Shown here: piece after piece, positions 1 through 64,000 of the stretch | Position numbering within the stretch: the first letter of the stretch is position 1 | Layout of the letters: every line of letters begins with the position of its first letter | Assembly: GCA_001899285.1 (NCBI GenBank) | Contig: MKWA01000004.1 | Coordinates: 1-64,000 of the forward strand | Origin: Rhizobiales bacterium 64-17 | GTDB lineage: Bacteria; Pseudomonadota; Alphaproteobacteria; Rhizobiales; Xanthobacteraceae | Direction of reading: 5' to 3' | DNA length: 64,000 bases | The notes under the pieces: generated by a model | The model's input: only the letters and a program-made list of their open reading frames with translations | Database searches by the model: none | Told to the model about the DNA's origin: nothing | Made by a program: the position numbers and the translations under genes

Positions 1-24
1 CCGGCTCGCGTTGCACGCTCGCCA

Positions 25-50
25 CCCTCTCCCCGTCAACGGGGCGAGGG
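25..50. repeat. Short GC-rich hairpin repeat (ccctctccccg/cggggcgaggg)
   Basis: Two 11-nt arms pair across a 4-nt loop with one mismatch. This motif resembles an intergenic repeat common in Bradyrhizobiaceae. A short T tract follows, so it could also end transcription of a gene to the left of the window. Confidence 0.5.
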
Positions 51-60
51 TTTCACGGCC

Positions 61-142
61 GCCTCGTCCTTCGAGACGCATCGCCATAGCGCGTCTAAGA
101 CGCGCGTAAACGCGCTGATGGCGGCGCTCCTCAGGATGAGGC
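61..142. repeat. Palindromic intergenic repeat with ends GCCTCGTCCT / AGGATGAGGC
   Basis: The outer ends are near-perfect inverted repeats and the interior holds smaller palindromes (gcgcgtctaagacgcgc). It resembles a dispersed repeat family I recall from Bradyrhizobium and Rhodopseudomonas. No coding potential is evident in 1-327 apart from antisense shadows. Confidence 0.5.
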
Positions 143-182
143 GGAGTGAGAGTTGGACCCGGATGTTGGGCATATCGAAGCC

Positions 183-270
183 GTCATGCCCTCATTGATT
201 GCGGGCATCCACGACTTATCTTCGCGCGGCAAGGGAAGACGTGGATGCGCGGAACAAGTCTGCGCATGAC
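183..270. repeat. Palindromic intergenic repeat bounded by gtcatg / catgac
   Basis: Nested inverted pairs are visible: GTCATG with CATGAC at the ends, and CATCCACG with CGTGGATG inside. This is the layout of the 'GTCATGGCCGGG...CATCCACG' repeat frequent between genes in Bradyrhizobiaceae, here in a diverged copy. Confidence 0.55.
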
Positions 271-327
271 GTGGTGAGAGCCATCATCGACAGACGATGT
301 CTGTCACGACAGCGCAAAGCGATTGCT

Positions 328-1128
328 TCAGTGGAACGAGGCGGTGGCGGACACGGTGGCGACCGGGCGGGTCGCGGCTTCGGCGATCGCGGATGCCAGA
401 TTGCTGGCGAAGCAGCCGTAGCTCCAGTCGTTCATGTGCAGACCGTCGGCCGAGACGAAGGTCTCGAACGGAATCTTGTCATCGGCCTGCCAGCGCTGCA
501 TCAGCGCAAAACGCTGGAACAGATCGACATTCTCTTTCTTCGCCGCCGCGGCAATCAGCGCCACCATGCGCGGCGCGTCGGTCTTGGCGATCACCTTGGG
601 CGCGAATTGCGGATCAATCAGGACCACGTCGGCACCGAGCGCCTTCATGCGCGCGATCCCGTCATGGATCAGCGTGTCTTGCGCCGCGAGCGGCTGATCG
701 CGCAGCACCGCATTGGTGCCGACCTGCCACAACACCAGATCCGGACGCTCCGACGCGACGCTCTCGTCGAAACGCGCCAGCATATCGCGCGCTTCCTCAC
801 CGTTGACGCCACGGTTGACGACGCGGATGGGATGCTTGGGAAAACGCTTGACCAGATCGGCGGCAAGCCGGTTCGGATAGCTGGCGGCGGGCGAACTCGC
901 GCCGGCACCGGCCGTCGACGACGAGCCGAGCGCAACGATGGTGATCGGCTGCCCAGAGGCGAGCTTGGCGGACACCCGGCTCAACGGATTACTCAACCGG
1001 ACGATGTCCGACGCATTGCGGCACGGCGTTGCCGTCGTCTCGGCCGAGGCCGGCGACATGGCAACAAACCCATCGACCGTCAGCAGCAACGCCGCGACGG
1101 CGGCAATCCAGCTCAGGCTACGCCGCAA
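328..1128 (-). CDS. SGNH/GDSL-family hydrolase, exported
   Basis: This 266-aa protein begins with a signal peptide or single membrane anchor (hydrophobic residues 8-28, ending near ASA). The SGNH blocks are present in order: a GSSST nucleophile block near residue 69, an asparagine block (VNRGVNGE), WQVGTN, and the catalytic pair in DGLH near the C-terminus. It is therefore probably an active periplasmic esterase or O-acetyl hydrolase. It lies 12 nt downstream of a second SGNH-like gene, which overlaps an OpgC-family acyltransferase gene, so the three likely act on the same acylated glycan. The substrate cannot be read from sequence. Confidence 0.8.
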   Translation of the reverse strand: MRRSLSWIAAVAALLLTVDGFVAMSPASAETTATPCRNASDIVRLSNPLSRVSAKLASGQPITIVALGSSSTAGAGASSPAASYPNRLAADLVKRFPKHPIRVVNRGVNGEEARDMLARFDESVASERPDLVLWQVGTNAVLRDQPLAAQDTLIHDGIARMKALGADVVLIDPQFAPKVIAKTDAPRMVALIAAAAKKENVDLFQRFALMQRWQADDKIPFETFVSADGLHMNDWSYGCFASNLASAIAEAATRPVATVSATASFH

Positions 1129-1140
1129 GATGTGAATCTC

Positions 1141-1893
1141 TCATTTGACGTCGATCGGCGGCGTAGCGCCACCGGGTTGGGCCGCCCCGATGATCAGGTC
1201 GGCCAACAGCCAGCCGATACAATCGTGGACGCGCTCGGCCGTGTCCATCTTTTTTGTGTCGCTATAAAGATCGAAGGTGCCCAACTCATTCCACAGCTTC
1301 ATGACGTGAAATCTGTCGAACAGCGGTATTTCGTTCTGCAGGGCCACCCAACGCATTGATTCTGCATAGTTTCCCAGCGCGATCATGGATTCGGTGCGGG
1401 GGCTGTATTGCATGTTCATCAGCACGACATCGCTGCCCTGCCCTTTGGCGGCATCCACCCCCTTGGTCAGCGCCTCGCTGTATTCGTCCGGGCTGGCGAT
1501 CCGGACGGCGTCCACGGTGCCGGTCTGCCAGACCAGCAGGGTGGGCTTCTGCTCGGCAAGGGAAGCTTTCAGCGACGGCAGCATGTCCCGCGCCGTGCGG
1601 CCGGACTTGACGTCGGTGGTGACCTTGACCGTGACCCCCGGCAGCTTCTGCGACAGGGCATGTTCGAGCCGCGCCGGATAAGCCCGCGCCGCGCCGTTCT
1701 GGCCGGGCAGTTGCGACGAGCCGGAGCCGGCCACCAGGACCGTCAAGTTCTTGGCCGCGATAGCCTTCTCGACCACCGGCAGCGGAAACGAGTTTTCCAA
1801 CTGGGATTCGGCAACGCGACATTTCGCCGGCGTTTCCGCCAGCGCCGGCCCGCCGCTTATCGCGACGAACAGGACTGCGATCAGCGCCCTCAT
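1141..1893 (-). CDS. SGNH/GDSL-hydrolase-like exported protein, possibly degenerate active site
   Basis: This 250-aa protein has a signal peptide (residues 1-19, ending ALA). The nucleophile block appears as AGSGSS near residue 56 and the third block as WQTGT. The usual C-terminal D-x-x-H is not clear: the corresponding area reads AERVHDC, with histidine but no aspartate three residues before it. It is a distant paralogue of the downstream gene and may be less active or act as a partner. Its ATG overlaps the stop of the upstream OpgC-like gene (ATGA), so the two are probably translationally coupled. Confidence 0.7.
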   Translation of the reverse strand: MRALIAVLFVAISGGPALAETPAKCRVAESQLENSFPLPVVEKAIAAKNLTVLVAGSGSSQLPGQNGAARAYPARLEHALSQKLPGVTVKVTTDVKSGRTARDMLPSLKASLAEQKPTLLVWQTGTVDAVRIASPDEYSEALTKGVDAAKGQGSDVVLMNMQYSPRTESMIALGNYAESMRWVALQNEIPLFDRFHVMKLWNELGTFDLYSDTKKMDTAERVHDCIGWLLADLIIGAAQPGGATPPIDVK

Positions 1894-3083
1894 CCTCCGC
1901 CCCCAGCAAGGTCGGCCTGCGCGAGTGGCGAGCGCGGTCCCGACCCCTTCCGATCGATTTTCTTATACCACGCCAGCACCTCGGCCGCCGCAACCATGAT
2001 CAGCACACCGGCCGCGCTGCACAAAATCTGCGCCGGGACGCGGCTGGAGATTTCCGTCAACACGAAATGCGCGGCGAACGACAGGAATACGCCGAAGCAG
2101 AAGATTTCCAGCGAGTGCTGCCCGCAGACGATCGCCGGGCGGAACACCCAGGAATTGATGCCCTGCCATTGCCGCGGCACGAGGTTCACGACGATCACCG
2201 CCAATGCGAGGAAATGCAGCAGCCGCAGCACGTCGAGATTGGTCTTGTCGATCGGGTAGATTACCTCGGCCAGCACGCGCGGCACCAGGAAGGCGAGCCG
2301 CGGGAAGTACCAGGTCATCACCACGCCGAGACACAGCAGCAGATAGACGACAGCCAGCGCGACCGTGACACGCGAGGTGACAAAGCGCGACAGGCGCTGC
2401 GCGCCGCCGAGCGCAAACCATGCGCCCAGTACGAACAGCAACTGCCACGCCAGCGGATTGAACGCCCAGTGCCCGTCCGGATAGGCCGGGAAATTCCAGC
2501 CGAATTTCCACATCAGCGCATAGAGGATGCCCGAGACGATCAGCGCCAGCGAGGCATTGCGGATCAGCAGCCACAGCACCGGCGGGAAAAAGCCGAGCAG
2601 CACGATATAGAGCGGCAGCACGTCCATATTGACGGGTTTGAACTTGAGCAGCAGCGCCTGCATGATCGTCACGTCAGGCTGCTTGAGAAAATCGAGAATG
2701 CCCATTTCTTCGCCGTAGAGTGGGTTGTCGAAGCTCTGCGCGACATAGGAAATCTCGGCGAGATAGATCGCGAACAGGAAGATATGCGCGACATAGATCT
2801 GCCAGGTGCGCTTGAGCACCCGCGCGGCTGCCACCACGAAGCCACGCTCGCGCATCGCCCGGCCATAGACGAACGCCGCCGTATAGCCGGAGATGAAAAC
2901 GAAAATCTCGGTCGCGTCGCTGAAGCCGTAATTGCGCAGCGTGACCCAGTTGACGACGTTGGAGGGGATATGATCGAGAAAGATCAGCCACAACGCGATA
3001 CCACGGAACAGATCGAGCCGCAGGTCGCGCTCCGCCGCCAGATGAGGCGCAGTGAGGGGCGCTGTGATCCGGGCTTCCTTCAT
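1890..3083 (-). CDS. opgC: OpgC-family membrane acyltransferase
   Basis: This is an integral membrane protein with about ten hydrophobic segments. Its N-terminal signature (RDLRLDLFRGIALWLIFLDH) is characteristic of the OpgC domain, which succinylates osmoregulated periplasmic glucans or acylates other surface glycans. The ORF extends to a GTG at 3110, but the ATG at 3083 avoids crowding the divergent apaG start at 3122, so I prefer it. The two following genes encode SGNH-type hydrolases, a common partnership in which one protein adds and the other removes or transfers acyl groups. The exact glycan is unknown. Confidence 0.8.
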   Translation of the reverse strand: MKEARITAPLTAPHLAAERDLRLDLFRGIALWLIFLDHIPSNVVNWVTLRNYGFSDATEIFVFISGYTAAFVYGRAMRERGFVVAAARVLKRTWQIYVAHIFLFAIYLAEISYVAQSFDNPLYGEEMGILDFLKQPDVTIMQALLLKFKPVNMDVLPLYIVLLGFFPPVLWLLIRNASLALIVSGILYALMWKFGWNFPAYPDGHWAFNPLAWQLLFVLGAWFALGGAQRLSRFVTSRVTVALAVVYLLLCLGVVMTWYFPRLAFLVPRVLAEVIYPIDKTNLDVLRLLHFLALAVIVVNLVPRQWQGINSWVFRPAIVCGQHSLEIFCFGVFLSFAAHFVLTEISSRVPAQILCSAAGVLIMVAAAEVLAWYKKIDRKGSGPRSPLAQADLAGGGG

Positions 3084-3121
3084 CGACGGATTCGGTGATA
3101 CATCGGGCACAGAGCACTATC

Positions 3122-3514
3122 ATGTACCGCGCTGTCACCCGCAATATCGAGGTCACCGTCACCCCCCGCTTCCTTGCGGACCGATCGTCGCCGGACGAAA
3201 GCTATTTCTTCTGGGCGTATACGATCGATATCGCCAATCGCGGCGACGAGACCGTGCAACTCAAGACCCGGCACTGGCGCATCACCGATGCCAACGGCAA
3301 GTTGCAGGAGGTGCGGGGCGCTGGCGTGGTCGGCGAGGAACCGGTGCTCGGACCCGGCAAGTCGTATGAATATACCAGCGGCGTGCCGCTGACGACGCCG
3401 TCCGGGTTCATGGCCGGGAGCTACGGCATGATCACCGATGCGGGCGAGCCGTTCGATATCGAGATCCCGGCGTTCTCGCTCGACAGCAATCTGACGAAGC
3501 GATCGCTCAATTAG
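3122..3514 (+). CDS. apaG: ApaG-domain protein (Co2+/Mg2+ efflux-associated)
   Basis: The 130-aa product matches ApaG over its whole length: a start like MYRAVTRNIEVTV, the YFFWAYTIDIAN strand, the glycine-rich VGEEPVLGPGKSYEYTSG turn, and GSYGM near the end. ApaG is a small fibronectin-III-like beta-sandwich protein linked to Co2+ resistance and Mg2+ efflux in enterobacteria; its biochemical role is not settled. The ORF track starts nine codons upstream at 3095, but family members begin at the MYRAVT methionine, so 3122 is used. It is transcribed divergently from the opgC-like gene. Confidence 0.9.
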   Translation: MYRAVTRNIEVTVTPRFLADRSSPDESYFFWAYTIDIANRGDETVQLKTRHWRITDANGKLQEVRGAGVVGEEPVLGPGKSYEYTSGVPLTTPSGFMAGSYGMITDAGEPFDIEIPAFSLDSNLTKRSLN

Positions 3515-3562
3515 CGCATGATCCCAAAAAGTGGGATCCGGTTTTCGGATCAGATCATGCGC
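3514..3562. repeat. Palindromic repeat GCGCATGATC...GATCATGCGC
   Basis: Ten-base perfect inverted ends enclose two small hairpins (atccc/gggat and ccg/cgg). The sequence closely resembles an abundant Bradyrhizobiaceae intergenic element. It lies directly after the apaG stop and may fold as its transcript 3' end. Confidence 0.6.
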
Positions 3563-3591
3563 AAACAAAAAGATGGGCCGGCAAGCCTCAT

Positions 3592-4320
3592 TTATCGCTG
3601 ATCAGATGCCGGCGGCAGACATGCGGCAAGCCGCGACAGCGCCTGCTGCGGCATGATGCCCAGCACCGCGCCCGGCGCGGCGAAATCCTGCAACGCCGTG
3701 AGCCGCGCCTCCGGCAACGCGACGCAACCGCCGGTTCCGGCTTTTCCCGGCACGCGCAGATGGATGAAGATGCAGGAGCCGGCGCGGGCGCCGCGATCGG
3801 TCGGATAATCGACGAACAGGCCGCGGCGATATTCCGGCACGCGCCACATATTCTCGCCGCTCACCGCGTTGCCGACCACGCGGCGCGTGGTGATGCGGTT
3901 GTAGTGCGTGGACGCCGGATCGTCGACGCAGGTCATGCCCTCGGCGATGCGGGTATAGCCGGGGCGCGGATCGGCGCCGAAACCGAACGCGCCGCCGATG
4001 CGGTAGAAGCCGGCCGGTGCGCGCTTGTCGCCCTCGGTTTTCACCGGTTCGCCGTGCCGCGCCAGCGTGCGAAAGAACAACGACCAGGCCATGCCGGTCC
4101 TGCCGATCAGCGCCGGCTCCGCCGGAGCGACGGCGCGCCACGGCGCGTCCGGCGCCGAACGCTCATAGAGCCGCAACGTCGCCTGTGACGTGTCCATACC
4201 CGTCGCCGTCGCCAGCGCGAGACGGCGCGCCGAGGCGAGCGGCTCCGGGCAGCTTTGCGCGGCCGCCGGTGCGATCGCCGCCAGCGTCAACGATGCGACG
4301 ATGGCGGCGCGCGCGATCAC
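3592..4320 (-). CDS. L,D-transpeptidase (YkuD)-like exported protein
   Basis: The true start is the GTG at 4320, because its codon overlaps the hslO stop as GTGA and is followed directly by a signal peptide (VIARAAIVASLTLAAIAPAAAQ). The longer ORF from 4488 is an out-of-frame shadow of hslO. The mature protein contains an ordered set resembling YkuD: GEPVKTEGDKRAPAGFYRIG, then CIFIHLR, then TGGCVALPE. The last matches the catalytic HxxG...SxGCxxL block, with cysteine in GGC as the likely nucleophile. It probably modifies peptidoglycan cross-links in the periplasm. Coupling to hslO suggests co-transcription. Confidence 0.75.
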   Translation of the reverse strand: MIARAAIVASLTLAAIAPAAAQSCPEPLASARRLALATATGMDTSQATLRLYERSAPDAPWRAVAPAEPALIGRTGMAWSLFFRTLARHGEPVKTEGDKRAPAGFYRIGGAFGFGADPRPGYTRIAEGMTCVDDPASTHYNRITTRRVVGNAVSGENMWRVPEYRRGLFVDYPTDRGARAGSCIFIHLRVPGKAGTGGCVALPEARLTALQDFAAPGAVLGIMPQQALSRLAACLPPASDQR

Positions 4321-5363
4321 CCGGGATTGGCTCCGACATTGGCGCCGACGTCGGCCGGCTGGAACAGATAATCGGTGCTGCAGAATTCGCAGGTCACCTT
4401 GATCCGCCCATCCTCGACCATGTGGTCGCGGTCGTCCTGCGAGAAGCTCTTGAGCATCGCCTCGACCGCATCGCGCGAACACGAGCATTGCGCATCGACC
4501 GCCTGCTGCTCGAACACGCGTACGCCGCGCTCGTTGAACAGCCGGAACGCCAGCCGCTCGCTCGACAGATCGGGATCGATCAATTCGAGATCTTCGACCG
4601 TATCGACCAGCGCGCGGCCTTCGACCCAGGCTTCGTCCTCGGCAGCGACATGCGCGGTCGCGCCTTCCGGCAGGTCGCCCGGATCGAGATCCTGGTGTGC
4701 GCGCTCCGATGCCTTGGGCAGGAATTGCAGCATGATGCCGCCGGCGCGCCAGCGATGGGTCGCGCCGCCCTCGCCAGCCCGCAGCTCTTCAGCCACAGCG
4801 AGACGCACCCGCGTCGGGATCTGCTCGGAGCGCAGAAAGTACTCGTGCGCCGCCGCTTCGAGGCCGGCGCCGGTAAGTTGCACCAGACCCTGATAGCGGT
4901 TGGTGTTGGCGCCCTGATCGACGGTCATCGCCAGATGCCCCTCGCCCATCAGATCTCCGGGGCTGGCCTTGCCGTCCTTGATCGCCTGCTCGACGCGCGC
5001 GCGGTCGAACCGTGCGCAGGCGCGCACATGGCCCGGCGTGGTGTAATCGACCACCAGCATGCTGACCGGCCCGTCGGAGCGGGTCTGCAGGATGAAGCGA
5101 CCGTCGAATTTCAAAGCGGAGCCGAGCATGACGGCAAGCACGATGGCTTCCGCGGTCAGCTTGGCCACCGGCAGCGGATAATCGTGCTTTTCCAGAATGG
5201 CATCGACCGCCGGGCCAAGCCGGACGATCCGGCCGCGCACGTCGAGCGCCGACACCTCGAACGGCAGCACGATGTCATCGACGGACTGCTGCGCTGGGGC
5301 GCGGGTCGGGATGGCAGAGGTTGCGGGAGTCTTGGAGGAGGTCATGGACGGGGAGACTTTCAT
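4317..5363 (-). CDS. hslO: Hsp33 redox-regulated chaperone
   Basis: This 348-aa protein has the Hsp33 layout. The N-terminal core (DDIVLPFEVSALDVRGR) is followed by a substrate-binding domain and a C-terminal redox switch with CSC and CEFC, the four zinc-binding cysteines. Under oxidative stress these form disulfides, zinc is released and the holdase becomes active. It is slightly longer than the E. coli protein because of a poorly conserved N-terminal extension of about 25 residues. It lies about 100 nt downstream of argF on the same strand, an arrangement common in Bradyrhizobiaceae. Confidence 0.95.
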   Translation of the reverse strand: MKVSPSMTSSKTPATSAIPTRAPAQQSVDDIVLPFEVSALDVRGRIVRLGPAVDAILEKHDYPLPVAKLTAEAIVLAVMLGSALKFDGRFILQTRSDGPVSMLVVDYTTPGHVRACARFDRARVEQAIKDGKASPGDLMGEGHLAMTVDQGANTNRYQGLVQLTGAGLEAAAHEYFLRSEQIPTRVRLAVAEELRAGEGGATHRWRAGGIMLQFLPKASERAHQDLDPGDLPEGATAHVAAEDEAWVEGRALVDTVEDLELIDPDLSSERLAFRLFNERGVRVFEQQAVDAQCSCSRDAVEAMLKSFSQDDRDHMVEDGRIKVTCEFCSTDYLFQPADVGANVGANPG

Positions 5364-5469
5364 GGCCCCTTATGTAGAGCGGCAAGTGCTAATTGCGAGG
5401 CCCGGACTACGGGCCCGCTCCCGCCGTCGGCGAAAGCCTTGGCAAGCCCGTCCGTCCGACGCCGAAACC

Positions 5470-6413
5470 CTAAAGGCCGTTGGCGTGCAGGCACCAGCCG
5501 AGGATGCCCTTCTGCGCATGCAGCCGGTTTTCCGCCTCGTCGAACACCACCGACTGCGGCCCATCGATCACCTCGTCGGTGACCTCCTCACCACGATGCG
5601 CCGGCAGGCAGTGCATGAACAGCGCATCCGGCTTCGCCTTGGCCATCAGTTGCGCGTTGACCTGATACTGCTGAAGCAGATTGTGCCGCAGCGAGGCCGC
5701 CTCGCGGTCGCCCATGGACACCCAGGTGTCGGTGACGACGCAATCGGCATTCTTCACGGCGGCATCGGGATCGCGGCCGACCTCGACATTGACGCCGGAG
5801 GTCTTGATCCAGTCCATCAGCCATTTCTTCGGCTTGAGTTCCGGCGGCGTCGCGATCCGCAGATTGAAATCGAACTGCTTTGCGGCATGAACCCACGACG
5901 CCAGCACGTTGTTGGCGTCGCCGGTCCAGGCAATCGTCTTGCCGCGGATCGGCCCGCGATGCTCCTCGAACGTCATCACGTCGGCCATCACCTGGCACGG
6001 ATGCGAGCGCCGCGTCAGCCCGTTGATCACCGGCACGGTGGCGTGCCGCGCCAGTTCCTCGAGCGCGTTCGGATCGAGGATGCGGATCATGATGACGTCG
6101 ACATAGCGCGAGAGCACGCGCGCGGTGTCGGCCAGCGTTTCGCCGCGGCCGAGCTGCATCTCCTGCCCGGTGAGCAACATGGCTTCGCCGCCGAGCTGGC
6201 GCATGCCGACATCGAACGAGACGCGCGTGCGCGTCGACGGCTTGTCGAAGATCATCGCCAGCGTCTTGCCGGCCACCAGCGGCGGCACGACGCCACCGGC
6301 CTTGTGCGTCGCCTTGAAGGTTTTCTTCATGGCGCGGCTGGCATCGATGATCTTGCGCAGTTCATCCTTGGAGATCTCGTCGAGATCGAGGAAATGCCGG
6401 GGTGTGGATGCGG

Positions 6414-6417
<4 letters not shown>
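5470..6417 (-). CDS. argF: Ornithine carbamoyltransferase
   Basis: The enzyme converts ornithine and carbamoyl phosphate to citrulline in arginine synthesis. The 315-aa length fits the anabolic form. Diagnostic motifs are the carbamoyl-phosphate loop STRTRVSF, the HPCQ motif ([10 protein letters not shown]) and the C-terminal HCLPAHR with the ornithine-site cysteine. The start codon overlaps the argD stop (ATGA), so argD-argF form a translationally coupled operon. Confidence 0.97.
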
Positions 6418-7625
<1,208 letters not shown>

Positions 7626-7700
7626 GACAAACCCCGGAAATGTCAGCACAAAATGGAATGTGCCGCCCCGGGGCGGCACGTTTGAATATTTTAGGGGCAC

Positions 7701-7990
7701 ACCCCCCGTGGGTCAACACGCGGTGGCAGTGCACAAAAGTCGGCCCACGGCGGACTCAAAAACGACTCAACTGTGGATTCCACTGCATTTTGCGCTTGGA
7801 ACATGTGGACGAACAGGGGCGACTCTTGCGCGTGAGTCGCGCCATATTGTAGTTTTTTCGCTGTTAGACACGATATCTCGTAGCGAAACGATCCTAGTTC
7901 CATTTCGGGTTGTAGGCGTTCGACGCACTGCGCGTCAGACGGCGGGGCTGGATTCTGTCGACCGGACGCGCCGCGCCGCACAAGAGGATC
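7701..7990. other. Intergenic region between divergent argD and gcrA
   Basis: These roughly 290 bases contain no ORF that looks real on either strand; the track ORFs here are short and lack family features. The stretch is less GC-rich than its flanks near 7840-7890 and must carry the divergent promoters. I could not fix a convincing -35/-10 pair or a methylated GANTC-type operator. Confidence 0.5.
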
Positions 7991-7993
7991 ATG

Positions 7994-8488
7994 ATGATGA
8001 GCTGGACCGACGAGCGGGTCGAACTTCTGAAGAAACTGTGGGCCGATGGGCTCTCCGCCAGCCAGATTGCCGGCGAATTGGGCGGCATCACCCGCAACGC
8101 CGTGATCGGCAAGGTTCACCGCCTCGGTCTGTCGGGCCGCGCCAAGAGCCCATCCTCGTCCGCCCCGCGGCCGCGCAAAGCCCGCCCCGCCTCGCACATG
8201 GTGCGGGTGTCGCGGCCGGCCGTGCGTGGCAACACCGCGCTCGCCTACGACTACGAGGTCGAGGCCGAGCCGGAACTGGTCGAGGCCGTCATTCCGCTGG
8301 AGCAGCGCCGCACCCTGGTGCAGCTCACCGACGCCACCTGCCGCTGGCCGGTGGGCGATCCGGGCAGCGCCGACTTCTTCTTCTGCGGCGGCCAGACCAA
8401 GGAAGACGGCCCGTACTGCACGCATCATTCGCGCGTGGCGTATCAACCCGCCGCCGACCGCCGCCGCGACCGCCGGCCGTTCCGCTGA
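7994..8488 (+). CDS. gcrA: GcrA cell cycle regulator
   Basis: GcrA is the alphaproteobacterial sigma70-associated transcription factor that reads methylated GANTC sites and drives S-phase genes. The N-terminal DNA-binding domain is clear (MSWTDERVELLKKLW, then GLSASQIAGELGGITRNAVIGKVHRLGL). A basic Pro/Ala-rich linker and the C-terminal sigma-interacting domain (CRWPVGDPG, FFCGG, PYCTHHSRVAY) follow. Three in-frame ATGs occur in a row (7991, 7994, 7997). A GAGG at 7984-7987 is spaced best for the second or third, so 7994 is a compromise. Confidence 0.95.
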   Translation: MMSWTDERVELLKKLWADGLSASQIAGELGGITRNAVIGKVHRLGLSGRAKSPSSSAPRPRKARPASHMVRVSRPAVRGNTALAYDYEVEAEPELVEAVIPLEQRRTLVQLTDATCRWPVGDPGSADFFFCGGQTKEDGPYCTHHSRVAYQPAADRRRDRRPFR

Positions 8489-8515
8489 TTGCTTCGCCGC
8501 CAGAACGCGGCACTT

Positions 8516-8564
8516 AAAAGCATCGAGCCCGGCTTTGAACGTCAAAGCCGGGCTCGATGCTTTT
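8516..8564. terminator. Bidirectional intrinsic terminator between gcrA and phoB
   Basis: A perfect 23-bp stem (aaaagcatcgagcccggctttga and its complement) closes on a 3-nt loop, with A/T runs at both outer ends. It sits between the convergent ends of gcrA (8488) and phoB (8579), so it can stop transcription from both sides. Confidence 0.9.
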
Positions 8565-8578
8565 TGATCGTCAGGCGA

Positions 8579-9280
8579 TCAATCTTCTTTCCCGAACCGA
8601 TCGTCGATCGCGTAGCCGGAGCCGCGCACGGTGCGGATCGGGTCGATCTCCTTCGGCCGGTTGAGCGCCTTGCGCAGCCGGCCGACGTGAACGTCCACCG
8701 TGCGCTCGTCGATATAGCTCTCGTTGCCCCACACGCTGTCGAGCAGTTGCGCGCGCGAGAACACGCGGCCGGGCCGCTCCATCAGGAATTCGAGCAGGCG
8801 ATATTCGGTCGGCCCGAGGTCGATCGCACGGCTGGCGCGCGAGACGCGCTTCTTGTCGCGATCGAGTTCGATGTCGCCGACCGCCAACACCGACGCGACC
8901 CGTTCCGGGCTCGCACGGCGCAACAGCGCCTTCACCCGCGCCAAAAGTTCCGGCACCGAGAACGGCTTGACGATGTAATCGTCGGCGCCCGTTGCCAGCC
9001 CACGCACCTTCTCGCTCTCCTCGCCGCGCGCGGTGAGCATGATGATCGGCAGGCTTTTGGTTTCCGGCCTCGCCCGCAGCCGCCGGCACAGTTCGATGCC
9101 GGACAGGCCGGGCAGCATCCAGTCGAGGATGACGAGATCCGGCGTCGTTTCCTGCAGACGCAGTTGTGCCTCGTCGCCGCGCGCCGCCGCGTCGACCTCG
9201 TAGCCTTCCGCCTCGAGATTGTAGCGCAGCAGCAGCGTCAGCGGCTCTTCGTCCTCGACGATCAGAATGCGTGCTGCCAT
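8579..9280 (-). CDS. phoB: Phosphate regulon response regulator PhoB (OmpR family)
   Basis: This 233-aa response regulator has an N-terminal receiver domain (acidic pocket EDEE, phospho-acceptor D in LVILDWMLPG, switch residues MLTAR and lysine in DDYIVKPF). The C-terminal winged helix ends with VDVHVGRLRKAL and RTVRGSGYAID. Phosphorylated by PhoR under phosphate limitation, it activates Pho-box promoters such as the one seen upstream of pstS. It is the last gene of the pst-pho block, 19 nt downstream of phoU. Confidence 0.95.
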   Translation of the reverse strand: MAARILIVEDEEPLTLLLRYNLEAEGYEVDAAARGDEAQLRLQETTPDLVILDWMLPGLSGIELCRRLRARPETKSLPIIMLTARGEESEKVRGLATGADDYIVKPFSVPELLARVKALLRRASPERVASVLAVGDIELDRDKKRVSRASRAIDLGPTEYRLLEFLMERPGRVFSRAQLLDSVWGNESYIDERTVDVHVGRLRKALNRPKEIDPIRTVRGSGYAIDDRFGKED

Positions 9281-9299
9281 CGTCTCCTGACCTGATCCC

Positions 9300-10019
9300 T
9301 TACGCAGTCCGGCGCGGCGCCGAGAACGCCGCCGTCATGTCGCCCTTCGGACGCTGATCCATGATCGGCCGGCCCTCGATCATATAATGCACCGTTTCCG
9401 CGATATTGGTTGCATGGTCGCCCATCCGCTCGATGTTCTTGGCACAGAACAGCAGATGGATACAGAACGAGATATTACGCGGATCTTCCATCATATAAGT
9501 CAACAGCTCGCGGAACACCGAGGTACAGACCGCATCGATCTCCGCGTCGTTGCGCCAGACCTCCATGGCCTTGCCGACGTCGCGGCGGGCGAAACTGTCG
9601 AGCGCGGCGGTGAGCTGCGCCAGCACCAGTTCGGTCATGTGCTCGACGCCGCGAATGAGCGCCGGCGGCGGGAAATCGGCGTTGAGCGCGATCACCCGCT
9701 TGGCGATGTTCTTGGCGAGGTCGCCGATCCGTTCCAGATCGTTGGCGAGCCGCAGTGCCGCGACGATCTCGCGCAGGTCAACCGCCATCGGCTGCCGACG
9801 CGTGATGGTCAAGACCGCCTTGTCCTCGATCTGCCGTTGCAGCGAATCGATGGTGGCATCAAGCGCGGCGACGCGCTGCGCGAGATCTGTGTCGCGGCGC
9901 GCCAGTGCGTCGACGGAATCGGCAATCTCCTTCTCGGCGAGACCACCCATCTCGGCGACGAGACGGCCAAGCTCCTGAAGATCGCTGTCGAATGCCTTTG
10001 CGGTGTGCTGGTCGGTCAT
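9300..10019 (-). CDS. phoU: Phosphate signaling protein PhoU
   Basis: PhoU links the PstSCAB importer to PhoR and represses the Pho response when phosphate is plentiful. The 239-aa protein shows the expected two three-helix repeats. Each carries the family E-x3-D metal-binding signature, seen here as LANDLERIGDLAKNIAKR in the first repeat and KNIERMGDHATNIAE in the second. It lies 13 nt downstream of pstB and upstream of phoB, the usual gene order. Confidence 0.95.
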   Translation of the reverse strand: MTDQHTAKAFDSDLQELGRLVAEMGGLAEKEIADSVDALARRDTDLAQRVAALDATIDSLQRQIEDKAVLTITRRQPMAVDLREIVAALRLANDLERIGDLAKNIAKRVIALNADFPPPALIRGVEHMTELVLAQLTAALDSFARRDVGKAMEVWRNDAEIDAVCTSVFRELLTYMMEDPRNISFCIHLLFCAKNIERMGDHATNIAETVHYMIEGRPIMDQRPKGDMTAAFSAPRRTA

Positions 10020-10032
10020 GATCGCTATCCTG

Positions 10033-10860
10033 TCAGCCGAAGCGGCCGGTGATGTAATCCTGCGTGCGCTTGTCGCGCGGCGTCGTGAACATGGCCGGCG
10101 TTTCGCCGAACTCGATCAACTCGCCGAGATACATGAAGGCGGTGTAGTCGGAGACACGCGCCGCCTGCTGCATGTTGTGAGTGACGATGACGATGGTGTA
10201 ATCGTCGCGCAGTTCGTCAATCAGCTCCTCGATCTTCGCGGTGGAGATCGGATCGAGCGCCGAGCACGGCTCGTCAAGCAGGATCACCTCGGGCTGCACC
10301 GCCACGGTGCGGGCGATGCAGAGCCGCTGCTGCTGGCCGCCGGACAGCGACAGGCCGCTGGCGTGGAGCTTGTCCTTGACCTCGTCCCACAGCGCCGAGC
10401 GGCGCAGCGCGCTCTCGACGCGCGCGTCCAGCTCGCCCTTGCCGAGCTTTTCATAGAGACGCACGCCGAAGGCGATGTTCTCGTAGATCGTCATCGGGAA
10501 CGGCGTCGGCTTCTGGAACACCATGCCGACGCGCGCGCGCAGCAGGTTGAGATCCTGCGACGGCGAGAGAATATCCTGGCCGTCGAGCGTCACCTCGCCG
10601 GCCGCGCGCTGGTTCGGATAGAGATCGTACATCCGGTTGAGGATGCGCAGCAGCGTGGACTTGCCGCAGCCCGAGGGACCGATGAAAGCGGTGGCGCGGT
10701 TGGCATAAAGCGGCACACTGATCGATTTCAGCGCGCGGCTGGTCCCGTAGAAGAAATCGAGATTGCGGACGGTGATCTTCTCGCGCGGCGTGCCTTGTGC
10801 GGCGGGCGGCGGCGGGGCGCTGGCGGAAACGGTGATCGGAACGGCGGCGGACATGTTCAT
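10033..10860 (-). CDS. pstB: Phosphate ABC transporter ATP-binding protein PstB
   Basis: This is the ATPase of the high-affinity phosphate importer. Walker A (GPSGCGKST), Q-loop ([11 protein letters not shown]), signature ([13 protein letters not shown]), Walker B ([13 protein letters not shown]) and H-loop (IVTHNMQQA) are all present, and [14 protein letters not shown] is PstB-specific. The ORF extends to 10944, but the ATG at 10860 overlaps the pstA stop as ATGA and is the natural start (275 aa). Confidence 0.95.
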
Positions 10861-11711
10861 TGCGATTTTCCGGATGACACGAGCGAACGAGCGAGGATGC
10901 TGAGCGCGAGCACAGTGAGCGTGATGATCAGCGCGCCGGTCCACGCCAGCCGCTGCCAGTCCGCATAGGGACTGAGCGCGAACTGGAAGATTACGACCGG
11001 GAGGCTTGCCATCGGCGCGTTGAGGTTTGTGCTCCAGAACTGGTTGTTGAGCGCGGTGAACAGGAGCGGCGCGGTTTCGCCGGCGATGCGCGCGACGGCG
11101 AGCAGCACGCCGGTCACCATGCCGGCACGCGCGGCGCGGTAGGCGATGCGGCGGATCATCAGCGAGCGCGGCAGGCCGATCGAGGCCGCCGCTTCGCGCA
11201 GGCCGTTCGGCACCAGGGTCAGCATGTCCTCGGTGGTGCGCAACACCACCGGCACGACGATAACCGCGAGCGAGAGCGCGCCGGCAAAGCCGGAGAAGTG
11301 ACCCATAGGGGCCACCACGACCTCGTAGATGAACAGGCCGATGACGATCGACGGCGCGCTCAACAGGATGTCATTGATGAACCGCACCACCGACGACAAC
11401 TTCTCGAAGCGGCCGTATTCGGCGAGATAAGTGCCGGCGAGCACGCCGAGCGGCGCGCCGATGACGATCGCGAGAATCGTCAAGATCAGGCTGCCGATGA
11501 TCGGATTGAGCAGACCACCGCTCGATCCCGGCGGCGGCGTCATCTGCGTAAACACGTCGAGCGACAGGCCGCTGAAACCATGCAGCAGCAGCGCCATCAG
11601 GATCAAGGCGAGCCAGGCCAGGCCGAACACCGTCGCGCCGATGGACAAACCCATGGCGAGGCGGTTTCGCCGGCGGCGGCTGGCGTAAAGGGACAGCATG
11701 CGCTGGCTCAT
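10857..11711 (-). CDS. pstA: Phosphate ABC transporter permease PstA
   Basis: This 284-aa inner-membrane permease has six predicted membrane spans. The ABC permease EAA-type loop reads [24 protein letters not shown], which contacts PstB. The start [18 protein letters not shown] precedes a long first helix, as in other PstA proteins. Both ends overlap the neighbours (pstC stop at 11708, pstB start at 10860), consistent with coupled translation in pstSCAB. Confidence 0.94.
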
Positions 11712-12706
11712 TTGTTGCCTGCCTTGCGGTCGATCCGCATCAGCATCAGCCGCGCGCAGGCCAGCACGATGAAGGTGATGACGAACAGGATGAGACCAAG
11801 GGCAATCAAAGCCGACGTGTAGAGATCGCCGACGGCTTCGGTGAATTCATTGGCGATGGTGGCGGAGATGGTCGTGCCGGGCGCGAGGATCGAGCCGGAG
11901 ATGCGATGTGCGTTGCCGATGACGAAGGTCACCGCCATGGTCTCGCCGAGCGCGCGGCCGAGGCCGAGCATCACACCGCCGATCACGCCGAGCCGCGTAT
12001 AGGGCAGCACGACATAACGCACGACCTCCCAGGTGGTGCAGCCAAGGCCGTACGCGGCCTCTTTCAACACCGGCGGCACCGCCTCGAACACGTCGCGTGA
12101 GATCGAGGTGATGAACGGCAGCACCATGATCGCGAGGATCAGTCCGGCCGTGAGCATGCCGATGCCGTAGGGCGGCCCGGCGAAAATGGTATTGAGGAGC
12201 GGGATCGGTCCGAACAATTCGATCAACGCCGGCTGCACCGTCTGCTGCAGGAACGGCGCGAACACGAACAGGCCCCAGATGCCGTAGATGATGCTGGGGA
12301 TGCCGGCGAGCAACTCGATGGCGATGCCGATCGGCTTGCGCAGCCACAGCGGGCACAGTTCGGTGAGAAACACCGCGATCAGCAGGCCGACGGGCACCGC
12401 GATCAGCATGGCGATCAGCGAGGTAATGAGCGTGCCGTAGACCGGCGCGATGGCACCGAATTTCTCGGTAACCGGATTCCAGCTCTCGGTGACGAGAAAA
12501 CCAAAACCGAATTCCTGCAGCGCCGGCCAGGCGCCAATCATCAGCGCAACGATCACCGCGCCGAGAATGCCGAGCACCGTCAGCGCCGCGGCACGCGTGA
12601 GCCAGAAAAACAGGCGGTCGCTCAACCGCAGCCGCCCCAACACTTTCTGCCGATAGGTGGCCGGCGTTTCCGTCATCGGCATGGCCTGTAACGCGACTTC
12701 ACTCAC
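11708..12706 (-). CDS. pstC: Phosphate ABC transporter permease PstC
   Basis: This membrane permease pairs with PstA. The characteristic segment [26 protein letters not shown] is present, followed by [20 protein letters not shown] and the cytoplasmic loop [22 protein letters not shown]. The ORF opens at 12751, but AGGAG lies six bases before a GTG at 12706, giving 332 aa; an internal ATG at 12682 is also possible. A hairpin lies between pstS and this gene and may lower its expression relative to pstS. Confidence 0.93.
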
Positions 12707-12733
12707 CCTGCTCTCCTGTCCCCCGAGGAGAAA

Positions 12734-12764
12734 CGGACGGGGCGGCAGCACACCACCCCGTCCG
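12734..12764 (-). promoter_or_regulatory. Intercistronic hairpin between pstS and pstC
   Basis: Nine-base arms CGGACGGGG and CCCCGTCCG pair around a 13-nt loop immediately after the pstS stop. No T tract follows on the minus strand. It probably stabilises or attenuates the transcript so that PstS is made in excess over the membrane components, as in other pst operons. Confidence 0.55.
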
Positions 12765-12771
12765 CATCGCT

Positions 12772-13818
12772 TCAGTTACCGACCGTGAACAGCGCCTTGC
12801 CAGACGCGTCCTTGATCTCTGCGTTCCAGGTCTTCTGCACGTCGGTGACGACGCTCGCCGGCATCGGCACGTAGTCGAGATCGTCGGCCATCGCGCCGCC
12901 CTTGGCGTAGGCCCAGGCGAAGAACTTGAGCGCTTCACCGGTGGCGACCGGATCGCTCGGCTGCTTGTAGACGAGGATCCAGGTGGCGGCGGTCATCGGC
13001 CATGAAGCTTCGCCCGGCTGGTTCGCCAGGATCACGCCGTAGCCGGGCTGCGACTTCCAGTCGGCATTGGCGGCCGCGGCCTGGAACGAGCCGGACACCG
13101 GCGAGACGGTCTTGCCCGCCTTGTTGATCATGTTGGCGTGCGTCAGCTTGTTCTGCTTGGCGTAGGCATATTCGACGTAGCCGATCGCGCCCTTGGTCTG
13201 CGCGACGTTGTTGGCGACGCCTTCGTTACCCTTGGCGCCGATACCCGCCGGCCACTGCACGGCCGTGCTGGTGCCGACCTTGGCCTTCCAGTCGGCGCTG
13301 ACGTCCGAGAGATAGTAGGTGAAGTTGTAGGTGGTGCCCGATCCGTCCGAACGATGCACGATGGCGATCGCCTGGTTCGGCAGCTTCATTGTCGGGTTGA
13401 GCTTCGCGATCGCCGGGTCGTTCCAGTTCTTGATGTCGCCGACGAAAATCTTGGCGAGCGTTGCGCCGTCGAGCACCATCTCGCCCGGCTTCACGCCGTC
13501 GAGGTTGAGCACGGGCACGACGCCGCCCATCACCATCGGGAACTGGACGATGCCGGACGCCTCGAGATCCTTGCCCGAGAGCGGCGCATCGCTGGCGCCG
13601 AACGTCACGGTCTTGGCCTTGATCTGCTTGATACCGCCGCCGGAACCGATCGACTGATAGTTCAGGCCGATGCCGGTTTCCTTTTTATAGGCGTCGGCCC
13701 ACTTGGCGTAGACCGGATACGGGAAGGTCGCGCCCGCGCCGGAAATGTCGGCGGCAAGCGCCGGAGTCACCAGCACAGCAGCAAAGCCTGCTGCGAGCCA
13801 GGTGCGAAACGGTTTCAT
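12772..13818 (-). CDS. pstS: Phosphate ABC transporter substrate-binding protein PstS
   Basis: The periplasmic phosphate receptor of the Pst system. A signal peptide ([22 protein letters not shown]) is followed by [21 protein letters not shown], the conserved PstS start. The phosphate-site motifs FGASDAPL and [17 protein letters not shown] are present. The ATG at 13818 has a strong AGGAG eight bases upstream; the longer ORF to 13965 has no family support. It follows a Pho box at 13988-14005, so it should be strongly induced under phosphate starvation. Confidence 0.96.
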
Positions 13819-13987
13819 CTGACGTCTCCTTGTTGCCGGTTCTCGCCGGCCGCCATCATCGGGATGGCGGCTGGAACCGGTGTTGCCTTGACGCCGATCG
13901 AATGCCGGACTGCGGGTGGCAGTGGAGGTGTCGGAGATCCGGGATACGCGACAGGATCGGCTCATGGCGGCCTTCTAGGCCGCTGCC

Positions 13988-14005
13988 ATGACAGCCAGAT
14001 GACAG
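13988..14005 (-). promoter_or_regulatory. Pho box upstream of pstS
   Basis: On the minus strand the sequence is CTGTCAT-CTGG-CTGTCAT, two perfect 7-bp direct repeats with 4-bp spacing, the textbook PhoB site. A possible -10 (TAGAAG) lies about ten bases further. The site begins just after the phoR stop and is 170 bases from the pstS start. Confidence 0.9.
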
Positions 14006-14006
14006 T

Positions 14007-15197
14007 TTATCGCGCTGATTCTGCTTGGTTTTTTGTATTCGTCGCCAGAATCGGCAGATGCGCCGTAAAGGTCGCGCCATTGCCCTCGATGCTGTCGATG
14101 GTCATGCGGCCGCCGTGGCGATTTAAGATGTGCTTTACCAAGGCAAGACCGAGGCCGGTGCCGCCCTGCGCGCGGCTGGTCGTGGCATTGACGCGATAGA
14201 ACCGCTCGGTGAGCCGCGGGAGATGTTGCGGCGGAATGCCGGGGCCGTAGTCGCGCACGATCACCTGCGCCTCGGGATCGCCGTTTTGCGCCGCGCCGCG
14301 CCGCGCGACGATGTCGACGCGCTTGCCGTCCGCGCCGTATTTCAGCGCATTCTCTACCAGGTTCTCGAACGCGCGCACCAGTTCGTCGCGATCGCCGGCG
14401 ATGGTGATCGGTTCATCGAGCGACAAATGGATCGCCACGCCGCGATCGCGCGCCAGCATCTGCAGGCTGTCGGCAACCTGACGCAGAACCGCCGTCAGTT
14501 CCACCTCCGCCACCGGCCGGACATGCGCGTTGAGCTCAATGCGCGACAGCGACAGCAAATCGTCGATCAGCCGCGCCATGCGCGCCGCCTGATCGCGCAT
14601 GATGCCGAGGAATTTCTCGCGCGCCGGCGCATCGTCCTTGGCGCGTCCCTGCAAGGTCTCGATGAAACCAAGCAGCGCGGCAAGCGGCGTGCGCAGTTCA
14701 TGGCTGGCATTGGCGACGAAGTCCGCGCGCATCTGCTCGACCCGCCGCAACGGCGTGAGATCGTTGAAGGTAATCAGCAGATAGTCGGCGCGCTGGTCGA
14801 CCTGATCGCCCGGCAGCGAGATCGGATTGACGAAAGCCTCGAAATAACGTTCGCGCGGCACGCGCTGCTCGAATTCGACACGTTGCGACAACCGCGCCGC
14901 CTGCGCCTGGCGGATCGCATCCACCAGCGCCGGGACACGCAGGGCCAGCAGCACCGACTGTCCTTGCTGCAGCACCGGCGCGATGTCGATCGCCGCGAGA
15001 TTGAAGGCCAGTACCGTCCCGGCCTGATCGAGCAGGATCGCCGGAACCGGCAGCACGGAAATCAGATTGTCGAGCAACGGCCCGCGCACCGAGGGCGGCG
15101 CCGCCGGTGGCCGCGACACGTCCGTATCGACACCGCCAAGCGCCTGCCAGGCGGCTTGCCACCGCGCTCGCCAGCCTTGTCGCTTGTCGGTGCTCAT
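14007..15197 (-). CDS. phoR: Phosphate regulon sensor histidine kinase PhoR
   Basis: This 396-aa kinase has a PAS-like domain (PVPAILLDQAGTVLAFN, about 50-140). It continues with a HisKA domain carrying the phospho-histidine in FVANASHELRTPLAALLGF and an HATPase domain (NLVENALKYG, DYGPGIP, GGTGLGLALVKHI). The kinase core matches PhoR. Unusually, the N-terminal 45 residues are hydrophilic and I see no transmembrane segment, so this copy is probably cytoplasmic or held by partners such as PhoU and PstB. It precedes pstS on the same strand. Confidence 0.9.
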   Translation of the reverse strand: MSTDKRQGWRARWQAAWQALGGVDTDVSRPPAAPPSVRGPLLDNLISVLPVPAILLDQAGTVLAFNLAAIDIAPVLQQGQSVLLALRVPALVDAIRQAQAARLSQRVEFEQRVPRERYFEAFVNPISLPGDQVDQRADYLLITFNDLTPLRRVEQMRADFVANASHELRTPLAALLGFIETLQGRAKDDAPAREKFLGIMRDQAARMARLIDDLLSLSRIELNAHVRPVAEVELTAVLRQVADSLQMLARDRGVAIHLSLDEPITIAGDRDELVRAFENLVENALKYGADGKRVDIVARRGAAQNGDPEAQVIVRDYGPGIPPQHLPRLTERFYRVNATTSRAQGGTGLGLALVKHILNRHGGRMTIDSIEGNGATFTAHLPILATNTKNQAESAR

Positions 15198-15213
15198 GGG
15201 ATCTCAGATGGGA

Positions 15214-16287
15214 TCAGTGGCGGCCAGGTTTGTCGCGCGACAACTCGCTCTTGAGCGGCGCGCTGGTTTTGATAGCGACGGCGCGCCGGGTCCGCATGCC
15301 GAGCAAGACCTCGCGCACGCCCAGGATGCACAGCGACAAGACGAACGGCGCGATATAATAGAGCAGCCGGAACAGCAGCAGGCCGGCGACCAGCTCCTCC
15401 TTGTTGAACTGCCACAAGGCGACCAGCATCGCCGCGTCGAACACGCCGAGCCCGCCCGGCGAATGGCTGGCAAAGCCGAGCAAAGTGGCCGTGACGAAGA
15501 TCACCGCCAGATCGACAAAGCCGATATGCGGATCGCCAGGCAGCAGCATGTACATCGCCAGCGCGCAGCAGCCGAGATCGACGATGCCGATAATGATCTG
15601 CAACAGCGTCGAGGGGCCGCGCGGCAGCGTCACTTTCCATTCGCGCCGCCCCAGCACACGCGGGCCGCTCCAGACCCAGGCAACGTAGCAGGCCAGAACC
15701 GCGAGCACACAGATCGCCAGCGCGCGGTTGAGCCAGGGCGGAAGCTGATCGATCGCGCTGGCGGCATAGGGATGGTAGGCGATGCCGAGGCCGAGCACGG
15801 CCGCATTGCCGAGCCAGAACGTCAGGCCGGCGATAAAACAAATCTTGGCGACATCGATGGCATCGAGCCCCCAGACCGAATAGACGCGATAGCGGACCGC
15901 GCCGCCGGTGAATACGCTGGCGCCGACATTATGGCCGACCGAATAGCTGGTGAACCCGCCGAGCGCGGCGATCCGGTACGGCACATCGTGTCGACCAATC
16001 GCGCGCAGCGCGAACAGATCATAGAACGTCAAGGTGAAATAGCCGGCCGCGACGAACAGCGCCGCCAGCGCGATATGCGACCAGGAGACCGCGCGGATCG
16101 CCCGCATCACGTCGTCGACATTGAGATTGTGCAGGATGCGATACAGCACCACCAGCGCGATGGCGATGATGGTCAGACTGAGCACCAGGCCGATCCGGTT
16201 CCAGCCGATCTTGTCCTGGAAGAATCGCGCTACGGCGCGCAGCCAGCTCCGCATCCGTTCCCTCGTCCCAGGCGCAGCCCCAAACAA
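15214..16287 (-). CDS. YbhN/UPF0104-family multispanning membrane protein (lysylphosphatidylglycerol-synthase-like)
   Basis: This 357-aa protein has about eight hydrophobic segments and the UPF0104/LPG-synthase-TM features NVGASVFTGGAVRYRVYS, WLGNAAVLG and SHSPGGLGVFDAAML. The family comprises flippase-like transmembrane domains, some attached to aminoacyl-phosphatidylglycerol synthases. This one lacks the cytosolic transferase domain, so its substrate is unknown. It ends 16 nt upstream of the phoR start on the same strand. Confidence 0.8.
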   Translation of the reverse strand: MFGAAPGTRERMRSWLRAVARFFQDKIGWNRIGLVLSLTIIAIALVVLYRILHNLNVDDVMRAIRAVSWSHIALAALFVAAGYFTLTFYDLFALRAIGRHDVPYRIAALGGFTSYSVGHNVGASVFTGGAVRYRVYSVWGLDAIDVAKICFIAGLTFWLGNAAVLGLGIAYHPYAASAIDQLPPWLNRALAICVLAVLACYVAWVWSGPRVLGRREWKVTLPRGPSTLLQIIIGIVDLGCCALAMYMLLPGDPHIGFVDLAVIFVTATLLGFASHSPGGLGVFDAAMLVALWQFNKEELVAGLLLFRLLYYIAPFVLSLCILGVREVLLGMRTRRAVAIKTSAPLKSELSRDKPGRH

Positions 16288-16357
16288 TCCGCGCCCGGCT
16301 CAGTCCCTAGCAGACTCCGGCTCCGCATGCGAGCGGGGCACCTCGCGTCGGGACTTG

Positions 16358-16403
16358 TAAAAAAGCACAAAAACAAGCCGCCGCGACGGCAGGTCGCGGC
16401 GGC
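16358..16403 (-). terminator. Intrinsic terminator after the binding-protein gene
   Basis: Perfect 11-bp arms (gccgccgcgac/gtcgcggcggc, loop 5 nt at 16388-16392) are followed on the minus strand by TTGTTTTTGTGCTTTTTT. It lies 26 bases after the stop codon at 16429. Confidence 0.85.
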
Positions 16404-16428
16404 CCTGTGACGAAATTACGGACTATGG

Positions 16429-17388
16429 TTATTTCCGTGGCGGGATCTGGATCAGCTCGGCAAGCTGCTCCTTGGTCAGTTCCTTCGCCGTGAATTTCAG
16501 CTCCACCGCATCCTTCACGATCTTGTCGAGACCGACGATCTTGTCCGGATTGATGGCGTTGCCGGGGAAGAAGTCATCGCGGGTCCGCTTCGCCTTGGCC
16601 TCGGTGATCTTCAGCCATTCGGAATAGATCTTCAGGGCTTCCGGGTTCTTGTACATGAAATCGACCGTCTCGCGGTACGCCTTCATGTAGCGGTCGATCA
16701 CCTCCTTGCGGTCCTTGAGGACGCTGGCAGTGGTGATGTTCAGACGCACCGTCTGGCCGGAGAACGCCTTGGTGTCGTTGCCGGTGACGATCCGGCGGAT
16801 CTGGTTCTGGTCGAGCTGGTCGAGACCGAACGGCGGCGCGGCCCAGCCGACATCAATCTGGCCGGACATGACCTGCGTCAGCGTGCCGGGCGGGCCGCCG
16901 GTGGCGGTCAGCTTCGGCGTGATGCCGAATTCCTTGACGAACGCGGTAACGACGCCATGGGTCGACGAGCCGTTGGTCGAATAGGCCACCGTCTTGCCGC
17001 TGAAATCCTTGACCGTCTTGATCGGCGAATCCGCTTTCACATACCAGTAGAGGTCACCGGCACCGGTGGTCTCGGCGCCAATGATACGGACCGGCGCGCC
17101 CTTGGAATAAGCGCCGAGCACACCCATCACGCCGGCGGCGACGCCGATATCGACGCTGCCGGAAATCACCGCCTGCTGGGTCTCGCCCGCACCTTGCGTA
17201 TAGACAATCTCCAAGGCCAGCCCGTGCTTCTTGAAGATGCCGGCACGCTGGCCGATCTCGGAGACCGAGGTGTCCCAGTTGCCGCGCTGGCCGACGGCCA
17301 GCTTCAGCGTATCCTCGGCGCTGGCGGTGCTGACCGCCAGCATCACGCCGGCGGCCGCCAGCACGCCGCTTATCCATAATCTTTTCAT
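16429..17388 (-). CDS. ABC transporter substrate-binding protein (NMT1/SsuA-like)
   Basis: This 319-aa exported protein has a signal peptide (MKRLWISGVLAAAGVMLAVSTASA). The NMT1/ThiY/SsuA fold is shown by EIGQRAGIFKKHGLALEIVYTQGAGETQQAVISGSVDIGVAAG and VKDFSGKTVAYSTNGSSTHG. Such proteins deliver sulfonates, nitrate or aromatic acids to ABC importers. No permease or ATPase for it lies nearby. It sits 89 nt downstream of the Rieske oxygenase gene, so it may bind the substrate of that pathway. Confidence 0.8.
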   Translation of the reverse strand: MKRLWISGVLAAAGVMLAVSTASAEDTLKLAVGQRGNWDTSVSEIGQRAGIFKKHGLALEIVYTQGAGETQQAVISGSVDIGVAAGVMGVLGAYSKGAPVRIIGAETTGAGDLYWYVKADSPIKTVKDFSGKTVAYSTNGSSTHGVVTAFVKEFGITPKLTATGGPPGTLTQVMSGQIDVGWAAPPFGLDQLDQNQIRRIVTGNDTKAFSGQTVRLNITTASVLKDRKEVIDRYMKAYRETVDFMYKNPEALKIYSEWLKITEAKAKRTRDDFFPGNAINPDKIVGLDKIVKDAVELKFTAKELTKEQLAELIQIPPRK

Positions 17389-17477
17389 CGCATCCTCCCT
17401 GTTGTGTTTTTCCGCCCCGTTTGACGGCTTTTATAGCAAGCCTGTTGTTGTGCGTCGTTTATTCTTGAACCCGCTCT

Positions 17478-18776
17478 TCAGGCGACCCGGTCCTGCTGCC
17501 CGGACGACGCCGGGGCCACGGTCCGTCCCGCCTTCTGCCACGGCGCGCCCTTGGGCAACATACCCTCGAACGATGCGATGGTGGCCTGGGGGATATGCGG
17601 CTCAGTACGGCCCAGCACCTCGCCACGCTCGGCGAAAGCACGGGCGGCATCGACCATCAGCCGACGGAATTCGACCACCGCGAGATCGCTGGCACCGAGG
17701 CGCTCGCGCGTACGGTCAGCGATCGGCCCCATGGTCTCCCACATGGCGATGTCCTGGTTCGGAATGCCGCGGATGCCGGTGAAATCGCCGAGCTTCATGG
17801 CACTGCGGTCCTGCTTGTAGTCGTTTGCGCGCGTGCGGAAATTGCGGAAGTCGCCATCGACGTCGATGCCCGGCTGCGCGACGTTGAACTTGCGCCACGC
17901 TTCCTGATCGATGTTGCCGTTCTCGCGCCAGGCGATGAAGTGGAACGCGGTGTGGGTGTCGTCGGTCGGCGCCAGCACCGTCGTCACATTGTATTGGTTG
18001 TTTGGCGGGATCAGCGCGGTGAACGGCGCGATATAGACGGTCTTGCGCACATAGTCCTGCTGCGCCGCGTTCATGATCGGCCGACGGATCGCCGCATAGT
18101 GGAAGCCGAAGCTGGTGCGCTCCACCTGCATGCGCGGCGCCTTGTCGGTTGAGGGCCGCAGCCAGTGCGTCTCCACCGCCTTGGCGGCATCGACGCGCGC
18201 CGGCCGCATGTCGGAGGAATGCAGGCTCGACGAATGCGCCGAATCGATCTGACCTTCGAGGATCTGCGCCCAGTTGCAATCGACATGGATCTTGGCGATC
18301 GCGACTTCGCAATCCGCGGTCGGCGCGAAGGCCGGCGGCTCGAACTCCGGCATGGTCTCGCGCGGCCCCATATAGGTCCACACGAAGCCGCCCCATTCAT
18401 GCGCGGGATAAGCCTTGGTTTTCACCTTCTCGGCGAAGCCGCTTTCCGGTGGCTCCGACGCCATCTCGACGACGTTGCCCTCCACGTCCATCTTCCAGCC
18501 GTGATAGAGGCAGCGCAGGCCGCATTCCTCGTTGCGCGCGTAAGCGAGCGAGACGCGGCGATGCGGGCAATATTCGTCGAGCACACCGAGCTTGCCTTCG
18601 CTGTCGCGGAAGACGATCAGGTCTTCGCCCAGGAGCCGCGTGCGCACCGGCTTGCCGTCCGCTTCCGCCACTTCTTCCGAGAGGCACGCGGGAATCCAGT
18701 GCCGGCGCATGAGTTGCCCCATCGGCGCGTCACCTTCGACGCGGCACAGCAGCTCGTTTTCCTCGTGTGTCAGCAT
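17478..18776 (-). CDS. Rieske ring-hydroxylating oxygenase, large subunit (phthalate-dioxygenase family)
   Basis: The oxygenase component of a two-component Rieske system. The [2Fe-2S] motif is CPHR...CLYHGW (C-x-H-x17-C-x2-H). The mononuclear iron site shows DSAHSSSLH, and a distal acidic residue should complete the triad. The 432-aa length and the start LTHEENELLCRVEGDAPMG are typical of phthalate 4,5-dioxygenase-like enzymes. The ATG at 18776 is chosen over 18809 because homology begins there. The matching reductase is encoded divergently, 171 bases away. The true substrate could be phthalate or another aromatic or N-heterocyclic acid. Confidence 0.85.
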   Translation of the reverse strand: MLTHEENELLCRVEGDAPMGQLMRRHWIPACLSEEVAEADGKPVRTRLLGEDLIVFRDSEGKLGVLDEYCPHRRVSLAYARNEECGLRCLYHGWKMDVEGNVVEMASEPPESGFAEKVKTKAYPAHEWGGFVWTYMGPRETMPEFEPPAFAPTADCEVAIAKIHVDCNWAQILEGQIDSAHSSSLHSSDMRPARVDAAKAVETHWLRPSTDKAPRMQVERTSFGFHYAAIRRPIMNAAQQDYVRKTVYIAPFTALIPPNNQYNVTTVLAPTDDTHTAFHFIAWRENGNIDQEAWRKFNVAQPGIDVDGDFRNFRTRANDYKQDRSAMKLGDFTGIRGIPNQDIAMWETMGPIADRTRERLGASDLAVVEFRRLMVDAARAFAERGEVLGRTEPHIPQATIASFEGMLPKGAPWQKAGRTVAPASSGQQDRVA

Positions 18777-18947
18777 GGCCTCGCCTCCCACCGGCGAACG
18801 GGTCGCCAAAAATCATTAGCCGTCTAAGTATTTTTCAGTTTATAAGAGGTCCAGCATGGCTGTCGAGGGTGAAAATCCACGCACCCACCTCACAGCATTC
18901 TTTGTGCGCTGCACTCTCGATGGCATTTTTGGGATGACCCCGGAGCG

Positions 18948-19910
18948 ATGACCGCGACCCAACCGACATTGGCGCTCAATCTGCTGCAACGCGACGAAGT
19001 CGCCGCGAACATCCATCAATTCGTGTTTGAATCGGCTACCAACGACGATTTGCCGCCGTTCACCGCCGGCGCACATATCGCCCTGCAGGTTCCGAACGGC
19101 GCGCTGCGCAAATATGCGCTGTGCGGCGACCCGGCGGACGGTGCTCATTATTCGATCCTGGTACGGCGCGAGGATGGCAGTAGCGGCGGCACCGAGAGCT
19201 TCATTGATCAAGCGCGCGCTGGAACAACCTTCGCGGCGGTTCCGCCGGTCAATGATTTCGAACTGCCGCGCAACGCGCAGAACCTGATCCTGATCGCCGG
19301 TGGCATCGGCATCGCGCCGATCATGGCGATGGTCCGGCAGCTCGCCACCGAACCGGGCAAGTCCTTCAAACTCTACTATCTAGTACGCTCGCGCGACGTC
19401 GCCGCGTTCCGCGACGAACTCGCCGCGCCAGAATTGAAGGGCAAGGTCGTCGTCCATTATGACGGCGGCAATCCGGACAAGTCTTTCGATTTCTGGCCGG
19501 TGCTGGAGACGCGCAAGGATCGCGCGCACATCTATTGCTGCGGGCCGCGCGAGATGATGGAGGCCGTGCGCGACATGAGCGGCCACTGGCCGCATACTGC
19601 CGTACATTTCATGTCGTTCGTCGATGCGGCCGCCGCAAAGGCCGATGACAAGCCGTTCACCGTGAAGCTCGCAAAATCTGGCGAGGTGGTGGAGGTGCAG
19701 GTCGGCACCACCATCCTCGACGCGTTACGCGCCGCCGGGCACGAAGCACCGAGTTCGTGCGAGAGCGGCACCTGCGGCACCTGCCGCACCAAACTCATCG
19801 AGGGCGAGGCTGACCATCGCGACCTCGTACTGACCGACGACGAACGCGGATCGAACATCATGATCTGCGTGTCACGCGCCAAATCACCACAACTCGTGAT
19901 CGACCGGTGA
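18948..19910 (+). CDS. Phthalate-dioxygenase-reductase-type oxidoreductase
   Basis: A 320-aa electron-transfer protein for the Rieske oxygenase, with an N-terminal flavin domain (FTAGAHIALQVPNG, RKYALCGDP) and an NAD(P)-binding domain (LIAGGIGIAPIMAM, YCCGP). The C-terminal plant-type [2Fe-2S] domain has CESGTCGTC plus a distal cysteine in MICVSRAK. This order (flavin, NAD, ferredoxin) is that of phthalate dioxygenase reductase and VanB. It overlaps the next gene by a few bases. Confidence 0.9.
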   Translation: MTATQPTLALNLLQRDEVAANIHQFVFESATNDDLPPFTAGAHIALQVPNGALRKYALCGDPADGAHYSILVRREDGSSGGTESFIDQARAGTTFAAVPPVNDFELPRNAQNLILIAGGIGIAPIMAMVRQLATEPGKSFKLYYLVRSRDVAAFRDELAAPELKGKVVVHYDGGNPDKSFDFWPVLETRKDRAHIYCCGPREMMEAVRDMSGHWPHTAVHFMSFVDAAAAKADDKPFTVKLAKSGEVVEVQVGTTILDALRAAGHEAPSSCESGTCGTCRTKLIEGEADHRDLVLTDDERGSNIMICVSRAKSPQLVIDR

Positions 19911-21109
19911 CCCCCATGACCGCATCCGATCGCCCGATCCGTCTCGGTGTCGCCGGCCTCGGCCGCGCTTTCACGCTGATGCTGCCGACGCTGATCGCCG
20001 ACAAACGCATCCGGCTCGCGGCCGCGACCGATTCCCGGCCGGAAGCGCGCGCGCGTTTTACCGCCGATTTCAGCGCGCCTGTTTACGAGAGCGTCGAGGC
20101 GCTGTGCGCCGACCCCGATCTCGATGCGATCTATGTGGCGACGCCGCACCAGCTTCATGCTGCGCATGTCTGCGCCGCCACCGACCATGGCAAGCATGTG
20201 CTGGTCGAGAAGCCGATGGCGGTCAGCATCGCCGACTGCACGGCGATGATCGATGCCGCGCGTCGCAACAACGTGCATATCGTCGTCGGGCATAGCCACA
20301 GTTTCAATGCGCCGGTCCTTCAGGCGCGCGCATTGATCGCCAGCGGTGCTTACGGCGCGGTGCGGATGATGACCGCTCTCAATTACACCGATTACATGTA
20401 TCGCCCGCGCCGGCCGGAGGAGATGGACACGGCACAGGGCGGCGGCGTGGTGTTCAGCCAGGGCGCGCATCAGATCGACATCGTGCGGCTGCTCGGCGGC
20501 GGGATGGTGGAGAGCGTGCGCGCGGCGACCGGCTCATGGGATCCGGCGCGGCCGACCGAGGGCGCCTATGCCGCGCTGCTGTCGTTTGCCGGCGGCACCT
20601 TCGCCACCGCCAGCTACGAAGGCTACGGCCGGTTCGACACCGACGAATTCATGGACTGGATCGGCGAGATGGGCACGCCGAAGGACCGCAGCCGTCACGG
20701 CGCGGCGCGGCGTGCGCTCGCCGGCGCAGACGCCACGCGGGAGGCGGAGCTGAAAGCCGCGCGCAACTACGGCGGGTCCGGCTATGCCGGTCTGCCCGCG
20801 CCGGCCGCGAACCGCGTCCATCAGCATTTCGGCGTGATGGTGATTTCCTGCGACCGCGCCGATCTGCGGCTCACGCCGCTGGGCGTGATGATCTATGGCG
20901 ACGACGCGCCGCGGCTCGAACCCATGGCGGTGCCTGACATTCCACGCGCCGAGGTAATCGACGAACTGCATGCGGCGGTGATCGACGGCAAACCGCCGCT
21001 GCACGACGGCGCCTGGGCGCGCGCAACGCTGGAAGTCTGTCTCGCCATTCTCCAGTCCGCGCGCGAGAAGCGCGACGTCACCCTCGTGCACCAAACCGCA
21101 GCGCCGTGA
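19907..21109 (+). CDS. Gfo/Idh/MocA-family NAD(P)-dependent oxidoreductase
   Basis: This 400-aa protein has an N-terminal Rossmann fold (RLGVAGLGRA), DAIYVATPHQLHAAH and the active-site EKPMAVS block, followed by the C-terminal substrate domain. In phthalate pathways a member of this family oxidises the cis-dihydrodiol made by the dioxygenase, which suits its position right after the reductase. It starts at a GTG overlapping the previous stop, or at the ATG at 19916. Confidence 0.82.
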   Translation: MTPMTASDRPIRLGVAGLGRAFTLMLPTLIADKRIRLAAATDSRPEARARFTADFSAPVYESVEALCADPDLDAIYVATPHQLHAAHVCAATDHGKHVLVEKPMAVSIADCTAMIDAARRNNVHIVVGHSHSFNAPVLQARALIASGAYGAVRMMTALNYTDYMYRPRRPEEMDTAQGGGVVFSQGAHQIDIVRLLGGGMVESVRAATGSWDPARPTEGAYAALLSFAGGTFATASYEGYGRFDTDEFMDWIGEMGTPKDRSRHGAARRALAGADATREAELKAARNYGGSGYAGLPAPAANRVHQHFGVMVISCDRADLRLTPLGVMIYGDDAPRLEPMAVPDIPRAEVIDELHAAVIDGKPPLHDGAWARATLEVCLAILQSAREKRDVTLVHQTAAP

Positions 21110-21750
21110 GCATCATGGCAACGACGCCTCGCAAGACCCGCAAGCCTGCCGCACGCAAAGCGGACAAGGCTGACGACACGCAGGCGATCCTGCGCCACTG
21201 GCGCGAAGCGGTGCCGAACGACCGCCTCGCACATCTGGTCAAGGACGCGACCCGTGCCCTGCTGCGGGCGTTACAGATGCGGCTCAACGAGCAAGGCGTC
21301 TCGCTCGGGCACTGGACGTTCCTGCGCGTGCTCTGGGAGCAGGACGGCCTGACACAGCGCGAATTGAGCGCGCGCGTCGGCGTGATGGAGCCGACCACCT
21401 TCTCGGCGCTGCAGGCGATGGAGCGGCTCGGCTACGTCACGCGCCGGCACATGGCCGACGACCGCAAGAAGATGTTCGTGTTCCTCACGCCGCTCGGGCG
21501 GCAGTTGAAACACCGGCTGGTGCCGCTGGCCGAAGACGTCAACGAGATCGCAGCGCGCGGTATTCGTGCCGCCGACATCGCCACGACACGCCGGACCTTG
21601 CTGACGATCCTCGAAAACCTGGCACTGGACGAGGCCGGATCGGGCGGACGGATTCCATCCACCCGCGAGATTGCGCGCCGCCACGCCGGCGAAGGGCGCC
21701 GCACCCGCCGGACGCCACGGGCCGGACGCCGCGAGCCGGTTTCCGCCTGA
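21106..21750 (+). CDS. MarR-family transcriptional regulator
   Basis: This 214-aa regulator carries a winged helix-turn-helix. VSLGHWTFLRVLWEQDGLTQRELSARVGVMEPTTFSALQAMERLGYVTR gives the helices, and ADDRKKMFVFLTPLG the wing. Basic low-complexity tails flank the domain at both ends. It overlaps the preceding oxidoreductase stop (GTGA) and is probably the local regulator of the oxygenase cluster, responding to an aromatic ligand. The operator is expected in 18777-18947, but I found no clear palindrome there. Confidence 0.85.
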   Translation: MSIMATTPRKTRKPAARKADKADDTQAILRHWREAVPNDRLAHLVKDATRALLRALQMRLNEQGVSLGHWTFLRVLWEQDGLTQRELSARVGVMEPTTFSALQAMERLGYVTRRHMADDRKKMFVFLTPLGRQLKHRLVPLAEDVNEIAARGIRAADIATTRRTLLTILENLALDEAGSGGRIPSTREIARRHAGEGRRTRRTPRAGRREPVSA

Positions 21751-21854
21751 ACGTCACATCAGCCTTGTTTTCGCCACTCTTGCTTTCATCTTGCCGGCCA
21801 ATAGATTGCAATCTTGAATGATCGGGGCGGTCGCATTGCCCCCGGAGATATCTC

Positions 21855-22217
21855 ATGCGCCTACCCGTGCTCGCTGCCCTCGCCCTCGCTGCCACCACCG
21901 CTCTCGGCTTCTCGGCCGCGCCGGCGAAAGCCGACTGGTTCGACTGGTGGTATACGCCGCGTTATGAGGGCCCGTGGTGTCTGGTTGCCAACATGGGCGC
22001 CGCCAATGTGGTAAGCGACTGCCAGTTCCGAACCTTCGACGCCTGCCGGCGGGCGTCGCTGACGGGCAATCGTGGCTTCTGCAACCAGAACCCGCGCTAT
22101 GTCGGCGAAGCCCCCGCCGCCACGCCGCGCCCCGCGCAAGCACAAGCGCCGCCACTGACCGCAGGCGAATGCGCATTTACAAGATCTGCACGGCTGCGGA
22201 ATGGGACGCCGCCGTAA
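21855..22217 (+). CDS. DUF3551 small exported protein
   Basis: A 120-aa protein with a signal peptide (MRLPVLAALALAATTALGFSAAPAKA) and a cysteine-containing core (GPWCLVANMG, DCQFRTFDACRRAS, GFCNQNPRY). This matches DUF3551, small periplasmic proteins expanded in Bradyrhizobiaceae; their function is unknown. The C-terminal 16 codons overlap the start of the next gene in another frame. Confidence 0.8.
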   Translation: MRLPVLAALALAATTALGFSAAPAKADWFDWWYTPRYEGPWCLVANMGAANVVSDCQFRTFDACRRASLTGNRGFCNQNPRYVGEAPAATPRPAQAQAPPLTAGECAFTRSARLRNGTPP

Positions 22218-22513
22218 GGGACGGCGCCTATCGCGGCTCCGCCGTCGATCGTCGCGACGGATTCATTCATTTCTCGACGGCCGCGCAGGTGCGCGACACC
22301 GCTGCAAAGCATTTTGCCGGGTTGTCCGACCTTGTGTTGATCGGCATTGATGACACGCGCCTCGGTACTGAATTGCGCTGGGAGCCGTCACGCGGCGGCG
22401 CGCTGTTTCCGCATCTCTATGCGCCGCTGCCGGTCGAGGTGGCGACGAGCGTCACCCCGCTGCCGCTCGGGAATGACGGGCGTCACCGCTTTCCGGACTG
22501 GCTTGATCAGTAG
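22169..22513 (+). CDS. DUF952 domain-containing protein
   Basis: A 114-aa cytosolic protein. RIYKICTAAEWDAA, then DGFIHFSTAAQVRDTAAKHF and a terminal LFPHLYAPLPVEVA, are the DUF952 hallmarks. Function is unknown; the fold resembles ADP-ribosyltransferase-like proteins. The family methionine is the ATG at 22169, not the longer ORF start at 21974. It overlaps the DUF3551 gene by 49 bases. Confidence 0.82.
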   Translation: MRIYKICTAAEWDAAVRDGAYRGSAVDRRDGFIHFSTAAQVRDTAAKHFAGLSDLVLIGIDDTRLGTELRWEPSRGGALFPHLYAPLPVEVATSVTPLPLGNDGRHRFPDWLDQ

Positions 22514-23868
22514 CGGTCGATCTCGCGACGAACCTTGTCGAGCACCGCGTGCGGCGCACGCACGAATTCAGAACGACTGAGCGCCGCGCCGTCGCCTGGA
22601 CGGGTCGTCGCCACCATCCCGATCTTGGTGACGGTGAGGTTCTCGTGCACCGGATCGCAGCGGTCCGCCTTCACGCCGGGAATGACCATGAGGTCCTCAT
22701 CGCCGCGAAAGCGCGCGGCGAGCGACCATTCCACATCGCGCGGATTTTCCGGATCGACGTCATCCTCAACCACGGTGACAAGCTTCAGCAGATTGACCTC
22801 GCCCATCGCCAGCAGGATCGCGCGCTTGCCTTCGCCCAGCTTTGGCTGGTGCATGGAAATGACCGCATGCAGCCGGCCCATGCCACCCTCGGTGATGACG
22901 ACGCGGCGCACCGCCGGGATCATTCGCTGCAACGTTTTCTGCAATGTCGCGCCGATGGCGATGGCGCCGAGCAGGCAATGCTCGCTGGCATAGCCCGGCA
23001 GGATCGTCTGGAAGATCGCATCCTTGCGGTGCGTGACGCAGCGAATCTCGCCGCCAATGCCGGGGCCGTAATTCACATAGAAGCCGTGAAATTCCGAGAC
23101 CGGGCCTTCGTCGATCAGCGCATCGGGATCGAGCGTGCCTTCCAGCACGATCTCGGCATCGGCCGGCACATCGAGATCGACGGTCTTGCAGCGCGCAAGC
23201 CGCAACGGCGCGCCGAGCAGCCCGCCGATATTGTCGTATTCGTCGTCGCCAAGCCCGAGATAAAGCTGCGAGCCGAGCAGCACCGCCGTGTGATTGCCGA
23301 TCGCTACCGCGATCTCCAGCGTGCGGCCGAGCGCCTTCGCTTTCTCCGCCAGCAGATTGAGATGATGATTCTTGGCGATGCCGGCCATGATCCGCCCATC
23401 GCCTTCCAGCCGCAGCCGGGCAATGGAGATGTTGCGCCGGCCCGTCTCCGGGTCTTTCGCAACGATCACACCGGCGGTGATATAGGGCGCGGTTTCACGC
23501 TCGAACCAGGTCGGCACCGGCAGCAGCCGCGCCAGATCGATGGCACGATCATGCACCACCTCCTGCACCGGCGCGTCGCCCACCAGCACCGGCTTCACCG
23601 GCGCCGTGAGCGCTTTCTGCAACAACGCATCGAGCCCATCACGGGGGACATCCAGCGCCTCGGCAAAGCGGGCGCGGGTCGAAAGGACATTGCCAACCAC
23701 CGGCATCGTTGCGCCGGTGACGTTCTCGAACAGCAGCGCCGGGCCGCGATCGCGCAACGCCAGCACCGCGCCGAGTTCGAAGCGCGGATCGACCGGCCGC
23801 GTGACGCGATGCAGCGCACCGTTGCGGTCGAGACTGGCGAGAAAGCCGCGCATGCTCTGGTCGGTCAT
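22507..23868 (-). CDS. UbiD-family prenylated-FMN-dependent decarboxylase
   Basis: UbiD enzymes add or remove CO2 on alpha,beta-unsaturated or aromatic acids using prenylated FMN supplied by UbiX (not seen here). This 453-aa protein shows the cofactor/metal region (NISIARLRLEGDGRIMAGI...HHLNLL), the conserved EFHGFYVNYGPGIGGE segment and the C-terminal block around HENLTVTKIGMVA. The start at 23868 (MTDQSMRGFLASLD) fits the family. It is the last gene of the operon that begins with livK, 16 nt after the urocanase-like gene. Its substrate may therefore be an unsaturated acid such as a urocanate analogue rather than a ubiquinone precursor. Confidence 0.85.
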   Translation of the reverse strand: MTDQSMRGFLASLDRNGALHRVTRPVDPRFELGAVLALRDRGPALLFENVTGATMPVVGNVLSTRARFAEALDVPRDGLDALLQKALTAPVKPVLVGDAPVQEVVHDRAIDLARLLPVPTWFERETAPYITAGVIVAKDPETGRRNISIARLRLEGDGRIMAGIAKNHHLNLLAEKAKALGRTLEIAVAIGNHTAVLLGSQLYLGLGDDEYDNIGGLLGAPLRLARCKTVDLDVPADAEIVLEGTLDPDALIDEGPVSEFHGFYVNYGPGIGGEIRCVTHRKDAIFQTILPGYASEHCLLGAIAIGATLQKTLQRMIPAVRRVVITEGGMGRLHAVISMHQPKLGEGKRAILLAMGEVNLLKLVTVVEDDVDPENPRDVEWSLAARFRGDEDLMVIPGVKADRCDPVHENLTVTKIGMVATTRPGDGAALSRSEFVRAPHAVLDKVRREIDRY

Positions 23869-23884
23869 CGGCGATCCCGTCCCC

Positions 23885-25531
23885 TTACGACGGCAAGCGG
23901 AAGTGATTGATCTTCTTTTGCCGCGCTTCGTCCAGCGCGTCCTCGTATCCGGCATCGGCATAGCGCATCACGCCGGTCGAGGTGTCGTTGGTGAGCGACA
24001 GCGACAACCGCTCGTCGGCGGCGTCCGAACCATCCGCCACCAGCGTGACGCCGGCGCTGGTCATATAGCCGGAATAGCCGCCGCCGCCGGAATGGATCGC
24101 CACCAGATCGGCCTGCGAGGCGCAATGCACCATGGCATTGAGCAGCGGCCAGTCGGCGATGGCGTCGGAGCCGTCGCGCATGTTTTCCGTCATGATGTTG
24201 GGGTGCGCCATCGCCCCCGCGTCGAGATGATCGCGGGTGAACGCAATCGGGCCGGTCAATTTTCCGGCGCGTACCATATCGTTGACCGCGAGCGCCAGAT
24301 CGGTGCGCTCGCCATGGCCGAGCCAGGCGATGCGCGCCGGCAACCCCTCGAACGGCACATGCTGGCGCGCCAGCCTGATCCAGTTGGAGACGATCTGGTT
24401 GTGGCCGAATTTCTCCAGCACGATGTCGTCGATCTTGCGGATGTCCTCGGGATCGTTGGACAGCGCGATCCAGCGGAACGGGCCGATGGCGCGCGCGAAC
24501 AGCGGCCGCAGGAACGCTTCCGTGAAAATCGGAATATCGAAGGCGTCTGCGACGCCGCCGTTCTTCGCCTGGGTGCGGATCAGATTGCCGTTGTCGAACA
24601 CCACCGCGCCCTTTTTCTGGAACTCCAGCATGGCGGTGACGTGGCGGACGATCGAGCGGGTCGACTCGTCCATCAGCACTTTCGGATCACCCTTGCGCAT
24701 CTCGCGCACCTCGGCGGGCGAGCGGCCGGACGGGATATAGCCATAGACGAGATCGTGCGCCGAGGTCTGGTCAGTGACCACATCGGGCACGAGGCCGCGC
24801 CGCGCGATCTCCGGATAGATGTCGGCGGCATTGGCGCAGAGGCCGACCGACAGCGGCTGCTTGTCCGCCTGCGCCTTGCGGATCATCGCCAGCGCCTCAT
24901 CGAGCGACGACGCTTTCACATCGAGGAAGCCGATCGCCATCCGCTTGTCGATGCGCGCCTCATCGACATCGAGACAAAGGATGGCAGCCTTTGCCATCTT
25001 GCCGGCGAGCGGCTGCGCGCCGCCCATGCCGCCGAGCCCCGCCGTGAGCACGAAACGGCCGGCAAGATCGCCGCCGAAATGCCGCGCGGCGATCCGCATG
25101 AAGATTTCGTAGGTACCCTGAATGACGCCCTGCGAGCCGATATATTGCCAGTCGCCGGCGGTGAGCCCGCCCCAGCAGATCAGGTTCTTGTTCGCGAGGT
25201 CGTAGAAGTTCTCGGCTTTCGCCCACTGGCCGATCATGTTGCAGTTGGCCATGATGATGACCGGTGCTTTCGCGTGGGTGCGCAGCACGCCGATCGGCTT
25301 GCCCGACTGCACCAGCAGCGTTTCACCATCCTCGATGGTCTTCAGCGTCTCGACGATCTTGTCATGCGACGGCCAGTCGCGCGCCGCCTTGCCGAGCGCG
25401 GCATAAACGACGAGGTTGTCCGGGTCTTCGCCGACTGCGAGGACATTTTCCAGAAGACGCAGCAGTCCCTCCTGCCGCCAGCCGCGACACCGCAGCCGGC
25501 CACCGGAGGTGACGGGAAAATCGCGTTTCAT
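23885..25531 (-). CDS. Divergent urocanate hydratase family protein (candidate thiourocanate hydratase)
   Basis: This 548-aa protein aligns with HutU over its length: CRGWRQEGLLRLLENVLAVGE, APVIIMANCN, the NAD-binding GLGGMGGAQPLAGKMAK, TRDHLDAG, and NDTSTGVMRYADAGYE. HutU uses NAD+ as an electrophile to hydrate urocanate. Two normally conserved blocks differ: HHGGGVGMGYSQHSG reads IHSGGGGYSGYMTSAG, and SPNRETE reads HPNIMTE, losing the arginine I associate with carboxylate binding. No hutH, hutI or hutG lies nearby. The neighbours (S-methyl-thiohydantoin desulfurase-like, hydantoinase, carbamoylase) suggest a sulfur-containing urocanate analogue as substrate. Confidence 0.82.
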   Translation of the reverse strand: MKRDFPVTSGGRLRCRGWRQEGLLRLLENVLAVGEDPDNLVVYAALGKAARDWPSHDKIVETLKTIEDGETLLVQSGKPIGVLRTHAKAPVIIMANCNMIGQWAKAENFYDLANKNLICWGGLTAGDWQYIGSQGVIQGTYEIFMRIAARHFGGDLAGRFVLTAGLGGMGGAQPLAGKMAKAAILCLDVDEARIDKRMAIGFLDVKASSLDEALAMIRKAQADKQPLSVGLCANAADIYPEIARRGLVPDVVTDQTSAHDLVYGYIPSGRSPAEVREMRKGDPKVLMDESTRSIVRHVTAMLEFQKKGAVVFDNGNLIRTQAKNGGVADAFDIPIFTEAFLRPLFARAIGPFRWIALSNDPEDIRKIDDIVLEKFGHNQIVSNWIRLARQHVPFEGLPARIAWLGHGERTDLALAVNDMVRAGKLTGPIAFTRDHLDAGAMAHPNIMTENMRDGSDAIADWPLLNAMVHCASQADLVAIHSGGGGYSGYMTSAGVTLVADGSDAADERLSLSLTNDTSTGVMRYADAGYEDALDEARQKKINHFRLPS

Positions 25532-25541
25532 CGTCCCGCCC

Positions 25542-26630
25542 TCACCTCAGCGCGTAATCGGTCAGATTGATGCCGAGCGCCTTTTCCACGATCGGATAAA
25601 CCGACGGATCGGTGACGCTCGATGACAGCGGAATGTGGGCCTTGGCGATACGCAGCACCAGCACGTCATCGCCCTCGCGCAATTCGCCGACGCTCATCGG
25701 CACGCCATCGCGGTTCAGCGTCGTGATCACATCGGGGAAGCCGGACAGCCGCGCGCCCTGCGCGTCATCGACCGCCATATATTCGTTCATCACATGCAGC
25801 GTCACCGCCTTGGCGCCATCGCCGACACGGATGGTGCCGATGTCGAACGCCTCGTTGGTATAGGTCACGGCCTTCTTGGTGATCCTGCCCTGACCGATGA
25901 TCTCGCCCTTGGTCTCGCGGCAGATCGCGTCGATCACCGCCGCGCCGCCCTTCGGCTCGGCCTGCAAGATGGCTTCGCCGAGCGCCAGCGCGATGGAAAT
26001 GCCGCCAAGCGCGGCATGCTTCTTCACATAGGACGCGCGAACCGGATTGCGGCACGAGGCGATGAAGCCGCCCGACATGTCCGACGCCGTGCGCAGGATC
26101 GGCGATATCCTGCCGGTCGCGCCGCGCACGACGAGTTCGATATAGGCGTTCTTGCTGCGGTTGCCGCCGACCGCCGACTGGATCATCGGCTCCGGCGAGT
26201 TGGCGAGGCCGATCGAACCCATGTCACCTGTCGGATGCGCGCGGATATCGCCGACCGCATCGATCACCTTGGTGCCGAGGATTGCTGACGGCAGCCACGC
26301 ATTCATGGTGCTCGACTTGCCGTTCTGACCGATGATCAGCCCGTAGATCGGCGCCCCCAGTTCCTTTTGCACCAGGCGCACGGCGTTGACGTAATCGACG
26401 CCGAGCATCTGCCATTCGGTGGTGCTGGCCGGCGCACCGATTGCGGCGGCGGTCGCGATCCACGCATCGTCCGGCACGTCATCCATGGAGACGAGTTCGG
26501 GTTGACCGGCATTCACCGCCGCCGTTCCCAGCATGCGGCCATGGTCAGCCCATCCCCCACCGCCGGCCGCGAAGACCGAACCGCCCTTCACGGCACGTTC
26601 GACGTCGCGTGCGGTGAGAATCCGTCCCAT
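25542..26630 (-). CDS. DUF917 / S-methyl-thiohydantoin desulfurase-like protein
   Basis: A 362-aa protein of the DUF917 family, which Pfam names S-Me-THD. The N-terminal glycine-rich signature (VFAAGGGGWADHGR) and the NGKSS and HPTGDMGS segments are present. Related proteins are linked to desulfuration of thiohydantoins, including the thiohydantoin-propionate step in ergothioneine breakdown; this comes from recalled literature, not from the sequence. It is followed after 10 nt by the urocanase-like gene and preceded by the carbamoylase, so the predicted product would be a hydantoin for the next two enzymes. Confidence 0.78.
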   Translation of the reverse strand: MGRILTARDVERAVKGGSVFAAGGGGWADHGRMLGTAAVNAGQPELVSMDDVPDDAWIATAAAIGAPASTTEWQMLGVDYVNAVRLVQKELGAPIYGLIIGQNGKSSTMNAWLPSAILGTKVIDAVGDIRAHPTGDMGSIGLANSPEPMIQSAVGGNRSKNAYIELVVRGATGRISPILRTASDMSGGFIASCRNPVRASYVKKHAALGGISIALALGEAILQAEPKGGAAVIDAICRETKGEIIGQGRITKKAVTYTNEAFDIGTIRVGDGAKAVTLHVMNEYMAVDDAQGARLSGFPDVITTLNRDGVPMSVGELREGDDVLVLRIAKAHIPLSSSVTDPSVYPIVEKALGINLTDYALR

Positions 26631-26641
26631 GGTGTACTCCG

Positions 26642-27901
26642 TTAGCGATTGTGTCCGTCGAGCAGGCGGACAGCTTCATACAAAGTCGCGGCGCCGGCCG
26701 AGAGTTGCTCCGGCTCGGTCCATTCTTCCGGCGTGTGGCTCTTGCCGTCCTTGCACGGGATGAACAGCATTGCCGCCGGCGCGATGCGGGCGACGAACGC
26801 GGTGTCGTGTCCCGCGCCGGACGCGAGCGATGTCGTCGAATAGCCGAGCGTCGTCGCGCCACGGCCGAGCAGATCGCGCAGATGCGCGTCGCAGATCGTC
26901 GGCTTGGTGCTCGACAAAGTGGCGAAGCGCGGACGCTTCACATGCGCCGCTGTAGCGATACGGCTGCTTTCCCGATCGAGCGCAGCCGTAAATTCGACGG
27001 CGACCGCCGGGTCTTCGGCGCGGATATCGAGGATGAGCCGTGCCTCGCCCGGCACCACATTGGCGGCGTTCGGCTTGATGTCAACGACGCCGGTGGTGGC
27101 CACGAAATGCCCCTGCCCGCGTTCGGTGAATGCCCGCGCCTGTTCGGCGACGAACAGGATCAGTTGCGCGGCCGCGAGGCTCGCGTCCTGCCGGTCCTGC
27201 ATCTGCGTGGTGCCGGCGTGATCGGCCGCGCCCTTGAACACCACCTCAATGCGGGTGATGCCGACGATCGCCGTCACCAGACCGAGGTCGATCTTGTTGT
27301 TCTGCAGCACCCGGCCCTGCTCGATATGCAGTTCGAGGAAGCCGGCGATACCCGGATGGCGCGCGTCGTTGAGCCGGCCCGGATCGCCGCCGACACGACG
27401 GATCGCATCGTCGAGCCGCTCGCCCGCCGGATTGGTATAGGCCAGCATCTTATCGTCGAGCACGCCGGCCATGGCGCGGCTGCCGACGCAGGAAATGCCG
27501 TATTCGCTCGGCTCCTCGGCCAGGAAATCGACGATCTCGATCGGATGGCGCGGCACATAGCCAGCCTCGCGCATGGCGCGTACCACTTCGAGCGCGGTGA
27601 TGATGCCGGCCGGGCCATCGAACCGGCCGCCCGACGGCACCGTATCCGAATGCGAGCCGAGCATGATCGGCCGGGCGCCGGCCTCGCTCCCCTCCAGGCG
27701 ACCGATCATGTTCGCGGCGGTATCGAGCCGCACTTTCAAGCCCGCTTCCTCGAAGCGTTGGCGCAGCCAGGCGCGGCCATCGAGGAACAGCGGCGAGAAC
27801 GAGCGCCGGGTGTGGGGGTGCTCCGGGTCGGTGATGGCGGCGAGCGCCATCAGGTCGTCCCAGATCCGCTGCTGGTTGATCTTGAGAGGTGTCGTCGTCA
27901 T
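26642..27901 (-). CDS. M20-family amidase/carbamoylase (N-carbamoyl-L-amino acid hydrolase or allantoate amidohydrolase)
   Basis: This zinc amidohydrolase cleaves N-carbamoyl groups, releasing CO2, ammonia and an amino acid. Metal-site motifs are complete: GSHSDTVPSGGRFDGPAGI, EEPSEYG followed by GSRAM, LHIEQG, and SGAGHDTAF followed by CKDGKSHTPEEWT. Its length of 419 aa is typical. The start overlaps the hydantoinase stop as TGATG, so the pair is translationally coupled, giving ring opening followed by decarbamoylation. Within the operon N-carbamoylglutamate is a plausible substrate; allantoate is the main alternative. Confidence 0.88.
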   Translation of the reverse strand: MTTTPLKINQQRIWDDLMALAAITDPEHPHTRRSFSPLFLDGRAWLRQRFEEAGLKVRLDTAANMIGRLEGSEAGARPIMLGSHSDTVPSGGRFDGPAGIITALEVVRAMREAGYVPRHPIEIVDFLAEEPSEYGISCVGSRAMAGVLDDKMLAYTNPAGERLDDAIRRVGGDPGRLNDARHPGIAGFLELHIEQGRVLQNNKIDLGLVTAIVGITRIEVVFKGAADHAGTTQMQDRQDASLAAAQLILFVAEQARAFTERGQGHFVATTGVVDIKPNAANVVPGEARLILDIRAEDPAVAVEFTAALDRESSRIATAAHVKRPRFATLSSTKPTICDAHLRDLLGRGATTLGYSTTSLASGAGHDTAFVARIAPAAMLFIPCKDGKSHTPEEWTEPEQLSAGAATLYEAVRLLDGHNR

Positions 27902-29286
27902 CAGCTTGCGACTTTGTACTCCGCCGGCTGCGCCAGCACAGGATGGATGAAATGGCCGTTGCCCGGTTCCGCTAGCACACGGGTGCCATCGAACACCATC
28001 GCGCCGCGCAGGAATGTCGCCACCGGGCGATACGGCAACTCGATCCCGGCATAGGGGCTCCAGCTCACGAAATTATGCCCGCTGGCCGCCGGATCGTACC
28101 GATGCGGCCGATGCGCCATCACCACAATGTCGGCATCGCGGCCGACTTCCAGCGCGCCCTTGCGGTGGCCGATGCGGAACAGCCGCGCCGGATTGGCCGC
28201 CAGCAGACGCGCGGCGAAGCTCACATCCAGGCGCCGCTCGGTCAGCCCCTTGAGCAGCAGCGCATAGAGCACTTCGAGGCCCGGCACGCCGGACGAATTC
28301 TTCAGCATGTCCGGATTGGTCTTGCGATCCTCCGACCAGCTCACGTGGTCGGTGGAGACCACGGTAACATTGCCGGCCGCGAGATGACGCCACAACGCCT
28401 CGACCTCGCGGCGCGGGCGGATCGGCGGATTGATCTTCGCCTTGCCGCCGAGCCGGGCGACATCGTTCTCTTCATCGAGCGTCAGATAATGAATGCAAGC
28501 CTCGATGGTGGCGTCGAAACCCTGCGCGCGATAGCCGGCGCAGAGATCGTAGCCGCGCCCCACCGAGCAGTGCACAATGTGGCCGGAGCAGCCGGCGTCG
28601 GCGGCGAGTTCGTACACTTCTGCCATCGCCAGCGTTTCGGTCGCCGGCGGACGCGACAGGCCGTGCGCGCGATAATCGCGAATGCCGGAGGCTTCGACCT
28701 CGGCCATCGCTGCGCGCACCATCTCGTCGTTTTCGTTGTGCACGCCGGCGGCGAGACCATGCGCCGCGATCGCCTTGAAGCAGGCATGCAGGGTTTGCGG
28801 GGGAATGCGCGGGAAACGCTTCGGGTCGGTGCAGAAGGTCGAGAACTTGAACGCAGCAGCACCGGCCGCGACCATATCGCCGATATATTTGGCGCCGTCC
28901 TCGGGATTGATAGTCGCATACAGCGCAAAGTCGACGCGCGACTGCGGCCCGGCCTCCGCCACCTTCTGGCGCACGCGGTCGCCGGTGCAGACCAGAAAGC
29001 CCGCGTCGTACGGCATATCGACGATGGTGGTCACACCGCCGGCCGCCGCCGATCGGGTCGACCAGATGAAATCCTCCTGGTCTTTCTGCGACCGAGAATG
29101 CGTCTGCGCATCGATCGCGCCGGGCAACACATAAGCCTCGCCGAAATCGTGACGCTCTTTCGCCTGCGGCGCCGGTCCGCTGCCGACCCGCTCGACAAGA
29201 CCGCCGCGCACCGCCACATAACCGTCGTCGATGACATGGTCGGCCAGCACGACGCGGCCGGTGACAACAAGATCGAAATCACTCAT
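27901..29286 (-). CDS. Hydantoinase/dihydropyrimidinase-family cyclic amidohydrolase
   Basis: A 461-aa member of the dihydropyrimidinase/allantoinase branch of the amidohydrolase superfamily, which opens cyclic ureides to N-carbamoyl acids. The binuclear metal set is mostly present: carbamylated lysine candidate K147 (AAFKFSTF), H183 (VHNEND), H239 (HIVHCS) and D313 (STDHVSW). The first metal motif, normally D-x-H-x-H, reads DAQTH, so the first histidine is glutamine (Q61). It could use one metal or a rearranged site. It follows livF by 9 nt and is coupled to the carbamoylase. Confidence 0.85.
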   Translation of the reverse strand: MSDFDLVVTGRVVLADHVIDDGYVAVRGGLVERVGSGPAPQAKERHDFGEAYVLPGAIDAQTHSRSQKDQEDFIWSTRSAAAGGVTTIVDMPYDAGFLVCTGDRVRQKVAEAGPQSRVDFALYATINPEDGAKYIGDMVAAGAAAFKFSTFCTDPKRFPRIPPQTLHACFKAIAAHGLAAGVHNENDEMVRAAMAEVEASGIRDYRAHGLSRPPATETLAMAEVYELAADAGCSGHIVHCSVGRGYDLCAGYRAQGFDATIEACIHYLTLDEENDVARLGGKAKINPPIRPRREVEALWRHLAAGNVTVVSTDHVSWSEDRKTNPDMLKNSSGVPGLEVLYALLLKGLTERRLDVSFAARLLAANPARLFRIGHRKGALEVGRDADIVVMAHRPHRYDPAASGHNFVSWSPYAGIELPYRPVATFLRGAMVFDGTRVLAEPGNGHFIHPVLAQPAEYKVAS

Positions 29287-29295
29287 CGGATGTAC

Positions 29296-30012
29296 TCACT
29301 CATGACCGGCGGAAACGAAGACATCGAACAGGTTTTCATCCTGCTTGGCCTGCTGCGACGTACCGGAGAACGCCAGCGAACCGGACGTCATCACGCAGAC
29401 ATGTTCGGCGAAATCGAGCGCGCGGGTGGTGTTCTGCTCCACCAGCAGGATGGTCACACCCTGCGCCCTGAGCGTCGCAAGCGCCGCGAAGCACTGATCG
29501 ACCATTTTCGGCATCAGACCGAGCGACAGTTCGTCGATCAGCAGCAGTTTCGGCTCCGCCATCAGCGCACGGCCCATGGCCAGCATCTGCTGTTCGCCAC
29601 CGGACAGCGAGCCGGAGATTTGCTTGCGGCGATCCGACAGACGCGGAAACAGGTCGTAGACACGCGCACGATTGGCGGCGTCGTTGCGCGTGGACAAGTG
29701 ATAACCGCCGACAGTCAGATTTTCCTCGACGGTCAGATCGGTGAACAACCGCCGCCCCTCCGGCACCAGCGCAATCCCGAGATCGACACGGCGCACCGGC
29801 GGCACATGGGTGATGTCCTCACCGTTGAACAGGATGCGACCACCCTGCACCGCGGTGTGGCCCATGATCGCCATGATGGTCGAGGTCTTGCCCGCGCCGT
29901 TAGGGCCGAGCAATGCCAGCGCCGACTTGTCCGGCAATTCAAAGCTGACGTCCGTGACGGCTCGCACCGGACCGTAGCCGCAGCTCATGTTCTCAAGCCG
30001 CAGCATGGTCAT
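29296..30012 (-). CDS. livF: Branched-chain-type ABC transporter ATPase LivF
   Basis: A 238-aa ATPase with Walker A GPNGAGKTS, signature SGSLSGGEQQMLAMGRAL, Walker B LLLIDELSLGL and H-loop LLVEQN. The combination VPEGRRLF and LVEQN is typical of LivF. It overlaps the end of livG by 20 bases (an ATG at 30006 is also possible). It supplies energy with LivG for the importer that begins this operon. Confidence 0.92.
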   Translation of the reverse strand: MTMLRLENMSCGYGPVRAVTDVSFELPDKSALALLGPNGAGKTSTIMAIMGHTAVQGGRILFNGEDITHVPPVRRVDLGIALVPEGRRLFTDLTVEENLTVGGYHLSTRNDAANRARVYDLFPRLSDRRKQISGSLSGGEQQMLAMGRALMAEPKLLLIDELSLGLMPKMVDQCFAALATLRAQGVTILLVEQNTTRALDFAEHVCVMTSGSLAFSGTSQQAKQDENLFDVFVSAGHE

Positions 30013-30757
30013 CCGCCTTCCCGATATAGGCTTCGCGCACCGCCTTGTCGGCCATCACCTCGGCGGGCGCGCCGTCGGCGATGATGCGGCCGCCGTCGAG
30101 CACCAGCAGCCGCTTGCACACACGCATCACCTCACGGAGATTGTGCTCGATCAGCACGGTGGTCAGACCTTCGGCATTGAGCGCCGCCAGCGTGTCGGCC
30201 TGCTGCTCTGCCTCGCGATGGTTCAGGCCGGCCAGCGGCTCATCGAGAATGATGACGGACGGATCGACCGCGAGGGCACGGGCGACCTCCAGCCGCTTGA
30301 GATGGCCGAGCGGCAAGGCGCTGACGGCCCTATCCTCCATTCCGCCGAGGCCGACCTTGGCAAGAATCGCCGCGGCGCGGCTGTTTTCCGCCGCGCGCCG
30401 CCAGTGGAAAATCGCGGTAAGAGGATTGGCGGTGATCTTGTGTCCGGCGGCGAGCGCGGTGTTTTCCAGCACGGTCATTGAGCGGAACGGCCGCACGATC
30501 TGATGGGTGATGGCGAGCCCCTTGGCGATCCGCGCCGCCGTCGGCAGGCGCGTCACGTTCTGACCATCGAGCATGACGCGGCCGGTATCGGGCGCGAGCA
30601 CACCGGCGATGATGCGCAGCAGTGTCGTCTTGCCGGCGCCGTTCGGCCCGATCAAGCCGACGATCTCGCCCTTGCCAACTGAGAAATTGACATCGGTCAG
30701 CGCCTGCACGCCACCGAAGCGGATCGACACGGATTCGACCTGGAGGACATTGGTCAT
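29993..30757 (-). CDS. livG: Branched-chain-type ABC transporter ATPase LivG
   Basis: A 254-aa ATPase with Walker A GPNGAGKTT, the LivG segment AKGLAITHQIVRPFRSMTVLEN, a modified signature (LPLGHLKRLEVARAL), Walker B VIILDEPLAGL and H-loop IEHNL. The C-terminal VREAYIGK is characteristic of LivG. It overlaps the livM stop (ATGA) and partners LivF. Confidence 0.92.
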   Translation of the reverse strand: MTNVLQVESVSIRFGGVQALTDVNFSVGKGEIVGLIGPNGAGKTTLLRIIAGVLAPDTGRVMLDGQNVTRLPTAARIAKGLAITHQIVRPFRSMTVLENTALAAGHKITANPLTAIFHWRRAAENSRAAAILAKVGLGGMEDRAVSALPLGHLKRLEVARALAVDPSVIILDEPLAGLNHREAEQQADTLAALNAEGLTTVLIEHNLREVMRVCKRLLVLDGGRIIADGAPAEVMADKAVREAYIGKADDHAAA

Positions 30758-31602
30758 GCGCGGCGCAGCCTCCGCGTCAGAGAGTTTACGATGCCGGCGA
30801 GACCGCCGGGCGCGAACCGCGTCACCAGCACCAGCAGGCCGCCGAAGATCAGCAGGCGATAGTCGTTGATGAAGCGGAACACTTCCGGCAGCAACGTGAG
30901 AATGATGGTGGCGGCGACCACGCCCCAGGTCGAGCCGGTGCCGCCGATCACCACCATGGCCATCAGCGTGACCGACAGAATGAACCCGAACGAATCCGGC
31001 ACGATGAACTGCGTGAAATAGGTGTAGAGCCCACCCGCCAGACCGGCGATGGCGGTGCCGAGCGCGAAGGCCAGCAGCTTGTAGCTGGACGCCGGGATCG
31101 CCACGGTGCGCGCCGCCTGCTCGTCGTCACCGACGGCGCGGAATGCAAAGCCGAGCCAGCTCCGGTTCAGATACAGGCTGAACGCGATGGTCGCCGCGGC
31201 GAACAGCAGGATCATCACCGCGTTGCCCTCGGCGCCAAGGCCGCTGCCGGGAATCTTGCTGATGCCCATCTCGGCGCCGAGCCAGTGCTGCTTGCGCACG
31301 AAGCCGACGAACAGGAAGCTGACGCCGATGGTCGTCACCGCGAGGAAATCCTCGCGCAGCCGCACCGAGGCGAAGCCGACGACAAATCCGAGAATTCCCG
31401 CGACGACTGCGCCGGCGATCAACGCCACCGGCACCGGATAGCCAGCGACCGCGCACAGCGCCGCCGCATAGGCGCCCGCACCATAGAATGCGCCATGGCC
31501 CAGACTGAACTGACCGCAGAAGCCCGTGATCATATTGAGGCTGACGGCCAGCATGATGTTGATGCCGACGATCGACAGCAGACTGTAGGTGTACAGGCTC
31601 AT
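30754..31602 (-). CDS. livM: Branched-chain-type ABC transporter permease LivM
   Basis: A 282-aa permease with about eight hydrophobic helices. Diagnostic blocks are LNMITGFCGQFSLGHGAFYGAGAYAAA, FRAVGDDEQAARTVAIPASSYKLLAFALGTAIAGLAGGLY and VVIGGTGSTWGVVAAT. The start overlaps the livH stop by four bases. It is a stand-alone LivM, in contrast to the fused version at 36986-39487. Confidence 0.92.
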   Translation of the reverse strand: MSLYTYSLLSIVGINIMLAVSLNMITGFCGQFSLGHGAFYGAGAYAAALCAVAGYPVPVALIAGAVVAGILGFVVGFASVRLREDFLAVTTIGVSFLFVGFVRKQHWLGAEMGISKIPGSGLGAEGNAVMILLFAAATIAFSLYLNRSWLGFAFRAVGDDEQAARTVAIPASSYKLLAFALGTAIAGLAGGLYTYFTQFIVPDSFGFILSVTLMAMVVIGGTGSTWGVVAATIILTLLPEVFRFINDYRLLIFGGLLVLVTRFAPGGLAGIVNSLTRRLRRA

Positions 31603-32480
31603 GCGCGGGCACCGGTCAGTCCCTGCGGCCGAACCATCAGGACGATAATGAGGAACAGGAAGGCGAGCGCATCGCGGTCGAGATAGGAGCCGACCAAAAT
31701 AGTGCCGAACGATTCGACAAGACCGAGCGCGAGGCTGGCGATCAGCGTACCGCGCATCGATCCGAGTCCGCCGAGAACGATGATCGCCAGCGCCTTGTAG
31801 CTGACGACAAAGCCCATGCTCGGCTCGACGAAATTGTTGAGCAGCGCGATCAGAGCGCCGGCAAGCGCCGCCAGCGCCGAGCCGATCATGAAATTGAGAT
31901 AGCGGACCTTGATGGCATCGACGCCGAAACTGGTGGCGATGGTCGGGTTCGAGACGGTCGCGCGCCAGGCGACGCCGACACGAGTGCGGGTAGTGAACAG
32001 CGCGAGCGCCGTCAGACAGACCACCGACAAAACGATCATCGCGATCTGCACCGTGTTGATCGTGACGCCGAACAACTGATGGATCTCGGTCGGATAGGGA
32101 TTGCGCGTGAAAGTCAGCCCCTGTTCGCCGAACAGGATGCGAAAACCGTCTTCCATAAAGATCAGCAGACCCATGGACGCGATCATCGCAACGTATGGCG
32201 GGTGCTTCAGCAGCGGCTCGTACAGCAGACGATAGATCGCCGGGCCGAGCAGCGCGGAGGCGACAATCGCCACGACAATGCCGAGCGCGATGCTGCCGGT
32301 GGCATTGGCGACGATCACAGTGATGAACGCGCCGAACGCGTAAACCGCGGCGTGCGCGATATGCAGGATGCGCAACAGGCCATAGACCAGCGTCAGGCCG
32401 ATCGCCATCAGCGCATACATGGCCCCGAAGATCAGGCCGTTGAGAGTGAGATCGACGTAATACACGGGGTCCGGATCCAT
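31599..32480 (-). CDS. livH: Branched-chain-type ABC transporter permease LivH
   Basis: A permease of the LivH type: LTLNGLIFGAMYALMAIGLTLVYGLLRILHIAHA at the N-terminus and IVLGGLGSMRGTLIASLALGLVES near the C-terminus. The ORF opens with a GTG at 32525, just after the livK stop; the ATG at 32480 gives the usual length of 293 aa and is preferred, although its Shine-Dalgarno is weak. It partners LivM in the first transporter. Confidence 0.91.
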   Translation of the reverse strand: MDPDPVYYVDLTLNGLIFGAMYALMAIGLTLVYGLLRILHIAHAAVYAFGAFITVIVANATGSIALGIVVAIVASALLGPAIYRLLYEPLLKHPPYVAMIASMGLLIFMEDGFRILFGEQGLTFTRNPYPTEIHQLFGVTINTVQIAMIVLSVVCLTALALFTTRTRVGVAWRATVSNPTIATSFGVDAIKVRYLNFMIGSALAALAGALIALLNNFVEPSMGFVVSYKALAIIVLGGLGSMRGTLIASLALGLVESFGTILVGSYLDRDALAFLFLIIVLMVRPQGLTGARA

Positions 32481-32528
32481 AAGGATGCGGGACGCCGGAG
32501 AGCGCCCCGCATCAAAAGTGTCCACGCC

Positions 32529-33710
32529 TTATTCGGTCGGCGGGGCGAGCAGCTTCAGATCGTCGATCCAGGCGTAGTGGACAAACTTGCCGCCCTTCAC
32601 CACGTTGACGTTCATCGGCATGTTGATCTCGCGCAGCGCGTTGAAGCTGACGAGCTTGCCGGCGAGATGGTCGAAATCCTTGGTGTTGGCGAGCGCGTCG
32701 CGCACCTTCGCCTGATCGAGCGAGCCGGCGCGCTTGATCGCATCCGCCATCAGCACGATCGCCGAATAGACGGTCGCGCCGACGTTTTCACCCGGATAGC
32801 CGGCACGCTTCTGGAATTCGGCGAGATAGGACTTGAGCTGCGCGCTGTCGCGGTCGCGGTTGAGGCCGCCGACGATGTACACGCCCTCCACCGCCTGCCC
32901 GGCGATCTCGATCAGCTTCTGCGCGTCAAACGCCTGCGAGCCAATGATCGGCACCGTGATGCCGGCGGCACGCAACTGTGTCACCAGCGGACCGGCGGTG
33001 AAGAAATAGCCGGTGACATAGATCGCCTGCGGATTGTCGCGCTTCACGCTGGCGACGATCGAGCCGAACTGCCGATCGCGCAGCGGATAGGAGTATTCGC
33101 CGAGGATCTTGATGCCGAACTGACCGGCGGCGCTCTTGAAGCCTTCGAGCGTGGCTTGGCCGTAATCGTTGTCCATCGAGATGACGGAGATCTGCTTGTG
33201 GCCGAGCACATCGCCGACAAACTTGGCGCCGGCGCGTCCTTGCGGCTGACCGAGGTGAACGGTGCGGAACACATAGTTGCCGGACCGGGTGATGTCCGGG
33301 TGCACGCCGTAAGCCGAGATGAACGGCACGCCGGCTTTCTGGAACACCGGCGCAGCAGCGCGGCCGGACGCCGAATAGCTGCCGGACACCGCGAACTTCA
33401 CGCCATCTTGGCCGACCAGCTTGTTGGCGGTGAACACCGCTTCGTCGGTCTTGGCCTGATCGTCATAGATGACCAGTTCGATTTTCTGCCCGAGCACGCC
33501 GCCCTTGGCATTGATGTCCTGAACGGCAAGTTCGGCAGCCACCTTGGCGGAGACGCCATCGGTCGCGGCCGGGCCGGTGAGCGGCGCCTGGAAGCCGATC
33601 TTGATCTGGGCGGTCGCGGTTGTCGCCACCGCAACGCTGAACGCCAGCGCGGCACCGATGCGCACCGCGGCGCGGGCGACAGGGAAACCAAGCGGGAAAT
33701 GATGAAGCAT
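32529..33710 (-). CDS. livK: Branched-chain-type ABC transporter substrate-binding protein LivK
   Basis: The 393-aa periplasmic receptor has a signal peptide ending TTATAQ and then IKIGFQAPLTGPAATDG, the usual start of type I binding proteins (Peripla_BP_6). The ATG at 33710 has GAGG eight bases upstream, so it is chosen over the long ORF start at 33830. It is the first gene of the ten-gene operon (livKHMGF, hydantoinase, carbamoylase, DUF917, urocanase-like, ubiD). Its ligand is therefore probably the pathway substrate rather than leucine. Confidence 0.9.
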   Translation of the reverse strand: MLHHFPLGFPVARAAVRIGAALAFSVAVATTATAQIKIGFQAPLTGPAATDGVSAKVAAELAVQDINAKGGVLGQKIELVIYDDQAKTDEAVFTANKLVGQDGVKFAVSGSYSASGRAAAPVFQKAGVPFISAYGVHPDITRSGNYVFRTVHLGQPQGRAGAKFVGDVLGHKQISVISMDNDYGQATLEGFKSAAGQFGIKILGEYSYPLRDRQFGSIVASVKRDNPQAIYVTGYFFTAGPLVTQLRAAGITVPIIGSQAFDAQKLIEIAGQAVEGVYIVGGLNRDRDSAQLKSYLAEFQKRAGYPGENVGATVYSAIVLMADAIKRAGSLDQAKVRDALANTKDFDHLAGKLVSFNALREINMPMNVNVVKGGKFVHYAWIDDLKLLAPPTE

Positions 33711-33838
33711 CGTCTTGTCCTCAATCTCCGTCGGGCGCCGGACGTGGCCCCGCATAGGGTTTATCGCACCGCCTCCCGGCTCTACGGCAGGGCGCATCAA
33801 AGCTTGGAACGCGCCATCGGCGCCGACCAATACCGATT

Positions 33839-33863
33839 GATAATGTCAGCCATCAGATTTATC
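33839..33863. promoter_or_regulatory. Candidate LysR-type operator between livK and the double LysR gene
   Basis: GATAA and TTATC form an inverted pair spaced by 15 bases in an AT-rich stretch 30 bases upstream of the regulator start. The T/A dyad resembles LTTR sites. No second half-site was confirmed. Confidence 0.35.
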
Positions 33864-33892
33864 TATACCCCTGTCGCAGAAGGGTCGAGGGG

Positions 33893-35716
33893 ATGGATTT
33901 CCGGCAGTTGCAATATTTTGCAGCGGTGGTGGAGCAGCGCAGCCTGAGCGCCGCAGCGCGGCTGTGCGGCGTGACGCAACCGACCCTGAGCGCGCAGATG
34001 CAGCGGCTCGAAGCCGAACTCAACGATGTCCTGTTCACCCGCACGCCGGTCGGCCTGCAGCCAACCAAATCCGCGCAACATCTGCTTCGTCGCGTGATGC
34101 CGCTGCTCGATGATGTCGTGCACGGCGCCCGCTATCTCCGCTCCGGCAGTTCCGAGCCGGTGCAGACGCTGGAGATCGCCCTCGACTATTCGCCGGCCTG
34201 TCTGCTGATGCAGCTCGCACGGCAGGCGGCGCATGAAGTGGAAAACCACGCGCCGCATATCAAGGTGATGCTGTTCAACGTCGAGAGCAGCACGCGCACC
34301 TTGCCGGCGATCCGGCTGCGTCATGAGGCCGCGGCGCCATCAGCCCGCGCCCCGACGGATCAGTGGCTGCTGGTCGCGCTCAAAGGACAGATGGACGACA
34401 GCGATGACGGACAACGACAAAGGCTGCTGGAAGGCGTCATCGACGTGCCGGCGCTTCCGGCCCCGATCCGCACCTTGCTGCAAGGCGCCGGCACCGCCGC
34501 GACGTTGCGTTTCCACGACGACGAGCCCGCCGATCTGATCGCCGCGCTGCTGACGCAAAACCGCGGGCCGCTCCTGGTCCCGCGGCTGGCGGTAAACCCG
34601 GAAATCCTGCGGCATCCCCGGCTGGCGGTGCGCGTCGTCACCAGACAGCTCCCTGCCCTCGCTATTGCAGTCGATTGCACCGATCCCGACGATTCAGTGC
34701 CAAGCGCCTTCCGCCGCGCGATCCAGGGGGCCATCCGGGCGCGTTTGCGCGAGCCGGTCGCAACGGCACCATCGCTACCCGGTGCTCTGGACGATGCTCT
34801 GCCGGAAACCCGTCAGCTCCGCTACTTCCTGCGCGTCTGCGACGAAGGCAGCATCACGCGCGCCGCGGCGAAGCTCAATGTGGTTCAGCCTGCCGTCAGC
34901 ATGCAGATCCGCGCGCTGGAACAAAACCTCGGGAGCAAGCTGTTCGACCGCTCGGCGCAAGGCATCCATCTCACGCCGTTTGGCCGCAGAGTTCGCGCCA
35001 TCTATTCGCCGATCCTCGATACGCTGCAAACCGTCGCGCGGCCGTCCCCTGCAATCCGCAGGCGGACGGCGACGGTCATGCGCGTCGGCGTGCTGCCCGG
35101 TCTCGACGAGGACAGCCTGCTGGTGCAGGCGACGACCGCAACGATCCTCGAATGGCGCAAGTCCTTCGCCAATGTGGAGTTGAAGATCGTCGAGTCGCAC
35201 AGCGGCGTCCTGCTCGACTGGCTTGCGGACAATGTGATCGACATCGCCATCGTCGAGGACATGCATGCCCACCGCTCGTTGCAGGAGACGGTGCTCGGCT
35301 CGGAACCGCTGTCGATCCTGACCGCGAGCCATTCCGCGATCTGCCCGCGCGGCCCCATCAAGATGACGGACATCGCCAAGCTCGATCTCGTCCTGCCGAC
35401 GGTGCGTCACGGATTGCGGGCATTGCTGGAGCGCAAATTCGCCGATGCCGGCCTGCCGCTCGTCCCCAAGCTCGAACTCGACTCGATGGCTGCCGCCGTT
35501 CGCCTGGTGAAATCGGGAGGATGGGCGACGGTGATGCCGTCGTCGGCGGTGCAGCGCAGCCTCGACAATCAGATTCTGGAAGCCCATCCGATCGTCAAAC
35601 CGGCGATCATGCGCGAACTGCGCGCCGTCCAGTTGCCGCGCCACCGCAAGCGGCCATGGGAAGGCGAGTTCATCGCTTTCCTGCACGCACGGTTGTCGTC
35701 GCAGCTCTCCGCCTGA
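33893..35716 (+). CDS. Tandem double LysR-type transcriptional regulator (607 aa)
   Basis: The protein contains two complete LysR DNA-binding domains: residues 1-60 (DFRQLQYFAAVVEQRSLSAA, CGVTQPTLSAQMQRLE) and 307-365 (LRYFLRVCDEGSITRAA, VVQPAVSMQIRALE). The first is followed by a poorly conserved region (about 90-290) where a degenerate effector domain would be. The second is followed by a recognisable LTTR effector domain (from about 390). Typical LysR proteins are near 300 aa, so this is twice the size. A GAGGGG motif precedes the ATG. Divergent from livK, it is the likely regulator of that operon. Confidence 0.88.
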   Translation: MDFRQLQYFAAVVEQRSLSAAARLCGVTQPTLSAQMQRLEAELNDVLFTRTPVGLQPTKSAQHLLRRVMPLLDDVVHGARYLRSGSSEPVQTLEIALDYSPACLLMQLARQAAHEVENHAPHIKVMLFNVESSTRTLPAIRLRHEAAAPSARAPTDQWLLVALKGQMDDSDDGQRQRLLEGVIDVPALPAPIRTLLQGAGTAATLRFHDDEPADLIAALLTQNRGPLLVPRLAVNPEILRHPRLAVRVVTRQLPALAIAVDCTDPDDSVPSAFRRAIQGAIRARLREPVATAPSLPGALDDALPETRQLRYFLRVCDEGSITRAAAKLNVVQPAVSMQIRALEQNLGSKLFDRSAQGIHLTPFGRRVRAIYSPILDTLQTVARPSPAIRRRTATVMRVGVLPGLDEDSLLVQATTATILEWRKSFANVELKIVESHSGVLLDWLADNVIDIAIVEDMHAHRSLQETVLGSEPLSILTASHSAICPRGPIKMTDIAKLDLVLPTVRHGLRALLERKFADAGLPLVPKLELDSMAAAVRLVKSGGWATVMPSSAVQRSLDNQILEAHPIVKPAIMRELRAVQLPRHRKRPWEGEFIAFLHARLSSQLSA

Positions 35717-35729
35717 CAACGACGCTCGA

Positions 35730-36893
35730 TCAAAACGACCGCGGCAGACCGAGGATGTGCTCGGCCACGTAGCTCAGGATCAGGTTGGTGGAGATCGGCG
35801 CCACCTGATAGAGCCGTGTCTCGCGGAATTTGCGCTCGACATCATATTCGGAAGCGAAGCCGAAGCCGCCATGGAACTGGATGCAGGCATTGGCCGCTTC
35901 CCATGACGCCTTGGCGGCGAGGTATTTCGCCATATTGGCCTGCGCGCCGCACGGCTGATGCGCGTCGTAAAGCCGGCACGCCTCGAACCGCATCAGGTTC
36001 GCGGCCTCGACCTCGATGAAGCTTTCGGCGATCGGGAATTGCACACCCTGATTCTGGCCGATCGGCCGGCCGAACACGATCCGCTCCTTGGCATAGGCCG
36101 AGACCTTGTCGACGAACCAGTAGCCGTCGCCGATACATTCGGCGGCAATCAAGGTGCGCTCGGCGTTCAAGCCGGTGAGGATATATTTGAAGCCCTGCCC
36201 TTCCTCGCCGATCAGGTTCTCCGCCGGGATTTCTAAATTGTCGAAGAACAGTTCGTTGGTCTCGTGATTGACCATGTTGAGGATCGGCCGCACGGTCATG
36301 CCCTTGCCGATCGCCTGTTTCAGATCGACCAGGAAGATCGATAGTCCTTCCGACTTCTTCTTGACCTGATCGAGCGGCGTGGTGCGCGCCAGCAGGATCA
36401 TCAAGTCGGAATGCTGGATGCGCGAGATCCAGACCTTCTGGCCATTGATGACGTAGCGGTCACCCTGCTTCACCGCCGTGGTCTTGATCTTGGTCGTATC
36501 GGTGCCGGTGGTCGGCTCGGTCACGCCCATGGACTGCAACCGCAGTTCTCCCGTGGCGATCTTCGGCAGATAGCGCTTGCGCTGCTCCTCCGAGCCGTGC
36601 CGGATCAGCGTATTCATATTGTACATCTGCCCGTGGCAGGCACCGGAATTGCCGCCGGCGCGGTTGATCTCCTCCATGATGATCGACGCCTCGGTCAGAC
36701 CGAGGCCGGAGCCGCCATACTCTTCGGGGATCAGCGCCGCCATCCAGCCGGCCCTGGTCAACGCATCGACGAATTCTTCCGGGTAGCCGCGCTGCTCATC
36801 GACCTTGCGGTGATATTCCCCCGGAAATTCCGCGCACAGCGCCCGCACCGCCTCACGAATATCCTGATGCTGATCGCCGGCGATGGTTTGCAT
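35730..36893 (-). CDS. Acyl-CoA dehydrogenase family protein
   Basis: This 387-aa flavoprotein has the standard fold: an N-terminal helical domain (LIPEEYGGSGLGLTEA), the FAD-binding segment SMGVTEPTTGTDTTKIKTTA, WISRIQHSD, and the C-terminal helices with QFHGGFGFASEYDVERKFRE and RLYQVAPISTN. It catalyses FAD-dependent alpha,beta-desaturation of an unidentified acyl-CoA. It lies 92 bases downstream of the fused Liv protein on the same strand and converges with the double LysR gene, so it probably belongs to the livH-livMGF operon. Confidence 0.88.
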   Translation of the reverse strand: MQTIAGDQHQDIREAVRALCAEFPGEYHRKVDEQRGYPEEFVDALTRAGWMAALIPEEYGGSGLGLTEASIIMEEINRAGGNSGACHGQMYNMNTLIRHGSEEQRKRYLPKIATGELRLQSMGVTEPTTGTDTTKIKTTAVKQGDRYVINGQKVWISRIQHSDLMILLARTTPLDQVKKKSEGLSIFLVDLKQAIGKGMTVRPILNMVNHETNELFFDNLEIPAENLIGEEGQGFKYILTGLNAERTLIAAECIGDGYWFVDKVSAYAKERIVFGRPIGQNQGVQFPIAESFIEVEAANLMRFEACRLYDAHQPCGAQANMAKYLAAKASWEAANACIQFHGGFGFASEYDVERKFRETRLYQVAPISTNLILSYVAEHILGLPRSF

Positions 36894-36985
36894 GCTGCTG
36901 TCCCTGCTCGCGCGACTTTATAGCCGCGCGGTTGCACTATAACCGCGCGACCTCAATCGCCAAGCCCAGGATATTGCCGGGTCCG

Positions 36986-39487
36986 CTATGCGCTCGGAGT
37001 TTCGCTGCCGAGATAGGCCGCTTCGAGCGACGGGTCTTTTGCGATCACCGCCGCGACGCCGCTCTTCACGATGGTGCCTGTCTCCAGCAGATAGGCCCTG
37101 TCGGCCAGCGCCAACGCCTGACCGGCCATCTGATCGACCACCATCAGCGTCATGCCCTCGGCGCGCAACGCCTCGAAGGATGCGAACAACTCGTCGACCA
37201 CCAAGGGAGCGAGTCCCAGGGACGGCTCGTCCAGCATCAGCACACGCGGCCCCGTCAGCAGACCGCGTGCGACGGCCAGCATCTGCTGTTCGCCGCCGGA
37301 CAACAGACCGGCACGCTGGGCGCTACGCTCCCGAAGCTTTGGGAAGCGCAGGAACATGGCTTCCACGTCCTTCTCGAGATCGGCGTCCTTGCGTGCATAG
37401 GCGCCGATTTCGAGATTCTGCCGCACCGTCAGCTCCGGAAACACCTGCCGGCCTTCCGGCACCAGCACCACGCCGGCGCGAGCGCGCTGATGCGCAGGAA
37501 TATTGTCGATACGGTTGCCGGAAAGCTTGATCTCGCCCTTCACCCGCGGCGGCGTCAGGCCGGCGATGGAGCGCATCAGGGTCGTCTTGCCGGCACCATT
37601 GGCACCGAGCACAGCAACCGCCTCCCCGTCCGCCACCACGACATTGATGTCCGCGAGCGACTGCGACAGCCCGTAGAACGCGCCGAGCCCCTTGATCTCG
37701 AGGATGGCATCCTGCTTGACCTCGCGCGCCACGCTGACCTTTTCGCCAACGGCAACGTCACCGAGATAAGCCTGGCGCACCAACGGATCGTTGCGGATGG
37801 CCGCGGGATCACCGACGGCAATGCGTTTGCCGCCGTCGAGCACCACGATGTGGTCGCTCAACGCCATGATCATCGGCATGTCGTGCTCGACGATGATGAC
37901 GGCGATGCCGAGTTCGGCGATCCGGCGCAACAACGCAGCGAGCCGCTGCTTGTCGCCTTTCGAGAGACCGGCGGCGGGCTCGTCGAGCAGCAAAACCTTG
38001 GGCCGCAATGCCAGCGAGCGGGCGATCTCGACCAGCCGTTTCTCGCCGTGCGGAAGTGAATCCGCCTGACGATCGAGACCGCCTTCCACGCCGGCGAACC
38101 GCAGCAATCCTCGCGCGAACTCCTCGCTGTCGGCATTCCGCAGCGGCGTGACAATTCCGCCGAGCTTGCCCGCTGTTTCCGCGAGCAGCACATTCTCGAT
38201 AACGCTCAACGACCCGAACAACTGGGTCGTCTGGAAGGTTCGCGACACACCGAGCCGCGCCAGCGTATGCGACGCCATGCCCGTGAGGTCGCGCGACCCG
38301 AGCTTCACCGTGCCGGTGCTCGGCTTGTAGAAGCCGCAGAGCAGGTTCAGCGCGCTGGTTTTGCCGGCGCCGTTCGGGCCGATCACGCTGGTGACGTAGC
38401 CCGGCTGGGCGGTGAACGTGACATGCTGGACGGCTTTCACGCCGCCAAAGGAAATAGAGAGATCGCTGACATCAAGCGCGTTGCTGTCGGCGATCCGCAA
38501 GCGCGGCTGTGGATCGGCATCCGCGCCGGCCACCACGGCCTGCTGCGACGACCGCGGCCAGACCTTCCTGATCAGGGTGCCGATCAGACCGGCCACGCCT
38601 TCCGGCGCGATCCGCAACACTGCGAACAGCAGCAGCCCGAACACCAGCAGACGATACTCCGCGAGGTCGGCAAGCAGCTCCGGCAGCAACACCACCAGCA
38701 AGGCACCGATGATCGGGCCGATGGCCGAACCGGCACCACCGATCATCACGGCGAACAGCAGCAGGATCGACTGAATGAACGGGAACGAGCTCGGACTGAT
38801 ATAGCCCTGCAACGGTGCGAACAGCGCACCAGCAATGGCCATCATCGCCGCCGAAACCATGAATGCAACGGTCCGGACGCTGACAAGGTCGATACCCACC
38901 GACCGGGTCGCGACCTCGGAATCACGCGCCGCGCGCATCGCATAACCCCACCCGCTGTTCTTCAGACGAACAAACAGCCAGGTGGAGAGAGCGACCAGCA
39001 CCACGCCGATCATGGCGAGGCTGCGCTCTGACAGGGCAACGCCGGCGAAGCTGGGCGGCGTCGAGATGATCAGGCCGTTGCCGCCACCGGTGAGATCCTT
39101 CCATTCGACCGCGACGTGCTCGACGATGAAGCCGAACGCGATGGTGACCATCGCGAGATAAGGCCCTCGGACGCGCAGCGCCGGCATCGCCAGCAACGCG
39201 CCGACGACGCTGACCAGAACAATTCCCGCGCCCGCGGCCGCCCAATACGGCCAGCCCGCCCGCTCCATGAGCAGCACGGTGGTATAAGCGCCGATCGCCA
39301 TGAAACCGACGTGGCCGAGCGAAATCTGGCCGGCGAGGCCGAGCAGGACATTGAGACCGATACAGGCGATGGACGTCAGCGCGACCGTCGCGACGAGAAA
39401 AACCGAATAGCTGTCCGCGACCGAGGCATAGGCCAGCACAACCGCCAGAGCGACGACGCCTGCAAGGAGAGTTGAGCGGGACATCAA
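36986..39487 (-). CDS. Fused branched-chain-type ABC transporter: LivM-LivG-LivF in one chain
   Basis: One 833-aa protein carries three parts. Residues 1-305 form a LivM permease (LNVLLGLAGQISLGHVGFMAIGAYT). About 335-575 form a LivG ATPase with Walker A GPNGAGKTS at 370, LPHGEKR and LLLDEP near 500, and QAYLG at its end. About 595-833 form a LivF ATPase with Walker A GANGAGKTT at 628, SGGEQQML and VLMLDEPSLGL. Permease-ATPase fusions occur in this family, but having both ATPases with the permease is unusual. Its start overlaps the livH stop. No binding-protein gene accompanies it. Confidence 0.92.
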   Translation of the reverse strand: MMSRSTLLAGVVALAVVLAYASVADSYSVFLVATVALTSIACIGLNVLLGLAGQISLGHVGFMAIGAYTTVLLMERAGWPYWAAAGAGIVLVSVVGALLAMPALRVRGPYLAMVTIAFGFIVEHVAVEWKDLTGGGNGLIISTPPSFAGVALSERSLAMIGVVLVALSTWLFVRLKNSGWGYAMRAARDSEVATRSVGIDLVSVRTVAFMVSAAMMAIAGALFAPLQGYISPSSFPFIQSILLLFAVMIGGAGSAIGPIIGALLVVLLPELLADLAEYRLLVFGLLLFAVLRIAPEGVAGLIGTLIRKVWPRSSQQAVVAGADADPQPRLRIADSNALDVSDLSISFGGVKAVQHVTFTAQPGYVTSVIGPNGAGKTSALNLLCGFYKPSTGTVKLGSRDLTGMASHTLARLGVSRTFQTTQLFGSLSVIENVLLAETAGKLGGIVTPLRNADSEEFARGLLRFAGVEGGLDRQADSLPHGEKRLVEIARSLALRPKVLLLDEPAAGLSKGDKQRLAALLRRIAELGIAVIIVEHDMPMIMALSDHIVVLDGGKRIAVGDPAAIRNDPLVRQAYLGDVAVGEKVSVAREVKQDAILEIKGLGAFYGLSQSLADINVVVADGEAVAVLGANGAGKTTLMRSIAGLTPPRVKGEIKLSGNRIDNIPAHQRARAGVVLVPEGRQVFPELTVRQNLEIGAYARKDADLEKDVEAMFLRFPKLRERSAQRAGLLSGGEQQMLAVARGLLTGPRVLMLDEPSLGLAPLVVDELFASFEALRAEGMTLMVVDQMAGQALALADRAYLLETGTIVKSGVAAVIAKDPSLEAAYLGSETPSA

Positions 39488-40359
39488 ACCTTTTTCACTC
39501 CAGCACGGCCGAGCAATCCATAAGGCATGACGACCAGGATCAGGATGACGGAGGCGAATGTGATGATCTGGGTGTAGACCGACCCGAGATAGGCGGTGGC
39601 CAGGACCTCAATGAGGCCGAGACAGAGGCCGGCCAGCATCACGCCCCAGGCGCTGCCGAGGCCGCCGATAATCGCGGCGGCGAATGCCTTGATACCGAAC
39701 AGCGTGCCCATTTCCGACGACACATTGAACAACGGCGCGATCAGCAGCGCGGCAATGCCGGCCAGCACCGCGGACACCGCGTAGCTGACAGCGATCACCC
39801 GGCCGACGTCGATCCCCATCAGCTTTGCCGCACTTGGATTCTGCACCACCGCCAGCATCGCCACGCCGTGACGCGTCCGCTGGGTGAACAGATGCAGACC
39901 CGCCGCAAGCAGCAAGCCGATCACCGGAATCACAAGCTGCAGCGGATAAACGCCGGCGCCTTCGACGATCTGGATCGGATGGACGGCGAGCGACGACGGG
40001 AAACCGCGCGGCTCCTTGCCGAACACGAACAGCATCAGATTGTCGACGATGATGCCGACTGCGACCGTCGCCATCAGCCAGTTGTCCGAGCCGCGCGCCA
40101 CGAAGGGGCGCACCGCCCAGCGCTCGATGATCAGGCCGTAGATCGCGCAGATCAACAGGACCACAGGAATTCCCAGCGCTGTCGGCCATGCCCACGCGAC
40201 GAGCACGAAATATCCGGCGACCGCGCCCAGGGTCATCGAACTGCCCTGGGAGAAGTTCACCGTGCCGGACACGGCGAACGTGACATGGAAGCCGAGCGCC
40301 AGAAGGCCATACATACTGCCAAGCGCCAGTCCCGTCAGAATTGCCGGAAGCAGAGACAT
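39484..40359 (-). CDS. livH: Branched-chain-type ABC transporter permease LivH (second system)
   Basis: A 291-aa LivH-type permease: ILTGLALGSMYGLLALGFHVTFAVSGTVNFSQG and AAIIGGLGSAWGVMLAGLCLGLIE. It overlaps the fused LivMGF start, so together they form a full membrane and ATPase module with only two genes. The cognate substrate-binding protein is absent from this locus; it may use LivK at 32529 or a receptor encoded elsewhere. Confidence 0.9.
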   Translation of the reverse strand: MSLLPAILTGLALGSMYGLLALGFHVTFAVSGTVNFSQGSSMTLGAVAGYFVLVAWAWPTALGIPVVLLICAIYGLIIERWAVRPFVARGSDNWLMATVAVGIIVDNLMLFVFGKEPRGFPSSLAVHPIQIVEGAGVYPLQLVIPVIGLLLAAGLHLFTQRTRHGVAMLAVVQNPSAAKLMGIDVGRVIAVSYAVSAVLAGIAALLIAPLFNVSSEMGTLFGIKAFAAAIIGGLGSAWGVMLAGLCLGLIEVLATAYLGSVYTQIITFASVILILVVMPYGLLGRAGVKKV

Positions 40360-40656
40360 GTCTTGCCCGCCCTTGCTTTACTCGCTCTTGCGTTGCTCGC
40401 TATTGGCTGTCAGTGAGCGTTCTTAAGTGTTCGCAATCATCGCACGGGGCGGCGCGCATCGGGAATGAAATTCATTGTTCCGCTGGTCAACGGCTTTTTC
40501 ATTGTCACGCAGCTGCTCCTCCCGTTGCTGGTGTTGCCCTCAGATGGCACCATCCGGCATTCCTCCGCTGTCGCTTGTTCGCGAACTTGACGGAAGTAAG
40601 AAGTCTCTTCAACATTATACGAAAGTCAAGCGGCCAGAACGATCTGGCGAAGGAAA
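40360..40656. other. Intergenic region between divergent livH and the PuuE-like gene
   Basis: About 297 bases with no credible ORF. It is less GC-rich near 40590-40650 (acattatacgaaagtcaagc) and should hold the two divergent promoters. No clear operator palindrome was found. Confidence 0.4.
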
Positions 40657-40662
40657 ATGACG

Positions 40663-41640
40663 ATGAGCGAGAAGACGAACGTGCGGACCACCGGTGAGAC
40701 AACCGCTCAAGGCAAGCGCGCGGACAGCACGGCAGCGAAGGACAGTCAACTCCTCCTGAAGCACCATGGGCGCTACCATTATTCCGCTATCACCCGTCGT
40801 CCGCACTTCGCGTGGCCGGGGAACAAGCAGCTTGCCGTTTATATCGGCCTCAACCTTGAGCACTTTGCCTTCGGCGAAGGCTTGGGCGCGGAATTGGCTC
40901 CCGGCGGGCCGCATCCGGACGTCCTGAATTTCTCCTGGCGCGATTACGGCAACCGCGTGGGCGTCTGGCGCCTGATCGATCTGTTCGACGAATTGTCACT
41001 GCCGGTTTCGGTGCTGGTGAACAGCAGCATCTATCATTACTGCCCCGAGGTGATGGACGCATTCCGCGAGCGCGGCTGTGAAATCGTCGGCCACGGCCGC
41101 ACCAATTCCGAGCGGCAGGGACAACTCTCGGAAGCGGAAGAACGCGACCTCATCAAGGAGTCGACCGACACCATCATTCAGGCCGAGGGGAAGCGGCCGA
41201 CCGGCTGGCTAGGCCCCTGGATTTCGCAATCCCCCCTCACCCCCGATCTGCTGGCCGAAGCCGGCTATGAGTATCTGCTCGACTGGTGCATGGACGATCA
41301 GCCGATCTGGTTCGCGACACGCAATGGCAAGCGCATTCTGTCCGTGCCTTATCCGCAGGAACTCAACGACATTCCCTCCATCGCCGGACGGAAGGATTCC
41401 GCCGATCAGTTCGCCGACATGATCATCGACAATTTCGAGGAGATGCTGCTGCAATCCAGAAAGCAGTCCCTCGTCATGGGGATTGCGCTGCACCCCTATC
41501 TGGTGGGGCAGCCTTATCGCATGCGCCACTTGCGGCGGGCGCTACAGGCCATCGTTGCACGCCGCGACGACATCTGGATCACCACCGCCGGCGAGATCGC
41601 CCGGCACGTCCGGACACTGCCGGAGGGCACGATCCCGTGA
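40663..41640 (+). CDS. PuuE-like allantoinase / polysaccharide deacetylase family protein
   Basis: The product has the NodB-type fold in its allantoinase branch. Visible blocks are FSWRDYGNRVGVWRLIDLFDE, PVSVLVNSSIYHYCPEV, GCEIVGHGRTNSE, RPTGWLGPWISQS and LLDWCMDDQP. PuuE enzymes open the allantoin ring without metal. The N-terminal 40 residues are unconserved. The ATG at 40663 lies nine bases after AAGGA and is preferred over 40657. Its position between a Liv importer and an oxamate carbamoyltransferase-like operon suggests ureide degradation, although a true deacetylase is possible. Confidence 0.8.
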   Translation: MSEKTNVRTTGETTAQGKRADSTAAKDSQLLLKHHGRYHYSAITRRPHFAWPGNKQLAVYIGLNLEHFAFGEGLGAELAPGGPHPDVLNFSWRDYGNRVGVWRLIDLFDELSLPVSVLVNSSIYHYCPEVMDAFRERGCEIVGHGRTNSERQGQLSEAEERDLIKESTDTIIQAEGKRPTGWLGPWISQSPLTPDLLAEAGYEYLLDWCMDDQPIWFATRNGKRILSVPYPQELNDIPSIAGRKDSADQFADMIIDNFEEMLLQSRKQSLVMGIALHPYLVGQPYRMRHLRRALQAIVARRDDIWITTAGEIARHVRTLPEGTIP

Positions 41641-41647
41641 TCTGAAG

Positions 41648-41670
41648 CCCGCGCCAGAATCTGGCGCGGG
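41648..41670. terminator. Hairpin between convergent PuuE-like and carbamate kinase genes
   Basis: Perfect 10-bp arms (cccgcgccag/ctggcgcggg) with a 3-nt loop lie eight bases after each stop codon. There is no T tract, so it may act as a Rho-assisted or stability hairpin rather than a classic terminator. Confidence 0.6.
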
Positions 41671-41677
41671 TAGCCTG

Positions 41678-42661
41678 TCATGATGATGCCACCGGCGCGG
41701 CGTCATGGACGATATGGGTGCCGGTTTCGCCGCGCAAAGCAGCCATTGCGCAATCGAGGTGGCTGATGATCGCGCGCTTTCCGCCCCCTTCCAGGAATCG
41801 GATCGCCGCATCGACCTTCGGGCCCATGCTGCCCGGCGGGAAATGTCCTTCGCGGTGATAAGCTTTGATCTCGTCGAGCGAGACCCGATCCAGTTCCTTC
41901 TTGTTCGGCTTTCCGAAGTTCACGGCGACGCGCGGCACCGCCGTCAAAATCAGCAACTCCTCGATACCGAGAACATTCGCCATATGCGCCGAGGTGAGAT
42001 CCTTGTCGATCACCGCCGGCACGCCGGTGCGGGTGCCTTTCGGGCCGCGGATCACCGGCACGCCACCGCCACCGCCGGCGATCACAATCGTCCCGCGCTT
42101 GAGCAGCGCATCGACCAGCGAGATGTCGCAGATATGCTTCGGCTTCGGCGACGGCACCACGTGGCGCCAGCCACGCCCGGAGTCTTCGCGCATCTTCCAG
42201 TTAAGTTCGGCACCGATCCGTTTCGCTTCTTCTTCGGAGAAGAACGGCCCGACGAATTTGGTCGGATTGGCGAAGGCCGGATCGTTGGGATCGACCTCCA
42301 CCTGCGTGAGCAGGCTCGCGACGTGGCGCGGATTGCCCCGCTCGCGCAGCGCGTTCTCCATCGCCTGCATGAGCAGATAAGCGATGCCCCCCTGGCTATG
42401 CGCCACGCAGATGTCCATCGACATCGGCGGGATGCGGTCCATGGTCAGCATCTGGCGCATCATGATCTTGCCGACCACCGGGCCGTTGCCGTGCGTGATC
42501 ACCAGATCGTTGTCGAGCTCGGCCAGCGGCAGCAGCGCCTCCGCTGTCTGCCGCGCGATCACCTTCTGCTCATCGGAGGTGCCGCTGATCTCTTCCGGAT
42601 GAACCGCGTTGCCGCCGATCGCGATCACCAGACGGCGCGGAACCTCCTCAAGCGTTCGCAT
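41678..42661 (-). CDS. arcC: Carbamate kinase
   Basis: This enzyme transfers the phosphate of carbamoyl phosphate to ADP, yielding ATP, ammonia and CO2. The 327-aa protein shows the amino-acid-kinase signature LVIAIGGNAV, ITHGNGPVVG, the carbamate-kinase HSQGGIAYLL region, IVIAGGGGGVPVI and a C-terminal GSMGPKVDAAIRF. Its start overlaps the end of the FdrA-like gene by 14 bases. In the oxamate carbamoyltransferase module it uses the carbamoyl phosphate made by the FdrA/DUF1116/DUF2877 proteins. E. coli calls this paralogue AllK. Confidence 0.92.
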   Translation of the reverse strand: MRTLEEVPRRLVIAIGGNAVHPEEISGTSDEQKVIARQTAEALLPLAELDNDLVITHGNGPVVGKIMMRQMLTMDRIPPMSMDICVAHSQGGIAYLLMQAMENALRERGNPRHVASLLTQVEVDPNDPAFANPTKFVGPFFSEEEAKRIGAELNWKMREDSGRGWRHVVPSPKPKHICDISLVDALLKRGTIVIAGGGGGVPVIRGPKGTRTGVPAVIDKDLTSAHMANVLGIEELLILTAVPRVAVNFGKPNKKELDRVSLDEIKAYHREGHFPPGSMGPKVDAAIRFLEGGGKRAIISHLDCAMAALRGETGTHIVHDAAPVASS

Positions 42662-44180
42662 GGCGATTCACCTTGGCATCAGCATTGATGACGGCAAGAG
42701 CGAGTTCGCAGGCCTGTTCGTTCGACGGGGTGACAATGATGCCGGCGGATTCCAGGCGCTTGATCTGCGCGGAGCGCACCTGCGGATCGAGTTCGGTCCC
42801 CGTCACCGACGCGATCAGCACCGGCGCATTGTCTCCGCGCCCCGCGACGACTCCCGCAAGATGCGACGCCGGATCGGCGTGCGCGCCGTAGCCAATCACC
42901 AGATCGAGCAGAACGACGGCAATATCCGGATTGACGAGCGCCGCCCGCAGCGCGTCGTCACGCACCGACGGATCGATCATCGGATGCGGCCGACCCTGCG
43001 TATATTCATCAGCACCAAGGTCGATCATCCGGTCGCAGCCAGCGCTGTCCTTGCTGTCGAGCGACGCGACGCCCGGAATCGGCGCGTTGGACGCAACCTT
43101 CCGTCCCCCAGCGGTCAACACCACCTGCGCTTCGGCACACAGCGTCCCGCCGGCGAACAATCCCTCGATACGCCCCGCGCCCTTTCGGCGCGGCAGGCGC
43201 GCGCCGACAGCCGCCGGATCGAAACCGGCGCCGATCTTCTTTCCACCCAGCGCGTGTTCCGCCGCCTGCTTCAAGGTCGCGGCGAAGCCGGCATTCTTCG
43301 GAAGCTCGGCCGAGGCGGCACCAATGAAGCAGACGGTATAGATCTTCGGACTTTTGGCGATGCGCGCGACAACCGCCTTCGCCACATCCGGATGCGGCGG
43401 CTTCGACACCAGCACCACACGCTCGGTGGCTGGATCGGCATCGAGCGCATCGATTGCCATCAGGGTGGTGATGCCGCCGATATCCTTCTTGAGATCGCGC
43501 CCGCCGACGCCGATGGCGTGGGAGATGCCGACACCCGCCTCAGACACCAGACAGGAAATTTCCTGCGTGCCGGTGCCCGATGCGCCGATGATGCCGACCT
43601 TTCCGCGCTTGAGCTTGTTCGCGAAAGCAAGCGGCGCACCGTTGATGATCGCCGTTCCACAGTCCGGCCCCATCATCAACAGTCCCGCCTCCCGCGCCTG
43701 CTGCTTGAGCGAGAGCTCGTCAGCGATCGAGACATTGTCGCTGAACATCAGCACATGCAGACCACGATTGAGCGCCTTGCGCGCCTCCGCCGCGGCGAAT
43801 TCGCCGGGGACCGAGATCAGCGCGATATTCGCGTTGGGCGTCGCCGCCACCGCCGAGGCGATGCTGCGCGGACGCCATGCGCTTTTCCCGCCCGCTTGCG
43901 ACTTCGGCTTGTCGAGCGCCTTGAGCGCGTCGTCCAGCGCCGCTCGGGCCGCCTGCTCGGTTTCGGCCTTGACCGCCAGAATGAGATCGCTGCCTTGCGT
44001 GCTGATATCGCCGGATAGCAGGCCGGCATTGCGCATGATGGCGATATTCGACGGCGTTCCCATCATCAGCGCCGCCTCGACGACGCCAGGTATCGTCGCG
44101 ATCTCGCGGGACAACCGCATCAGCGCCACTGAATCGAGATAGAAGCCCTTGCGGACTTCGTTCAGGACAACCGCAGTCAT
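42648..44180 (-). CDS. FdrA-family protein, candidate oxamate carbamoyltransferase subunit (AllF-like)
   Basis: A 510-aa protein of the FdrA family, which resembles succinyl-CoA synthetase alpha chains. It has a CoA-ligase-like core (GLLMMGPDCGTAIING, VGIIGASGTGTQEISCLVSEAGVGISHAIGVGGRDL) and the C-terminal block around VVLLDLVIGYGAHADPA. In E. coli, FdrA with the DUF1116 and DUF2877 proteins is reported to form oxamate carbamoyltransferase. The ATG at 44180 overlaps the DUF1116 stop; the ORF start at 44228 is an extension. It overlaps the carbamate kinase start downstream. Confidence 0.88.
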   Translation of the reverse strand: MTAVVLNEVRKGFYLDSVALMRLSREIATIPGVVEAALMMGTPSNIAIMRNAGLLSGDISTQGSDLILAVKAETEQAARAALDDALKALDKPKSQAGGKSAWRPRSIASAVAATPNANIALISVPGEFAAAEARKALNRGLHVLMFSDNVSIADELSLKQQAREAGLLMMGPDCGTAIINGAPLAFANKLKRGKVGIIGASGTGTQEISCLVSEAGVGISHAIGVGGRDLKKDIGGITTLMAIDALDADPATERVVLVSKPPHPDVAKAVVARIAKSPKIYTVCFIGAASAELPKNAGFAATLKQAAEHALGGKKIGAGFDPAAVGARLPRRKGAGRIEGLFAGGTLCAEAQVVLTAGGRKVASNAPIPGVASLDSKDSAGCDRMIDLGADEYTQGRPHPMIDPSVRDDALRAALVNPDIAVVLLDLVIGYGAHADPASHLAGVVAGRGDNAPVLIASVTGTELDPQVRSAQIKRLESAGIIVTPSNEQACELALAVINADAKVNRHANA

Positions 44181-45427
44181 GAGACACCCAGATCTTCGGC
44201 AATGGCGAGAACAGCCTGCTGGAAGCAAGCGAGCGGAGCACGCACCACGCCGGCGCCGACCTGGCCGATGCCGGGCTCCCGATGCGCGATGCCGGTATTA
44301 ATGACCGGCGCGAGACCGGTTTCGACCACGAGCCGAACGTCGATGCCGGTCGGTACGCCGGCGAAGTCGAGCGCGGGAATCGTCCATTCCGGATTTTGCC
44401 CGACCGTAATCTCGCCCATGGCGCGGGTGAAATCGCCGGCCGCCGACGGCGAACCGGCGCCGATGAAGCCGGCCACCGCGGGCGCCGCACCCATCGCGAA
44501 CCCGCCGAGACCGACCGTCTCGACGATCGCGGAATCGCCCATGTCGGGATTGGCGTCCTTGCGGGAGAAGCCCGCGAAGTAGAGCCCTTCCGGCATTTCC
44601 ACCGGCGCCGTGAACCAGCGATCACCGAGACCGCTGACGCGCACGCCGAAATCGGTGCCGTTGCGGGACATCACGGTGACGATCGTCGATCCGCGAATCC
44701 CTTTGGCCGGATCGGTCATCGCCTTGCCCATGGCCATGGCGATGTTGAGGAAGAACTGGTCGTTCTGCGCGATGAATGCGATGCACTCCGCAAGGGTCTC
44801 GTTATTGTCGGAGGTCCGCGCCAGCGACGGCCCGACTTCCCGGAGGAAGATGCTCGAACAGGCGAGATTGCGCTGGTGCATCTCGTCGCCCATCGACAGG
44901 CCGCGCGCGATGATCGCCTTGAGATCGACGCCGCCCTTGGCACGGATGGCTTTCCCCAACACCGGGCCGAACACATCGCGCAGCCATGCCAGACGCTTGA
45001 GTACGCTGGCGTCATTGCCGCCGAAGCGCATCACCTTGCCGAGACCTTCGTTGATCGCGCAGTAGGCGCGATTCCCGAAGCGCGCGTTCTCGACGACGAA
45101 CAGCGGCATCGACAGCGTCGTCATGCCCGTCATCGGACCGACCGCGCCGAAATGATGATTGGGATGGAATTCGACGCCGCCGCTGGCCGCGAGTTTGGTG
45201 GCAGCGTCCAGATCCGGAGCCCACCCCTCGAAGACGATGGCGCCGGCAACGGCGCCGCGCATCGGGCCGCACATCCGATCCCAGGTGATCGGCGGACCGG
45301 CATGAAGGATCATGCGTTCCTTCAGTCCCTTGAGCACGTCACGCGCCGGGACGATATCGATCAGCTTCGGCTCACCGTCCAGGATGATGGAAAGCGCCTT
45401 CTTGTTGGCTTCCTCGATCAGTTTCAT
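44177..45427 (-). CDS. DUF1116 protein, candidate oxamate carbamoyltransferase subunit (AllG-like)
   Basis: A 416-aa DUF1116 (YlbE-type) protein. Family blocks are AGPPITWDRMCGPMRGAVAGAIVFEGWA, HHFGAVGPMTGMTTLSMPLFVVEN, FGGNDASVLKRLAWL and RNGTDFGVRVSGLGDRWFTAP. Its coding region starts 10 nt after the FdrA-like mini-protein gene and ends in an ATGA overlap with FdrA. It has no known activity on its own; its role is inferred from the AllFGH assignment in E. coli. Confidence 0.87.
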   Translation of the reverse strand: MKLIEEANKKALSIILDGEPKLIDIVPARDVLKGLKERMILHAGPPITWDRMCGPMRGAVAGAIVFEGWAPDLDAATKLAASGGVEFHPNHHFGAVGPMTGMTTLSMPLFVVENARFGNRAYCAINEGLGKVMRFGGNDASVLKRLAWLRDVFGPVLGKAIRAKGGVDLKAIIARGLSMGDEMHQRNLACSSIFLREVGPSLARTSDNNETLAECIAFIAQNDQFFLNIAMAMGKAMTDPAKGIRGSTIVTVMSRNGTDFGVRVSGLGDRWFTAPVEMPEGLYFAGFSRKDANPDMGDSAIVETVGLGGFAMGAAPAVAGFIGAGSPSAAGDFTRAMGEITVGQNPEWTIPALDFAGVPTGIDVRLVVETGLAPVINTGIAHREPGIGQVGAGVVRAPLACFQQAVLAIAEDLGVS

Positions 45428-45436
45428 GGCCTGCCC

Positions 45437-45628
45437 TCACACACCGAGCTTCGCGAGCAGCGCGGCCATTTTCGGATCTCCGCCAGCGGGGGGTGACCAG
45501 TCGACATGCACGACCGCGATGCCGCAATCCTGCAGATCCTTGACGAAACCCTCCAGCCCGACATTCACCACCGTCAGGTCGTTGGTCAGCAGCGCCTGGC
45601 ACCTGGTCTGTTCCCGCTTCTGCGACAC
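45437..45628 (-). CDS. Stand-alone FdrA-like mini-protein (63 aa)
   Basis: The short product centres on LTVVNVGLEGFVKDL and VVHVDWSPPAGGD. I recall this module as part of larger FdrA/DUF1116-type proteins; which parent it comes from is uncertain. The ORF opens at a GTG at 45652, but a strong AAGGAGG lies eight bases before a second GTG at 45628, which decides the start. It is followed closely by DUF1116 and FdrA genes, so it probably completes their complex as a separate chain. Confidence 0.72.
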   Translation of the reverse strand: MSQKREQTRCQALLTNDLTVVNVGLEGFVKDLQDCGIAVVHVDWSPPAGGDPKMAALLAKLGV

Positions 45629-45660
45629 CAGCGTATCCTCCTTGTTCGGCACAAAATATT

Positions 45661-45678
45661 AGTAAGAAACGTCTTACT
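45661..45678. promoter_or_regulatory. Candidate TetR-family operator AGTAAG-N6-CTTACT
   Basis: A perfect inverted repeat of six bases per arm with a 6-base centre, in an AT-rich gap 32 bases upstream of the mini-protein start codon. The size and position suit the TetR-family regulator encoded at the head of the same locus. Confidence 0.42.
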
Positions 45679-45794
45679 TGGTCAAATCAAAGCTGTGGGC
45701 TTCCGACAAGACCACGACAATTCCGGCTGTCATCGCCAATAGTCCGGCGGACGGATCGCATCCAGACAAGATTTTCGGCTTGTGAAGCCGCGAT

Positions 45795-46742
45795 TCAGGG
45801 TGTCCGGCCGGAATCGGCGTGCCGTCTCACGGCCTGCAGGATGACCAGCGCGCCCGTGAAAGCATCGCGGCCCGAGGTTTCACCGACGTCGGATACGGCC
45901 GCCAGCATCCGATCAAGCTCCGCCACCCGGCCGGCGATCGTGGCGTGAATGGCCCCATGCAAGACCGCAGCCCCATAGCCGCGGGCCGCCGCTTCAAGAT
46001 GCGCTCGGCTGATGGTGTTGGTGCGATCGAGATGGGGTTGGCACAGGCGCCAGACGGCATCCCGCACTTGTGGCAACCCGAGAGCGCCGAGCGCGACAAG
46101 ACCGCCGACAAGGAAATCGTCGCCCGAGGGCGTCAGCCCCGGTCCGAGACCGATCAACCCCATGACCTCGGCGCCATCCGCAGCATCCGGTGTGGTATCC
46201 CGTATTCCGCACCCGACAACGCGCGCGAGGGCATCCACGGCCGGCCGTGCTGCTACCATCAGGTGCGACGGCCCGCTTGATAATGACTGTCCATCCGACA
46301 CCAGCACTTCGCCACCGAACGTCAGGCGCCATATCGCGTCTGTTGCCCGCAAGCCGACCGCCAGGCTCGCTAACGACCAGCCGGGCGCCGGATCGGGCCG
46401 CCATGTCGGCGCAATTTCAAAATCCGCCAGCACCGCCCCGTCGAGACGGAGCGCAGTGCCATCAATCTCAACCGGCTGGCCAACACCGACGAGAACGTCC
46501 TGCCAGCGATCGCAGAGGACATGCAGCGGGCCGGAGCCGAGCATGTGCGAACCCGCGCAAATCAGCTGGTCGCCGAACGCCGCATAGAAACATCGCTGGA
46601 ACGCGGCAATGACCACGCCGCTGTTGCCGCTCTCCAGCACCGGACGCGCCAGCAGCCCGACCTCGGTCACAGGCCCCGCCACGCCGGGTGTCGGTGGCAG
46701 GTGATCGTGACGGCATATCTCCAGCATGTCGGACCACATCAC
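45795..46742 (-). CDS. DUF2877 protein, candidate oxamate carbamoyltransferase subunit (AllH-like)
   Basis: A 315-aa DUF2877 protein identified by GLIGLGPGLTPSGDDFLVGGLVAL and, near its end, TISRAHLEAAARGYGAAVLHGAI. E. coli YlbF/AllH belongs to this family and is required with FdrA and YlbE. The gene sits 22 bases after the TetR regulator gene and 166 bases before the mini-protein start at 45628, so a second promoter probably lies in that gap. Confidence 0.85.
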   Translation of the reverse strand: MMWSDMLEICRHDHLPPTPGVAGPVTEVGLLARPVLESGNSGVVIAAFQRCFYAAFGDQLICAGSHMLGSGPLHVLCDRWQDVLVGVGQPVEIDGTALRLDGAVLADFEIAPTWRPDPAPGWSLASLAVGLRATDAIWRLTFGGEVLVSDGQSLSSGPSHLMVAARPAVDALARVVGCGIRDTTPDAADGAEVMGLIGLGPGLTPSGDDFLVGGLVALGALGLPQVRDAVWRLCQPHLDRTNTISRAHLEAAARGYGAAVLHGAIHATIAGRVAELDRMLAAVSDVGETSGRDAFTGALVILQAVRRHADSGRTP

Positions 46743-46764
46743 GCAAAACGCTGCAGCGCGCGAT

Positions 46765-47526
46765 CTACAGGTTATCCCGCGCGAAATCGGGAACGATACT
46801 CCGGCGGGAATCGCCCTTCGGACGGATCGTCTCTTTCTTGATGAGGTGCTGCATTCCGCCCGCCGTCAGCCAGGCAAAAATCATCTCCTGGGCATGGTCG
46901 CGGCGGCCTTTCAGCCATGCGGAATCGCCAAGATCCTTTCCGAACATCGCCGACAGCGTGTAACGGTTGGACACGTGGAAATAACTCAGCGCCGTGATCG
47001 AGATATAGAGGTTGATCGGATCGATATCCTTCCGGAAAACACCGTCCGCGGACCCGCGACGCAAAATGTCCTCGATGCTCGTCACCAGCGGCAGCGTCAA
47101 TTTCGCGATCTTGCGGGATTTCCGCATGTTCTGCGCCCGCTGCAGGTTCTCGGTATTGATGAGCGCAATGTAATCCGGGTGTTCGCCGAAAAACGTGAAG
47201 GTGAAATTCACCAGTTCACGCATGGCGGCGGCCGGATCGAGATTGTCCAGGTTGAGTTTCTGTTCCGCCGAGCGGATTTCGGTGTAGACGTGTTCCAGAA
47301 CCGCGATATAGAGCCCGCTCTTGTCCCCGAAATAGGCATACAGCAGGCGCATGTTGGCCTTGGCGCGCTGCGCGATCGCCTCGACACGCGCGCCACCGAG
47401 ACCGTTCCGGCAAAACTCATAGGTCGCGGCGCGGAGAATGGATTCCTTGGTCAGGGCCGAGTCCCGCCGCCGCGGGCCACGCGGTGCGCGAGAGCTGGTC
47501 TTCGGCGACGTCGTCCGCTCGGTCAT
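46765..47526 (-). CDS. TetR/AcrR-family transcriptional regulator
   Basis: The N-terminal helix-turn-helix is ESILRAATYEFCRNGLGGARVEAIAQRAKANMRLLYAYFGDKSGLYIAVLEHVY, an RutR-like arrangement, followed by an all-helical ligand domain. The product is 253 aa if it starts at the ATG at 47526; 47535 has a slightly better-spaced GGA and is equally possible. The longer ORF to 47670 lacks support. The gene leads the DUF2877-mini-DUF1116-FdrA-ArcC series on the same strand, so it probably controls that operon. Confidence 0.85.
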   Translation of the reverse strand: MTERTTSPKTSSRAPRGPRRRDSALTKESILRAATYEFCRNGLGGARVEAIAQRAKANMRLLYAYFGDKSGLYIAVLEHVYTEIRSAEQKLNLDNLDPAAAMRELVNFTFTFFGEHPDYIALINTENLQRAQNMRKSRKIAKLTLPLVTSIEDILRRGSADGVFRKDIDPINLYISITALSYFHVSNRYTLSAMFGKDLGDSAWLKGRRDHAQEMIFAWLTAGGMQHLIKKETIRPKGDSRRSIVPDFARDNL

Positions 47527-47681
47527 GATCGGCATTTCCGCAATAAAAACAGCATGGCAGCCGGTCCTGCGGCGTTCAGACCGCAATCCGGCAAACCTAT
47601 CACATGCAGACGGATTGACGCCGCGGTTGTCAATATCCCGCCGTGGCGAGCTTTCGGGGCGGCCTGACAACTACTGTGCGC

Positions 47682-47731
47682 TGGCGCGCCGGAAGGGATT
47701 CGAACCCCTGACCCCCAGATTCGAAGTCTGA
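47682..47731 (-). pseudogene. 3' fragment of tRNA-Arg(UCG): integration (att) site
   Basis: On the minus strand the sequence keeps the anticodon arm TCAGA-CTTCGAA-TCTGG, the T arm AGGGG-TTCGAAT-CCCTT, acceptor strand CCGGCGC, discriminator G and encoded CCA. The 5' acceptor strand and D arm are missing; the sequence becomes unrelated upstream. This is the footprint left when an integrase recombines into a tRNA 3' half. The integrase gene lies 150 bases away. The reconstituted tRNA should lie at the other end of the element, outside the window. Confidence 0.72.
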
Positions 47732-47880
47732 TTTGTAGCGCCGACACGATTACGCAGCAGTCGCCAGAAGCCGCAAAACATCAATAAACATAACGCTTTT
47801 TCACGTCAGGAATGTATTCTCGCCGACACTGTTTCGCGCTATTGTGGTAGCTAATTGGTAGCTAAAAATCGGCGTGAGAC

Positions 47881-49104
47881 ATGGCCTCCAAAGGCATCAC
47901 AATCAAAGCAGTCCAAGCTCTCGAGACCGGCGAAACGATATGGGACGCGGGTCACAACGAGGCCGTAAAAGGCTTTGGCGTCCGACGACAGAAGGGTAAT
48001 CCTGTCTACGTCATCAAGTATCGCGTTTTCGGACGGCAGCGATTTGTCACCATCGGTCGCCATGGCGCGCCTTGGACACCTGAAACCGCACGCCGCGAGG
48101 CTAAGCGTCTATTCGGCCTCGTCGCGACTGGCAAAGACCCGCAGATCGAGAAAGCCACGGCGAAGGAGAATGGGACCTTTACGCTCCGCACTATCGGGGA
48201 CCAATACCTGCGGTATGCGGAGAAGAAGCAAAAGCCGCGCAGCTTTGCCGAAACCAAGCGCCACCTGAACAAGAACTGGAGGCCGCTCCACACGACCTCG
48301 ATTTTCGACATTCAACGACGCCATGTCGCGGTGAGGCTCGGGCAGATTGAGAAGGAGCGTGGACAGGTCGCCGCAGCCCGCTCCCGTGCCGCCTTATCTG
48401 CTCTCTTTAATTGGGCGATCCGCGAGGGATTTGATCTGCCGGCAAACCCTGTTACCGGCACCAACAAGCCTTTAGAACCGAAATCGCGCCAACGGGTGCT
48501 GTCGGACAGCGACCTTAAAGAAATCTTCGCCGCTGCCGGCGACGACGACTATGGCAAGATCGTCAAACTGTTGGCTCTTACGGGCCAGCGCCGCGACGAG
48601 GTCGGCGGAATATGCTGGTCAGAGATCGATGAGGACAGGAAGCTTTGGACCATCCCAGCCTCCCGAACCAAAAACCGACGGGAACACATGGTGCCCCTGT
48701 CCGACGAAGCCCTGGCCATAATCACAACCACGCCGCGCCAAACAGATCGGGACTTCCTGTTCGGGAGTGGGCCACGCAAAGCTGACGGCGAACAGCGCGG
48801 GTTTTCTGGCTGGTCAAAGGCCAAAGCCGAACTCGACCAGAAAATCCTCGAAGCCCGCCGTAAAGCTGATCCGGAAGCTAAGGCCTTCCCTTGGATTCTT
48901 CACGATCTACGCCGGACCTGTGCTACCGTTCTCGCCGACCGCTTTCGGACCCAGCCTTATATTGTAGAGGCCATTTTAAACCACATAAGCGGCCACAAAG
49001 CCGGGGTCGCGGGAGTCTATAATCGCGCAAAATATCTCGTCGAAATTCAGAAAGCCTTAGAAGCCTGGGGTCAATTCATCCGGACACTCTTGAAAGACGG
49101 ATGA
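47881..49104 (+). CDS. Tyrosine-type integrase (P4 family)
   Basis: This 407-aa recombinase has an N-terminal DUF4102-like arm-binding domain (GFGVRRQKGNPVYVIKYRVFGRQRFVTIG), a central core-binding domain and a catalytic domain. The visible catalytic residues are Arg in LLALTGQRRDEVGGI, H-x-x-R in LHDLRRTCATVLAD, and Tyr near VYNRAKY. It directly follows the tRNA-Arg fragment, so it is the enzyme that integrates the element there. Confidence 0.93.
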   Translation: MASKGITIKAVQALETGETIWDAGHNEAVKGFGVRRQKGNPVYVIKYRVFGRQRFVTIGRHGAPWTPETARREAKRLFGLVATGKDPQIEKATAKENGTFTLRTIGDQYLRYAEKKQKPRSFAETKRHLNKNWRPLHTTSIFDIQRRHVAVRLGQIEKERGQVAAARSRAALSALFNWAIREGFDLPANPVTGTNKPLEPKSRQRVLSDSDLKEIFAAAGDDDYGKIVKLLALTGQRRDEVGGICWSEIDEDRKLWTIPASRTKNRREHMVPLSDEALAIITTTPRQTDRDFLFGSGPRKADGEQRGFSGWSKAKAELDQKILEARRKADPEAKAFPWILHDLRRTCATVLADRFRTQPYIVEAILNHISGHKAGVAGVYNRAKYLVEIQKALEAWGQFIRTLLKDG

Positions 49105-49179
49105 TCTATCTTCCATCCTCCCAAGGGTAAAGCAATCACTCAGCTGTACGCTCCGATGTCCTAGAATATCGCCGCCAAT

Positions 49180-50229
49180 ATGCCCGACGAGACAATCACA
49201 AATAATCAGCACTGGCTGGCTCTTAGTTCAGCATTCTCCTCACTGCGACGCGATGATCAAGCTGATCCCCTTGGCGCAGAGATGCGGCTCAAAGCAGTCA
49301 TCCGCACAGGCCAAGTTGTGTTGAGATGGGTTGACGGGAAATCCGCAGAGGATCGTCCTATTCATACTCATCTCGTTCGAACGAAATTGCGATTCCAGCA
49401 GACTGGACTCGCCTTTAGCGGACAAGAAGCTGATTGGGACACAGACTTGGCAAGATACAGACCACTCTACTTGCTGAAATCGAGCTTTGAAGAAGTTGCA
49501 CGCGCCCTTCCGAACATACCGTTTAATGATGATGGCACACGCAGCTCGCGAATGACCCTAGTCGAAGCAGTGGAGTGGGTTCGTCAAACTACAAATTGTA
49601 CGGAAGAAGCCGCGATAATATCCCTGAAGAACGAAATCCACTCAGGCAATATCAGCCTTGTTGGGTTTGGCGCAGAACCTCCAATACACCGCTCGCCGAT
49701 TATCAAACAGCACGGCAGGCTAACCTTTCAGAGAACGCGCTCATACCATCCGATTCAGCCATCAACCCTTAAGAAACTCGATATCTCTTTGTACGGCCCT
49801 GGCTTTTTGGTCCCAGCCGGGCGGCGCAGCACTCATGAAAACATCGCGGCCTCATCGTTCTCGCAATCGGCGGATAATGATGATGACGCCCTGGATGTCG
49901 AGGAGCGGACCGACTATCAAACCTTAGCATTTGTGAGCACCAAGGAAGTCGCCCAGATTTGGCCGCATAGCGTCGCAGTCAAGTTGACCAAGCCCATAGA
50001 ACCTATGCGTCGGAGGCGCGCAGGCCGACCGGGCGTCAGAGATGAAATCTTTCGCGCTTTAGATGAAATTTCCAGAAAAATAGAAGTAGCGAACCTCGAC
50101 AATAAAAGGCTCGAGGTTTTGGTTCTCGAACACCTGGGCAAATCATCAAATTCGAGGAATTACAGTAGTCGTACTATCGCGAAGTATATCGGTGAATGGC
50201 GAGAAACCCACAAAGTCGGCACTAAATAA
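49180..50229 (+). CDS. Island protein of unknown function with C-terminal helix-turn-helix-like region
   Basis: A 349-aa soluble protein that I do not recognise. The last 75 residues contain a basic segment (RRRRAGRPGVRDEIFRALDEI) and SSRTIAKYIGEWRETHK, which looks like a DNA-binding helical region. It lies between the integrase and the excisionase-like gene, where regulators or accessory replication factors are often found. Base composition is lower in GC than in the core genes. Confidence 0.65.
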   Translation: MPDETITNNQHWLALSSAFSSLRRDDQADPLGAEMRLKAVIRTGQVVLRWVDGKSAEDRPIHTHLVRTKLRFQQTGLAFSGQEADWDTDLARYRPLYLLKSSFEEVARALPNIPFNDDGTRSSRMTLVEAVEWVRQTTNCTEEAAIISLKNEIHSGNISLVGFGAEPPIHRSPIIKQHGRLTFQRTRSYHPIQPSTLKKLDISLYGPGFLVPAGRRSTHENIAASSFSQSADNDDDALDVEERTDYQTLAFVSTKEVAQIWPHSVAVKLTKPIEPMRRRRAGRPGVRDEIFRALDEISRKIEVANLDNKRLEVLVLEHLGKSSNSRNYSSRTIAKYIGEWRETHKVGTK

Positions 50230-50316
50230 TATTGCGTATTTAGGGAGCATTTCGCGGATTTAGCCAGCTGGCGATAGTAGGCCCTGCAGAATATGTCGTG
50301 TCAAAAGGACACGACG

Positions 50317-50520
50317 ATGAACGAACCGCTGCTTGACCAGACCGAAGTCGCCAAGAAGCTCGGCATTTCGCCCCGAACCTTGGAGCGAATGCGGCTGATG
50401 GGCACCGGCCCGGCGTTCATCAAAATCGGCCGCTTAGTGCGTTATCGCGCCTGCGATCTAGAACGCTTCATCGCAGCTGCCACAGTCACCTCGACCTCAG
50501 AGCGCCCCGGTGCCCGCTGA
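50317..50520 (+). CDS. AlpA/excisionase-like helix-turn-helix protein
   Basis: A 67-aa protein with a MerR-like winged helix: LLDQTEVAKKLGISPRTLERMRLMGTGPAFIKIGRLVRYRACDLERFIA. Such proteins act as excisionases or activators in integrative elements. AAGGA lies ten bases before the ATG at 50317, which is preferred over the ORF start at 50293. The stop overlaps the beginning of the Rep-like gene. Confidence 0.85.
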   Translation: MNEPLLDQTEVAKKLGISPRTLERMRLMGTGPAFIKIGRLVRYRACDLERFIAAATVTSTSERPGAR

Positions 50521-51352
50521 TCATAGCGCCGGTATTCGCACGCTTCTGCACGACGAAATTCTGTTCGGCGACGGCGAGCCAGACCTTGGACCTGTCATGA
50601 CCAGCGCGAAGGTAGCTCTTCGTTCTAGGGCCGTGGTCGATGTGCTGGAGAAAGCCGCCACGAAGGCAAAAAGCAGCGGCGATCACAGACGAGGCCGACA
50701 GCTTGCAAATCTAGCGGACGACCTCCGACACTGCCGGCCCCGGAGCCGTTGTGTCTCTCTCGCCTGTCCGCAATGCCTGCGAGCCCTGCAACGTGCCAAG
50801 ACGGAGGTGTTCACCCAGGCAGCGCAAGCTCGCACAGCAACACGTTCGAAGGCCAGGCCGGTATTCGTCACCATTGCCCCACCTCAATGGGTTTTTGAGC
50901 CCAGCGACCTTAACAAAATCTCCCTCGGCAAGGTCGTTCGTTGGCTCAAGGACACTCTTCGCCGCGAAGGGGTAGACCGCCCTATGCTCGGCAGTCTCGA
51001 CATTGACGTCAACAACGAGGGACGTATTCGAATCCATCTGCATGCGGTGATGTGGACGAAGAACTCGGCGCGTTTGACAGCTCGTCTAAAGAAGGCGCTC
51101 TCCACTTCACCTGACCTGAAATACGCGCGATCGGTTCAGGTCAACGGTACACGTGATCTTGGTTTCATCGCGTACAGCCTCAAGCTCGTGAAATTCCAAG
51201 AACTCCTGCGCCACAACCGCAAGATCTTGCCGGATCTTCTGCTCTTTCTGGACCGTACAAAAGCCAGCGACATCCTCGTCCTTTTCGGCTTCCACGCAAG
51301 TGCGCAGCGATCAGGCTTCATCGTCAGGCCTCTGATGAAAGCGTCTGGCTAG
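50510..51352 (+). CDS. Candidate HUH-endonuclease replication initiator (Rep-like)
   Basis: This 280-aa protein has a four-cysteine zinc knuckle (C75-x5-C81-x4-C86-x2-C89, CVSLACPQC). A strand resembling GSLDIDVNN is followed by IHLHAVMW, where H176-L-H178 matches the HUH metal motif. FIAYSLKL gives Y222-x-x-K225, matching the YxxK nicking motif of single-tyrosine rolling-circle Reps. The order zinc knuckle, HUH, YxxK is as in Rep_1-like proteins, though overall similarity is weak. It overlaps the excisionase gene and precedes a DUF927 ATPase. Confidence 0.6.
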   Translation: MPADHSAGIRTLLHDEILFGDGEPDLGPVMTSAKVALRSRAVVDVLEKAATKAKSSGDHRRGRQLANLADDLRHCRPRSRCVSLACPQCLRALQRAKTEVFTQAAQARTATRSKARPVFVTIAPPQWVFEPSDLNKISLGKVVRWLKDTLRREGVDRPMLGSLDIDVNNEGRIRIHLHAVMWTKNSARLTARLKKALSTSPDLKYARSVQVNGTRDLGFIAYSLKLVKFQELLRHNRKILPDLLLFLDRTKASDILVLFGFHASAQRSGFIVRPLMKASG

Positions 51353-51547
51353 TCAGCCTCGACCATCGTATCGACGAAACGCAAGAATCTCATTCGGAAA
51401 CAACAAAAAGGAGGCATCTGACGCATAATAGACCCGGTATTTCCCAAGTTCGTCAACTCAACTGCTTTCTAGACCCAGAGCTCGTCATCATTCGTCGACG
51501 CTAATTTCGCTGCGTACTGCGTACTGCGCACAACAATAGGACATAAG

Positions 51548-53290
51548 ATGAAAAAAGATTCCCTTGATCCTACGATCCGGAAGATCAGCAACGACAGCGT
51601 TACACGTGAAATCACAGAGAACGAAAAGCCATCAATTCAGATAATCGCGCTTGGTATGCACCTGAAGACCGGGAAACACCTCATCAAAATTTCGTTCGAC
51701 GACATCCATAACGAAAGAAAAATCCATATCTTCAAACGCAAGATGCTCGCCGCTAGCATGAAGGCATCCCTCATTCGTGAATTGGTCGGCCTCGGCTGTC
51801 CTTGGCCATCAGAAGGCCATCGCAGCGACGCGCTGTGGCGCACCCTTGATAAAGCGAGGCCGGATTCGAGATTTTTGGTCCTGACAGCGCCGGGCTGGCA
51901 TAAGGAATACTTCGTCACGAGAAACCGACTCTACGGCCAAAGCGAAGTAAGCGAAGTGCTCATCGACGAAAACTCCCCCGAGCACGTGAGCGGGTTCACC
52001 ACAGCTGGCACTCTGGAGGGCTGGCAGCACGCGGTCAAAAATTACCCCAACCTTTCGTCACCACTATGCGTTGCGATGTCGGCAGCGTTTGCTGCCCCAC
52101 TACTGCGCCCGCTTGGATTCGATTCCTTCGCAATCAACTGGTTCGGAAAAACATCTGGCGGCAAGAGCACTATCATTCGGGCTGCGGCGGCAGTCGGTGG
52201 GTTATTCGAAGAGGATGGCTATAATTTGCCAACCTGGGGCGATACCGATGCGGCATTCGAAGCGCAGGCGATGGGGCATCGCGATTGCCTCTTCCCCATC
52301 GACGAAACCGGGGACGCGGAGCGCAATGATGTACCGCTGCACATTCGCGCGAAGCGTTGGGCATTCACGCTTTCTCGAAACCGGCCAAGAAAAACTGACG
52401 TGAGCTATGCGAGGGCGAAGGGGCACTTCGGCCGCGAATTTCGCGTGATCGGGATGAGCTCAAGCGAAACGGCGATGGGCGACGCCGCTGCCCGTGCCGG
52501 ACGCCGCAGGCTCGGCGGGGAGGAGGTCAGGCTCATCGACATCCCGGCTGAACAACCGGGCTCCATGGGGGTATTCGACGGCGACCTCAGCGACTACCCC
52601 GGGGTCGACGGTGCTCGGCAGCTAGCTGACGCGATCAAGGCCGATGTACGCCACTATCAGGGCGCCGCTTTCGATGCATATCTTCAAGCACTCTTTGCCC
52701 ACGATAACTGGCTCGCCCGCGCAAAGAAAGAGATCCGGCGATTTGAAAGGCGGTTCGGCGGCCCCACCGACACGCGGATCACTGGCCGGATCAAAAGCAA
52801 CTTTGCTGTCCTCTGGACAGGCGCGGCCCTAGCAATCCGATACGGCGTGTTGCCATGGTCGAGAAAGGAGACAGTGGCGGCTATAGGTGCCATTTATGAG
52901 CGCGCCATCAGGGCCCTTCCCGACAATGCCGCCAAGCCCATCCAGCTTGACGGATACGATCCGAAAGCCATGCTTAAAAAGCTTTCAGATGAGCTCGCCC
53001 GCGCAAGGTTGCTGCGGCTGAAAAGGAAGGGGGCGGTATCAGATAAAAAAGCGGTAGCCCGGCAAGCCGCCGATGGATTCTATATTGATGGGCATCTTTT
53101 TGTGAAGAACAATTGGTTCGTCGGTCTCTTCAATAAGGCCGAGCGAACGACCTTGAAGAAGGCTGGCGCGTTCGTCTCTCAGCGCGATGACACGCCCACC
53201 GTGTGCAAGAAGATCTACGGGATCGAGGGACGCCCGCGGTACTACCCCATAAATGAGCAGGTAGTGCAGGTGTCGCGAAGGGGCGAATAA
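51548..53290 (+). CDS. DUF927-domain ATPase/helicase-like protein
   Basis: A 580-aa protein with the DUF927 core: FLVLTAPGWH, CVAMSAAFAAPLLRPLGFDSFAINWFGKTSGGKST (the last part is Walker A), and an acidic Walker-B-like motif LFPIDETGD. DUF927 proteins are superfamily 3-like helicase/primase-associated ATPases found in phages and integrative elements. The C-terminal region (FYIDGHLFVKNNWFVGLFNKAE) may form a wing domain. It is the last backbone gene, and a hairpin follows the stop. Confidence 0.85.
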   Translation: MKKDSLDPTIRKISNDSVTREITENEKPSIQIIALGMHLKTGKHLIKISFDDIHNERKIHIFKRKMLAASMKASLIRELVGLGCPWPSEGHRSDALWRTLDKARPDSRFLVLTAPGWHKEYFVTRNRLYGQSEVSEVLIDENSPEHVSGFTTAGTLEGWQHAVKNYPNLSSPLCVAMSAAFAAPLLRPLGFDSFAINWFGKTSGGKSTIIRAAAAVGGLFEEDGYNLPTWGDTDAAFEAQAMGHRDCLFPIDETGDAERNDVPLHIRAKRWAFTLSRNRPRKTDVSYARAKGHFGREFRVIGMSSSETAMGDAAARAGRRRLGGEEVRLIDIPAEQPGSMGVFDGDLSDYPGVDGARQLADAIKADVRHYQGAAFDAYLQALFAHDNWLARAKKEIRRFERRFGGPTDTRITGRIKSNFAVLWTGAALAIRYGVLPWSRKETVAAIGAIYERAIRALPDNAAKPIQLDGYDPKAMLKKLSDELARARLLRLKRKGAVSDKKAVARQAADGFYIDGHLFVKNNWFVGLFNKAERTTLKKAGAFVSQRDDTPTVCKKIYGIEGRPRYYPINEQVVQVSRRGE

Positions 53291-53322
53291 TTTCGGCTAC
53301 CCCTTGAGCAACCATAAGACAA

Positions 53323-53349
53323 ACGGGGCCGCACAATCTGCGGCCCCGT
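53323..53349. terminator. Hairpin after the DUF927 gene
   Basis: Eleven-base perfect arms (acggggccgca/tgcggccccgt) with a 5-nt loop lie 33 bases after the stop. There is no T run, so termination efficiency is uncertain. Confidence 0.65.
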
Positions 53350-53576
53350 AAACTCATGGGCTTTGTAGCAAAATAAACTGACTATGCGGCTCGGAAAGGA
53401 TCGAACCCCGCCCCCTCCGCGACTATTTGGGCACGAATCGCAACCTCGAAACCATAAAAATTGACCACTCCATAGGAACGCCCGACGATCCATGAGGATT
53501 TCGCCCGGTTCCGGCCTGAGAATTTCGAGGGATATGGGCAGTTTGCAAAAGCTGCCCCATTTCCTAATATGCGCTG

Positions 53577-53951
53577 ATGGTATCCTCGGTGTTTGCAAAC
53601 CTGAGAAAGGTCGTCGTCGCGCTCTGCATTGCGGCGGTTGCGTCTTTCTGCGTGCAAACCGTCGATGTTATCGTCGATAGCGTTGAGCACTCCCTGGGCA
53701 TAGACCATGCGGCCAACGCCGCAGCAGGCAGCGTCATCGCTTGTGAAACCTCCATCAACAACAACTGCGCCCCCGGCGAAACTCATCCCATCTCCCATGC
53801 ACATTTGGGGGACACCGCGACACCCTTCGTCGTCGTTGCTGCGGTGTCGGTCAATTTCATCCGTGCGGAAACCGAAAGCGTTCCGCTGTCTAACGCGGCT
53901 GCTATCGCCAGCCTGTCTAGCTGCGCGCCCGAACGTCCTCCAAAGGCGTAA
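53577..53951 (+). CDS. Small exported protein upstream of czcCBA (CzcI-like position)
   Basis: A 124-aa product with a hydrophobic N-terminal segment (VVALCIAAVASFCVQTV) and a short stretch with cysteines and histidines (IACETSINNNCAPGETHPISHAHLGD). No family is recognised with confidence. Its position 55 bases before the TolC-type gene and its size resemble CzcI-type periplasmic regulators of metal efflux operons, but the similarity is only architectural. Confidence 0.6.
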   Translation: MVSSVFANLRKVVVALCIAAVASFCVQTVDVIVDSVEHSLGIDHAANAAAGSVIACETSINNNCAPGETHPISHAHLGDTATPFVVVAAVSVNFIRAETESVPLSNAAAIASLSSCAPERPPKA

Positions 53952-54006
53952 TTAGCAAGCCGACTGAACGGGCTGCTGCATCTGCAGCCACGTCCACTTT
54001 TCAATT

Positions 54007-55292
54007 TTGAGGTTAGCTATGAACGAACGCGCCCTCGCGGGTGCGGGCGCTCGCATCCGCTGGCAATGGGCCATCGCGGTGCTGGCGTTCGCAGCCAGCA
54101 TCACCGCGTCGCAGGCGGAACCAAGAGTGCTCGGTCTGAACGAAGCCTTACAACTTGCTCTGCGCAGCGATGCGATAGTGCCTGCGATCCGGTCGCGGGT
54201 CCGCGGCGCTGAAGCCGGAATCCGCCAAGCGGACAGGCTACCCAACCCGACGATAGGTGCGGAGTTCGAGAATTTCGCCGGCTCTGGCAGCTATCGCGGT
54301 TCAAGCCGGATCCAAAGTACGGTGTTTCTGCAACAACTTCTGGAGCTCGGCGGCAAACGTGAGGCCCGGACAGGGGTTGCACAAGCCGAACTCAAGATTG
54401 CCCGTGCCCGCGGCGCTGTCCGGGTTCTCGATCTTCTCCGCGATGTCGAGCTGGCTTGGATCGATTTGGCTGTCGCTATAGCTCAGCAACGGATCGCCGA
54501 AGAGCGGCTATCCATCGCTCAACGGCTTCGCGATGAATTTGTTCGACGCTCTCAAAGCGGTCGCGATCCACTTTTCACACAATCGCGCGCCGAAGCACAG
54601 GTCGCGTTAGAAGAAATCGCCGTCGAGCAGGCTGCATCTGCGGCTCAGATCGCACGAGCTAATCTCGCATCATATTGGCGCGGGAATACCGACTTTACTA
54701 TCGACATCTCGCTTCTCGAAGCTGAACAACAGCACCACCGGAATAACGCCTACAACGTCGAAATCGCGCTTCTGCAATCGGAAAAAGAACTGGCAGCCGC
54801 GCGAACCGTGCTGGAACGTGCGAGAGCAATACCTGACCCTTCATTACGGCTCGGCGTGCGGCGTTTTACGGAAACGGGAGATTCAGCAGCGATTGCAGGA
54901 ATCTCGATCCCCTTGCCGCTTTTCGACAATAACGATGGCAATATCGAAAAGGCCGAGGCGGATCGCAGAGCGGTCGAGCTCGAAATCGAGACAGCAACTC
55001 GGGCCATGCGACGCGAACTGTCAAGGCTTGAAGGCCGATTGCGCGCCAACGCAGCCGAAGCAAGACGTATTCAATCCGACGTCATTCCACGAGCGCAACG
55101 CGCTGTCGACCTGATTCGCGACGGGCTCGAACGCGGCGTCTTTAGCTATGTCGAGTTCGCCGATGCGCAGCGCACCTTGAATGATGCGCGCTTGCGTCGG
55201 ATCGACGCTCTCAAAAGCTTCCAACAAGACAACGCTGCCTTGGCACGGCTCACCGGCCGCCACATGCGGCTCAATATGAAAGTTCCTCCGCA

Positions 55293-55296
<4 letters not shown>
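54007..55296 (+). CDS. czcC: TolC-family outer-membrane efflux protein (CzcC-like)
   Basis: A 429-aa outer-membrane factor with a signal sequence (AIAVLAFAASITASQA). The two long coiled-coil repeats carry LGLNEALQLALRSD, RQADRLPNPTIGAEFEN, and DGLERGVFSYVEFADAQRTLNDARLRRIDALKSFQQDNAALARLTG. The CzcC-like features include the ISIPLPLFDNNDGNIEKAEAD block. It forms the exit duct of the tripartite system. The stop overlaps the czcB start by four bases. Confidence 0.9.
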
Positions 55297-59719
<4,423 letters not shown>

Positions 59720-59742
59720 ACTCACGGCCGACGGAGAGCATC

Positions 59743-61062
59743 ATGCTCCAAGTGCTTGCGAACCGCACCTATCGTCATCTCTACCTCGCACAAATCATTG
59801 CATTGGTTGGAACTGGACTCGCGACGGTCGCACTCGGCCTGCTCGCCTATGAACTAGCCGGCGCTAACGCGGGTGCGGTTCTTGGAACCGCTCTCGCAAT
59901 CAAGATGATTGCCTACGTCGGCGTCGCGCCGGTCGCGGCCGCTTTTGCGGAGCGATTGCCGCGACGAGCTATGCTGGTCACGCTTGACATGATCCGTGCG
60001 GCCGTTGCCATCCTACTGCCGTTCGTCACCGAGGTGTGGCAGGTCTATGTTCTAATTTTCGTATTGCAGTCCGCCTCCGCCGGCTTCACGCCGACTTTCC
60101 AGGCGACGATCCCCGACGTCCTGCCGGAAGAAAAAGATTATACGCGCGCACTCTCGTTGTCCCGCATGGCCTACGACCTGGAAAGCGTCGTCAGCCCTAT
60201 GCTTGCCGCAGCACTGTTGACCATCATCAGCTTCCACGTTCTGTTCGCTGGCACGGTGATCGGTTTTCTTTGTTCAGCCGCACTCGTGCTCACGGTGCAA
60301 TTGCCGAGTCCGAAGGCTTCCGAAGCTCGCGGAATTTACGACCGCACGACGCGCGGGATGCGAATTTATCTTGCCACGCCGCGACTGCGCGGATTACTGG
60401 CTCTCAATCTTGCTATCGCTTCCGCGAGCGCGATGGTTATCGTCAACACAGTCGTTATAGTCCAATCGATTTACGGATTGAGCGAGGCCGATACCGCCGT
60501 CGCACTCGGCGTCTTCGGCGGCGGATCGATGATCGCAGCCTTCGTTCTGCCAAAGCTTCTCGAAACAGTTCCAGACCGTAGCGCCATGCTGACCGGGGCA
60601 ACTGTTCTCATTGTCGGGCTGTTCGCCGGCACGTTGTTACCCGCTTATCCCATGCTGCTTAGTCTGTGGTTCGTATTTGGTGTCGGTCTTTCCCTCGCGC
60701 AGACACCGTCGGGCCGCCTACTGCGACGTTCCTCGCACCCTGAGGATCGCCCGTCGTTGTTTGCCGCACAGTTTGCCCTCTCCCATGCCTGCTGGCTGCT
60801 GACCTACCCTTTGGCGGGCTGGATCGGCGCGAAGGCCGGCATGACCGCCACTTTCGCTGCGCTCGGCACCATCGCCGCGGCAGCGGTTATCACCGCCCTG
60901 TATATCTGGCCATCGCATGACCCCGACGAAGTCGAACATACCCATGGGGAACTTGCGCACGACACCCCCCATATCAATGGTGCGGAGCGCACAGCGACAG
61001 GCTATCGACACCGCCACCCCTATGTGATCGATAGCCTCCATCCTGAATGGCCACGGCCCTAA
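59743..61062 (+). CDS. MFS transporter with His-rich C-terminal tail
   Basis: A 439-aa major-facilitator protein with twelve hydrophobic segments: a first helix block YRHLYLAQIIALVGTGLATVALGLLAYELAG, and ERLPRRAMLVTLDMIRA at loop 2-3. The cytoplasmic tail is rich in histidine and acid residues (SHDPDEVEHTHGELAHDTPH and YRHRHPY). Such tails are seen in NreB/NrsD-type nickel exporters, so an exporter for a divalent metal is likely. It lies 23 bases after czcA and is probably co-transcribed. Confidence 0.8.
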   Translation: MLQVLANRTYRHLYLAQIIALVGTGLATVALGLLAYELAGANAGAVLGTALAIKMIAYVGVAPVAAAFAERLPRRAMLVTLDMIRAAVAILLPFVTEVWQVYVLIFVLQSASAGFTPTFQATIPDVLPEEKDYTRALSLSRMAYDLESVVSPMLAAALLTIISFHVLFAGTVIGFLCSAALVLTVQLPSPKASEARGIYDRTTRGMRIYLATPRLRGLLALNLAIASASAMVIVNTVVIVQSIYGLSEADTAVALGVFGGGSMIAAFVLPKLLETVPDRSAMLTGATVLIVGLFAGTLLPAYPMLLSLWFVFGVGLSLAQTPSGRLLRRSSHPEDRPSLFAAQFALSHACWLLTYPLAGWIGAKAGMTATFAALGTIAAAAVITALYIWPSHDPDEVEHTHGELAHDTPHINGAERTATGYRHRHPYVIDSLHPEWPRP

Positions 61063-61256
61063 TGATCGCCAATGGGCCTGATCAACGAGTAGCCGTACCT
61101 GCCGCAACAGCAAGGCAATATCTTTAGTCACTTAAGAAGAGACCTTGCGACCCATCGTTCAATCCATTAATTTCACGGGATGGGGACATGCAGTCTCCCC
61201 GTCAGACGGTTCCGTCCAAGCACTGCGCAACGCTCGATGTGTCGAGGCGATTGCGC

Positions 61257-61955
61257 ATGGACGAACGGAAGTACTGTCATAATCCTCTTACTCCCCTAGC
61301 GTTTGCCGCCGCGATAATCGCGGTGACGCTTCTCTATTCCCGGTCGGATGGACTATCCCAGTCCACTTCAACGACTATCGCGATTTCCCGCATGGACATC
61401 GGAGCGCCGCCCCGCGAATTTGAATTCGCGAGAACAGGGCAAGGCAGCTCAAGCCGATGGACGGTTGTGCGCGACACTGATGGCCTCGAAGGCCGCGTTA
61501 TCGAGCAGTCAAGTACAGATCAAACCGACTATCGCTTCCCGCTCGCAATCTTTCGACCGCTCGCCACCAAAAACGTCACAGTGTCGTTGAGATTCAAGCC
61601 CCTTGATGGGCGCATAGACAGGTCCGGCGGGATCGCTATCCGCGTTACTGACGCGGACAATTATTATGTGGTTCGTGCCAATGCGCTTGAAGACAATATC
61701 CGCTTTTATCGCGTGGTTGATGGCCGGCGCGAACAAATCGCAAGCGTCGACATGAATGTTTCCGCTGGACGGTGGCACGTACTCGGCATCAAGGCCGAGG
61801 GTGAGCGCTTCGCGATTACGTTCAACGGCAAAACGGTCATCACTACCTCCGACAACGCAATTTCCAAGGCGGGTAAGATCGCGCTCTGGACGAAGGCCGA
61901 TAGCGTTACCCGTTTTGATCAAATTGCAATCGATGTACTGCCAGACAAGGAGTAG
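61257..61955 (+). CDS. LamG/GH16-like (3-keto-disaccharide hydrolase domain) secreted protein
   Basis: The product has an N-terminal membrane anchor or signal (PLAFAAAIIAVTLLYS) and a concanavalin-like beta-sandwich: DIGAPPREFEFA, WTVVRDTDGLEGRVIEQSS, SLRFKPLDGRIDRSGGIAIRVTDADNYYVVRANALEDNIRFYRV, and GEKIALWTKADS-like ends. This resembles the DUF1080/3-keto-disaccharide hydrolase fold. The ATG at 61257 is preferred over 61188. It is encoded five bases before the superoxide dismutase gene, so it is part of the metal/oxidative stress cargo. Confidence 0.68.
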   Translation: MDERKYCHNPLTPLAFAAAIIAVTLLYSRSDGLSQSTSTTIAISRMDIGAPPREFEFARTGQGSSSRWTVVRDTDGLEGRVIEQSSTDQTDYRFPLAIFRPLATKNVTVSLRFKPLDGRIDRSGGIAIRVTDADNYYVVRANALEDNIRFYRVVDGRREQIASVDMNVSAGRWHVLGIKAEGERFAITFNGKTVITTSDNAISKAGKIALWTKADSVTRFDQIAIDVLPDKE

Positions 61956-61960
61956 CCTCG

Positions 61961-62563
61961 ATGCCTTTTGCCATGAAACCGCTCACTTGCGACCCTGCCA
62001 AAGTCAAGGGAATGTCGGAGCGATTGATTATCAGCCACTACGAAAACAATTACGGTGGGGCCGTGAAGCGGCTCAATCTTATCGAAGAACAGCTGGCAGA
62101 AATCGACTTCAAAACAGCGCCCGGTTTCCTAATCAACGGCCTCAAGCGCGAACAGCTCGTGGCGACAAATTCAATGATCCTGCACGAGCTATTCTTCGAT
62201 GGGCTAGGCGATCAAAGCAAACCTGGCGCTCAACTGCACGAAGCGATTGCCAGCGACTTTGGCTCATTCGAGAGATGGCAATCGGAGTTCGCCGGTACGG
62301 CTAAGGCATTGGGCGGCGGATCTGGCTGGGTTCTGCTGTCTTGGTCGCCGCGCGACAAGCGGCTTATCAATCAATGGGCCGCCGATCATTGCCACACACT
62401 CGCTGGCGGTGTGCCGATACTCGCCCTCGATATGTATGAGCATTCTTATCACATCGATTTCGGCGCTAAAGCTGCGAACTACGTCGATACTTTCATGACA
62501 GCAATCAAATGGGGAAACGCCAACTGCCTTTTCAAAGAACTAGCCGGGGCACGGGAGGCCTAA
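61961..62563 (+). CDS. Iron/manganese superoxide dismutase (ChrC-like)
   Basis: A 200-aa SOD of a divergent type. The metal ligands correspond to H in ISHYENNYGGAV, H in MILHELFF, and D and H in LALDMYEHSYHIDF (canonical DVWEHAYY). GGGSGWVLLSW is the conserved core. It detoxifies superoxide made during metal stress. Such SODs occur in chromate-resistance clusters as ChrC, and the nearby chrA supports this. Confidence 0.88.
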   Translation: MPFAMKPLTCDPAKVKGMSERLIISHYENNYGGAVKRLNLIEEQLAEIDFKTAPGFLINGLKREQLVATNSMILHELFFDGLGDQSKPGAQLHEAIASDFGSFERWQSEFAGTAKALGGGSGWVLLSWSPRDKRLINQWAADHCHTLAGGVPILALDMYEHSYHIDFGAKAANYVDTFMTAIKWGNANCLFKELAGAREA

Positions 62564-62589
62564 TCAAACTCTAGAAGCAGGAGGAGAAA

Positions 62590-63486
62590 ATGCGGTTGTC
62601 TTTCATTTTAACAACGGCCGGTATCCTCATGAGTTGCGTGACTGCTTTCGCACAGAAAACTGACACCACGTGGGAGCAAGTCGACGGTTTATTCGGACGC
62701 AGGGCCACAATTTCGGGCGACGTGCACCGGTATGGATTTCCACGTAACGATCTCTCGGTGACGTTAGATGAGGTCGTGATCAAACCGGCCCTTACACTCG
62801 GCGGCTGGATTGCGTTTCAGCCGATGCATGGCGAAGTCGCGATTATGGGCGATTTGGTGTTGCTAGAACCGGAGATTAATCCGGTCATCACTAAATTGAT
62901 CGCAGGCGGTTTAGAGATTACGGCGATACACAATCACCTTCTCCGTACCACGCCTGCGACTTTCTATATGCACGTCAGCGGACATGGAGATCCTGTTCAG
63001 ATCGCTACGACGATTCATGCCGCGCTTACAGCAAGCAAAACGCCTGTCATCTCGGTTCCGACTGCTGGCAGCCCCGTCCCAACCCTGGATATGGACACAG
63101 CACAGATCGAACAGCTTATCGGTTATAAAGGCCAAGCGAACGGGGGCGTCTATCAATTTGCAATCCCGCGCGGCGAACCAATCGTTGAAAACGGAATGCC
63201 CCTATCGCCCCCGGGGCCCCTCGGCGTAGCAACGGCGATCAACTTCCAACCAACCGGAAACGGAAAAGCCGCCATCACCGGCGACTTCGTTCTCACCGGC
63301 ACCGAGGTAAATCCCGTTATTCGCGCCTTGCGCGCTAGCAGTATCGAGGTCACCGCGGTGCACAGCCACATGCTTGATGAGCAGCCACGCCTTTTCTTCC
63401 TTCATTTCTGGGCCAACGACGACGCAGTCAAGCTAGCTAAAGGCATTCGATCAGCACTCGAACAAACAAGCAGCGTCAAACGATAA
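62590..63486 (+). CDS. DUF1259 exported protein (LppY/LpqO-like)
   Basis: A 298-aa protein with a signal peptide (MRLSFILTTAGILMSCVTAFA) and two tandem DUF1259-like halves. Each half carries a GWIAFQPMHGEVAIMGDLVLLEPEINPVI or NFQPTGNGKAAITGDFVLTGTEVNPVI segment and an HNH/HSHML motif (IHNHLL, VHSHML). The family is secreted and of unknown function, often near metal or peroxide resistance genes. It lies 26 bases after the SOD gene. Confidence 0.86.
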   Translation: MRLSFILTTAGILMSCVTAFAQKTDTTWEQVDGLFGRRATISGDVHRYGFPRNDLSVTLDEVVIKPALTLGGWIAFQPMHGEVAIMGDLVLLEPEINPVITKLIAGGLEITAIHNHLLRTTPATFYMHVSGHGDPVQIATTIHAALTASKTPVISVPTAGSPVPTLDMDTAQIEQLIGYKGQANGGVYQFAIPRGEPIVENGMPLSPPGPLGVATAINFQPTGNGKAAITGDFVLTGTEVNPVIRALRASSIEVTAVHSHMLDEQPRLFFLHFWANDDAVKLAKGIRSALEQTSSVKR

Positions 63487-63548
63487 GATGCACGCTCATA
63501 AAACCGCGCCAATAAAGACCTTTTCCCTCGATATGTCAGGAGAGTGAA

Positions 63549-63740
63549 ATGCGAAGAATTGCCTTGGTCGTCGCAGTGTTTGGAGCGTTCTCCGGATGCG
63601 CTCACGCCGCAGGTGCGGCAAAGAAGGACGTTTGTACTATCGACTGTCGAGATTATTACAAAGCGTGCGTCCAAGCACACTCGCTGTCGGCCTGTAGCAG
63701 CGAACTCAACCTCTGCATGAAGCATTGCCGCAAGAAATAG
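63549..63740 (+). CDS. Small Cys-rich exported peptide
   Basis: A 63-aa product with a signal sequence (MRRIALVVAVFGAFSGCAHA) and, in the mature part, six cysteines in three pairs spaced as twin C-x3-C or similar (DVCTIDC, ACVQAHSLSAC, LCMKHC). This helical-hairpin spacing suggests disulfides or metal binding in the periplasm. I do not recognise the family. It follows the DUF1259 gene by 62 bases with a Shine-Dalgarno (AGGAGAG) before the ATG. Confidence 0.7.
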   Translation: MRRIALVVAVFGAFSGCAHAAGAAKKDVCTIDCRDYYKACVQAHSLSACSSELNLCMKHCRKK

Positions 63741-63768
63741 TGGCTTGGTGGTCAAGTCCCTCGGAGCG

Positions 63769-64000
63769 TCAGATTGTCCCCATGAGCAACCCATAGAGCA
63801 ATCCAGCAGCCGAGCACCCCGCCAACACCATCACCATGCTGACCTTGTAGCGGAAGACCGCGGCAATCGCGGCTACGGTCAAGATCAACGCCGCGATGTT
63901 GACGGAGCTCAGGACCGGAACGTCAACCGCTGCACCGAAGCCGCGGATTTCATTGAGCTGGGTAAACAACACATGGAGCGCGAACCACACGGCGAGGTTC
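63769..64000 (-). CDS. chrA: Chromate transporter ChrA, C-terminal end (partial, runs off window)
   Basis: The reading frame has no start needed within the window: it is open to the edge, and translation gives NLAVWFALHVLFTQL, then IRGFGAAVDVPVLSS and INIAALILTVAAIAAVFRYKVSMVMVLAGCSAAGLLYG. This is the terminal pair of helices of ChrA, which expels chromate. The GTG at 63990 shown in the ORF track is internal. The gene converges with the small Cys-rich peptide gene. Confidence 0.8.
   Translation of the reverse strand, partial: NLAVWFALHVLFTQLNEIRGFGAAVDVPVLSSVNIAALILTVAAIAAVFRYKVSMVMVLAGCSAAGLLYGLLMGTI

Follow-up and report, generated by a model that had tools for sequence, protein, structure and literature searches.

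A conserved two-headed LysR-type regulator next to a presumed ergothioneine/thiourocanate operon in Rhizobiales bacterium 64-17

Few families of bacterial regulators are as common as LysR, whose members are regarded as tetramers built from chains with one head each. The window analysed here, a stretch of 64,000 nucleotides from contig MKWA01000004.1 of Rhizobiales bacterium 64-17, encodes a single polypeptide with two LysR heads, and so raises the question of whether such a chain is a genuine fusion and, if so, which genes it serves and through which site. The regulator gene is composed of the following parts:

33893..35716 (+): tandem (two-headed) LysR-type regulator, 607 aa, with tandem orthologues at loci L035, L060, L061 and L062
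33899..34075 (+): first LysR helix-turn-helix (HTH1), residues 3-61, recognition helix QPTLSAQMQRLE; Pfam HTH_1, E=2.4e-20
34076..34792 (+): linker helix and degenerate first effector region, residues 62-300; no Pfam match, aligned by hhalign to LysR effectors
34811..34987 (+): second LysR helix-turn-helix (HTH2), residues 307-365, recognition helix QPAVSMQIRALE; Pfam HTH_1, E=8.8e-24
34988..35713 (+): second, intact effector domain, residues 366-607; Pfam LysR_substrate at 417-601

The gene forms one uninterrupted frame, whose ATG is preceded by the purine-rich AGAAGGGTCGAGGGG, and its GC content by codon position is coding-like in HTH1, the first effector, HTH2 and the second effector alike. 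The other two forward frames contain 15 and 4 stops, and none of 2000 shuffled sequences of the same composition stayed open. HTH_1 was matched in each half taken alone (72.7 and 83.7 bits, Pfam cut-off 26.6) and LysR_substrate in the second effector (97.8 bits, cut-off 28), in agreement with the initial annotation, which had described two full LysR helix-turn-helix domains in one chain, the first effector being degenerate and the second recognisable. The profile of the first effector region aligns weakly with the second effector and end-to-end with LysR effector domains (227 columns, E 6.9e-5, hhalign probability 63%); owing to the latter alignment "degenerate effector" is a fair description, and we read the region as a worn LysR effector domain and not as unrelated sequence. 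The usual LysR architecture of one HTH and one effector in about 300 aa does not describe this chain, which is considered a variant because its architecture differs, the domains themselves being those of LysR. The 36 HTH_1 matches in this genome fall in 35 genes, the tandem gene being the only one with two.

That a missed frameshift or stop conceals two separate genes, the outcome that would have undone the initial annotation, is ruled out by uninterrupted tandem orthologues. Full-length chains free of stops are present at L035 (604 aa), L060 of G607 (609 aa), L062 of G675 (609 aa) and L061 of G515 (613 aa), and are 51-59% identical to the window protein across these four other genomes. The first of them belongs to Rhizobiales bacterium 62-17 (58% identical; recovered by a scan of genome contigs), and the G607, G675 and G515 orthologues were found in a family sample. 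The two-headed LysR is confirmed as a true conserved fusion. No full-length match was obtained among 60 near relatives, the gene is absent from close relatives of the same genus, the sole match to the first effector in a class-wide sample was this genome itself, and a full-chain tblastn search of plasmids returned mostly pieces falling on single-head proteins. A further orthologue, L100 (402 aa, 61% identity), has lost the first effector and kept both heads as well as the upstream element described below.

The regulator is divergent from a close-packed run of genes on the opposite strand, which constitutes its presumed target operon:

32529..33710 (-): livK-like periplasmic binding protein, first gene of the operon; Pfam Peripla_BP_6
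29296..32525 (-): livH, livM, livG and livF transporter genes, in the same order in L035, L060, L061 and L100
27901..29286 (-): ErtD hydantoin-5-propionate amidohydrolase; NF058538, 778 bits, cut-off 600
26642..27901 (-): ErtE N-carbamyl-L-glutamate amidohydrolase; NF058540, 570 bits, cut-off 520
25542..26630 (-): thiohydantoin desulfurase; NF058529, 612 bits, cut-off 440
23885..25531 (-): thiourocanate hydratase; NF058530, 1024 bits, cut-off 930
22507..23961 (-): UbiD-family decarboxylase, last gene of the operon; Pfam UbiD, E=4.5e-53

All four ert proteins exceed the NCBIfam equivalog cut-offs, and because these four equivalogs lie in the livK operon its likely role, and hence the likely target of the regulator, is the catabolism of thiourocanate and of ergothioneine, a sulfur antioxidant. 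Under their NCBIfam names, ErtD, ErtE, the desulfurase and the hydratase would, in the usual order of the pathway, lead from thiourocanate to glutamate. The operon thus contains all four of these known ergothioneine utilisation enzymes, and differs from the known systems in lacking ergothionase and in carrying an extra UbiD decarboxylase and the livKHMGF importer. No ergothionase was found among the genes of the operon. Both Lyase_aromatic genes of the genome score as ordinary HutH, so thiourocanate may be the point at which this organism joins the pathway; in other ert loci an ergothionase candidate is a lyase that reaches about 200-230 bits with the HutH models and falls well short of the cut-offs of these models. 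The tandem LysR is divergent from livK in L035, L060, L061, L062 and L100; where the contig extends far enough, ert genes follow downstream, and the gene order of the operon is kept in L035, L060, L061 and L100. A UbiD decarboxylase also lies beside thiourocanate hydratase in L093, L100 and L111, its role in the pathway not being evident. Antisense to livH and livK runs a 622-aa open frame (32079-33947, +), most likely an artefact of high-GC coding sequence.

The initial annotation had placed an operator between the regulator and livK, in 33711-33892, and a putative one was found there:

33827..33869 (strand not assigned): conserved element, putative operator AATA-N9-AATG-N6-ATCAGA-N7-ATACC, with the same pattern in six orthologous loci
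33831..33843 (strand not assigned): T-N11-A box 1, not palindromic (p=0.31)
33853..33865 (strand not assigned): T-N11-A box 2, palindromic (p=0.015)

This 43-bp element, flanks included, occurs upstream of the regulator in 6 of 6 loci of group A (window-like proteins, see below), with two invariant T-N11-A boxes 22 bp apart, so that the T-N11-A box upstream of a divergent target, typical of LysR regulators, is found at all six. The pattern was derived from these six sequences, about five of them independent. Searched with one mismatch allowed, it gave five matches in 349 family genomes, all of them perfect and all at tandem LysR genes; as it was built from these same sites, the search adds its absence elsewhere and its presence in one copy per genome. 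The asymmetry that had been proposed for the operator holds for box 1, and fails for box 2 and for the element as a whole, which displays weak dyad symmetry (p about 0.02); a simple asymmetric operator is therefore not a clean description. A scheme in which each box combines one HTH1 and one HTH2 half-site lost its support once box 2 proved palindromic.

As an overall explanation we consider it probable that the two-headed LysR controls the divergent livK-ubiD operon, with both heads acting on the 43-bp element. The regulator would control the entire livKHMGF-ertD-ertE-desulfurase-thiourocanate hydratase-ubiD unit, and probably its own gene too, its heads occupying the element just upstream of its start codon. 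Two chains, each with two unlike heads, could together carry as many heads (four) as the four chains of an ordinary LysR tetramer. Box 2, nearer the regulator start, would correspond to the usual strong recognition box, which it resembles, and box 1, towards livK, to the weaker activation box; the oligomeric state and this assignment of heads to boxes are what we infer from the arrangement. The C-terminal effector may sense a breakdown intermediate of ergothioneine or thiourocanate, for which thiourocanate, its thiohydantoin product and hydantoin-5-propionate are candidates, and the ligand would switch the operon on; both ligand and direction of control are guesses from gene position.

The association between double heads and ert genes extends beyond this operon; neither it nor the role of the operon had been recognised in the initial annotation. 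Thiourocanate hydratase above cut-off was detected in 17 of 349 family genomes, and with four loci from a phylum-wide sample, nine from plasmids (70-75% identity) and L035 a total of 31 ert loci was examined. A double-HTH LysR adjoins 22 of these 31 (Rhizobiales, Rhodobacterales and Thalassospira), a figure that counts loci and not independent events because the loci are related to one another; for comparison, the share is 1 of 35 among the LysR genes of this genome (the window gene itself) and 0 of 30 in unrelated contig loci. At L062 the hydratase sits on another contig. A long type of about 600 aa (HTH-effector-HTH-effector) is encoded in the window and at L035, L060, L061, L062, L093, L102 and L105, and a short type of about 400 aa (HTH-HTH-effector) at L094-L098, L100, L109, L111 and L113-L118. 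Taken alone, the leading HTH of short-type proteins is weak, but a profile comparison pairs it with LysR heads (probability 98.5, E 2.3e-15); that of L118 is visible in the alignment only. The remaining nine loci (L099, L101, L103, L104, L106-L108, L110 and L112) have a single-HTH LysR, a GntR-type regulator or no adjacent regulator, so the pathway can do without the double head. Upstream of short-type genes a different motif, ATATCC(C/T), was found 28-77 bp from the gene in 8 of 10 cases, where 0.01-0.04 occurrences per 200 bp are expected. At L094 the motif ATATCCCA...GGACA, which includes the ATATCC(C/T) part, lies 77 bp before the start.

In a tree of HTH2 and its effector the double-headed proteins fall into three groups: A (window-like), B (L093-like) and C (short). 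The best tree does not unite them in one clade, and genome G607 has a second tandem LysR (L121) in another gene context, though about 5 kb from an ertD copy; both observations favour several independent origins of two-headed LysR proteins by convergence, not descent as one family, with ert operons as one frequent host. Such a history is possible but rather doubtful, given that the AU test does not reject a single clade (p=0.37), that the double-head label needs 2 changes on the tree against about 15 with shuffled labels, and that the first effectors of groups A and B align over their whole length. It concerns origin and is compatible with control of the livK-ubiD operon by the two-headed LysR. 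As read from its sequence, L100 illustrates a route by which the long type can give the short type, the first effector being lost and both heads kept. Recent internal duplication is ruled out: within the window protein HTH1 shares 36% identity with HTH2, which makes them no more alike than HTH1 and unrelated LysR heads. The second tandem LysR of G607 (L121 8895-10877, +; 660 aa) adjoins a peptide-type ABC transporter and a monooxygenase-like gene, the nearby extra ErtD copy scoring 789 bits (cut-off 600). The Paracoccus aminophilus plasmid pAMI4 encodes a long-type two-headed LysR (L114 4697-6394, +; 566 aa) in addition to the short-type one at its ert operon.

Purifying selection acts on all parts of the chain, the first effector being the least constrained and the second the most conserved. 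For the close pair L060 and L062, dN/dS is lowest in the second effector (0.02) and HTH1 (0.04), higher in HTH2 (0.11) and highest in the first effector (0.18); HTH1 stays within 0.04-0.28, and the first effector reaches up to 0.63. It is unlikely that the N-terminal half is a decaying leftover of the fusion and that the C-terminal half carries out an ordinary LysR function: the first effector indeed has no Pfam match, evolves fastest and is lost in L100, but HTH1 is constrained with its recognition helix kept, L100 retains HTH1 despite the loss of the effector, and chain length is steady at 604-613 aa even at 23-26% identity (L093, L102 and L105). AlphaFold, run on the full chain and on the N-terminal half, predicted both heads well (mean pLDDT per block 83-97) and the second effector at about 88, with the first effector below 50 and resolved in neither run. 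A Foldseek search with the N-terminal half matched full-length CbnR and BenM, a result biased by an input alignment made of LysR proteins. Of the proposed covalent dimer with two different DNA-reading heads, the conserved fusion and the two unlike heads are upheld; a dimer arrangement is conjectural, the full-chain model having no confident overall arrangement (pTM 0.41) and no defined placing of one head against the other.

A role for the regulator in general branched-chain amino acid import, to which the ert genes would be incidental neighbours, is very improbable. The genes beside it are indeed livKHMGF-like, but they are packed closely with the ert genes into a single run on one strand and remain together with these and the tandem LysR in L035, L060, L061 and L100; elsewhere double-headed LysR genes lie next to ert genes accompanied by transporters of other kinds (TRAP, other ABC).

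With CbnR, BenM, CysB and their relatives the two-headed LysR, which in our preferred reading controls the livK-ubiD operon, shares HTH_1, LysR_substrate, a divergent target and T-N11-A boxes, and it differs from them in having two heads and two effector regions (or one effector) per chain, the first effector being degenerate. The single-head NCBIfam models for CynR, NAC, GltC and PcaQ were among the best curated matches, in two stretches each, all far below cut-off (CynR 156 of 277 bits) and none defined by two heads. Domain databases may list two-headed LysR architectures. A literature search, incomplete in that most subscription journals lay outside it, returned no description of a two-headed LysR or of a regulator of the ert pathway; the protein is a candidate for both roles, regulator and sensor, in ergothioneine breakdown. 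The recurrence of two-headed versions beside ergothioneine breakdown genes points to a new, testable kind of regulator for this pathway. A broader proposal, to which we would give a little short of an even chance, is that they constitute a family dedicated to ergothioneine/thiourocanate catabolism across Alphaproteobacteria, whose unlike heads would read a composite two-box operator, whose dimer would do the work of a tetramer, and whose first effector would be dispensable, as in L100 and the short type. With a conserved double-headed form and its natural effector-loss versions, it becomes possible to study how many chains a LysR switch requires, and which of its heads.

Other features of the window lie beyond the regulator. 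An 833-aa triple fusion (36986-39487, -) combines in a single chain a LivM-type permease with two LivG/LivF-type ATPases. Next door, 40657-45427 forms a second cluster, of carbamoyl/ureide type, with genes for a PuuE-like allantoinase, a carbamate kinase and an FdrA-like CoA-ligase and a DUF1116-like gene, the last assigned by eye. From an integrase-like gene onwards (47881-64000) the GC content falls from about 0.65 to 0.54-0.58, and this region, which includes RND-efflux-like genes (by eye), is likely a genomic island.

Follow-up and report, generated by a model that had tools for sequence, protein, structure and literature searches.

The question raised by this locus is whether P0001, a protein encoded inside a chromosomal integrative element, is an HUH-type replication initiator and, if so, whether the element could be copied after leaving the chromosome. 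The window analysed was the whole stretch of 64,000 nucleotides, which lies at the start of contig C4. P0001 and its motifs were located as follows.

50510..51352, + strand: predicted HUH-fold Rep-like protein P0001, 280 aa (hhalign to Rep_1 profile, AF2 model, fold matches)
50732..50776, + strand: C4 zinc-knuckle codons C75, C81, C86 and C89 (31-sequence alignment: invariant, or conserved in at least 90 %)
51035..51043, + strand: HUH motif H176-L177-H178 (in register with HMH of pUB110 Rep; lies on the model's central strand, E173-183)
51173..51184, + strand: Y222-x-x-K225 motif (Y222 invariant; aligned to Y241/K244 of pUB110 Rep; end of helix 213-222)

Reading frame, motifs and relatives of P0001

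The ORF reading of the window gave an open frame of 280 codons that begins with GTG and ends with the stop codon 51350-51352. Translation could plausibly begin near 50510, because the residues following the GTG, 'FGDGEPDLGP', resemble 'YEDGPPHW' and 'YGDDGPSW' of relatives; the first ~24-29 residues were of low confidence in the predicted structure. The cysteine, HLH and YxxK motifs noted in the sequence-only reading were all present in this frame in the order given there, C75-x5-C81-x4-C86-x2-C89 followed by H176-L177-H178 and then Y222-S-L-K225.

Sequence searches with P0001 returned no match in Pfam, NCBIfam or PHROGs and no meaningful match in the PDB. There was likewise no match to the Rep_1 (PF01446) Pfam model at E up to 10 or to the relaxase families of Pfam and NCBIfam. 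Nothing was found by tblastn in plasmid and phage records, by a single-protein scan of genome contigs or by a small-profile scan of viral contigs for the family. Whole-genome searches yielded weak relatives, and profiles built on these recovered further members, from the same class and in a few cases from other parts of the phylum, with Methylobacterium, Methylorubrum and a Phreatobacter MAG among the named records. P0001 lies on a long branch, with an identity to any relative of at most 25 %. Across 31 aligned sequences, C75, C81, C86 and Y222 were invariant, and C89 and H176 were conserved in at least 90 %. When family members were scanned singly, two of 19 weakly matched Rep_1 (best E 0.0071) and one weakly matched REP_ORF2-G2P.

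Relationship to Rep_1 initiators and predicted structure

A profile of the 31 family sequences was compared using hhalign with one built from eight Rep_1 proteins, pUB110 Rep being the lead sequence. The full-length comparison scored 96.8 % (P 2.2e-10), and the match remained at 93.2 % (P 2.8e-7) after the zinc region was removed; control profiles (integrase, DUF927, reversed and 20 column-shuffled) reached a probability of at most 0.5 %. In the alignment lacking the zinc region, HLH was set on HMH, and Y222/K225 (YSLK) on Y241/K244 (YPVK), of pUB110 Rep. P0001 and the Rep_1 proteins of pUB110 and pC194 share a collinear arrangement of Cys-rich zinc knuckle, motif I, HUH, YxxK and C-terminal region; the knuckle proposed from the sequence belongs to this homologous Rep_1 architecture. 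The profile-level check that had been proposed, made here with controls, supports Rep_1 homology, and a chance origin of the HUH and tyrosine letters was ruled out by the family conservation and the profile controls.

The placement of P0001 as a distant relative of Rep_1 initiators rather than a Rep_1 protein proper appears well supported, because it has no Pfam match and because the invariant Rep_1 glutamate four residues before the tyrosine (E237) is Gly218 in P0001. The settings also differ: Rep_1 proteins belong to small plasmids, whereas the P0001 family is found in chromosomal integrative elements, is paired with DUF927 and has often lost HUH histidines among its members.

The AlphaFold model of P0001 had a pLDDT of 79.7 with 19 sequences and of 82.7, with a pTM of 0.81, with 31 sequences. 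Strands 116-122, 159-167, 173-183 and 206-210, interleaved with helices, follow the HUH order of elements; HLH is placed in the central strand 173-183, and Y222 ends helix 213-222, where local pLDDT was about 72-74. In Foldseek searches of viral models (BFVD), a protein without a name matched at E 6.9e-6, and the best named matches, at E 5.3e-4 to 3.1e-3 (prob 1.00), were replication initiators of microviruses, with CRESS Reps also matched. The microvirus initiators resemble P0001 in predicted fold, but sequence identity is only 11-15 % and P0001 is not in a virus. Foldseek against the PDB gave nothing significant with either model, and circovirus and wheat dwarf virus Rep were in the top 10. 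Element order, fold search and profile comparison therefore agree on the HUH fold claimed from the sequence. On these predictions we regard the HUH fold of P0001 and its homology to Rep_1 as very probable.

Integration site and extent of the insertion

The features upstream of P0001, together with a tRNA-like sequence downstream, were as follows.

47682..47730, - strand: 49-bp attachment core, 3' part of tRNA-Arg(TCG) (exact match to the 3'-terminal 49 nt of the intact tRNA at G000:C22:489692-489768)
47847..47864, no strand assigned: GTAGCTAATTGGTAGCTA, possible integrase arm site, its role inferred (18 bp, repeated beyond the C22 tRNA)
47881..49104, + strand: P4-type tyrosine integrase, 407 aa (PF00589 E 1.2e-13; PF13356 Arm-DNA-bind_3 E 3.1e-11)
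49180..50229, + strand: 349-aa protein (no Pfam or NCBIfam match)
50293..50520, + strand: HTH_17 (AlpA/Xis-like) DNA-binding protein, 75 aa (PF12728 E 2e-9)
53384..53416, - strand: degenerate tRNA-Arg 3'-end-like sequence, possible old att site (att-core score 28)

The window contains just the 3' part of the tRNA gene, which is why ARAGORN reported no tRNA there. The 18-bp GTAGCTAATTGGTAGCTA has its sole C4 copy at 47847..47864 and a second copy at C22 489815, about 46 bp past the intact tRNA, and so lies close to each end of the insertion described below. The HTH_17 gene overlaps the start of the Rep gene by 11 bp and occupies the same place upstream of Rep in many relatives. DNA binding by the 349-aa protein is suggested by a basic stretch of GRP type close to its C-terminus.

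In a relative (G1083) the tRNA-Arg gene is intact and uninterrupted, giving an empty site. The 8.9 kb upstream of this tRNA matches the end of C22 and the 9.2 kb downstream matches C4 47730-38553, both at about 91 %; similarity to the empty locus stops at 47730. Because the empty site matches both flanks, the insertion at tRNA-Arg(TCG) is read as at least 76 kb, running from C22 489769 (to 490928) across an assembly gap and through C4 122924-47731, unless C4 and C22 were joined by another rearrangement. Its GC content on C4 is 0.55-0.59, against 0.645 in the flank.

The degenerate tRNA-like sequence at 53384-53416 is the best C4 match to the attachment core besides the core itself (score 28 versus 24 for the next), which weakly suggests that the integrase-Rep-DUF927 unit may be an element of ~5.7 kb arranged in tandem with further material. 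That a simple 5.7-kb element accounts for everything inserted was rejected on the basis of the G1083 empty locus, and a larger or tandem insertion is preferred. The P4-integrase island of the sequence-only reading is thus borne out by the integrase, the attachment core and the empty site, but the 47.7-53.4 kb unit sits inside a much larger insertion.

Read from its ORFs, the insertion apparently carries metal-efflux-like and catabolic genes. A heavy-metal efflux-like operon recognized by eye (outer membrane factor, membrane fusion protein and RND pump) occupies 54007-59719, immediately outside the possible right boundary of the small element. A perfect 11-bp inverted repeat, ACGGGGCCGCA/TGCGGCCCCGT, at 53323-53349 just past the DUF927 gene is probably a terminator.

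The DUF927 partner and its conservation

Downstream of P0001 lies the only DUF927 gene of its genome.

51548..53290, + strand: DUF927 ATPase, predicted replicative helicase, 580 aa (PF06048 E 5.2e-35)

Its Walker A (GKTSGGKST) and Walker B (LFPIDE) motifs are both intact, and the protein matched PDB 8tch, 'Pathogenicity island protein', at E 5.3e-6. Across 40 loci of the P0001 family, DUF927 was found 3' of Rep on the same strand, or fused to it, in 26 (one fused, L049) and adjacent on the opposite strand in two more; some relatives' loci had no adjoining DUF927. HTH_17 genes, AlpA-like, were often 5' of Rep, and many of the loci are flanked by integrase genes, often of the P4 type, and by genes for tRNA or tmRNA. 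Short repeats of the 3' end of the RNA gene suggested element sizes of about 5.6-9 kb in L085, L097 and L101. The pairing with DUF927 seen in the window is therefore a real, conserved module. It had been called uncommon, a description that fails within the family and stands only relative to the literature, in which our search returned no pairing of DUF927 with an HUH protein of the P0001 kind; co-mention with HUH concerned primases only, and there was none with Rep_1.

Coupling of an HUH domain to a helicase, as in the P0001 module, is also seen in CRESS-virus Rep and Helitron RepHel, where the helicase is of SF3 or SF1 rather than DUF927; fusion occurs in this family in L049. Published work identifies the SCCmec DUF927 protein as a genuine helicase and a relative of the SaPIbov1 Rep helicase (PMC5862659, PMC7581432). 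SCCmec Cch and SaPIbov1 Rep resemble the present case in being DUF927 AAA+ helicases of integrated islands, but the described SCC operons pair the helicase with an ssDNA-binding protein or a polymerase-primase pair (PMC7581432), whereas the P0001 locus pairs it with an HUH protein.

Several individual loci are of note. The natural Rep-DUF927 fusion at L049:6954-9824 (956 aa) has intact HLH and YxxK motifs and a degenerate Walker A (SGGAASERK). L101:4000-9996 and L100 carry an element integrated at tmRNA (tag ANDENYALAA) that encodes an integrase, an HTH protein and a Rep of the HYH type but lacks DUF927; in L101, a 14-bp exact repeat of the tmRNA 3' end delimits a 5.6-kb unit, in which an apparent EAL-domain protein and AraC-type regulator were also recognized by eye. 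In L096:8028-9001, from the same genus, the integrase and DUF927 genes of an element are intact but its Rep gene is broken in several frames.

Proposed mode of replication

The reading that we favour, and judge fairly probable, is that P0001 is an HUH-fold initiator, distantly akin to Rep_1, that replicates the excised integrative element together with the DUF927 AAA+ helicase. The P4-type integrase would excise the element as a circle, and the zinc knuckle and HUH domain of P0001 would recognize an origin. With a divalent metal bound by H176 and H178, Y222 would nick one strand and remain attached to its 5' end, after which the DUF927 ring would unwind the DNA for copying of the rolling-circle type. 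Excision, nicking, helicase loading, the rolling-circle mode and the location of the origin are all steps that we infer. In favour of this reading are the profile homology to Rep_1, the predicted fold with its viral matches, the conserved company of DUF927 and its intact Walker motifs, the helicase identity of the SCCmec counterpart, and the integrase with its tRNA-Arg core and empty site. Weighing against it are the 17 of 39 relatives without a canonical histidine pair, Gly218, the long branch of P0001, the lack of a significant PDB match and the negative origin search. The element is probably able to copy itself after leaving the chromosome, because the active-site residues are intact and a replicative-helicase gene adjoins.

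ICEBs1 and Tn916 are likewise integrative elements copied by nicking after excision, but they use Rep_trans (MOBT) relaxases (PMC5714925), whereas P0001 is HUH Rep_1-like. If the favoured reading is true, an HUH initiator with a DUF927 helicase is an added replication module for integrative elements, and one whose protein family escapes the Pfam, NCBIfam and PHROGs models.

A search for repeats, hairpins and a pC194-type nick site found no origin-like hairpin or iteron set and no clear nick site. The pC194/pUB110-type nick site is TCTTGATA; the window had no exact copy of it, and the 26 one-mismatch matches against 19 expected were not clearly above chance.

Loss of metal-binding histidines and alternative roles

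The histidine states of 39 family members were HUH in 21, HUQ in one, first histidine only in 12 and first histidine lost in five. The canonical pair was thus missing in 17 of the 39 (HUQ not counted), with DUF927 kept in many; the replacements of the second histidine in the 12 were Y, W, N, G or M (HxY, HxW, HxN and others). The catalytic-type tyrosine was retained in 37. On a tree built without the HUH motif columns, the HUH state required eight changes, of which at least five were forced by starred, well-supported branches; many branches were long. Loss of the second metal histidine has thus occurred repeatedly, with retention of the tyrosine and of DUF927, and this is the new and most unexpected result of the analysis. 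Nicking is apparently not obligatory for the family, because many relatives have lost a metal-binding histidine.

This pattern bears on the main rival to a nicking initiator, namely that P0001 is an origin binder no longer dependent on nicking, which finds the origin through its HUH fold and brings in the DUF927 helicase so that theta-type replication can begin. It would then resemble SV40 T antigen and papillomavirus E1, whose origin-binding domains are HUH-like. Replacement or loss of either histidine over at least five forced changes, with DUF927 persisting, is in its favour, as is the prediction that DUF927/Cch-type helicases are self-loading initiators (PMC7581432). However, in P0001 the two histidines, the tyrosine and the lysine are all present, and a tyrosine in 37 of 39 relatives is hard to explain if nicking was lost. 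We consider this role rather unlikely for P0001.

For the family as a whole, we tentatively suggest a natural series in which an HUH nickase was repeatedly turned into a non-canonical initiator working with the same DUF927 helicase. Such a series would reflect either switches between rolling-circle and nick-independent (T-antigen/E1-like) initiation or nicking with one metal histidine and the tyrosine. Repeated histidine loss with the tyrosine kept offers a direct test of how HUH nickases may become origin binders that load a helicase, a transition that has been proposed for the initiators of eukaryotic viruses.

It is improbable that P0001 is instead a mobilization nickase cutting an oriT, with the excised element transferred by a helper conjugation system. 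An HUH fold in an integrative element would suit that role, and dual Rep/Mob use of Rep_1 proteins is documented, those of pC194 and pUB110 being able to serve as relaxases with ICEBs1 (PMC5714925). Against it, the constant partner is a replication-type helicase rather than a coupling protein or accessory Mob gene, and P0001 has no relaxase family match. The overlap with the AlpA-like HTH gene and the relatives lacking an adjoining DUF927 might point to a regulatory DNA-binding protein whose fold derives from HUH and which takes no part in replication, but this is very improbable given that P0001 keeps every catalytic motif residue and that the linkage to DUF927 is strong.
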